A stretch of DNA of 33,289 nucleotides, taken from NCBI GenBank assembly GCA_016215115.1, contig JACRLN010000036.1:1-33289 (forward strand). Reading direction: 5' to 3'. The notes under the pieces were generated by a model that saw only the letters and a program-made list of their open reading frames with translations, was not told where the DNA came from and did not search any database. The stretch comes from Nitrospirota bacterium (GTDB lineage: Bacteria > Nitrospirota > Thermodesulfovibrionia > UBA6902). Numbering within the stretch: position 1 is the first letter of the stretch; each line of letters opens with the position of its first letter. The translations under genes and the position numbers were made by a program. Below, in pieces: positions 1 to 33,289 of the stretch.

Positions 1-90
1 ATGGCACTGCTTAGAGGAAATTTTACCAACAAGATGTGGTTAGCAGGCACGTTTGATGATATGACAGGCTTGGAAGGTATCTTCGTTTAA
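1..90 (+). CDS. possible 3' end of an upstream gene (29 codons in window)
   Basis: The window opens with an in-frame run ATG...TAA encoding 29 residues that end in GLEGIFV. It may be a true short gene or, more likely, the tail of a longer gene cut by the window edge, because no ribosome binding site can be seen. I do not recognise the sequence. The following 130 bases up to the YdjM-like gene show no further coding signal. Confidence 0.2.
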   Translation: MALLRGNFTNKMWLAGTFDDMTGLEGIFV

Positions 91-222
91 ATCATATTAA
101 ATGGCCAGGGTCTGCCGCGTAGCGGTTTAGTTCATGCCGAAGTCAATATCTTATCACTTCCCCAAAACCTCTCTCTTTTCGGGAGAAAGTGTTGATAATT
201 GGAGACTAAAAATAAATAATGA

Positions 223-705
223 CTAATGCATCTGATTATTATTTTTGTCAGAATTTTCTGTATTAGAATAAAATGTTTTAAATTCAAATCCGTTATTCCA
301 ACGCCATAATAAAAAATAGCCCCATACATATGGTCTGATCCGGTAATTCGAACTATTGTAAAGTTCATCAAGGATCATATGCTGTCCGTATCCAACAAGC
401 AGTCCGGTAACCCAGAAATTCCAGTCTGTCAGCATCGCGCTCATTAATAAAGCAATCAACCATTCCCAGCCGTGGAATACAAAAAATAACTTCTTCCGGT
501 TTTCAAAGTTTTTTTCGTCAAAATAATTAAAGAACTGTTTTGGATCAAATCGCAAACCGTGTTCGATCCAATAATCAATAATATGGTCCAGGTCAACGAA
601 AATTCCCGAAATAAATGAAGCAACTGCCAGTCCCCATGATCTGAAGATAGAGTACAGAATCCCTGATAAAACTATAGAAACAGCTGCATGATGTCCTGGT
701 TTCAT
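223..705 (-). CDS. YdjM-like membrane-bound metal-dependent hydrolase family protein
   Basis: This 160-residue protein has a His-His pair at residues 5-6 and a hydrophobic helix around 8-38. The helix runs into a D-L-D-H motif (residues 38-41) with a further Asp at 44, and further on there is an H-M-I-L-D-E motif. This layout is typical of the YdjM/DUF457 family of small inner-membrane proteins annotated as metal-dependent hydrolases; their substrate is unknown. About three membrane segments are visible, and the C-terminus is a hydrophilic Asn-rich tail. It lies 12 bases downstream of the glutaminyl cyclase gene on the same strand, so the two are probably co-transcribed. The ribosome binding site is weak. 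The family call rests on motif layout only. Confidence 0.6.
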   Translation of the reverse strand: MKPGHHAAVSIVLSGILYSIFRSWGLAVASFISGIFVDLDHIIDYWIEHGLRFDPKQFFNYFDEKNFENRKKLFFVFHGWEWLIALLMSAMLTDWNFWVTGLLVGYGQHMILDELYNSSNYRIRPYVWGYFLLWRWNNGFEFKTFYSNTENSDKNNNQMH

Positions 706-717
706 ATTTTTTCTAAA

Positions 718-1527
718 TTACTCCGCCGGAACCAGCTTAATTTCAAAAAGCTTGGGCCATAATTTCCCTGTAACGAACAGCCTGTCGTTCTTCGCATCAT
801 ATGCAATACCGTTTAGAACCCTTGTTCTTTCATCTCTGCCGTTGAAAGGCGAGAGCCCATCCAGATTTATCCATCCTGTAACGCGGCCTGTCTGCGGATC
901 GATCTTCGCAATCCTGCTTGTCATCCATACATTTGCAAATATTTCGCCGTTAATATATTCCAGTTCGTTGAGTCTGATAACAAGGTTGTTCTGGTCACGC
1001 ACTTCAATACGCCTGGTCTCCTTAAGTGTTTCCGGGTTTAAGAAATATAAATTGGCAGAGCCATCGCTCATGATTAATTGCTTTCCATCATGTGTAATGC
1101 CCCAGCCCTCGGTGGAATATTGAAATGTCTTAAGCAGCTTAAAACTGTCTTTATCGTAAATAAATCCAATATGAGACTGCCATGTCAATTGGATTATCTT
1201 ATTCCCGTATACAGTGATTCCTTCACCGAAAAATTCTTCTGACAGTTTCCGGACTTTCAAAATTTTTCCGGTTTCAAGTTTTATACTTCGTAATGTGGAC
1301 TGTCCTTTAAGACCGGTGCCTTCATACATGAGACCATCATTAAAAACCAGTCCCTGTGTGAAGGCATGGAAATCATGCGGGTAAGTATTAATAATTGTAT
1401 ATGTAAAGACAGGAGTTGAGGAAGATTTAGATGAGGCAATGAAGGATAAAAGGGTTAATGTAAACAATAATAGAAATAAAAATGGTTGAAACATGTTCAA
1501 ATACTTCCCTGAGAAATAATTTTTCAT
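718..1527 (-). CDS. glutaminyl-peptide cyclotransferase (plant/bacterial beta-propeller type)
   Basis: The 269-residue protein has an N-terminal hydrophobic segment that would serve as a signal peptide or anchor. The body matches glutamine cyclotransferases: the YPHDFHAFTQGL stretch near the start, then MYEGTGLKGQSTLR, FFGEGIT, and WGITHDGKQLIMSDGSANL. These enzymes form five-bladed propellers and convert N-terminal glutamine to pyroglutamate on exported proteins, so a periplasmic location is expected. The start is uncertain. The ATG at 1527 has no Shine-Dalgarno, while Met12 is preceded by AGGGAAG and would begin directly at the hydrophobic segment. The gene is divergent from the VanZ-like gene, with only 67 bases between them. 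Confidence 0.85.
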   Translation of the reverse strand: MKNYFSGKYLNMFQPFLFLLLFTLTLLSFIASSKSSSTPVFTYTIINTYPHDFHAFTQGLVFNDGLMYEGTGLKGQSTLRSIKLETGKILKVRKLSEEFFGEGITVYGNKIIQLTWQSHIGFIYDKDSFKLLKTFQYSTEGWGITHDGKQLIMSDGSANLYFLNPETLKETRRIEVRDQNNLVIRLNELEYINGEIFANVWMTSRIAKIDPQTGRVTGWINLDGLSPFNGRDERTRVLNGIAYDAKNDRLFVTGKLWPKLFEIKLVPAE

Positions 1528-1537
1528 AATATTTGAT

Positions 1538-1551
1538 AATAACGTGTTATT
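1538..1551. promoter_or_regulatory. palindrome in the divergent intergenic region
   Basis: AATAAC-GT-GTTATT is a perfect 6-bp inverted repeat between the divergent cyclase and VanZ-like genes. Its position would suit an operator, but no regulator can be named and short AT-rich palindromes also occur by chance. Confidence 0.25.
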
Positions 1552-1594
1552 GGCTTAAAATTAAAGTTAAATTTGTTAATGCACCTGTTAAAAA

Positions 1595-2419
1595 TTGTCA
1601 GAAACTAAAGCAACTAATATAAAGATATTCGAAAACTGGAACCGCAAGGCATGGCTGTGGGTTTTATTATATGCTTTCCTCATTTTCTTCACTATTCCTG
1701 TTTCACGAAAAATACAGGGATTTATTTATAATTTATTCGGCCGCGAATTTTTTACTTATTCCGTCATCTTTGTTGTTATCTGCGGATTAGCTGTATTTCT
1801 TTACTTTTTTATTTTCAAGTTAAAAATTAAAAATATTTCTCAATATGTATGGATATTTATATGCGCCGGACTCTATATATATTTCACGATCCAGTTGAGA
1901 AGATTTCCTGAAGAAGCAACTCACCTGATTGAGTATGGGCTGCTTTCCTATTTTGTATTCAAAGCCCTCAGCCACAGAATTCAGGATTGGACTGTTTATA
2001 TAACAACAATATTAATTGTGTCATTTATAGGGACTATAGACGAGGGTATACAGTGGATGACCCCCAAACGATATTGGGATTTTAGGGATGTTGGGATAAA
2101 TATGCTTGGCGGTGTAATCCTTCAACTCACAATATGGAAAGGAATTAAGCCTGATGTTATCAGTAGACCTTTAAAAAAATTATCTGTCAAAATACTCATT
2201 ATAGTTTTCTCTATTGATTTAATTGTACTGGGGCTATGCCTTTCAAATACACCACAAGCAGTGAATCGTTATACTGCTGTCTTTCAAAGTCTCTCATGGC
2301 TGAGGGCAGAAGAGCCGATGTCAAAATTCGCTTTTTTGAAAACCATGTGGGTGTTGATACTCATTTCATTGATTACGATATGGGTTTTAAGTGCGCGATG
2401 GTTAAAACGACTTAAATAA
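1595..2419 (+). CDS. VanZ-like family membrane protein
   Basis: This 274-residue protein has several membrane helices. Its central part carries the VanZ-family pattern: H-L-I-E-Y-G-L-L near residue 110, then the DEGIQWMTP...R.WDFRDVGINMLGG region. VanZ in enterococci gives low-level teicoplanin resistance, but most family members have no known role. The start is TTG at 1595, chosen because an in-frame TAA lies directly upstream (1589-1591) and there is no nearby in-frame ATG. No clear Shine-Dalgarno is present. Helices after residue 195 add a C-terminal membrane segment pair beyond the core domain. The gene is followed by a short inverted-repeat element. Confidence 0.7.
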   Translation: MSETKATNIKIFENWNRKAWLWVLLYAFLIFFTIPVSRKIQGFIYNLFGREFFTYSVIFVVICGLAVFLYFFIFKLKIKNISQYVWIFICAGLYIYFTIQLRRFPEEATHLIEYGLLSYFVFKALSHRIQDWTVYITTILIVSFIGTIDEGIQWMTPKRYWDFRDVGINMLGGVILQLTIWKGIKPDVISRPLKKLSVKILIIVFSIDLIVLGLCLSNTPQAVNRYTAVFQSLSWLRAEEPMSKFAFLKTMWVLILISLITIWVLSARWLKRLK

Positions 2420-2440
2420 AGTGCTTTTTTCGGAAAAGAT

Positions 2441-2569
2441 GTCATTCCCGCAAGCAAAGCGCATCGGGAATCCTCTTTGAAAAAAGATTCCGGACAAGTC
2501 CGAAGCGAATCTCCGCGAGGAGTCGCTCCGACCGGAATGACACATGAATTGAGTTTATAAACTGACTCA
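2441..2569. repeat. MITE-like inverted repeat, copy 1 (5' end truncated)
   Basis: The element begins GTCATTCCCG and carries the inverse CGGAATGAC at 2533-2541. Its right end reads GAGTTTATAAACTGACTCA, which on the opposite strand is the terminal motif GAGTCaGTTTATAAA shared with the copies at 12475 and 24697. The left terminal motif is missing. The inner part also holds several smaller hairpins, such as TCTCCGCGAGGAG. It lies between convergent genes and could work as a terminator. Confidence 0.7.
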
Positions 2570-2575
2570 AATTAC

Positions 2576-2926
2576 TTATTCATCTTCAACAGGAAGGTTA
2601 TGTTCCATCCACTCATCGATCCCGCCTTCATACACCTTCACGTTAGAGATATTAAGCAATTTTAAACCGAGGGCGACTTTTTTTGAAGCTATACAATCCT
2701 TATGTTTGCAATATACGATAATTTCCCCATAAGAAGTTAATTCATTTCTTCTGTCAATAACCTCAGGATACGGAATAGTTTTGGCCCCTTTGATCTTAAA
2801 TCTGTTGCCATCATACTTGCCGATTGTATCCACAAGCACATAGTCAGCCTTATCATTCATGCGTTGTAGAAGTTCCTCTTTGCTGATACATTCTAAAGAC
2901 AGGGTCAATTCTTTTTTGTATGCCAT
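2576..2926 (-). CDS. rhodanese-like domain protein
   Basis: This 116-residue, single-domain rhodanese has an N-terminal 'VLVDTIGKYDGNRFKIKGAKTIP' type region, condensed here as V-D-T...I-K-G-A. The active-site strand reads I-V-Y-C73, with a second cysteine at 78 in the loop C-K-H-K-D-C. The C-terminus V-Y-E-G-G-I-D-E-W-M is typical of the fold. C73 sits where the catalytic cysteine of rhodaneses sits. These proteins carry persulfide sulfur in the cytoplasm; the partner here is unknown. The gene begins 13 bases after the cobalamin adenosyltransferase, so the two probably form an operon. Confidence 0.85.
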   Translation of the reverse strand: MAYKKELTLSLECISKEELLQRMNDKADYVLVDTIGKYDGNRFKIKGAKTIPYPEVIDRRNELTSYGEIIVYCKHKDCIASKKVALGLKLLNISNVKVYEGGIDEWMEHNLPVEDE

Positions 2927-2939
2927 ATAATCCTATCCC

Positions 2940-3467
2940 TTAAAACTCTATTCCCTTGCGTGCTTTTATACCAATAGCAGAAGGATGTTTAATCATGCGC
3001 ATCTCAGTTACATATTCGGCAATCGCAATTAATTCCTTTGGCGCCCCCCTGCCGGTGAAAACAAGTTCAACTCCTTCTGGCTGCTCCCTTAAAATTTTTT
3101 TAATATCTTCAGCGGTTGCATATTTATCTCGAAAAAGGTTGTTAAATTCATCCATTATAATAAGATCGTAGGTTCCGCTTTTTATCTGGTTTACCGAGAA
3201 AGAAATTGCTTTTTTAATATGACGCTTCAGCTCTGAACTTTTTACGGTCGGATCAAACAAAGGTGTTGTTTGACCTTTAAACTTTATCACTTTTATTCCG
3301 CTTTTTTTTGCAATCGTCCGTTCGCCTGCATCCTTTGTCCTGCTTTTAAGAAACTGCAGTATCAGGACTTTTTTACCGTGTCCAGCCGCCCTCATGGCAA
3401 GACCAAAGGCGGAAGTGGTTTTGCCTTTGCCGTCACCTGTGTATACATGTATAAGTCCTTTAGCCAT
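2940..3467 (-). CDS. cobO: cob(I)alamin adenosyltransferase (CobO/BtuR family)
   Basis: The protein transfers an adenosyl group from ATP to cob(I)alamin or its precursors. The P-loop YTGDGKGKTT lies at the N-terminus, followed by FLKSRTKDAGE, a Walker-B-like L-I-I-M-D-E-F-N motif, and V-F-T-G-R-G-A-P. This is the CobO/CobA/BtuR layout. I start it at the ATG at 3467 (MAKGLIHVYTG, 175 residues). The reading frame is open 25 codons further upstream to 3542, but that part is hydrophobic, unlike the family, and runs into repeat DNA. The rhodanese gene follows. The link to the corrinoid methyltransferase operon 4 kb away is thematic: both need cobamides. Confidence 0.92.
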   Translation of the reverse strand: MAKGLIHVYTGDGKGKTTSAFGLAMRAAGHGKKVLILQFLKSRTKDAGERTIAKKSGIKVIKFKGQTTPLFDPTVKSSELKRHIKKAISFSVNQIKSGTYDLIIMDEFNNLFRDKYATAEDIKKILREQPEGVELVFTGRGAPKELIAIAEYVTEMRMIKHPSAIGIKARKGIEF

Positions 3468-3528
3468 AAAAAATAAAAAGCAAGACATGAAATGTAAAAA
3501 ATTAATAATCCTAAAAAAAGCTTTCCAG

Positions 3529-3647
3529 CCACGAATTTCCACGAATTATCTCGAATAACAGGGAACTTGTGACTGTTCTATTTGTCACCATTTTGGTTAA
3601 AGACAAAATCTGTCTTCAAGCTTTATTTCATTCGTGTTCATTCGTGG
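3529..3647. repeat. ATTCGTGG-type intergenic inverted repeat
   Basis: The left arm carries CCACGAAtttCCACGAAT and the right arm TTCGTGttcaTTCGTGG, with AAGCTTT adjoining both arms, so the segment can fold on itself over about 119 bases. It fills the space between the response regulator and the adenosyltransferase gene (3468-3755). The rest of that gap shows nothing coding. Confidence 0.55.
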
Positions 3648-3755
3648 CAACTGCCGTATATGGAATATTGTATATTGCGGGTATTGCTTAATTCAAGGAG
3701 GTGATAAAACCCGTCGCCCATTTAGATAACGGTTCAAACCGCTTGAAAGGTTCTT

Positions 3756-5096
3756 TTAAAAAGATATTCCATACTTTTTCAGTTTCAGATAGAGTGTCTT
3801 CCGGTCCAGACCAAGAAGCTTGCTGGCATTTGTTTGATTGCCCCCGGTTTTTTCAAGGACCGATAGTATATAATTTTTCTCTATCTCCTGGAGTTGAGGC
3901 ACTCCATGAATTTTTCTGTCAGGAAGTGTATTGCCGGTAATTGCTATATCTTCCTTTGTAATTACGTCGGTTTCACACAGTATTACCGCCCTCTCAATAA
4001 CATTTTCCAGTTCTCTTACATTGCCCGGCCAATCATAATCCAGCAGTACTTCTTCTGCCGCGGGATCGAGTATTTTAATGTTTTTTAAACTCTTTCTTCC
4101 GTATTTCCCGAGAAAATAGTTTGCCAGAGGCTTGATATCTTCTTTTCTTTCGCGGAGAGGAGGTATTTCAATGCTAATTACATTTAATCTGTAAAAGAGG
4201 TCCTCCCGGAAGCTCCCCTCTTTGATCGCATCGTTCAGATGTCTGTTCGTGGCAGCAATTATTCTCACATCTGCTTTCAGAGTTTTATTCCCTCCAACCC
4301 GGCGGAATTCACCGGAATCAAGAAACCGGAGCAGTTTGGCCTGCACGGCAACCGTCATCTCCGCGATTTCATCAAGAAAGAGTGTTCCTTCATTGGCTGT
4401 TTCGACCAGGCCGTTTTTTACCTTGCAGGCATTTGTAAAAGCCCCCTTTTCATGTCCGAAGAGTTCACTTTCCATTAAGCTTTCCGATATGGTAGAACAA
4501 TTAAGAGCTATAAAAGAACGGTCATTCCGTCTGCTTTTTTTCCAAAGGTAATGGGCCACGATCTCTTTACCGGTACCGCTCTCGCCAAGTATCAGCACCG
4601 TTGAGTCATTGGGCGCTGTTTTGTCTATAAGTCTCAGGATCCTCCTGAACTGGGTGCTCTCTCCCACAAAATTATCCGGGGTTTCCTTTCTTGCAAGTTC
4701 TTTTTGCAGGAGTTGATTTCCAATTCTGAGTTTTTTCTGTTCATGGGCCCGGTTGATGACCCTTGAAAGTTCTTCCAGCTTATACGGTTTCGTGAGATAA
4801 TCATATGCCCCGTCCTTCATGGCCTTTACGGCCGTCTCAACAGTTGCCTTTCCCGTCAGCACTACTATGGCAGGAGAAGCAGGGTCATTCTTTAATTGTT
4901 TCAGTAAGGCCATGCCGTCCATATCGGGCATGACAATATCCAGTAGAATGATATCAAAAGAAAAATCCATAAGTTTCAGGAGAGCAACCCTGCCGTTTTC
5001 AGCAGTATCGGTATAAAAGCCTTTCCGGCTTAATTCCTTTTTGAGGAGTCTCCTTACCGGCTCTTCATCATCGACAATTAAGATACGTATGCTCAT
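3756..5096 (-). CDS. NtrC-family sigma-54-dependent response regulator
   Basis: The 446-residue protein has three domains. The receiver domain (about 1-120) has the acidic pair at 9-11, the phospho-acceptor D53 in ILLDIVMPDMDG, T81 and K103. The AAA+ sigma-54 activator domain (about 140-370) has Walker A GESGTGKE (171-178), Walker B GTLFLDEI (237-244), and an arginine-rich RERKEDI region. The C-terminal Fis-type helix-turn-helix is at about 402-446 (NQTNASKLLGLDRKTLYLKL). The sigma-54 contact loop reads GAFTNA (218-223) instead of the usual GAFTGA. It lies downstream of the histidine kinase gene, 75 bases apart on the same strand, and forms a two-component pair with it. It is the likely activator of the sigma-54 promoter at 7292. 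Confidence 0.95.
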   Translation of the reverse strand: MSIRILIVDDEEPVRRLLKKELSRKGFYTDTAENGRVALLKLMDFSFDIILLDIVMPDMDGMALLKQLKNDPASPAIVVLTGKATVETAVKAMKDGAYDYLTKPYKLEELSRVINRAHEQKKLRIGNQLLQKELARKETPDNFVGESTQFRRILRLIDKTAPNDSTVLILGESGTGKEIVAHYLWKKSRRNDRSFIALNCSTISESLMESELFGHEKGAFTNACKVKNGLVETANEGTLFLDEIAEMTVAVQAKLLRFLDSGEFRRVGGNKTLKADVRIIAATNRHLNDAIKEGSFREDLFYRLNVISIEIPPLRERKEDIKPLANYFLGKYGRKSLKNIKILDPAAEEVLLDYDWPGNVRELENVIERAVILCETDVITKEDIAITGNTLPDRKIHGVPQLQEIEKNYILSVLEKTGGNQTNASKLLGLDRKTLYLKLKKYGISF

Positions 5097-5108
5097 GATG
5101 TCGTCACC

Positions 5109-5157
5109 CGTGACCGTGCTCCGTTATCTGTTTTAACGGACACGGACAACGGTCACG
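5109..5157. repeat. hairpin between kinase and regulator genes
   Basis: CGTGACCG...TCCGTTA and TAACGGA...CGGTCACG form a long imperfect stem in the 75-base gap between the two genes. In the transcript it would sit just before the regulator start codon and could modulate its translation or partly terminate, or be a repeat insertion. No U-tract follows. Confidence 0.5.
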
Positions 5158-5171
5158 ATTCACGTATTTTA

Positions 5172-7133
5172 TCATCCTTTTTTTCCTCTTACCGGAAGTT
5201 TAATAATAAATGTTGTCCCTATCCCTTCCTTGCTTTCCACGTCTATGGTCCCGCCATGTTCCGACACTATCCTGTGACAAATCGAAAGACCGAGCCCTGT
5301 TCCTTCTCCAATGTCTTTTGTGCTGAAAAAAGGATCAAATATTTTATCAACGATGTCCCTGCTAATCCCCTTGCCGTTATCAGAGATTTTAATGTGAATG
5401 GAATCATGAAAACACGGGTCTTTCACGTAAGACGTGCTGATTACGATTTTCCCTTCTGTGTCTATAAAGTAAAGAGAGTTCATAATAATATTTATCAAAA
5501 GCTGTCTCATCGCGCCCGGGTCCGCGACTGTTTCCGGTATGTCCCTCTGCAGATCCAGTTCTATCCGGTTGTTGTGTGTCCTGGCCCCGTGTTTTACCAG
5601 CAGGGTCACCTCTTTTATGAGTCCGTTGATATCTATCTTCCTGTAGTTGCCGCTTGAGGTCCTTGCAAAATCAAGGAGACCTTTAAGCCTGTCTTTACAG
5701 CGAAAGATCTCATTATTAATGGTCTCCAGATATTCCGGAAAATCTTCAAACGCGCTTACGGCCTTGAGTTCCGGATCTCCTGCCCTGTCCATTAAGGCCT
5801 CGGAATAACCGGCAATTATTCCAAGCGGATTGTTGATTTCATGCACGACTCCGGCAACAAGCATTCCGAGAGAAGCCAGTTTGTCGGCCCGTACAAGCTG
5901 TTGCTCAAGTTTCTTCTGTTCCGTCACTTCTCTCAGATAGTTCACAACACCGTATATATTCCCGTCACTGTTGAGCAGGGGATATGTCCAGAAGTAATAG
6001 ATTCTCCCGTTTAATCCCTTTACTTCTTTAAATAATTTCTTCTTGCATTCGACCGACTCCGATGAAAGATTGGCAACATCAACTATTTGAAGTATATTAA
6101 AAATTTCTCCAGAACTTTTCTGTATCAAAGAGATCTCTGCCTTGCCTGATTTTTCTATTACAGCCTTGTTGACCCTGAGGACCTTCCCGTTCAAGTCCTC
6201 TATCCATACAATATCGGTAATGGCGTCAAATGTCTTTTCCCATTCCCTTTTTTCTTTTGATATCTCTTCAAACAGAAGTGCATTTTCAAGCGCAATTGAA
6301 AGGTGCTTCGCGATCGGAAGGAGTATCCCGAGGTCTTTTTCGGAGTATTTTTCAGGGGAGATACTGTCAAAATTGAGGGCCCCCAGGGGTCTGTCTTTAT
6401 AAAGTGGGACACTTATTGTTGAGCGGATCCCTTCCCCGAGCAATACGGAATCATATGAAAACGCTATCTCCTTTTGAAGGTCCCGGTTTATCCAGGGTTT
6501 CTGATTTATTGTAACCCATCCGGCGCTTGTTTTATCTGTCGGCGAGACAACGCCCTTTGTCAGCCGTGTCGGACGTTTTGTGTCAATTGCAAATATCTTC
6601 AGGACATTCTTGTGTTCCTCAAGAAGATTGATGCTCGCCCTGTCGAAATCTATCATCTTTTTGATTTCAGAAAATACAAGCCTGAAGATATGCCCTATAC
6701 TGAGACTTGAATTAATAACACTGCTTATCTCATTTATCAGCTCTATCTGTTTCACTTTTTTTCTGTGTCTTGCGCGCGTCTCGATCTTGATCAGCTCGCT
6801 GCGGTCTTCCACAACAACGATAAATCCGTCGGAATGCTTTACAAAAGATATCCTGGCAGGAAAAGTTTCTCTGTCTTTCCGAAGGCACCTTCCTTCCAGA
6901 ACTGAAGATTTCTTTTTAAGGGCGTCCCGCTGGATTGATGTGGATATCCTGATAATATCAAAAACAGACAGATTGATGATCTCATCTTTTTGAAAAAAAA
7001 GCCGGGGTTTCACTGTGGCGTTACAATCTGTGATCATGAAATCTCCATTTATGGAAAAGGCGGGAAGATGCAGACCATCAAGCACTTCCCACAGGAGCAT
7101 CGTATCCTGAAAGCTGCCAAGAATCCGCTTCAT
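5172..7133 (-). CDS. cytosolic sensor histidine kinase (PAS-GAF-PAS-HisKA-HATPase)
   Basis: The 653-residue protein has no membrane segment, so it should sense an internal signal. The order is a PAS domain (about 15-115), a GAF domain (about 135-290), a second PAS domain (about 300-405), and a dimerisation domain with phospho-acceptor H431 in GVVHEINNPLGI. The ATPase domain follows with N552, the G1 box DNGKG (585-589) and the G2 box GTGLGLS (611-617). The NNPLG H-box is typical of NtrB-like kinases that pair with sigma-54 activators, which matches the regulator downstream. The gene is divergent from the methyltransferase operon, with 275 bases between. The signal is not evident. The start at 7133 lacks a Shine-Dalgarno. 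Confidence 0.93.
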   Translation of the reverse strand: MKRILGSFQDTMLLWEVLDGLHLPAFSINGDFMITDCNATVKPRLFFQKDEIINLSVFDIIRISTSIQRDALKKKSSVLEGRCLRKDRETFPARISFVKHSDGFIVVVEDRSELIKIETRARHRKKVKQIELINEISSVINSSLSIGHIFRLVFSEIKKMIDFDRASINLLEEHKNVLKIFAIDTKRPTRLTKGVVSPTDKTSAGWVTINQKPWINRDLQKEIAFSYDSVLLGEGIRSTISVPLYKDRPLGALNFDSISPEKYSEKDLGILLPIAKHLSIALENALLFEEISKEKREWEKTFDAITDIVWIEDLNGKVLRVNKAVIEKSGKAEISLIQKSSGEIFNILQIVDVANLSSESVECKKKLFKEVKGLNGRIYYFWTYPLLNSDGNIYGVVNYLREVTEQKKLEQQLVRADKLASLGMLVAGVVHEINNPLGIIAGYSEALMDRAGDPELKAVSAFEDFPEYLETINNEIFRCKDRLKGLLDFARTSSGNYRKIDINGLIKEVTLLVKHGARTHNNRIELDLQRDIPETVADPGAMRQLLINIIMNSLYFIDTEGKIVISTSYVKDPCFHDSIHIKISDNGKGISRDIVDKIFDPFFSTKDIGEGTGLGLSICHRIVSEHGGTIDVESKEGIGTTFIIKLPVRGKKG

Positions 7134-7191
7134 TTTTTCATTTTAGCATAATAAGACGATCTAATAATAATTTATCCAGACTCGCATAGAC

Positions 7192-7225
7192 GGGGAATTA
7201 TGCCCCGGCATGAGGCATATTCCCC
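7192..7225. promoter_or_regulatory. candidate enhancer (UAS) for the sigma-54 activator
   Basis: GGGGAATTATGCC at 7192-7204 is mirrored by GGCATATTCCCC at 7214-7225, with one bulged base and a 9-base spacer. Its centre lies about 110 bases upstream of the predicted start of the sigma-54 promoter, the usual distance for an NtrC-type activator site. It is also close to the start of the kinase gene. No second copy is evident. Confidence 0.5.
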
Positions 7226-7275
7226 CATTGCCCTGAGAAGTTACAGACGTGAGTTTCGTCTTTTTGTCATAAGTT

Positions 7276-7286
7276 ACCTGACAGGT
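7276..7286. promoter_or_regulatory. short palindrome just upstream of the -24 element
   Basis: ACCTG-A-CAGGT is a perfect 5-bp inverted repeat, flanked by TT and TA, ending 6 bases before the -24 element. It is too close to be a classic enhancer site. It could bind a second regulator, or be chance. Confidence 0.3.
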
Positions 7287-7291
7287 TAACG

Positions 7292-7307
7292 TGGCATTGT
7301 AGTTGCA
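7292..7307 (+). promoter_or_regulatory. sigma-54 (-24/-12) promoter of the methyl-transfer operon
   Basis: TGGCATTGTAGTTGCA matches the RpoN consensus TGGCAC-N5-TTGCA with one mismatch. The invariant GG (7293-7294) and GC (7305-7306) are correctly separated by 10 bases. Transcription would start near 7318, about 90 bases before the first gene, whose ribosome binding site AAGGAGG is strong. It faces the operon, and a sigma-54 activator is encoded on the opposite side. Confidence 0.75.
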
Positions 7308-7408
7308 TATAAATATAAGGCCCATGCCCTACAGGGGGATAATGAATTTGAACCATTAACATTTTCTCTAAAATGATTAATTAGGGACAGCATCAAAAAG
7401 GAGGTTTT

Positions 7409-8437
7409 ATGACGCCGCGTGAAATAATTCTGAAGGCCTTTGAGCAGGGCAAACCAGAGCGTGTCCCGGTAACGCTGTTTGGCGCCGGGATGTGGAGTAT
7501 CAAGGAATACGGCACTACTTTTAAAGACTTATCTCTGGATGCAGGAAAAATGGCTGATATGCTTGTAAAGATGTCCGGTAAGCTTATCTGTGATATGGTT
7601 TACGCAGGATCGGGCTATAATAATTTCCATGCTGCAGCGCTTGGAGGCGGCATCAAATTCAGGGAGATCGGCGCCCCTGACCTCGAGGCACACATAGTTT
7701 CAACAGAAGAAGATCTCATGAAACTGGACCTGTCAAAAATAGATTCAAATGAAGTTATTAATACGGTGAAAAAGGCCTTGAGATTGACGAAATCAAAGAT
7801 CGGGAGTGAATATGCTGTAACTATGACGGCTTGGGGGCCCTACACACTTGGCGCAAGGCTTGTCGGCGAGGAGACGATGATGAAGGCCACATTCAAGAAG
7901 CCTGATTTTGTACATAAAATTGTAGATTTTGCAACTGACTTGCTCATTCATCTCTACGAACCGGTTGTTTCGGACGGGACTCTTGAAGTAATCAGTATTG
8001 CTGACCCCACCGCTTCCGGTGATTTGATATCGAAAAAACAATTTGAGACATTTGCATTGCCTTATCTTAAGAAATTCAATGACTGGGCCAGATCAAAAAA
8101 CGTTCATACCCTTGTACACATCTGCGGCAATACAACAGACAGACTGGATCTTTTCCCGCTTACCGGAGCAAGCTGCATCAGCCTTGATCACAAGACCGAT
8201 ATCGCGAAAGCAAAGGAAGTATTACATGGAAAAATGTGTTTTGGAGGCAACGTTGATCCCGTTAAAATAATGCTCCAGGGCACCGTCGGACAAGTGGAGG
8301 ACGCATGTAGACAGGTGATCCAGACCGCCGGCACAGACGGCGGTTTTGTTCTCATGCCCGGCTGCGACATACCGCCAACCGTTCCTTACGAAAACATACA
8401 GAAATTTATGCAGATTGCGAGGGAATGGAAACTTTAA
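7409..8437 (+). CDS. UroD-superfamily corrinoid methyltransferase (MtaA/CmuA/MtoB-like), first copy
   Basis: This 342-residue protein has the uroporphyrinogen-decarboxylase fold. The zinc-ligand pattern of the MtaA/MtbA/CmuA group is present: H237-x-C239 in VHICGN and C319 in MPGCDIP. These enzymes move methyl groups between a corrinoid protein and a thiol or another methyl carrier, with zinc activating the thiol. The sequence also carries GPYTLGARLVG and FGGNVDP, as in that group. It is the first gene after the sigma-54 promoter, with ribosome binding site AAAGGAGG at ideal spacing. The real substrate cannot be read from sequence. Both coenzyme M transfer and O-demethylation of methoxy compounds are known for relatives. 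It is unlikely to act in heme synthesis. Confidence 0.85.
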   Translation: MTPREIILKAFEQGKPERVPVTLFGAGMWSIKEYGTTFKDLSLDAGKMADMLVKMSGKLICDMVYAGSGYNNFHAAALGGGIKFREIGAPDLEAHIVSTEEDLMKLDLSKIDSNEVINTVKKALRLTKSKIGSEYAVTMTAWGPYTLGARLVGEETMMKATFKKPDFVHKIVDFATDLLIHLYEPVVSDGTLEVISIADPTASGDLISKKQFETFALPYLKKFNDWARSKNVHTLVHICGNTTDRLDLFPLTGASCISLDHKTDIAKAKEVLHGKMCFGGNVDPVKIMLQGTVGQVEDACRQVIQTAGTDGGFVLMPGCDIPPTVPYENIQKFMQIAREWKL

Positions 8438-8556
8438 TGAGAGGAGGTGAGAGAGTCCTTTAACGCTTTCGATGAACAAGTGTTTTACAGATTTGGCAGG
8501 ATAGTGAATATTTAACAGCCCGTGATCCCTGAAAATCCGGGCAGAGGGAGGCAACA

Positions 8557-9000
8557 ATGTCAGATAAAAAAATGACACTTGAGGAAGTAAATGCGTACAT
8601 GAAAGAAAAGTGCGGCTTCGTGCCGAGAATGTTCCAGATAATAAATACGGTTACGCCTGACCCAGGGAGGACCTTCGCTGATTTCTACGCAAGCATTTTC
8701 GGAGACGGTGCGCTGTCAAGGAAAGTCAAAGAACTTATGTTTATGTCCGGAGGTGTTGGTTACTGCTCCCCAAGATGCATAATCCATGTGATCCCTGCAA
8801 TCAATGCAGGCGCTACTACAGGTGAAATATTCGAGGCCGCTTCCGTCGGAATGATCCTCGCAGGTTTTGTCCCCGGCGGGCCCGGCATCCCCTATGCATT
8901 TGAGTATGCCCTTAAATGCCTGGACATCGAGGCCAAATTCAGAAAAGGTGAAAAGTGGGAATACCTGCCACAGACCAAGTTTGACCACGGCGTTTTTTAA
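8557..9000 (+). CDS. AhpD/carboxymuconolactone-decarboxylase-like protein, first copy
   Basis: The 147-residue protein looks like the CMD/AhpD fold. It has a helix ending in LSRKVKELMFM, then Y-C-S-P-R-C-I-I-H, then the A-G-A-T-T-G-E-I-F-E-A helix typical of the family. The usual redox motif is C-x2-C-x3-H. Here the second cysteine is shifted by one, giving C-x3-C-x2-H with the first Cys-to-His distance unchanged. Family members are thiol peroxidase partners or decarboxylases. A role in thiol redox or in handling a methylated substrate is inference from position between methyltransferase genes. The ribosome binding site GAGGGAGG is clear. The 119 bases before it hold no gene. Confidence 0.75.
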   Translation: MSDKKMTLEEVNAYMKEKCGFVPRMFQIINTVTPDPGRTFADFYASIFGDGALSRKVKELMFMSGGVGYCSPRCIIHVIPAINAGATTGEIFEAASVGMILAGFVPGGPGIPYAFEYALKCLDIEAKFRKGEKWEYLPQTKFDHGVF

Positions 9001-9008
9001 GAATAACT

Positions 9009-9068
9009 GTAGGGGTAGGTTTTCGCAGGGGCAGGTTTCGTAAGGGCGGGTTTGAAACCCGCCCCTAC
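9009..9068. repeat. GTAGGGGCGGGTTT-type intergenic repeat inside the operon
   Basis: Three tandem degenerate units of the type (g)TAGGGG-AGGTTTcg end in a perfect hairpin, GGGCGGGTTTGAAACCCGCCC. It fills the 80-base gap before the MtrH-like gene. It could form a stable RNA stem within the transcript, separating expression of the parts or protecting mRNA ends. Confidence 0.6.
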
Positions 9069-9080
9069 TGAAGGAGCTTT

Positions 9081-10028
9081 ATGTTTGTTTTTTCGAGAGA
9101 ACAAAGAATTTTTAATATAAGCGGCATAAAAATAGGCGGACAACCGGGAGAAAACCCGCCTCTCCTGATTGCATCCATGTTCCATAACAAGGACCGGATA
9201 CTTCGGGACAGGAAAGGAGATTTTGACCGGCAGAAGGCAAAGGAATACATAAAAAGACAGGAAGATCTTTCAGTTTCTACAGGAATACCTTCGATGGCAG
9301 CTATGGTTGCAAATACACATGAAGAGGCTCAGATTTATATAGATTTCTATCTTGAGACAACGGACATGCCCTTTGGGATCGATATGTGGGTTGCCGAAAA
9401 GAGGGCAAAAGCAACTGAATACGTCGCAAAATTGGGGGTTCAGGACAAATTCCTGTACAACAGTATCACCCCATGGGATAAGGATATAAAGGGACAGGTT
9501 AACAGATTAAAAGACCTTGGAATAAAACACGTTGTCGTGCAGGCATTTAATGATAAAGACCAGTCGCCTTCAGGGCGGCTGACATCGCTTGAAAACATCC
9601 TTTCGCAGGGGGCTGACAGCTTTGAGACTATCATAGTTGATACATCTGTCATGAACCTTCCTGCTACATCTTTTTCGCTGATAGCAAACAGGATCATAAA
9701 AGAAAAAACCGGCCTTCCCTGCGGTGGCGCATATTCAAACGGCACCCATATGTGGCAGGCTTCAAAAGATATCTGGGGCCTCGACGGTTTCAGGACCATG
9801 GATGCGGTCGCACAGGGAATGGCATCAGTTCTCTGGAGCGATTTTAATTTTTACGGGCCTATTGTTACCGCACCGAGGATCTTGCCCGCGGTAGCGACCG
9901 CACACATCCTCCTTTCCATGCTTGTATATGATGAAACCAAAGCGGTCCCCGAAAATCCCTCACTGCCGATAAGGAAACATTTTTCAGACTTTCTTGGAAA
10001 ACTGTTTTCAGGGGAAGCGAGGAAATAA
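9081..10028 (+). CDS. MtrH-like methyl-pterin:corrinoid methyltransferase
   Basis: The 315-residue protein matches tetrahydromethanopterin S-methyltransferase subunit H. It has the N-terminal F-x-x-E-Q-R-I-F-N-I-S-G-I-K-I-G-G-Q-P-G-E signature, then DRKGDFDRQKA and YIKRQEDLSVSTGIP, with a TIM-barrel body. In methanogens MtrH transfers methyl from tetrahydromethanopterin to the corrinoid of MtrA. Relatives (for example MtoA of methoxydotrophic archaea) do the same with soluble corrinoid proteins. In a bacterium the pterin is presumably tetrahydrofolate, which fits the metF gene at 23.8 kb. No other Mtr subunit is nearby, so the partner should be the soluble corrinoid protein of this operon. 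Ribosome binding site GAAGGAG. Confidence 0.9.
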   Translation: MFVFSREQRIFNISGIKIGGQPGENPPLLIASMFHNKDRILRDRKGDFDRQKAKEYIKRQEDLSVSTGIPSMAAMVANTHEEAQIYIDFYLETTDMPFGIDMWVAEKRAKATEYVAKLGVQDKFLYNSITPWDKDIKGQVNRLKDLGIKHVVVQAFNDKDQSPSGRLTSLENILSQGADSFETIIVDTSVMNLPATSFSLIANRIIKEKTGLPCGGAYSNGTHMWQASKDIWGLDGFRTMDAVAQGMASVLWSDFNFYGPIVTAPRILPAVATAHILLSMLVYDETKAVPENPSLPIRKHFSDFLGKLFSGEARK

Positions 10029-10050
10029 TGTTTATGATAAAGGAGAATAT

Positions 10051-11073
10051 ATGAGTGAGACTATAACGCCGAGAGAACGGGTTTTAAAACTCTTTGCAGG
10101 GGAAAAGATTGACAGGCCTCCGTGTTTCAGCGGTATGGGAAATGTGACGGTAGAAGGGCTCAAAAAATACGGGTACAAATTTGCCGCCCTCCATTCCGAT
10201 GCGAAAATGCTGGCTGACGCCGCTGCTTCCACTTACAAACTCTTCGGATTTGAATGCGGCGTAATCCCCTTTGACCTTTGCGTTGAAGCAGAAGCGCTCG
10301 GATGTGAAATAAATGTATATGCACATCTTGATGATATCGTTTATCCCACGATCAAAAGGAAACTCATCCACAATGAGGATGAAATGGATATAACCGTTCC
10401 GTCAGACCTTACATCCCGGGGAAGGATACCGCTGATGCAAGAAGCCATCAGTATTATCAAGAAAGATATCGGCAATGAGGTTGCAATCGGCACGTATGTT
10501 CTCGGTCCGTTTACTCTTGCCGGACAGATCATGGAACTCAATGATCTGCTGAAGCTGTCTTTTAAAAAACCTGACAAGGTGGGAAAGTTACTCGATCTCC
10601 TTGCCGATGCTATTATCATGATCGCAAAAGAATATGAAAAGACGGGAATAGATTACATAACCGTAAGAGAGATGGGGGCCACATCGGATGTCCTGAGCCC
10701 GAGGGTTTTTAAAAACCTTATCCAGCCTTATCTCAAAAAGATATTTTCGGAATTGAAAGTCAATAACGTCCTTCATATCTGCGGGAAAACGAATGACATC
10801 GCGGGCTTCATGGTTGAGTCAGGGGCAAAGGCCATCAGTGTGGACCAGAAAAATGATGTCGCCGAAACACGGAAGAAGATAGGCAGTGAAGCCCTGCTGT
10901 TCGGCAATTATGACCCATACAATGTCCTCGTGTCGGGAACTACTTCCCTCGTAAAAGAGACTATGAGGAAATGTATTGACAATGGCGTAAGCGCTGTATG
11001 GCCCGGATGCGATATATGGCCTACAGTACCACCTGAAAATATTAAAGCCATGATGGAAGAGGTAATAAAATAG
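10051..11073 (+). CDS. UroD-superfamily methylcobamide:thiol methyltransferase (MtaA-like), second copy
   Basis: I start this 340-residue protein at ATG 10051 (MSETITPRER), which follows AAAGGAGAATAT. The frame is open upstream to 9994 but overlaps the preceding gene without a ribosome binding site. Zinc-ligand positions are H242-x-C244 (LHICGKT) and C320 (WPGCDIWPTVPPENIK). The region LLFGNYDPY...SGTTSLVKE closely follows the MtaA/MtbA pattern of methylcobamide:coenzyme M methyltransferases. It is clearly a distant paralogue of the protein at 7409. One of the two may face the methyl donor and the other the thiol acceptor. No experiment-independent way exists to tell which. Confidence 0.87.
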   Translation: MSETITPRERVLKLFAGEKIDRPPCFSGMGNVTVEGLKKYGYKFAALHSDAKMLADAAASTYKLFGFECGVIPFDLCVEAEALGCEINVYAHLDDIVYPTIKRKLIHNEDEMDITVPSDLTSRGRIPLMQEAISIIKKDIGNEVAIGTYVLGPFTLAGQIMELNDLLKLSFKKPDKVGKLLDLLADAIIMIAKEYEKTGIDYITVREMGATSDVLSPRVFKNLIQPYLKKIFSELKVNNVLHICGKTNDIAGFMVESGAKAISVDQKNDVAETRKKIGSEALLFGNYDPYNVLVSGTTSLVKETMRKCIDNGVSAVWPGCDIWPTVPPENIKAMMEEVIK

Positions 11074-11086
11074 AGGAGGTAACTTT

Positions 11087-11776
11087 ATGGCCACAGATGA
11101 AAAAAGACAGGAGATTCTCGACAAGTTAAGGAATGCGGTGATACAGTACGATGAAGATACGGCAAAAGAGGGAGCCCAGGAAGCACTTGATAACGGACTT
11201 GAGGGAAACGACGCTATATTCAATGGGCTTGTAAGCGGTATGGAGGAAGTGGGAAGGCTGTTTGAATCCCAGGAGTATTTCGTCCCCGAACTGCTCATGT
11301 GCGCCGACGCCCTTTACGCGGGACTGGACATATTGAAACCCCACGTAAAAAAAATGGACCTTGGTGTAAGAGGATCGGTTGTTATCGGAACTGTTGAAGG
11401 GGATGTTCACGACATCGGGAAAAATATAGTGAAGATGATGTTCGATGTAGCCGGCTTCACTGTGTATGACCTTGGCAGGGACGTCCCGCTCGATAAATTC
11501 GTGGAAGAGCAGATCAAGACAGATTCTGACCTTGTCTGTCTCTCTGCCATGATGACAACGACAATGGTCGGCATGAAAAAAGTAATTGATAATCTGAAGG
11601 CAAAAAACCCCAATATAAAGATCATGATCGGCGGCGCGCCGGTATCCCAGGACATTGCCGATAAGTGGGGCGCGGACGGTTACGCCAAAGATGCGAACAA
11701 TGCCCTTAAAGATGCAATTAATATGATCAGTTCATTGAAAAAGATGAAAGAAGAGGCAGAGAGCAAAGGAGGTTAG
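11087..11776 (+). CDS. methyltransferase corrinoid protein (MtaC/MtbC/MtoC type)
   Basis: The 229-residue protein has an N-terminal helical cap domain (about 1-92) with EVGRLFESQEYFVPELLMCADAL-type features, including the E-x-G-x-x-F and Y-F-V-P-E motifs. A Rossmann cobalamin-binding domain follows, in which D106-x-H108-x2-G111 (VEGDVHDIGKN) supplies the lower axial His ligand. The motifs S-A-M-M-T-T-T and I-G-G-A-P-V complete the binding site. It would be methylated and demethylated by the neighbouring methyltransferases as the central methyl carrier in the cytoplasm. Ribosome binding site GAGGAGG lies 13 bases after the previous stop. The length and motifs are normal for the family. Confidence 0.95.
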   Translation: MATDEKRQEILDKLRNAVIQYDEDTAKEGAQEALDNGLEGNDAIFNGLVSGMEEVGRLFESQEYFVPELLMCADALYAGLDILKPHVKKMDLGVRGSVVIGTVEGDVHDIGKNIVKMMFDVAGFTVYDLGRDVPLDKFVEEQIKTDSDLVCLSAMMTTTMVGMKKVIDNLKAKNPNIKIMIGGAPVSQDIADKWGADGYAKDANNALKDAINMISSLKKMKEEAESKGG

Positions 11777-12439
11777 ATGAATGATATTTTGCAAAAGGAA
11801 ATCCTCGGGTCAGGCGCTGATATTGTAGGTTTTGCTGATCTGAAAGGTTTTCTTGATGCAGATGTCGCCTACCTCCACAAGGCCATATCATTTGGTGTAT
11901 GCAAAAATTTAAATGAGAAGACCGTTCAATTACTGACCGCGCTTCAGAAAAAGGCTGTAAAAATTCTCAAAAAAGAGGGCTATAAATATCTCTGTATTCC
12001 GCCTGACTCTGACAGAACAATAAATACATTCGTATCTAAACTGTACCCGCTCTTTACGCACAAGAGCGCAGCCACATCCGCCGGGATAGGCTGGATAGGA
12101 AGAAATGGTCTGCTTATAAATCCAATCCACGGTCCGCGCCTTTCACTTGCGACTGTGCTTACAAATGCCCCTCTAAAAAACGGCACCCCTATCGAGGCCT
12201 GCCTTTGCGGTGACTGCAGGATGTGTATCGACCACTGTCCGTCCGGGGCGATTACCGGAAATGACTGGTCCAGAAGAAGACCGTTTGTTGAACTTGTCAG
12301 ATTGAGCAATTGCAATACTCATAAAAAGAAAAGTAAAGCTGTAAACGGCAAACCCAATTGCGGGCTATGCATCACCATCTGCCCCTATGGCAGGAAAATT
12401 AAAAAGGAAAAAAATGAAGGTTTTTTTGTAAATATATAA
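11777..12439 (+). CDS. short QueG-like (epoxyqueuosine reductase-related) Fe-S protein
   Basis: The start ATG directly follows the corrinoid protein stop, so translation is probably coupled (ribosome binding site AAAGGAGG). Of its 220 residues, the middle reads S-A-G-I-G-W-I-G-R-N-G-L-L-I-N-P-x-H-G-P, as in QueG. A two-[4Fe-4S] ferredoxin module follows: C-G-D-C-R-M-C-I-D-H-C-P and C-G-L-C-I-T-I-C-P-Y-G. QueG and the related reductive dehalogenases bind cobalamin and reduce it through these clusters. This protein is much shorter than QueG and lacks its C-terminal part, so tRNA modification is unlikely. By context it may pass electrons to the corrinoid protein. That role is inferred, not shown. 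Confidence 0.75.
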   Translation: MNDILQKEILGSGADIVGFADLKGFLDADVAYLHKAISFGVCKNLNEKTVQLLTALQKKAVKILKKEGYKYLCIPPDSDRTINTFVSKLYPLFTHKSAATSAGIGWIGRNGLLINPIHGPRLSLATVLTNAPLKNGTPIEACLCGDCRMCIDHCPSGAITGNDWSRRRPFVELVRLSNCNTHKKKSKAVNGKPNCGLCITICPYGRKIKKEKNEGFFVNI

Positions 12440-12474
12440 CCTTCTGTCAATATAGAAAGGGACATATTTCTAAT

Positions 12475-12611
12475 TAGAGCCTGTTTATAAATTCAACATT
12501 AAGACGTCATTCCCGTGAAAACGGGAATCCAGTAATTTTAGCAAGTCCTGGATTCCCGCTCAAAAAACTGCGGGAATGACGTCTTAATGTTGAATTTATA
12601 CACAGATTCTA
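12475..12611. repeat. MITE-like inverted repeat, copy 2, inside the operon
   Basis: The two ends pair almost perfectly over about 40 bases. The left arm runs TAGAGCCTGTTTATAAATTC and on through AACATTAAGACGTCATTCCCG; the right arm is the reverse complement with four differences in the outer dozen bases. An inner pair GGGAATCCAG/CTGGATTCCCG gives a second stem. It separates the QueG-like gene from the activator gene and would form a very stable RNA hairpin in the transcript. Confidence 0.85.
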
Positions 12612-12628
12612 ATTAAGGAGATTAACAG

Positions 12629-14602
12629 ATGAAAAAACATAAAGTGATCTTTCAGCCCTCAGGAAGGAGGGGCGAAGTGGAAGATGGGAAGACACTCCTT
12701 GAAGCTGCGCAGGCTCTGGGTGTTGATATTGAAGGTCTTTGCGGGAGCAAAAAGGTATGTGGAAAGTGCAAGGTCAGAATAGAAGAAGGCTATTTTGAAA
12801 AAGATAATATTGAGTCCGGAATGTACCATCTTTCTCTTATTACTGAAGCTGAAAAGAAGCACATAAAACCTGATGACGGTCCCGGGATACGCCTCGCCTG
12901 CACAGCAGAAGTGCATGGAGATGTAAAGGTTTTCGTGCCGGAACGTTCCAGGGCAGGCAAACAGGTCGTTCGCAAGGCGGCAAAGGAGCTATACATAGCC
13001 CTGGACCCCGCAGTGAAAAAGTATAATATCGAACTGGTCCCTCCAACACTTCATGATATGACAACAGGCGATAACGAAAGGATACTGAAGTGTTTGGAAG
13101 ATAACTATGGTCTGAAGAATCTCACCATCGATTATTTTGTTCTGAAAGAGCTTCAGGATGTTTTGAGAAAAGGTGAATGGACGGCAACTGTTACGGTATG
13201 GATGGACAGTGATATAATAAAAGTGGAGCCCGGATTTGTAGAAACGTGTTACGGGCTTGCAGTTGACATCGGCACCACAACATGTGTCGGTTATTTGACC
13301 GATCTGATTACAGGCAAGGTGGTAAATACGGAATCAATGATGAACCCGCAGGTCCCGTATGGCGAGGATGTCATGTCACGCATTACGTATGCGATGACCA
13401 ATCCGGCAGGACTCGAAACCATGCAAAAGGCCATCATTGACGGACTGAATGAGATTATTGAGAGAGCTGTTTCTGAAATTATTAAAGACGGTCCTAATCC
13501 CGGTTTTTCAATTGATGACCTTACTATAGTCTTCAACACTGCAATGCATCACATATTCCTCGGCTTTGATCCCGTGTACATAGGCCGTTCACCTTTCATA
13601 CCGGCAGTGCAGAATTCCATGAATGTTAAGGCACGTGATATCGGCTTAAAGATAAATCCGTCAGCCTATATCCATGTTCTGCCGATTGAAGCCGGCTTTG
13701 TCGGCGCTGATAACGTTGGAGTACTGATAGCTGAAGAGCAGTACAATCAGGATGAAATGGTGCTCGTCATCGATATAGGCACAAACGGTGAACTCCTTCT
13801 CGGAAACAGGAACAAGGTCTGCTCAACTTCCTGTGCAACAGGACCTGCATTCGAGGGTGCACAGATAAAGTTCGGCATGAGGGCGGCTCCGGGAGCTATC
13901 GAGGTAGTTCAGATCGACCCTGATACCAGGGAGCCCAGGTACAAGGTGATTGGAAAAGCGGACTGGCATTCACATCTGGAAAAAATAAATGCTAAAGGTA
14001 TATGCGGTTCAGGCATTATCGAGGTCGTTGCCGAGATGTTCAAGGCCGGTATAATAGACAAGTCGGGCAAGTTTGTCATGGATCTCAATACCCCCAGAGT
14101 AAGAAAAGGGGCTGACGGTAAACCAGAGTATGTCCTCGCATGGGCTGAAGAGACATCCATAGGCACCGACATTACAGTAACCCAGGGAGATGTAAGGGCG
14201 CTTCAACTGGCCAAAGGTGCGCTTTATGCAGGCGCCAAACTGATGATGAAGAGACTGGATGTTTCGGCAATTGACAGAGTTGTGCTTGCGGGCGCTTTCG
14301 GAAGCCATATAAGCCGTGAAGCTTCATTGACTCTGGGCATGTTCCCGGACTGTCCGATCGATAAAGTGTATGCGGTCGGAAATGCAGCAGGTGATGGCGC
14401 AAGGATGGCGCTCCTTAATAAGGATAAACGAATTGAAGCCGATTACAGGGCACGGTGGGTGGAGTTCATCGAGATCGCAACTGACCCGGCCTTTGAAAAA
14501 GAGTTTATGCAGGCAATGCATATACCTCACATGAAAGACAAATTCCCTAACTTGAAAGAGTTATTGAGCAAATCCGGTTGCAAGGTGGAGATAAAGGGAT
14601 GA
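12629..14602 (+). CDS. RACE protein: reductive activator of corrinoid methyltransferase (DUF4445/ASKHA)
   Basis: The 657-residue protein has an N-terminal plant-type [2Fe-2S] ferredoxin domain (C38, C44, C47, C91). A linker is followed by a large ASKHA-ATPase-like part beginning near residue 209 with AVDIGTTTCVGYL, then VIDIGTNGEL, EGAQIKFGMRA and LAGAFGSHI. RACE proteins use ATP to drive reduction of inactive Co(II) corrinoid to Co(I). This fits the corrinoid protein encoded just upstream; MtoD, MtvD and similar activators belong to the same group. The ribosome binding site TTAAGGAG is well placed. The gene overlaps the next by four bases (ATGA). Confidence 0.95.
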   Translation: MKKHKVIFQPSGRRGEVEDGKTLLEAAQALGVDIEGLCGSKKVCGKCKVRIEEGYFEKDNIESGMYHLSLITEAEKKHIKPDDGPGIRLACTAEVHGDVKVFVPERSRAGKQVVRKAAKELYIALDPAVKKYNIELVPPTLHDMTTGDNERILKCLEDNYGLKNLTIDYFVLKELQDVLRKGEWTATVTVWMDSDIIKVEPGFVETCYGLAVDIGTTTCVGYLTDLITGKVVNTESMMNPQVPYGEDVMSRITYAMTNPAGLETMQKAIIDGLNEIIERAVSEIIKDGPNPGFSIDDLTIVFNTAMHHIFLGFDPVYIGRSPFIPAVQNSMNVKARDIGLKINPSAYIHVLPIEAGFVGADNVGVLIAEEQYNQDEMVLVIDIGTNGELLLGNRNKVCSTSCATGPAFEGAQIKFGMRAAPGAIEVVQIDPDTREPRYKVIGKADWHSHLEKINAKGICGSGIIEVVAEMFKAGIIDKSGKFVMDLNTPRVRKGADGKPEYVLAWAEETSIGTDITVTQGDVRALQLAKGALYAGAKLMMKRLDVSAIDRVVLAGAFGSHISREASLTLGMFPDCPIDKVYAVGNAAGDGARMALLNKDKRIEADYRARWVEFIEIATDPAFEKEFMQAMHIPHMKDKFPNLKELLSKSGCKVEIKG

Positions 14603-14922
14603 CAAAGGTTATCGTAAATTCAGGCATCTGCGGTTTCTCGGTTACAATTGCAGCCGAAAAAGAGACCGGCAGAAAAATCCGTTTGTCTTTCGATACTGAA
14701 TGCGAGATGGTGTTAAAAATGCTCGAAGACATTTCACAGGTTGATACAATGTATGTTTTTTTGAATCATCTTGCTAATCCTGTTTACAGGTCTGCTGCAA
14801 AACATATAAAGCACGCGGCCTGTCCTGTGATGAGTGGGATCTTGAAAGCGATAGAGGTTGAGGCAGGGCTCGCTTTGCCCCGTGATGTACAGATCGAATT
14901 TATTAAAGATCAAGGGTTGTGA
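14599..14922 (+). CDS. small conserved protein of corrinoid methyltransferase operons (DUF6951-like)
   Basis: I start this 107-residue protein at ATG 14599, which overlaps the activator's stop as ATGA. The frame is open 21 bases further upstream but that start has no support. It begins MTKVIVNSGICGF and carries two further cysteines, at D-T-E-C-E-M and H-A-A-C-P-V-M-S-G-I. I associate this pattern with a small uncharacterised family, probably DUF6951, found beside corrinoid systems; that link is from memory and should be checked. The conserved cysteines could bind metal or a thiol. No membrane segment is present. Confidence 0.65.
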   Translation: MTKVIVNSGICGFSVTIAAEKETGRKIRLSFDTECEMVLKMLEDISQVDTMYVFLNHLANPVYRSAAKHIKHAACPVMSGILKAIEVEAGLALPRDVQIEFIKDQGL

Positions 14923-14932
14923 ATATTTCTAT

Positions 14933-15634
14933 ATGACAAGAGAATATTTAGGGATAACACTGATGGCCGTAACTTACCTGTGTTACGCGATCTTTTTATG
15001 GAGAATAATATGGCGTATTTTCCTCTTGCTGAAAATCCCCGGCGACCGGAACAAAGAATCTCTGCCCGTTTCCCAAATTGCACCGATGACGATACTGAGG
15101 GGAGTAAGGGATGTCCTCTTATTAACAAGACTTTTTCGGGTCAATAAGCTGTTATGGATAGGAGAGTGGATATTCCACTGGACTTTTCTTCTCGTAGTGA
15201 TGAGGCATTTGAAATATTTCCTTTTCCCTATCCCTGCTTTTGTATCAGGCTTTGATTCGTTAGGATTATTTGCGGGATACGTATTTTACCTGTCACTAAT
15301 TTATATCCTGATAGTAAAGTACAGGATAGAAAAGAGCAGATATTTTTCCACATATAATTTTTTTCTTCTCATCCTACTTATAATGATCGGCCTGACAGGC
15401 ATATTGATGAGAAATATCATGCGTCCTGACATCGTTGAGATAAAATATTTCGTTCTCAATTTATTAACATTTAATCCGGTATCCATACCGCAAAGCATGC
15501 TGTTCAATATTCACTTCAACATGACGCTGGTTTTTTTAGTTTCCCTGCCCGCTCACATCTTTGCCGCGCCTTATACAATATTGCATGCGCGTCAGTGTGA
15601 GGACAGGTTTGACCTTTTGATACATGAAAAATAA
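14933..15634 (+). CDS. NarI/HdrE/DsrM-like b-type cytochrome membrane subunit
   Basis: From the chosen start ATG 14933 the protein has 233 residues and about five membrane helices. Histidines suited to heme b ligation lie in W-I-F-H-W-T and M-R-H-L-K-Y, and in H-F-N-M-T near the last helix with P-A-H-I-F-A following. This is the nitrate-reductase-gamma (NarI) fold used in HdrE and DsrM to link cytoplasmic Fe-S subunits to menaquinone. The reading frame is open 75 bases further upstream inside the previous gene, but that stretch is hydrophilic and unlike the family. No clear Shine-Dalgarno. It overlaps the HdrD-like gene by 11 bases, so they probably form one complex. Confidence 0.8.
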   Translation: MTREYLGITLMAVTYLCYAIFLWRIIWRIFLLLKIPGDRNKESLPVSQIAPMTILRGVRDVLLLTRLFRVNKLLWIGEWIFHWTFLLVVMRHLKYFLFPIPAFVSGFDSLGLFAGYVFYLSLIYILIVKYRIEKSRYFSTYNFFLLILLIMIGLTGILMRNIMRPDIVEIKYFVLNLLTFNPVSIPQSMLFNIHFNMTLVFLVSLPAHIFAAPYTILHARQCEDRFDLLIHEK

Positions 15635-16826
15635 AAATTCTTTTACATCGTGTCTGTCACAGAGACAGCTTCTTGAACTCGATGCCTGCACACAATGCGG
15701 TGAATGCCTTAAAAATTGTCCTGTGCAGGATGTGACGGGGAATCCTAATATTTCACCGCCGGAAAAGATCCGCATGTTCAAAGAATTCATAAAAGCCACC
15801 GATGGTCTTAAACCCATGTTGTTCGGCAAAGGGGAGATTGATCGCAAGCTGCTTGAAGATTTTACCAGGGCTGTTTATGAATGCACGATCTGCGGCGCCT
15901 GCGGCAGGAGTTGTTCTGTCGGCATTATTACGGAGAGGCTTTGGCCCATGCTCAGGAAAGAAATGGTACGACGGGGACTCGGACCGCTCGGTGCGCAGGC
16001 GAATATTCCCGGGGCAATAGAGCGTACGGGAAATCCTTATGAAAAACCGCCTGCGGAGAGATATCTTCCATGGTTTCCGGAAGGAGTCAAAGTGGCTGAG
16101 AAAGCGGATATAGCATATTATGCAGGGTGCACCGGGGCCTATCTGGCACAGCCGATGGTAAAGGGTGATGTGCGTGTACTGTCTGCCATCGGAGAAGAAT
16201 TTACAATGCTGCCGCCTGAAGATGAGGTGTGCTGTGGATTCCCGTTATTTATAACAGGGCAGCATGATATGCTTAAGGATTTAGTCATCAGGCTTGTTAA
16301 TGCGTATCATGCAAAAGGAGTGAAGACACTATTATGCTCCTGCCCCTGCTGCGTGAACATAATGGTAAAGGACTGGCCCCTGTTCTATGGTAAGGAATTG
16401 CCTTTCAGGATAAGACATATAACTCAATTTGTTGAGGATGCGCTTAAAAAAGGCAGGCTGCGTTTCAGAAAAGAACTTCATGAAAGGATAATTTACCATG
16501 ATCCATGTTATTTAAGCCGTGGAGTTGGGATAATTGCAGAGCCGCGGTACATACTTTCTCAAATACCCGGAGTTCAGCTTTTGGAATTTGAGAGACACGG
16601 GCTTGATTCACGGTGCTGCGGAGCGGGAGGCGCTGCGCGGAAAGTATTTAATGAAAATGCGATAGCGATGGGCAGGCTGACGATCGATGAAGCAGTCGCA
16701 AAGAAAACGGATAAACTTGTTTTAAATTGCCCTGCATGCTATGAGAAGGTTAACGAGGCCCTGCAGGGTCATGATAAGCAGATAACGATCGTAGATCTGA
16801 TGGAGTTGGTAGCGGAATTGATATAA
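15624..16826 (+). CDS. HdrD/DsrK-like Fe-S protein with two CCG domains
   Basis: The 400-residue protein has two ferredoxin-type [4Fe-4S] motifs: C22-x2-C25-x2-C28-x3-C32 and C87-x2-C90-x2-C93-x3-C97. Two full CCG domains follow, C169...C203-C204...C240-x2-C243 and C295...C331-C332...C369-x2-C372. CCG domains in HdrB/HdrD hold the non-cubane cluster that splits the CoM-CoB disulfide. In DsrK and related proteins they act on other disulfides. With the membrane subunit overlapping upstream it forms an HdrDE/DsrMK-like unit that would couple a thiol/disulfide pair, or the corrinoid activation pathway, to quinone. It is the last gene of the operon. Confidence 0.88.
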   Translation: MKNKNSFTSCLSQRQLLELDACTQCGECLKNCPVQDVTGNPNISPPEKIRMFKEFIKATDGLKPMLFGKGEIDRKLLEDFTRAVYECTICGACGRSCSVGIITERLWPMLRKEMVRRGLGPLGAQANIPGAIERTGNPYEKPPAERYLPWFPEGVKVAEKADIAYYAGCTGAYLAQPMVKGDVRVLSAIGEEFTMLPPEDEVCCGFPLFITGQHDMLKDLVIRLVNAYHAKGVKTLLCSCPCCVNIMVKDWPLFYGKELPFRIRHITQFVEDALKKGRLRFRKELHERIIYHDPCYLSRGVGIIAEPRYILSQIPGVQLLEFERHGLDSRCCGAGGAARKVFNENAIAMGRLTIDEAVAKKTDKLVLNCPACYEKVNEALQGHDKQITIVDLMELVAELI

Positions 16827-16855
16827 AACTGTTTCATTGGTTCAGTTGGTTATAT

Positions 16856-17017
16856 TACTAATAAGGTCAAAAGTAAGAATACATAAATGTCATTCCCGCA
16901 GTCTGTTGAGCGGGAATCCAGACAGATAAAGAACTGGATGCCCGATTAAAGACTTCGGGCATGACGACTTACTTATGACCGCATTAGTATGTATCCTTAC
17001 TTATAGCCGTCTTAGTA
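16856..17017. repeat. MITE-like element, copy 3, with nested outer repeats
   Basis: A unit TACTAATAAGGTCAAAAGTAAG (starting near 16857) occurs inverted twice on the right side, at about 16965-16990 and 16991-17017. The core has GTCATTCCCG...CGGGAATCC and GGGCATGAC stems. Outside, GTTTCATTGGTTCAGTTGGTT (16830-16851) is loosely mirrored by AAAACCAATAAAACTAATAGG (about 17037-17061). The element lacks the GTTTATAAA ends of the other copies. The entire 294-base gap between the operon and the cysteate synthase gene is repeat DNA, and I see no clear promoter in it. Confidence 0.65.
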
Positions 17018-17120
17018 GTTACATTGTTTAACAAATAAAACCAATAAAACTAATAGGACTAATAAAACGGATCTATACTTGCTCCAGGTTTATGAATAAA
17101 ATGAGCTGAGACCTTTTTTT

Positions 17121-18374
17121 ATGAGCCATTACACTTTAAAATGCAGAAAATGCGGAACGGTCCTGAAGGAAGCACACTGTGCCTTTTGCGAGCACTGCAA
17201 GGATGCATTACTCTTAACCGATTACAAAGAGACTTCTTTTACGGAAAAAAATTCAGGAGAGATCTGGAGATTCAACTGGCTGCCGGTCCATGATCCGAAA
17301 TTTCATCAACCCGGTCCTGTTGTTTTTAGATCGAAAGGCCTTTCTGAAAAACTTGGGCTTGAGAACCTTTTTATAGCCTTTAACGGCTACTGGCCTGAAA
17401 TCGGCGCTAAAATAACAACCTGTACCTTCAAGGAGTTTGAAGCTGCTGTGGTCCTGGAAAACGCACGCTCAAACGGCATTGAAGGGTTGGTTGTGGCATC
17501 CGCAGGAAATACTGCGAGGGCCTTTGCCCATCTATCGACTGTATCAGGATTTCCTGTGATAATCGTGGTCCCGAGTATGTGCCTTTTTGAGATGTGGTAT
17601 CTTGAGGCGTCTTTAAGAATCCCTACTCTTGTTCTTGAGGACGGAGATTATTCAAACGCAATTGATCTGGCAAAGAGGATCGCGCTGATCCACGGTTATC
17701 CTTTTGAAGGTGGTGTCAAGAACATAGCCAAGAGAGACGGCCTCGGTATTGTCCTGCTTGAGGCGGTATCGAAAATAGGGAGACTGCCGGACCACTATTT
17801 TCAGGCCGTTGGAAGCGGCGCCGGGGCTATCGGGGTATGGGAGATGTCAGAGAGATTTCTCAGGGACGGAAGATATGGCTCCAGACTTCCGGCGCTTCAT
17901 CTCGCACAGAACCTTCCCTTTGCGCCGATGGTAAAGGCATGGAACAATAACAGCAGAGAGCTTTCCTCTGAAGATCTGAACCCAGAATTAATAGAGCAGA
18001 TAACCACGAGGGTCCTTTCAAGCCGCTATCCGGCGTATTCAATTGTGGGAGGTGTTTTTGACGCCCTTCACGCCACTGGAGGGAAAATGTATGGGATAGA
18101 AAACAATGAAGTGCTTGCTGACATGGAGTTGTTCGAAAAAACAGAAGGAATAGATATTGTGCCTGCTGCTGGTGTTGCTGTTGCCGGACTCAGAAAGGCA
18201 GTTGAGAACGGCCATGTAGATAAAAGTGATACTATTTTATTAAATATCACCGGCGGCGGGGAAAAACGGTTAAAAAAAGATATGAAGACATACATGGTCG
18301 AACCTGTGTTTGTATCCGGGAAGATCACAGACAAAGAAATAGAGGAACTGTGCAAGCGCCTGAAAGTGAACTGA
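17121..18374 (+). CDS. cysteate synthase (PLP-dependent, threonine-synthase fold)
   Basis: The 417-residue enzyme would make L-cysteate from O-phosphoserine and sulfite, the first step of coenzyme M synthesis in Methanosarcinales. An N-terminal zinc-ribbon-like part (C8-x2-C11, C20-x2-C23-x2-C26) precedes W-L-P-V and G-P-V-V-F-R-S-K-G-L. The PLP lysine is K104 in the motif NGYWPEIGAKITTCTFKE. The phosphate-binding loop is SAGNTARAF, and GSGAGAIGVWE binds the PLP phosphate. The N-G-Y-W-P-E...T-F-K-E pattern separates it from threonine synthase, which has N-P-T-G-S-F-K-D. It is translationally coupled to sulfopyruvate decarboxylase, which strongly supports the call. The ribosome binding site is poor. 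Confidence 0.88.
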   Translation: MSHYTLKCRKCGTVLKEAHCAFCEHCKDALLLTDYKETSFTEKNSGEIWRFNWLPVHDPKFHQPGPVVFRSKGLSEKLGLENLFIAFNGYWPEIGAKITTCTFKEFEAAVVLENARSNGIEGLVVASAGNTARAFAHLSTVSGFPVIIVVPSMCLFEMWYLEASLRIPTLVLEDGDYSNAIDLAKRIALIHGYPFEGGVKNIAKRDGLGIVLLEAVSKIGRLPDHYFQAVGSGAGAIGVWEMSERFLRDGRYGSRLPALHLAQNLPFAPMVKAWNNNSRELSSEDLNPELIEQITTRVLSSRYPAYSIVGGVFDALHATGGKMYGIENNEVLADMELFEKTEGIDIVPAAGVAVAGLRKAVENGHVDKSDTILLNITGGGEKRLKKDMKTYMVEPVFVSGKITDKEIEELCKRLKVN

Positions 18375-19480
18375 TCCACATTTTAAAAAAGAACAAGGTT
18401 GATTATATATCTACCCTGCCTTGCGAAAAGATAAGGGTACTCCTCCAAAGGATAACCGGAGAATTTTTTCATGTCCCTTTGACGAGGGAAGAAGAAGGGG
18501 TCGGCATCAGCGCAGGCATTGCGCTCGCTGATAAGAGGCCGGCAATGTTCGTACAGAGTTCCGGCATTGGGAACATGATAAATGCGCTCCTGTCCTTAAC
18601 AGGTTTTTACGAACTGCCTCTTGCTGTCTTTGTAAGCCGGCGCGGTATTTACAAGGAGAAAATAGCGGCGCAATTACCGATGGGGCAGCATCTCCCCGGA
18701 ATTCTGAAAGGAGCCGGGATACCATACTCGGTCATCAGTTCAAGAGATGATCTCGGTCTGATAGAAAAAAAACTTCCCGGCGTATACAGAAGCAGCAAAA
18801 TACATGCATTCCTTCTGAGCCCTGCGATCTTTGAGGGTACGTGTGATAGCGGCATTCTGAAATCCACTTCGCATCCAATCACCGGAAGCTCAAAAGGATA
18901 TCAATCTAAAAAAATGACCCCGCAGTTTCCCCGCTTTGAAATCCTGAAGATCATCGCACCCTATCTCGATGCCAAAGTTGTTGTCTGTAATCTGGGCTTC
19001 CCTTCAAAAGAACTTTTCAACATTAAGCATCAGCAGTCGAACTTCTACATGCTCGGAAGCATGGGCTTGGCTACGCCGATCGGTCTTGGTATCAGCCTGG
19101 CATCCGACAAAGAGGTTATCGTTATAGACGGCGACGGCAGCCTCCTGATGAATCCCGGCAGTCTTGCAACGACAGCGCATTTTGCCCCGCCGAATTTGAC
19201 CATCCTTGCGGTAGATAACAGCTCCTACGGCTCAACAGGCGACCAGCCGACACTGACCGGTTCATGTGTTGACCTCGGACTTGTGGCAAAGGGTTTCGGC
19301 ATTCAAAATATAATAAAAGCGTCAACAGGGAAACAATTGGTGGATGCATTAAAGAAACCTCATAAAGGCCTGCGTTTTATTCATGCATTGGCTGTACCGG
19401 GCAATAAAGATGTGCCTGCTATCCCGCTGCATCATCTTGAGGTGAAGAAGCAGGTGATGGGATGGATAAGCAGAAACTAA
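18350..19480 (+). CDS. comDE: sulfopyruvate decarboxylase, ComD-ComE fusion (TPP enzyme)
   Basis: The 376-residue protein starts at GTG 18350 after AGAGGAA and overlaps the cysteate synthase by 25 bases. The N-terminal half is ComD-like: TREEEGVGISAG, the Q-S-S-G-I-G-N-M-I-N-A motif, and QLPMGQHLPG. The C-terminal half is ComE-like: N-F-Y-M-L-G-S-M-G-L-A-T-P-I-G-L-G and the TPP/Mg motif from GDGS (about residue 258) to D-N-S-S-Y-G-S-T-G (about 288). It would decarboxylate sulfopyruvate to sulfoacetaldehyde. In many methanogens the two halves are separate subunits. A cysteate aminotransferase and the last thiolation step are not encoded here. Acetolactate synthase is much longer and does not fit. 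Confidence 0.92.
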   Translation: MQAPESELIHILKKNKVDYISTLPCEKIRVLLQRITGEFFHVPLTREEEGVGISAGIALADKRPAMFVQSSGIGNMINALLSLTGFYELPLAVFVSRRGIYKEKIAAQLPMGQHLPGILKGAGIPYSVISSRDDLGLIEKKLPGVYRSSKIHAFLLSPAIFEGTCDSGILKSTSHPITGSSKGYQSKKMTPQFPRFEILKIIAPYLDAKVVVCNLGFPSKELFNIKHQQSNFYMLGSMGLATPIGLGISLASDKEVIVIDGDGSLLMNPGSLATTAHFAPPNLTILAVDNSSYGSTGDQPTLTGSCVDLGLVAKGFGIQNIIKASTGKQLVDALKKPHKGLRFIHALAVPGNKDVPAIPLHHLEVKKQVMGWISRN

Positions 19481-19703
19481 TTTCTTTAACTTTTCCTTTA
19501 CAATGTATGATGGATGAGGCAGTGATGGGGTAAAGCGGGACAAGAAGAGTATCGGTTATTGTTAATTTGCATTACAGGTTGGTGGTCAATGATAATACGT
19601 AGTTATTGTGAGTTTCAGCGGTAGATAAAATTATTGCTTTTACCTGCAACTCAGTAATTCAGATGATATAACAGTTTATTGATTAACGATATGAAGCAAG
19701 CAT

Positions 19704-19733
19704 AAAAAAAGAGTCTGAGATAGCCCAGACCCT
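19704..19733 (-). terminator. Rho-independent terminator of the PEP-CTERM genes
   Basis: Read on the minus strand, GGGTCTG...CAGACTC forms a 7-bp stem (one G-U pair) with an 8-base loop, followed by seven T residues. It lies 25 bases after the last PEP-CTERM stop codon. The remaining bases between 19481 and 19703 show no gene. Confidence 0.75.
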
Positions 19734-19757
19734 TTAGCAATTTACGTTTAACAAACC

Positions 19758-20494
19758 TTACTTTTTTCTTCTTAAAAATCTTCTTCCTACCAACAGTGTT
19801 CCACCTGTAACAAAAAGAATAGAACTTATCGGTTCAGGGGCAACTGAGACAATAGTACCGGTCTCAATTGTCAGATTGTCAAATGTAAGCCTAACGGGTT
19901 GACTAAATGGTCCACTCCAAAAGCCAAGTGAGAGAGTTGACTCCGTAGGTTCCCCCATATAACCTGAGATGAGTGTCCTCCACGACCCTGTGTTCATGTC
20001 CCAAGAGTAAGACGTACCGATATTGCCAACCCTAGTGAGACGGTATTTGCCTGTCGTGTTAGAAGCGCTACCTCGCCATATTGTTCAATTCCATGGATAA
20101 CTCCAACATCGCTTTGTCGCCCCCAATCCCAAAATCGCTCAGCAGTTAACCAGTAAGGCCCATTAGAAAGTTCCAGTCCTGCCAAGTGAATCCCGCTGTT
20201 GGCGGGCCAAAGGGTAAAGTTGAAATCGATGCGAACATCTATGTCTCCTGATAATGTAAACACGCTCGAGATACCTCCGGAGCCTTGTCCATTGGCGGGG
20301 ATATCCCACACCAACTGTCCATCTTGAACTTGAGCATTACCCGACCATCTGAGTGAATCCAAAGCTGTGCCATCGAAGGTCTCAACCAAGACCGGTGCTC
20401 CCCAAGCTGTTGTTGCCGACCAGTTCAGCAAGATCAACCATATTATCCCCATGATGCTGATTTGAACGAAAAACAGCTTAAATAATTGCTTCAT
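19758..20494 (-). pseudogene. PEP-CTERM exported protein, frameshifted
   Basis: The 5' part (20494 down to about 20075) encodes a signal peptide (KQLFKLFFVQISIMGIIWLILL) and a beta-rich, LamG-like domain: E-T-F-D-G-T-A-L-D-S-L-R-W and V-R-I-D-F-N-F-T-L-W. Near 20060-20085 the sensible reading moves to another frame, [19 protein letters not shown]. That frame continues to a PEP-CTERM tail ([10 protein letters not shown]...R-R-F-L-R-R-K-K) at 19758. Joined, the protein is about 240 residues. PEP-CTERM tails direct export and exosortase cleavage. The single-base shift may be a real mutation or an assembly error. Ribosome binding site AGGGGGAAG. Confidence 0.8.
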
Positions 20495-20585
20495 TGAAAT
20501 ATCTTCCCCCTAATATATTTTTTTATCTTTTTAGGTGCTGAAATACTGCAAAGCTATTAAATAGAACCTCCTTTCTTCTGATAGC

Positions 20586-20718
20586 GTCATAGCGTATGCG
20601 TCACTGACGAGTGCCACTGTAAGATAACCAAATGCCTGAAACTGATTAGCACGCCGTAAAACAATGCGAGCTAAAAAAGCGTCCTGTGGCACTCGTTCAG
20701 TGCACGCAATTGTTATGC
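20586..20718 (-). other. attC-like integron recombination site, copy 1
   Basis: Read on the minus strand it starts GGCATAACAATTGCGTGCACTG and folds back on TACAGTGGCACTCGTCAGTGACGC. The stem reads CACTGaACGAGTGCCAC against CACTG-ACGAGTGCCAC, with extra unpaired bases only in the gene-proximal arm, the pattern of attC extrahelical bases. The loop is about 60 bases, so the site is large like the Vibrio repeats. The TAA stop of the preceding PEP-CTERM gene lies inside the R'' motif GCATAAC. The R' motif reads GCTATGAC instead of GTTRRRY, so this copy may be weak or inactive. Confidence 0.65.
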
Positions 20719-21222
20719 CTTCCTTCTTAATAATCTTCTTCCTGCTAAAAGCGTTCCTCCAGTGACGAACAGAAGAGAGCTAATTGGTTCAGGAGCAGCA
20801 GCAACGGTAAAGGTACCAATATTGCCTGTCTGGCTATAGTCATAACTATAACCATGCTGCCCTGTATTGGTCAAAGTCCAATCCCCGGCCATTTTGATAC
20901 CATCCCACCAGGAAACGTGCTTCTCTTCATCATTTAAGGACATCCAAGCCCCCTCAGTCGTAACACCATTGCAAAAATAACATCCGTGATAGTGAGTACC
21001 ATTAGGGTCTATCAAATCTACGTGAACGTGCGCGTCTAAATCCACAAACGTACTCAAATAGACATAAGGAGTTTGATCCCATGCAAAAACGGTTTTTTGA
21101 GTATAACTTCCATAGGTGTCGGTCATGAATAGCCCCGAGGAAAAATCAGCAGAAGCAGTAGTTGCCACTCCCAAGGCTAATAATAAAGTTACTACTAAAA
21201 ATAGTATTGGTTTTTTGTACAT
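20713..21222 (-). CDS. PEP-CTERM exported protein in a cassette-like unit
   Basis: I start it at ATG 21222 (MYKKPILFLVVTLLLALGV), which has AGGAGG seven bases upstream; the nine codons before it are without support. The 169-residue protein has a signal peptide ending near T-A-S-A-D, a beta-rich body with H-V-H-V-D-L-I-D-P-N-G-T-H-Y-H and a C-Y-F-C pair, and a PEP-CTERM tail [10 protein letters not shown]...R-R-L-L-R-R-K-A. It should be exported, processed by an exosortase encoded elsewhere, and placed in the envelope or matrix. Its stop is built into the attC-like site, and another such site lies upstream. Confidence 0.88.
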   Translation of the reverse strand: MYKKPILFLVVTLLLALGVATTASADFSSGLFMTDTYGSYTQKTVFAWDQTPYVYLSTFVDLDAHVHVDLIDPNGTHYHGCYFCNGVTTEGAWMSLNDEEKHVSWWDGIKMAGDWTLTNTGQHGYSYDYSQTGNIGTFTVAAAPEPISSLLFVTGGTLLAGRRLLRRKA

Positions 21223-21305
21223 AATTTTCTCCTCCTTTTGTACGATCAATTTGGTGTGGTTTACGAACTACAAATGTTTCCCCCTTTCTCCCCGATAGCG
21301 TCGAG

Positions 21306-21439
21306 GCCTAACGATAAGGGTGAGTCATGCGAGGCACTGTAGGACGTGAACATCCCAAAAAACCTTTTGCAAACCTCAAACTACTGCATTGCCGAAAAAG
21401 TGTCCTGTGCCTCGCATTGACTCCAGCGTTTTGTTATGC
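21306..21439 (-). other. attC-like integron recombination site, copy 2
   Basis: On the minus strand it reads GCATAACAAAACGCTGGAG at one end and ends in GTTAGGC, a perfect GTTRRRY core. The arms GAGTCaATGCGAGGCAC and GAGTC-ATGCGAGGCAC pair with one extra A in the gene-proximal arm, and CAGGAC/GTCCT extends the stem. The total is 134 bases with a long loop. The stop codon of the broken PEP-CTERM gene at 21434 lies in the R'' motif. The TAACAA-x2-CGCTG start is typical of environmental attC sites. Confidence 0.72.
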
Positions 21440-21817
21440 CTTCCTTCTTATAAATCTTCTTCCTGCTAAAAGTGTTCCGCCTGTAACAAAGAGGAGGGAA
21501 CTAATTGGTTCGGGAGCAATACGAACAGCCGTTGCACTGAACACCTCGCTTGGATCATGACTATGTTGGCTGCCAGTAGTAAAATTAAAGATCACACCTT
21601 GGGTATCCGACCAATAAGCGCCGCTATTCACGTTAGTAAATAATTGGGGGGTTGTACGTGTTACACTTTCAACATAGTATAGATGTCCCATTTCGCTATC
21701 GGAGCAGTTCAGACCTGTGCAACTACTTGCTAATGGTAACCGCCAATCATTATAACCTGCGTAGGATAAGGTGTCAGCCCATGATGATGCTTCACTCCAA
21801 TCTTCCTTTGGGTGGTG
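21434..21817 (-). pseudogene. DUF1566-type PEP-CTERM protein, 5'-truncated
   Basis: The open frame begins right after an in-frame TGA at 21818-21820 and has no start codon of its own in the conserved part. It reads [23 protein letters not shown], the hallmark of DUF1566 (Lcl C-terminal) domains. This is followed by [18 protein letters not shown] and the tail [10 protein letters not shown]...R-R-F-I-R-R-K-A. The signal peptide and first part of the domain are missing. The break coincides exactly with the hairpin at 21815-21865. The Met at 21691 is inside the domain and not a credible start. Confidence 0.8.
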
Positions 21818-21865
21818 TCAGGTCTACATTCTTCATGAAAAATCTGTAATATGTAGACCTGACAC
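21815..21865. repeat. REP-like perfect hairpin at the gene break
   Basis: GTGTCAGGTCTACAT (21815-21829) and ATGTAGACCTGACAC (21851-21865) are perfect 15-bp inverted repeats around a 21-base loop. The motif resembles the ends associated with REP-type (Y1/RAYT) transposases, although no transposase gene is in the window. Confidence 0.75.
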
Positions 21866-21946
21866 TAATAGTCTATATTTTCTCAAGACTGAAAGAGAAT
21901 TATGCATTTATATTTACAAAGCAGGAAGATCACATGAGGGATTAAG

Positions 21947-22546
21947 CTACAAATTCCCTGTCTTCTTATACTCCTCGACATAGCGTTTCAGGGCCCTGAA
22001 GAAAAGCCAGTCGAGGGAGATATCATTATCAGATGCGATCTTCATTAACTGGTCGATTACTTCCTTATCAACAGCAGATTCGGCAGAAGACAGAGCGATG
22101 GAGTTTTTTTCTTCATGTGGAGTATCCGTAATTGAGCTGTCGGTTCTTTTGGCATGTTCTCTTGCCAGAAGCCCCATGAGCCCCTGTAGATCACCGGCTT
22201 GCACTGCGTTTACAATATCTTCCGGCGGCTGGATGTCAGAAGACCGCTCTCTATGTTCTTCTGAAGCAGGTCCTTTGGAAAATTCTTCTGTCTCCGGAGC
22301 TGGATTGCCGGAGAAGCCTCCTGCGGGCATCATGCCTGACATACCCATCATCATTTCTGCAAGTTTTCTTGCATGTTCGTTGTCCGGCAGTTCCTTCTGC
22401 AGAAATTCATCGAGCTTCCCCTGTGACATTGCCATAGCCATCCGGTCAGCCATCAGAGGTTCTCTGTTTTCATTGTCCTCAAAAGATCTCTTTCTTCCAA
22501 AAGGAGTTGACGGTGGTTTTGGCAGTGGCTTTTCTTTCTTTGACAT
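21947..22546 (-). CDS. uncharacterised 199-aa cytosolic protein
   Basis: I do not recognise this protein. It begins M-S-K-K-E-K-P-L-P-K-P-P and has a Met-rich middle (A-E-M-M-M-G-M-S-G-M-M-P-A-G-G-F-S-G) and a low-complexity acidic, Pro/Ser-rich linker. The C-terminus looks helical: E-V-I-D-Q-L-M-K-I-A-S-D-N-D-I-S-L-D-W-L-F-F-R-A-L-K-R-Y-V. There is no signal peptide or membrane segment. Codon use and the clean start suggest a real gene, though no strong ribosome binding site is seen. It stands alone between the PEP-CTERM genes and a small CxxC gene on the same strand. Confidence 0.7.
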   Translation of the reverse strand: MSKKEKPLPKPPSTPFGRKRSFEDNENREPLMADRMAMAMSQGKLDEFLQKELPDNEHARKLAEMMMGMSGMMPAGGFSGNPAPETEEFSKGPASEEHRERSSDIQPPEDIVNAVQAGDLQGLMGLLAREHAKRTDSSITDTPHEEKNSIALSSAESAVDKEVIDQLMKIASDNDISLDWLFFRALKRYVEEYKKTGNL

Positions 22547-22778
22547 GATATTAATTTACCATATAAAAAAGATCTTGTGGTCAAGGAATGAAAATATGGG
22601 AGCATTATTGTTGCTCTAAAATGCAGCATTTAGCTGCTGAGTTGCACAGATTGACGCGGATTTTTCAATGAGCTGGAAGAAGTTCAGATTTCACCTTTTG
22701 GGTGAATAGGAGGGGACACTACTAAAGAAAACAATACCAGAAAGGTGAAAAACTTTAGGTATAAGGGTTACTTTGAAC

Positions 22779-22922
22779 TCATGAATTATTGGATGACAAA
22801 TGACCATTACAGTCATTACAATATTCATTGTATTCCCTTAAAAAAGATTCGAGTTCCGTGAGGGTATTTATTCCTAATCTCTTTAATTGAGTTAATATTT
22901 CTTTTCTTGTCAGGGTTGCCAT
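22779..22922 (-). CDS. 47-aa CxxC protein, unrecognised
   Basis: A short frame begins MATLTRKEILTQLKRLGINT and ends C35-N-D-C38-N-G-H-L-S-S-N-N-S. The start has a good ribosome binding site (TAGGAGTATCAAAAATG). The first 34 residues look like an amphipathic helix pair. The C-x2-C...H end could bind zinc or be redox active. Codon use is like that of its neighbours. Small proteins with this form are often regulators or orphan zinc fingers, but no function can be claimed. Confidence 0.55.
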   Translation of the reverse strand: MATLTRKEILTQLKRLGINTLTELESFLREYNEYCNDCNGHLSSNNS

Positions 22923-23267
22923 TTTTGATACTCCTATTAATAGCAAATATCTTGCCAATTGTTAACTAATTGATTTTATTCAAAATGTAAGGGCCTGTTT
23001 TTATTTTTATCAGCTTTTTTCCCATAACTTGCCACTTTGATTGGTAAAATAACTAATATGATTATTAGCGATAAACAGTCCACATTTAGCCATTGGCAAA
23101 AGCCGACCGCTGATGACTGAAAGCTGATTTGGCATTTGAGCTTTGACATTTGTCATTATCCCGAATCTCCGTTGTGCTATCGTGAACAGTGTCTTGACAG
23201 GCTGTTGACAAGTTCAGGTTAATCCGGATTTCCCGGATGTCCGTTGGAATTTACCCCGAACTTATTA
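22923..23267. other. non-coding stretch with degraded repeats
   Basis: I see no gene here. At about 23098-23135 there is a fragment of the AGCCGACCGCTGA...AAAGCTGA repeat that also occurs before the tRNA. At about 23219-23240 there is a small palindrome around AATCCGGATTTCCCGGATG. Confidence 0.5.
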
Positions 23268-23296
23268 TTGACTTAGCTCAGCATAAATGATATTTT
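23268..23296 (+). promoter_or_regulatory. possible housekeeping promoter for the AhpD-like/metF genes
   Basis: TTGACT, a 17-base spacer, then TATTTT, about 40 bases before the first start codon. The -35 match is good and the -10 match moderate. It is the best candidate in the gap, not a certain one. Confidence 0.4.
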
Positions 23297-23336
23297 TTAT
23301 GAATCATATTATTTCCATTGGGAATTACATAAGACA

Positions 23337-23824
23337 ATGAGTGGAGCAGGAGATACTACAATTCGGGAAATGGGCAAGAAAAGTACAGTAAGACAGGCAA
23401 AGTCCCTGATGAAAAGCAGGGAGCTTGCCGAAGCTCTGTCAGAGCTGATCGAGAAACAGCGGGGAGATATAGGGTTTCTCCTGAGCACGCTTAAAAAGCG
23501 TCCCAGTACTTTTAATCCCTATGTACTCAAAGGAATGTCTATCTACAGCGAGCCATCTGCATTAGATAAAAAAACGGCTGAACTGGTAGCGGTTGGTGCT
23601 GCTGCCGCTCTCAGGTGCGAACATTGCCTCACTGCCCATATAAACAGGGCCCTTGACGAGGGCGCGCAACCACTGATGAAGTATTGGACGCAATCCTGAT
23701 CTCCGGCGCTATTTCAGAATCATCCACTCTTTCCGTGGCTTTCCGGAAGTTCAAACAGCATGAGGGGAAAAGACAATTGGCTAAGAGAAAAAAGCAGGAA
23801 TCAGGTAAACCGGAAATACAATGA
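23337..23824 (+). pseudogene. AhpD/CMD-like protein, second copy, frameshifted
   Basis: The first frame (to 23699) encodes a helical N-terminus and the CMD redox motif L-R-C-E-H-C-L-T-A-H (C-x2-C-x3-H), then derails at G-A-Q-P-L-M. Removing two bases from the GCGCGC run near 23661 restores G-A-T-T-D-E-V-L-D-A-I-L-I-S-G-A-I-S-E-S-S, the family's next helix. The frame then runs to a TGA at 23822-23824 that overlaps the metF start as ATGA. The intact protein would be about 160 residues. The shift may be a true mutation or an assembly error; the intact downstream half argues for the latter or for a recent event. The ribosome binding site is weak. Confidence 0.75.
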
Positions 23825-24699
23825 TCAAGAAAATCACAGACATCTTCAAGGAAAAAAATAAAACGTTTTCTTTTGAGTTTTTTCCTCCAAAGACCCCCAG
23901 GGGAATGGAGCATCTTTATCATACCGTAGAAGAACTTAATTCACTCGGTCCAGATTTTGTATCCGTAACATATGGAGCAGGCGGATCCACCCGGGGGGCG
24001 ACAATGGACATCTGCATGGAAATTCAAAAGCGGTTCGACCTCACCGTCATGCACCATCTTACGTGTGTCGGACACAGTCAGGCTGAACTGAGAGACATTC
24101 TCGGCCGTGCGAAAACTAATAATATCAGGAATATACTTGCGCTCCGGGGTGACCAGCCAAAGGGAATCGAGAACTGGCAGCCTGCTCCTGACGAATTAAA
24201 ATACTGTTATCAGTTAATTGATCTTGTCAGCGAGATTGATAAAGATTTTTTCAGTATCGGCGTGGCAGGTTTCCCTGAAGGACATATTAACTGCCCTGAT
24301 AAGGCAACAGACACGAAGTATCTCAAAATAAAAATAGATCATGGCGGAGAATTTATAATTACACAACTGTTTTTTGACAATGCAATCTATTCCGAATATC
24401 TTGATAGACTGAAAAATGCCGGAGTAAAGGTCCGCGTCCTTCCAGGTATCCTTCCTATCACAAGCTATGAGGGATTATTGAAATTCTGTAATACCTGCGG
24501 TGCAACGGTCCCACAAATGATTCATGACATATTCAAGCCGCTTTCCGGCAATGAGCAGGCAACTGTCGAGGCCGGAATAGAATTTGCCGTCAGCCAGTGT
24601 CAGAACCTGCTGGACCGTGGAGCTCCTGGTCTTCATTTCTTTACACTGAATAAAATTGAACCTATAAAAGAAATTTGGAAGAGGCTTAGAATTAGATAG
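23821..24699 (+). CDS. metF: 5,10-methylenetetrahydrofolate reductase
   Basis: The 292-residue FAD enzyme interconverts methylene- and methyl-tetrahydrofolate. Family motifs are F-S-F-E-F-F-P-P-K-T near residue 16, V-S-V-T-Y-G-A-G-G-S-T-R, H-L-T-C-V-G, L-A-L-R-G-D-Q-P, and I-T-Q-L-F-F-D. The C-terminus is G-L-H-F-F-T-L-N. The length is normal for bacterial MetF. It is coupled by ATGA overlap to the AhpD-like gene, an unusual partner that repeats the AhpD/methyltransferase pairing of the operon at 7.4 kb. It would supply, or consume, the methyl-tetrahydrofolate used by the MtrH-like protein. Its stop codon TAG is the first three bases of the following repeat element. Confidence 0.96.
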   Translation: MIKKITDIFKEKNKTFSFEFFPPKTPRGMEHLYHTVEELNSLGPDFVSVTYGAGGSTRGATMDICMEIQKRFDLTVMHHLTCVGHSQAELRDILGRAKTNNIRNILALRGDQPKGIENWQPAPDELKYCYQLIDLVSEIDKDFFSIGVAGFPEGHINCPDKATDTKYLKIKIDHGGEFIITQLFFDNAIYSEYLDRLKNAGVKVRVLPGILPITSYEGLLKFCNTCGATVPQMIHDIFKPLSGNEQATVEAGIEFAVSQCQNLLDRGAPGLHFFTLNKIEPIKEIWKRLRIR

Positions 24700-24821
24700 A
24701 GTCAGTTTATAAATTACTCTTTGCGTCATTCCCGCAAGCGAAGCGCGTCGGGAATCCTTCTTAAAGAAAGATTCCGGACAAGCCGGAATGACAGACAAGC
24801 AGAGTTTATAAACAGACTCTA
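24697..24821. repeat. MITE-like inverted repeat, copy 4, between convergent genes
   Basis: The ends are TAGAGTCaGTTTATAAA and, inverted, TAGAGTCtGTTTATAAA. The inner part repeats GTCATTCCCGCAAGCgAAGCGC and GATTCCGGACAAG almost base for base with the copy at 2441. Both termini begin with TA, and they supply the TAG stop codons of the two convergent genes, metF and the binding protein. It probably acts as a two-way terminator. Confidence 0.88.
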
Positions 24822-25757
24822 AATAGATATCCCGTCTCCGTAGTGGTCTTTTGAAGGGTGTGTTTTTCTTATCAATGAAGTATCAAAAATTTCGTCGGAA
24901 GAAATCTCCCGGCTGATATATCCGAGTTTTTTTAATGCCTTTACAAATTTCAGAGTGGAGGAAATATATTCATTGGTGATCTGTGCACAGTATTTTGGAG
25001 ATATCTTCAGGGTATCCATGATAAAATCTTCATCAACAATCCCTATATAATCTGCAATAATTTTTGCCGCCTCTTGCGGCCTGTTTCTGAAAAAGGCGGT
25101 TGCTTCTTCATGCAGCACAAGAAACCGTTCTATAGTTTCATGTTGTTCATTTAAAAAGTTGCTCTCAACAAGGATGCCATAGCTTGGATTGCCCGGCCAG
25201 AGTTTGGATGGCGGATAAAGGATCTTTCCACCTGCGTATCGATTGAGCGCAACAGCCAGTGCAGGTGTGCCGACTGCTGCTGATAACTGTCCCTTATATA
25301 GCGCATCTATAATCTGGTCTGCCCACTGAAAATTTACAATCACTATCTCATCTTTCAAATTGAATCTATCAAGATATTCCGAGATGATAACATCGTGAAT
25401 AGAACCTTTACCCGGGACCCCGATCTTAAAACCACGAAACTGTTTAAGTATATCCCGGAGGTCGCCTGATTCCGGAAATCCCTTGTATGGATCTCTTCCA
25501 ATTATAACTGTCCCCTCGATATGCCCTCCTGCTACGCATTTGATTTTAACTCCTTTATCCATACCGATAATTGCAGGGGGAAGTCCGATATATGCCATAT
25601 TGATCTCTCCTCTTTTGAAGGCGTCAACTATAACGGGTCCTGTGCCAAAAAGCTTCCATTGAACATCTGTCCCCATTACATCCTCTATGTTGCCTTGGGC
25701 TATTAAAAGGATTGAAGTATGATAAAAGGTTGATAGATGGCCTATTCTGAGTGGCAT
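24819..25757 (-). CDS. NMT1/THI5-type substrate-binding protein fold without signal peptide
   Basis: The 312-residue protein has the periplasmic-binding-protein fold of ABC importers for sulfonates, nitrate or thiamine precursors. It starts R-I-G-H-L-S-T-F-Y-H-T-S, with I-N-M-A-Y-I-G-L-P-P-A, F-K-I-G-V-P-G-K-G-S-I-H-D and G-T-P-A-L-A-V following. An in-frame TAA directly precedes the ATG, and AGGG lies upstream, so the start is secure and there is no signal peptide or lipobox. No permease or ATPase gene is adjacent. It may be a cytosolic ligand-binding protein or enzyme rather than a transport component. The ligand is unknown; a sulfonate would fit the neighbourhood but is speculation. Confidence 0.8.
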   Translation of the reverse strand: MPLRIGHLSTFYHTSILLIAQGNIEDVMGTDVQWKLFGTGPVIVDAFKRGEINMAYIGLPPAIIGMDKGVKIKCVAGGHIEGTVIIGRDPYKGFPESGDLRDILKQFRGFKIGVPGKGSIHDVIISEYLDRFNLKDEIVIVNFQWADQIIDALYKGQLSAAVGTPALAVALNRYAGGKILYPPSKLWPGNPSYGILVESNFLNEQHETIERFLVLHEEATAFFRNRPQEAAKIIADYIGIVDEDFIMDTLKISPKYCAQITNEYISSTLKFVKALKKLGYISREISSDEIFDTSLIRKTHPSKDHYGDGISI

Positions 25758-25790
25758 TTATTTTTTCCCTGTGCAGTTAGCCATTAAAAT

Positions 25791-25880
25791 AGCGATCAGC
25801 AATCAGCCGTCAGCTATAAGCTTTAATTGTGATCATTCTTTAAAAAAGCTGACCGCTGAATGCTGAGAGCTGACAGCTAT
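25791..25880. repeat. AGCTGACNGCTGA-type intergenic inverted repeat
   Basis: AGCGATCAGCAATCAGCCGTCAGCTATAAGCTTT is loosely mirrored by AAAAAGCTGACCGCTGAATGCTGAGAGCTGACAGCTAT. A fragment of the same family lies near 23098. It separates the binding-protein gene from the tRNA. Confidence 0.6.
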
Positions 25881-25882
25881 TC

Positions 25883-25957
<75 letters not shown>

Positions 25958-26037
25958 AATTATTGATAAAATATTGTATATTGCAGGGAATGTTTAATGC
26001 AAGAAGACTGATAGTATTTTGATATTAATATTTCTGT

Positions 26038-26043
26038 TATAAT
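26038..26043 (+). promoter_or_regulatory. -10 element just before secA (possible leaderless start)
   Basis: A perfect TATAAT ends seven bases before the secA start codon. A usual start of transcription would fall on or next to the ATG, and no Shine-Dalgarno is present in between. The -35 region 17 bases upstream (TATTTT) is weak. Confidence 0.45.
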
Positions 26044-26050
26044 AAAACTT

Positions 26051-28723
26051 ATGTTTAAAATCTTATCGAAAATAATAGGCACAAAAAATGAGCGTGAAAT
26101 TAAGCGGCTGTGGACTGTCGTTGAGCAAATAAATTTTCTTGAACCTTCAGTAACCCCTCTGAGTGATGCTGAACTGAAGGCAAAAACCGATGAATTCCGC
26201 AAGAGACTCGAAGCCGGTAAGAGCCTGGATGATATTCTCCATGAGGCTTTTGCAGTTGTCAGGGAAACCTCACGCAGGATTCTTAATATGCGGCATTTTG
26301 ATGTGCAGCTTATTGGAGGTCTTGGGCTTCATGAAGGAAAGATAGCGGAAATGAAGACCGGTGAAGGCAAGACCCTGGTCGCGACCCTGCCTGTTTATCT
26401 GAATGCGCTTGACGGCAGAGGCGTCCATATTGTCACGGTTAATGACTACCTCGCAAAAAGAGATGCCCAGTGGATGGGGCCTTTATATCATTTTCTGGGA
26501 TTGTCTGTCGGCATTATCCAGCATGAAAGTTCTTTCCTGTATGACCCTTCTTATCATTCGGAAGACAGCAGACTGCAGCATTTGAGGCCCATTGACAGAA
26601 AAGAAGCTTACCTGACCGATATTACATACGGCACCAATAATGAATTCGGCTTTGACTACCTGAGAGACAACATGAGATATCACATAAATGATTATGTGCA
26701 GAGAGAACTGAACTATGCGATTGTCGATGAGGTGGACAGCATATTAATTGATGAGGCCAGGACCCCGCTTATCATTTCAGGCCCGTCCGAGGAGTCAACA
26801 GACAAATATTACATTATTAACAAAATAATACCAAAGCTTAATAAAGATACCGACTATACGGTCGATGAAAAAGCACGAAGTGTTACACTCACCGAAGAAG
26901 GGAATGTAAAAGTAGAGAGGCTGCTTGGGGCCGGCAATCTCTACGATCCTTCCAATATCGAGCTTGTTCACCATGTCAATCAGGCGCTAAAGGCGCATGT
27001 ACTTTTCAAACTTGATGTTGATTATATTGTTAAGGACAACGAGGTGATTATTGTTGACGAATTCACGGGCCGTCTCATGCCTGGAAGAAGGTGGTCTGAC
27101 GGATTGCATCAGGCTGTTGAGGCAAAAGAGGACGTCAAGATAGCCAGTGAGAACCAGACCCTTGCTACCATCACTTTCCAGAATTACTTCAGAATGTATA
27201 ACAAACTCGCCGGAATGACCGGTACTGCTGATACAGAGGCAGAGGAGTTTGCAAAGATATATAACCTTGATGTTCTGGTAATCCCGACTAACAAGGCTAT
27301 GATAAGAGTGGATAATTCAGATATTGTTTATAAAACCGTGAAAACCAAATTCGATGCTGTTATCAATGAAATTGAGGATTGCCACAAGAGAGGGCAGCCT
27401 GTTCTTGTAGGCACTATATCTATAGAAAAATCCGAACTCCTCAGTTCAATGTTGAAAAAGAAGAAGATCCCACATTCCGTCCTGAATGCAAAGTATCATG
27501 AAAAAGAGGCTGAGATTGTTGCGCAGGCAGGAAGGAGCGGAACCGTTACACTCGCTACCAACATGGCTGGAAGAGGTACGGATATAGTGCTTGGAGGAAA
27601 TCCGGAAGGCGTTGCAAAAGATATGCTCAGGGACAAAAAAGAGCATACAGAAGAGGATTTTAAAAAGACCCTTGAAAGAGCTAAGGAATTGTGCGCACAG
27701 GACAGAGGAACCGTCATTGCTGCCGGCGGGTTGCACATCCTTGGGACCGAAAGACATGAGGCCAGAAGGATAGACAATCAATTGAGAGGACGTTCCGGCC
27801 GTCAGGGAGACCCTGGTTCGTCAAGGTTTTATCTTTCACTTGAAGATGACCTCATGAGGATATTCGGTTCAGACAAGATCTCAGGGCTTATGGACAAATT
27901 AGGCATGGAAGACTCTCAACCGATTGAACATAAATGGATAACAAAGGCGATAGAGACTTCACAGAAGAGGGTTGAAGCCCACAATTTTGACATCAGAAAA
28001 CACCTGATTGAATATGATGATGTCAATAATAAACAGAGGACTGAGATCTATTTATTCAGACGGGAGATACTCACAGGTGATAATCATAAGGACAAAATAC
28101 TTGAAATGGCTGAAAATCTGCTTGATGACCTTTTGTCCCTTTACTGCCCTGAAGATAAGCATTCCGAAGAATGGAACATAAAAGGACTGCGGGACGCACT
28201 TTACGGACAGTTTTCCATATACCCTGAGATAGAGGCAAAACTTATAGAAGAACTTCACCATGAACTCTTTGAGGCAGTCAGACAGGCGTATGAAAAAAAG
28301 GAACAGGAAATCGGCCCGGACGCATTCAGGTATCTTGAAAAGATGATGCTCCTTCAGGTTCTTGACACTCAATGGAAAGACCACCTTCTGAGCATGGACC
28401 ATCTGAAAGAAGGCGTGGGACTTCGCGGATATGGACAGAGGGATCCACTCGTGGAATATAAAAGAGAGGCCTTTGATATCTTCGCCGACCTGAGCAGCAG
28501 GGTTTCTTCAGAAGTGCTTGCAAGGTTGATGAAGATTCAAATTGCCAGGGAAGAAAGAATAGAAAAGAAATTTACAGCAAGACCCGCAAGGCTGAATTAC
28601 GGCAGGGGCGGGGAAGACGCTAAACCACAGACTGTTATCAAGGATAGAAAGATCGGCAGAAACGATCCATGTATTTGTGGAAGCGGGAAAAAATACAAAA
28701 AATGTTGTGGGGTCAATGCATAA
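26051..28723 (+). CDS. secA: protein translocase ATPase SecA
   Basis: The full-length 890-residue SecA drives export through SecYEG. Nucleotide-binding motifs are MKTGEGKT (101-108) and [19 protein letters not shown]. Then come [18 protein letters not shown], the N-M-A-G-R-G-T-D-I motif, and [12 protein letters not shown]. The extreme C-terminus keeps the zinc/SecB-binding tail with [16 protein letters not shown]. The start agrees with the family ([16 protein letters not shown]). The reading frame of the next gene overlaps its last codons. The gene is intact and complete. Confidence 0.98.
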
Positions 28724-29717
28724 TAACAACCTTATAAATTTCATTGATGAGATTACAAAGATCCTTTCCACTACTTCCGATTTAAACAAAACCCTGACTT
28801 CCGTTATGAGAAAGATAAAGACTTTTACAGGAGCAGAGACATGGTCTCTTTTAATTACTGATGACCTTTTCTTTAAAACAATAGCTTTAAAGAAATCAAT
28901 GAACATAAAGAACTTCAGGTATGAAACAGGTACGGGCCTTACCGGTTGGGTGTTGAGAAAAGGAGTCCCGATCCTTGTCCGGAATGTGTCGAAAGACAAG
29001 AGGTTTAACAAAAATGCAGACGGATTTCACAAATTAAAGGTTAAATCATTAATATGCGCTCCATTAAAAGTAAATGATGGTCTTGTTGGTATTCTGAGAC
29101 TGGTTAATAAAAGACAGGAGAATTCCTTTTCAGATACGGACCTGAAACTGCTTGTGAACGTTTCTCATAATATTAACATGATGTTTAAGCAGGCATTTCT
29201 CTATAAGAAAATAGATGAAATTGCAGTAACAGATGATCTTACCGGCCTTTACAATGTCCGTTTTCTCAACCGGTCCATTGAAATAGAAATAGAGAGGTCC
29301 CTGCGTTATGGCTCACTGTTTTCACTCATTTTTCTGGATATCGATAACCTGAAAAAAGTAAACGAGAAGTTTGGACACCTTACCGGCAGTAAAGTGCTTA
29401 TTGAGACAGCCCGGTTATTGCAGGATAATTTAAGAAAGGTTGACGTAACCATACGATATGGCGGCGATGAGTTTGTGATTGTTTTACCCCAGACTCCCCA
29501 AGAGGGAGGTTTTCTGGTTGCCGAGAGACTGAGAAAGATTATAGAAAAGAACTTGTTCTTAAAAAAAGAAAAAAACCCGCTTAAGATAACAGCGAGTTTC
29601 GGGGTCGCATCTTTTCCTGATAATGCAAATAATAAAGAAGCCCTGCTCAGGCTGGCAGATAAAGCTATGTTTCGCGGCAAATTTTCAACAAAGAACGTCG
29701 TGTTTGCGGCGAAATAA
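28716..29717 (+). CDS. GAF-GGDEF diguanylate cyclase
   Basis: I start it at ATG 28716, which overlaps the secA stop. The frame is open to 28677, but that part merely shadows the SecA zinc tail. The 333-residue protein has an N-terminal GAF domain (about 15-160, with T-G-T-G-L-T-G-W-V and S-L-I-C-A-P-L-K-V) and a GGDEF domain (about 170-333). The active loop is R-Y-G-G-D-E-F (GGDEF at 249-253). The product-inhibition site R240-x2-D243 lies five residues before it. It should make cyclic di-GMP in response to a cytosolic ligand or redox signal. No membrane segment. The PAS/GAF protein follows 16 bases later. Confidence 0.93.
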
Positions 29718-29733
29718 ATAACACATTACCACA

Positions 29734-31851
29734 ATGTTCGACTGGCTAAGTAATACATATCGCCAAATTCTTGATAACATGACAGAGGGGGTGTATTTTG
29801 TCGACATTAATCAAAAGATACAGTACTGGAACAGGGCCGCCGGTTTATTGACCGGCGTTGCTGCTGCTGAAGTCCTCTGGAAATCTTTTCACGACAGCCA
29901 CATTCAATATGAAGATGAGAAGGGTAATCTTTTACAGCCGTTTGAACATCCTGTAGCGCTTTGTTTTCAGGAAAAAAATATTGTCAGTAAAAACTTCTTT
30001 ATAAAGACAAAAGACAACGGGAAGATTTACGTTGAAGAAATCGCCTTACCTTTATACCGGAATGGTAAATTAAAAGGGGTAATCTCCACAATTAAAGATA
30101 TTACACGATGTACTGAGATGATAGAATCCCGGTTGAAATCCGAGAGAAAGGAAAGATTAATCCCGATATGCGGCTGGTGCAAGAAAATAAGGAGTGACAA
30201 GAATTACTGGGAACAACTTGAAACCTATCTCACAAATGAGGGCTTCGGCATCTTTACTCACGGTATGTGCCCTTCCTGCGCAGAGAAAATCTTTGAGAAA
30301 AAGATATATCTGGAAAGCTATCAGCAGATATGTAAATCAATAAGCGCCAGCATTTCTCTTGATGAGGTATTGCAACTCATCGTAACCAATGTTGTTAAAG
30401 TCATGAACGTGAAGGCGAGCCTGCTCCGGCTGCTCAATAGAGAAAACAAGCAGCTTGAGCTGGCGGCACATTACGGACTTAGCGAAAAATATGCAAATAA
30501 AGGGCCTGTTGCTTATGATGCGAGCATTGATGATGCGCTGGCAGGTAAACCTGTGTCGGTATACGATATAACGGAACATGAGGATTCAAAATATTATAAC
30601 GAAGCCCTGGAGGAAGGTATAAGGAGCATCCTTTCCATCCCGCTGCGTCTTGAGAAGGAAGTGATAGGGGTGCTCAGGATGTATACAACGGAACCTGTTA
30701 TGTATACTGAAGAGGACCTTAAATTTATAACCGCAATAGCAGAGCAGGCTGCAACAGCAATAGTAAATGCGCGGCGTTTTGAAAAGGCGGTATCCAGGGA
30801 AAAAGAATATCTCCGGGTCTTTGAAGAAATCACAAAGACTGTAAGCTCCTCTCTTCATTTAAAGGATGTTTTTGATATGATAGTGAAAAAAATCCCCCAG
30901 GTCATGGGTTTAAAAGGGAGTTCGGTCCGGCTTATGGACAAGGACAAAAAGCAGTTGGAGCTCGTAGCCCACTACGGACTGAGTGAAAAATATGCTAACA
31001 AGGGACCGGTGTCTTATGATAAGAGTATCGATGATGCCCTTGCGGGAAAGGCGGTTTCAGAATACGATGTTATGGAAAATAAAGATGCACTGTATTACAA
31101 GGAGGCTGTCGAAGAGGGGATCAGGAGCATCCTGTCCATTCCCATGCGTTTTAAGAATGAAATTATCGGGGTGCTAAGGTTATATTCGGGCAAACCGGTC
31201 CAATATAATGATGCAGACTTCAGGTTCATGTCGGCTATTGCGGAACAAACTGCCATAGCGATCGTGAATGCAAAGCACTTCGAAAAAGAGATCTCCAGGG
31301 AAAAAGAATACCTTAAAGTATTTCAGGAAGTCACAAAAACAGTAAGCTCCACTTTACATGTTAGAGAAGTGCTGGATATGATAGTGAGAAAAATTCCGGA
31401 GGTCATGAAATTAAAAGCGGCTACCATCCGTCTGCTTGATCATACAGGTAAAAAACTCAGACTTGTGGCCGCTTACGGCCTCAGCGAAAAATATCTGAAC
31501 AGGGGGCCTGTTGACACCGAGGAGAATGTAATAGAAGCGCTAAATGAAAAACCTGTTGCCATTTATGATGTTACAACTGATTCAAAGATCCAATACCAGA
31601 AAGAAGCTGCAGAGGAAGGGATAAAAAGCATACTCACTCTACCCGTTAAAGCAAGGGGAAAGGTATTAGGGATATTAAGACTCCTTACAGGCGAGCCAAG
31701 AATGTTTTTACAGCAGGAAATAGACTTTGCCGCATCTCTTGCCGAACAGAGCGGCATAGCTATAGAAAATGCGACCATGTATGAAAAGACGAAAAAAGAA
31801 TATGATGATATGATGCAATTCCTTGACGGCGGTTTTTTTGAAAAAGAGTGA
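29734..31851 (+). CDS. PAS plus triple-GAF signalling protein without an output domain
   Basis: The 705-residue soluble protein begins with a PAS domain (about 5-125). A zinc-ribbon-like linker follows (C146-x2-C149...H176...C179-x2-C182, with C-G-W-C-K-K-I-R). Three tandem GAF domains come next (about 208-350, 375-515, 540-685). The first two are very alike: both have H-Y-G-L-S-E-K-Y-A-N-K-G-P-V and E-E-G-I-R-S-I-L-S-I-P. The third is more diverged. This suggests internal duplication. No kinase, GGDEF or DNA-binding domain follows. It may act as a sensor scaffold for the upstream diguanylate cyclase. No recognisable ribosome binding site. Confidence 0.88.
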   Translation: MFDWLSNTYRQILDNMTEGVYFVDINQKIQYWNRAAGLLTGVAAAEVLWKSFHDSHIQYEDEKGNLLQPFEHPVALCFQEKNIVSKNFFIKTKDNGKIYVEEIALPLYRNGKLKGVISTIKDITRCTEMIESRLKSERKERLIPICGWCKKIRSDKNYWEQLETYLTNEGFGIFTHGMCPSCAEKIFEKKIYLESYQQICKSISASISLDEVLQLIVTNVVKVMNVKASLLRLLNRENKQLELAAHYGLSEKYANKGPVAYDASIDDALAGKPVSVYDITEHEDSKYYNEALEEGIRSILSIPLRLEKEVIGVLRMYTTEPVMYTEEDLKFITAIAEQAATAIVNARRFEKAVSREKEYLRVFEEITKTVSSSLHLKDVFDMIVKKIPQVMGLKGSSVRLMDKDKKQLELVAHYGLSEKYANKGPVSYDKSIDDALAGKAVSEYDVMENKDALYYKEAVEEGIRSILSIPMRFKNEIIGVLRLYSGKPVQYNDADFRFMSAIAEQTAIAIVNAKHFEKEISREKEYLKVFQEVTKTVSSTLHVREVLDMIVRKIPEVMKLKAATIRLLDHTGKKLRLVAAYGLSEKYLNRGPVDTEENVIEALNEKPVAIYDVTTDSKIQYQKEAAEEGIKSILTLPVKARGKVLGILRLLTGEPRMFLQQEIDFAASLAEQSGIAIENATMYEKTKKEYDDMMQFLDGGFFEKE

Positions 31852-31926
31852 GGGTTAAAACTGTCTAAGTGGGAATTACTTCCGCGCTTTTGTACTTCAG
31901 TACTATTGCACTTCTGCACTATGGCA

Positions 31927-32139
31927 CTAACTGGTTTCCCGCTCCCTTTCCCGTTTCCTGTTCTTCGCGCGCCATTCCTCATATCTTCTGCGTGCTTCGG
32001 GAGAGATTGTAATCCTGTCCCTAACATCAAAACTGAAAATGATGAGTGATTCAGCTCCCCCAACCGGTTGCAGTTCTTCTGTAACCGCGGGAAGGATTAC
32101 CTCGTTTACCCTCGGCCCGCTTATCGCCTCGATGTCCAT
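31927..32139 (-). CDS. uncharacterised 70-aa protein
   Basis: The protein begins MDIEAISGPRVNEVILPAVT and ends in a highly charged helix (S-P-E-A-R-R-R-Y-E-E-W-R-A-K-N-R-K-R-E-R-E-R-E). The central D-R-I-T-I-S-P-E-A-R segment resembles short segments seen in small flagellar or regulatory proteins, but I cannot assign it. The ribosome binding site GGAGGAG is good. It lies 48 bases downstream of the repressor gene on the same strand, so both may share a transcript. The gap consists of short repeats of the type cgcgcttactcactt. Confidence 0.55.
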   Translation of the reverse strand: MDIEAISGPRVNEVILPAVTEELQPVGGAESLIIFSFDVRDRITISPEARRRYEEWRAKNRKRERERETS

Positions 32140-32187
32140 GACTCCTCCATCTTCCTCACTTGCGCGCTTACGCGCTTACTCACTTGT

Positions 32188-32805
32188 TTATATCCCGATC
32201 TTCCTCCACGCCACGATAACTTTACCGATTATTTTATAACGTCTGTTAAACTTAATTGTTGCATACTCGGGGTTTTCACTGACCAGAAACACTTCCTGGC
32301 CCTTTTTATGATATCTCTTAAGCAGGGATTCGCCCCATTCGTTATTTACCAGGACCATGTCTCCATTGTTAATATCTGCATGAGCAATAAAAACTACATA
32401 ATCACCGTCTCTCACCATCGGAGACATGCTATCCCCCCGGACAATAAATGCATAAGCGCCTTTGGGTACGTCGGGAAGGCTGATGTATTCGACAATCTTA
32501 TCCGACACGTGTTCAGGGAAGTCGGATGAAACTTTATTCAGGACAGGAATCCGGACTACCGGCAACGTCACGGTAACAGGTGAATATCCGGCCTTTCTTT
32601 CACCCTCAACTGCAAGCAGCCAGCCGGGATCACATTCCAGTATTTTGGCTATTTGTCCGAGAAGCACGGAATCCGGGGTTCTGTGTCCCTGTTCGTATTT
32701 ACTTAAGGTAGGATAGGCGATACCGAGCTTCCTTGCAAGTTCCCCCTGTGAAAGCCCCGCTTTAATTCTCGCTATTTTTATCCGTTTGCCTAAATATTTA
32801 ACCAT
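32188..32805 (-). CDS. XRE-family repressor with S24 (LexA/CI-like) peptidase domain
   Basis: The 205-residue protein has an N-terminal helix-turn-helix (about 5-60; LSQGELARKLGIAYPTLSKYEQG). The C-terminal S24 domain has a catalytic Ser126 in V-R-G-D-S-M-S-P-M and Lys163 in S-L-L-K-R-Y. The spacing of 37 is the same as in LexA. A possible A-G cleavage bond is at 72-73, farther from the Ser than in LexA or lambda CI, so autocleavage is uncertain. Such proteins repress phage or stress genes, being inactivated through RecA-type signals. It faces a strong promoter with an operator-like palindrome. The start lacks a Shine-Dalgarno. Confidence 0.9.
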   Translation of the reverse strand: MVKYLGKRIKIARIKAGLSQGELARKLGIAYPTLSKYEQGHRTPDSVLLGQIAKILECDPGWLLAVEGERKAGYSPVTVTLPVVRIPVLNKVSSDFPEHVSDKIVEYISLPDVPKGAYAFIVRGDSMSPMVRDGDYVVFIAHADINNGDMVLVNNEWGESLLKRYHKKGQEVFLVSENPEYATIKFNRRYKIIGKVIVAWRKIGI

Positions 32806-32817
32806 ATAAAATTTATC

Positions 32818-32847
32818 TTGACAATTCTATTAACGATTGTTTATATT
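32818..32847 (+). promoter_or_regulatory. promoter with embedded operator-like palindrome
   Basis: TTGACA (32818-32823), an 18-base spacer and TATATT (32842-32847) make a near-consensus sigma-70 promoter pointing away from the repressor. The spacer holds ACAAT-N10-ATTGT (32821-32840), an imperfect 20-bp palindrome of the size expected for an XRE dimer. Binding there would block both the rightward promoter and probably the repressor's own. Confidence 0.6.
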
Positions 32848-32853
32848 TTCTTG

Positions 32854-33115
32854 TAGATATCTTTTGCCGTTACACATAAATGAGGATGGACATGGCAGCT
32901 GACAATTCTGAATACCGGATACAGGAAAAAAATCTGAGGGGTTAAAGCCGGTTCGTCCGGCGGATCCGGAATGCAAAAAAATAATGTATACAGAACTTAT
33001 ACACGCATGTGCAAATAACAATATTTACCTCCGGGAGCATCGGCTAATTGTCTGATGCCTCGTAACAGGGCGATAGGTTACACCACGACCATCGCCCTTC
33101 ATTTTATATATTTTT
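32854..33115 (+). ncRNA. candidate short structured transcript or phage-gene remnant
   Basis: From the promoter at 32818 to the terminator at 33067 only about 250 bases would be transcribed. They hold a tight hairpin GCCGG-TTCGT-CCGGC (32947-32961) and two tiny frames. One is 21 codons, 32880-32945. The other is 32984-33055, reading MYTELIHACANNNIYLREHR plus three residues. The second looks like the start of small phage-type genes cut by a stop. Whether the product is an RNA, a small peptide or decayed DNA cannot be decided. After 33116 nothing is recognisable except two copies of GTAACCATTC. Confidence 0.35.
33067..33115 (+). terminator. Rho-independent terminator
   Basis: AGGGCGAT (33067-33074) and ATCGCCCT (33091-33098) form a perfect 8-bp stem, followed by TCATTTTATATATTTTTG. 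It ends the transcript from the promoter at 32818. Confidence 0.65.
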
Positions 33116-33289
33116 GTCAGGAGCGTCAACGAAAAAATCAAAAAGTGTGTAACCATTCAGTGACGGGGGGTAATTGTAACCATTCCATTAAATAAATAGC
33201 CGCAAAGTTTGCTTATCTCTGCTTAAATTCCATTTAATCTTCCGAATCAATTAGTTGTTTTCATTTATCGTGTTTTTTATCTTGACTTA

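Follow-up and report, generated by a model that had tools for sequence, protein, structure and literature searches.

An operon linking a methanogen-style coenzyme M route to corrinoid methyl transfer suggests that a methanogen cofactor handles one-carbon units in bacteria

Introduction

Coenzyme M (CoM) is known from the methane and alkane metabolism of archaea and, in bacteria, from alkene and epoxide metabolism, where it is made by a different route (PMC12068725). The type 2 pathway of Methanosarcina (MA3297-MA3299) consists of cysteate synthase, aspartate aminotransferase, the sulfopyruvate decarboxylase ComDE, and ComF/MMP16. In M. acetivorans, cs (cysteate synthase) and comDE are adjacent genes that lead to CoM (PMC12068725), and a general aspartate aminotransferase is sufficient for the cysteate step in Methanosarcina (PMC12713407). 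The route in Xanthobacter autotrophicus Py2 begins at PEP, uses a ComA homologue, and serves epoxide metabolism.

We analyzed a 33,289-nucleotide stretch of DNA (the window) from an uncultured Thermodesulfovibrionia bacterium (Nitrospirota). Like the Methanosarcina type 2 locus, it contains a cysteate synthase gene followed directly by a fused comDE (PMC12068725, PMC12713407). Unlike that system, the genes are in a bacterial host and a corrinoid methyl-transfer operon, with neither MMP16 (COG1900) nor methyl-CoM reductase. The host resembles X. autotrophicus Py2 in being a bacterium proposed to make CoM, but ComA is absent, the early steps are those of cysteate synthase and ComDE, and the proposed use is methyl transfer.

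As in the MtaABC/MtbA systems of methylotrophic methanogens, an MtaA-type zinc enzyme, its cognate corrinoid protein and an activase are encoded in one operon. However, this operon adds an MtrH-type enzyme directed to tetrahydrofolate (THF) and a second MtaA-like protein; no MtaB was seen in it, and there is no methanogenesis. It shares the MtrH family with the archaeal Mtr complex, as well as a proposed net reaction between a C1-pterin and CoM through a corrinoid, but the proposed set is soluble and THF-using (MtrH, corrinoid protein and MtaA), with no membrane sodium pump subunits (MtrA-G) within the operon. Bacterial O-demethylases (MtvABC, Vdm/Odm, MtoABCD) likewise combine a UroD enzyme, a corrinoid protein, an MtrH-type second methyltransferase and an activase. 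The operon differs from these in that one UroD-type protein, MtaA2, falls on the MtaA branch by curated model, and in that it is consistently linked to genes for sulfonate synthesis or, in some of the genomes, for a sulfonate importer. We found no report of such an operon in the literature searched.

We think it likely that the operon is a CoM-dependent methyl-transfer module in a non-methanogenic bacterium. We lean, less firmly, toward the broader proposal that in bacteria without methanogenesis CoM is a true one-carbon carrier, with a soluble MtaA-corrinoid-MtrH relay between THF and CoM and a methanogen-type CoM pathway that has a new terminal thiolation. If true, this would be a third biological use of CoM, as a methyl carrier in the C1 metabolism of dozens of Nitrospirota genomes, and would bear on the spread of CoM chemistry between archaea and bacteria. 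Two questions become testable: how sulfoacetaldehyde is thiolated without ComF, and whether any bacterium produces methyl-CoM.

Results

Gene content of the operon

Positions 7409-19480 form one co-directional operon on the + strand. Its genes encode, in order, MtaA1, an AhpD-like protein, MtrH, MtaA2, a corrinoid protein, a QueG-like protein, RACE, DUF6951, HdrE, HdrD, cysteate synthase and ComDE. Every open reading frame was where a preliminary description of this DNA had placed it, and Pfam and NCBIfam matches bore out the two MtaA-like proteins, MtrH-like protein, corrinoid protein and RACE described there.

The preliminary description did not include DUF6951 (discussed below) or two other members. 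One is a small, strongly conserved AhpD/CMD-like protein (8557-9000; PF02627, 24.9 bits over a cut-off of 23), found at 45/48 loci in related genomes; the remaining three loci are interrupted by contig ends. The other is a QueG/reductive-dehalogenase-like double [4Fe-4S] protein (11777-12439; PF13484), present at 46/48 loci and missing from L064 and L104.

Methyl-transfer proteins

We found that MtaA2 (10051-11073; reading frame open from 9994, first ATG at 10051) is similar to methylcobalamin:CoM methyltransferases. It scored above the curated cut-offs of NF004889 (278.6 over 244) and TIGR01463 (262.4 over 235.4) and matched the solved MtaA 4ay7 with E=8e-50. The zinc ligands (His-x-Cys...Cys, aligned to 4ay7) were kept in 49/49 orthologues. 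The cut-off and the invariant ligands support CoM as the methyl partner. Against this, MtaA2 scored 254 on the strict methanogen MtaA equivalog NF040654, far under its cut-off of 400, and bacterial UroD-family methyltransferases are often substrate enzymes rather than CoM enzymes (PMC13222342, PMC8630106).

The naming of two MtaA-like proteins held at subfamily level for MtaA2 and fell short for MtaA1. MtaA1 (7409-8437), a UroD/MtaA-like zinc methyltransferase (PF01208, 204 bits), was below the subfamily cut-offs (TIGR01463, 182 < 235; NF004889, 176 < 244). Its motif H237-x-C239...C319 was kept in 52/52 sequences, and its best solved match was also 4ay7 (E=2e-26).

A second corrinoid set was read in 4 of the 12 genomes that have an MtaA2-like paralogue; all 12 also have the main operon. 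At these four loci, an MtaA2-like protein passing NF004889 was the sole recognized methyl acceptor enzyme and no MtrH was seen. A set with only an MtaA-type acceptor enzyme is further support for CoM.

MtrH (9081-10028; PF02007, 180 bits; NF002142, 329 over 287) is a putative methylcorrinoid:THF methyltransferase, and 6sj8, an enzyme with this activity, is among its solved relatives. Its score on the mtrH equivalog was under the cut-off (160.6 < 271.4) and therefore, by model, it is not the MtrH of the Mtr complex. The cognate MtaC/MtbC-like corrinoid protein (11087-11776; PF02310, PF02607; TIGR02370, 216.6 over 215.3) has a conserved GDVHDxGKN motif. The corrinoid reductive activase (12629-14602; RACE/AcsV-like; PF14574, 321 bits) had AcsV as its best NCBIfam model, under that model's cut-off.

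The preliminary description had placed methyl-THF and MetF at one end of the methyl transfer. A neighboring metF was not conserved: SecA, MetF (at least 45% identity) and glutamine cyclotransferase did not accompany the operon in the 48 loci. However, folD was within the operon at 9/48 loci, which supports the THF end, and a metF homologue adjoined it at 3/48.

These components might also indicate an ordinary O-demethylation or methylotrophy operon of the MtvABC/MtoABCD type that feeds THF, with the sulfonate genes unrelated to it. Acetogens and Methermicoccus have components of the same classes (PMC8630106, PMC13222342), and bacterial MtrH-type enzymes transfer to THF. We consider this very unlikely. 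MtaA2 is nearest to MtaA, and MtaA1 matches CdmB, the solved O-demethylase relative, only weakly; the linkage and importer results below also argue against this reading.

CoM synthesis genes

Cysteate synthase (17121-18374) and the fused sulfopyruvate decarboxylase ComDE (18350-19480) overlap, as first described, and both passed curated cut-offs. Cysteate synthase scored 475.8 bits on TIGR03844 (over 324.9), and its match to the solved structure 9k3c (E=5.6e-90) was far better than that to the best threonine synthase (7e-16). ComDE scored 169.9 on TIGR03845 (over 147.95) and 223.3 on TIGR03846 (over 221.5), and fits sulfopyruvate decarboxylase models better than phosphonopyruvate decarboxylase. 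That the neighboring cs and comDE of M. acetivorans lead to CoM (PMC12068725) supports CoM as the product here.

The preliminary description had also called for a search for the final thiolation enzyme. The known family was not found: CoM synthase ComF/MMP16 (COG1900, PF01837) had 0 matches in the host's own genome, in a search that detected the positive control M. acetivorans, and PF01837 was missing from 199/200 genomes of the class (1/200 with a match). A ComF recognizable by homology is thus ruled out for the host. The known pathway then ends at sulfoacetaldehyde, which counts against CoM and fits an alternative in which sulfoacetaldehyde is converted to a different sulfonate (isethionate, taurine or some other sulfonate thiol) that, free or methylated, is the methyltransferase substrate. 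We regard this alternative as unlikely. M. acetivorans can do without MMP16 in the presence of sulfide (PMC12068725), and a host that is likely a sulfidogen could therefore tolerate its absence. Moreover, MtaA2 is over a cut-off specific to the CoM methyltransferase subfamily, and the thiol-activating zinc site in both MtaA proteins fits a thiol rather than an alcohol or amine. A search for Xsc (sulfoacetaldehyde degradation) gave no match, but neither did its control.

Xanthobacter-type ComA (PF02679) had no match in the host's own genome, which rules out that start of a CoM route. ComA was found in 13 genomes of the class; in five loci that were read, prp-like propionate genes surrounded it in three or four, with no CoM genes. 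Methyl-CoM reductase (MCR) also had no match in the host's own genome. This rules out methane formation by MCR as the fate of methyl-CoM and is a point against CoM.

Linkage across the class

We surveyed 200 Thermodesulfovibrionia genomes and read 48 operon loci for gene order. Cysteate synthase was present in 60/200 genomes, and 59 of these 60 had an MtaA2 orthologue (Fisher 1e-40). At the genus level the co-occurrence was 38/38 versus 4/70 (p=5e-25). ComDE fell in MtaA2 genomes in 60/60 cases. Gene order was preserved in 48/48 loci; the contig scan patterns are class-specific, and absence from other phyla cannot be read from them. The preliminary description had staked its reading on conserved linkage in relatives and had proposed looking for co-occurrence of the two gene sets; both are found, far beyond chance. 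Unrelated genes, as the O-demethylation alternative supposes, would not keep this order or co-occur in this way. Our results support the conclusion that the cysteate synthase/ComDE route serves the MtaA/MtrH/corrinoid module.

In one genome (G165), comDE lies ~20 kb downstream. AcsB was present in 179/200 genomes whether or not they had the operon, and is thus uninformative about dependence on acetyl-CoA synthase.

A sulfonate importer where synthesis is missing

We found an SsuABC-type importer, with an SsuA-family protein that passes its curated cut-off (TIGR01728, 196.3 over 163.5), in only 6 of the 200 genomes, all with MtaA2. It was present in 4/4 genomes that have an intact locus but no cysteate synthase (G009, G151, G172 and G195), and in 2 of 61 that have cysteate synthase. 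In G195, only the two ends of the cysteate synthase gene are left, as a remnant. Two further genomes without a cysteate synthase match (G031 and G182), in which contig ends cut the operon, were left out of the losses.

The importer is inside the operon at L104, L106, L107 and L109, directly after RACE at L193, and on another contig in G151; of the four genomes with an intact locus and no synthesis genes, three have it inside the operon. An importer where synthesis genes are missing points to an operon that needs a sulfonate, most simply CoM, and its tracking of synthesis-gene loss is contrary to an O-demethylation operon with unrelated sulfonate genes. On the other side, the importer is outside the operon in G151 and its ligand is predicted only as a sulfonate, which counts against CoM; the SsuA family takes many sulfonates, as the alternative of another sulfonate would allow.

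HdrDE and DUF6951

The HdrDE/DsrMK-like pair of the preliminary description was recovered. HdrD (15624-16826; PF02754, twice) has two CCG domains with intact motifs and conserved cysteines. The HdrE/DsrM/NarI-like membrane cytochrome b subunit (14933-15634) has four conserved His, the haem ligands, and best matched DsrM (69.8 bits, under cut-off). The best curated names for the pair were TfrB, DsrK and DsrM, every score being under cut-off.

The pair might indicate that a sulfonate thiol is mainly a redox carrier whose disulfide HdrDE links to the quinone pool; methyl transfer would then be a side use or a means of thiol recycling. HdrD is directly upstream of cysteate synthase, both of its CCG motifs are kept, and CoM can serve as an antioxidant in Methanosarcina (PMC12713407). 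However, HdrDE is missing from several operons: L102 (in G198) lacks it and keeps the synthesis genes, and L105 and L106 lack it and keep the methyl-transfer core. We consider this reading very unlikely. With HdrDE missing from these operons, and L102 retaining intact synthesis genes, the disulfide handling by Hdr/NarI that was first suggested is a guess.

DUF6951 (14599-14922; PF22263, 111 bits) was found in 64/200 genomes, 64/64 of them with MtaA2, and among control genomes only in M. acetivorans. It has invariant C10, C34, H71 and C74 (a Cys3His set; numbering from Thr2). An AF2 model (pLDDT 93) predicts an IscU/SufU/SufE-like fold with weak matches (Foldseek best E=0.19, SufE; VIA-align Z 6.5, ISCU), making DUF6951 a weak candidate for a sulfur or metal carrier. 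A search for IscU homology by sequence gave no signal. Genomes that lack synthesis genes still retain DUF6951, a point against a role confined to CoM synthesis.

Proposed mechanism

We infer CoM as the product, and each reaction, its direction and any role of HdrDE, as follows. Cysteate synthase would form cysteate from phosphoserine and sulfite, a general aminotransferase would convert it to sulfopyruvate, and ComDE would decarboxylate this to sulfoacetaldehyde. Thiolation to CoM might occur by sulfide chemistry or through a sulfur carrier, for which DUF6951 is a weak candidate. One corrinoid protein would serve two enzymes: MtaA2 would transfer methyl groups between it and the thiol of CoM, and MtrH between it and THF, with RACE maintaining active cobalt. 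Together, MtaA2, the corrinoid protein and MtrH would do the work of archaeal Mtr in soluble form, converting methyl-THF to methyl-CoM or the reverse. MtaA1 probably acts on a second thiol or a thioether. The case for CoM in the preliminary description is strengthened by the linked synthesis and methyl-transfer genes and the importer, and weakened by the absence of the known thiolation enzyme.

Possible regulation

A sigma-54-type promoter-like site, TGGCATTGTAGTTGCA (7292-7307, + strand), lies 102 bp upstream of the MtaA1 gene. It has one mismatch to TGGCACN5TTGCW, and the 19 such matches in the window are not above chance. Of 52 loci, four of them from the second corrinoid system, 8 had a site matching at least 9/11 positions ahead of the first UroD-type gene, versus 0.6 in base shuffles. 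An Rfam search for a cobalamin riboswitch gave no match except a tRNA. Two divergent genes on the - strand, assigned by Pfam, are possible regulators: a sigma-54 response regulator (3756-5096) and a histidine kinase (5172-7133). Similar response regulator and histidine kinase genes were found at 13/48 and 9/48 loci, respectively.

Gene identities in the operon

We found that the operon at 7409-19480 (+) encodes the genes that the preliminary description had listed. The ORF positions were borne out by an ORF check of the window. Curated family models scored over their cut-offs for cysteate synthase (475.8; cut-off 324.9), each half of the fused ComDE, the MtrH family protein (329; cut-off 287) and the corrinoid protein (216.6; cut-off 215.3). 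The activase is RACo by Pfam. The only solved cysteate synthase found (9k3c) was matched with E = 5.6e-90, and threonine synthases with 7e-16 or worse. Two MtaA-like proteins had been claimed: MtaA2 (9994) is over an MtaA-type cut-off (NF004889, 278.6; cut-off 244), whereas MtaA1 (7409), the first UroD protein of the operon, scores under the MtaA cut-offs. Three members were additional to those described: an AhpD-like protein (8557), a QueG-like Fe-S protein (11777) and DUF6951 (14599). Near the operon, a rhodanese-domain protein (2576-2926, -), a possible sulfur-transfer partner, adjoins cobalamin adenosyltransferase (2940-3542).

Co-occurrence and gene order

We found that the synthesis and methyl-transfer genes occur together. 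In a set of 200 class genomes, 60 have cysteate synthase, 60 ComDE, 64 DUF6951 and 67 MtaA2 orthologues. MtaA2 was found in 59 of the 60 cysteate synthase genomes; in the single exception (83% complete) the gene is on a 3.3 kb contig. Fisher tests, in which shared descent is only partly corrected, gave p = 1e-40 for genomes and p = 5e-25 for genera (38/38 vs 4/70). Presence of the two genes varies inside many families. In the window's own genus (n = 10), four genomes have both and five have neither; in G031, MtaA2 is on a contig that is short and truncated. All 48 operon loci examined share one gene order, with ten core genes in 38; the loci were picked mostly for both genes on one contig, so the figure describes order, not frequency. 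Every close relative that carries cysteate synthase is a Nitrospirota MAG, and some of these MAGs bear the name Thermodesulfovibrionia.

Synthesis or uptake of a probable sulfonate

The distribution of an SsuABC-type importer, found where intact loci lack synthesis genes, is our best support for a sulfonate requirement of the methyl-transfer core. Its binding protein (SsuA), over the aliphatic sulfonate family cut-off and with permease and ATPase genes adjoining, occurs in six class genomes, all with MtaA2. Four (G009, G151, G172 and G195) are exactly those with intact loci lacking cysteate synthase. The first three also lack ComDE; in G195, cysteate synthase is reduced to codons 1-34 and 363-415, adjoining an intact comDE. 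G165 and G168 have both synthesis and uptake genes. SsuA was present in 4/6 operon genomes without cysteate synthase vs 2/61 with it (p = 3e-4); the remaining two of the six have loci truncated by contig ends. At four loci (L104, L106, L107, L109) the transporter lies inside the operon. In G168 it immediately follows RACE on a contig that is short, and in G151 it is on a separate contig. In Methanosarcina, cs/comDE and sulfonate transporters are reported to rise together under disturbed CoM turnover (PMC12713407).

The window also holds an orphan SsuA-like binding protein (24819-25757, -; 97 bits, under the 163.5 cut-off). It differs from the operon-type SsuA, and about ten relatives have it close to that end of the operon where comDE lies.

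A proposed methyl-transfer relay

All MtaA1 and MtaA2 orthologues keep the His-x-Cys...Cys zinc set at the position of M. mazei MtaA. Bacterial MtrH relatives are methylcorrinoid:THF methyltransferases (PMC8630106), and the solved relatives of the operon MtrH include one of these, 6sj8. Because one corrinoid protein would serve both MtrH and MtaA2, a THF-corrinoid-CoM relay can be proposed. SecA, glutamine cyclotransferase and MetF (45% identity or more) were neighbours in 0 of 48 operon loci. MetF had been placed at the THF end; a metF homologue does adjoin three loci, however, and folD lies within nine, which fits the THF link.

Methyl flow toward CoM would generally be the favoured direction, but MCR was absent from the host genome (2.8 Mb, 99.4% complete) and the host has no known consumer of methyl-CoM. 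The same genome yielded no acetyl-CoA synthase beta subunit (PF03598), which 179/200 class members carry.

HdrDE, whose role we infer, has two CCG motifs and four histidines conserved. It is absent from G198, G151 and G172, with fragments only in G009. In certain relatives (L089, L091 and L092), an additional HdrE/HdrD-like pair is inserted within the operon.

The last step of synthesis

The preliminary description had suggested looking for the final CoM-forming enzyme; that of the known CoM synthase family is absent from the host genome. Since sulfide masks loss of this enzyme in M. acetivorans (PMC12068725), a sulfidogen might do without it, sulfide formation by the host being assumed from its class. 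MMP16/COG1900 proteins occur in 1/200 class genomes (G172, contig 95; L182 and L183), one over the TIGR03287 cut-off. They adjoin an HdrD-like protein, and G172 has the methyl-transfer operon without cysteate synthase or ComDE.

DUF6951 is predicted (pLDDT 93) to resemble SufE/IscU/SufU sulfur carriers in fold, although structure comparison gave a weak match (Foldseek E 0.19; Z 6.5) and a sequence search for relationship to IscU-type carriers gave no signal. Three cysteines and one histidine are invariant. The gene is kept in genomes that lost the synthesis genes, and may therefore serve Fe-S or activase functions instead of CoM synthesis.

At L072, in one relative, a DsrE-family gene (12480-12896) separates cysteate synthase from comDE. 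Some class members have ComA-like phosphosulfolactate synthase genes beside propionate (prp-like) genes (L200, L201, L203).

The gene system is real, conserved and unusual. Our search of open-licence papers turned up nothing on cysteate synthase or CoM synthesis in Nitrospirota. Chadwick et al. (PMC12068725) list three CoM pathways as known, of which two are from archaea and one is from bacteria, and the gene combination is not among them. CoM is the best reading of the operon's putative chemistry, and we regard this reading as probable.

A second corrinoid set in relatives

In the four genomes where we examined a second corrinoid set (L114, L115, L117, L118), a UroD substrate-type enzyme is paired with an MtaA2-like enzyme. 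No MtrH was seen at these loci, the L117 contig holding the MtaA-like half only. Such paralogues were found in 12 genomes, each of which also has the main operon. The cluster (L114-L118) encodes MtaA-like, CobW-type GTPase, MoxR-like ATPase, about 900-aa and metal-binding-like proteins, together with the UroD enzyme, a corrinoid protein and an activase.
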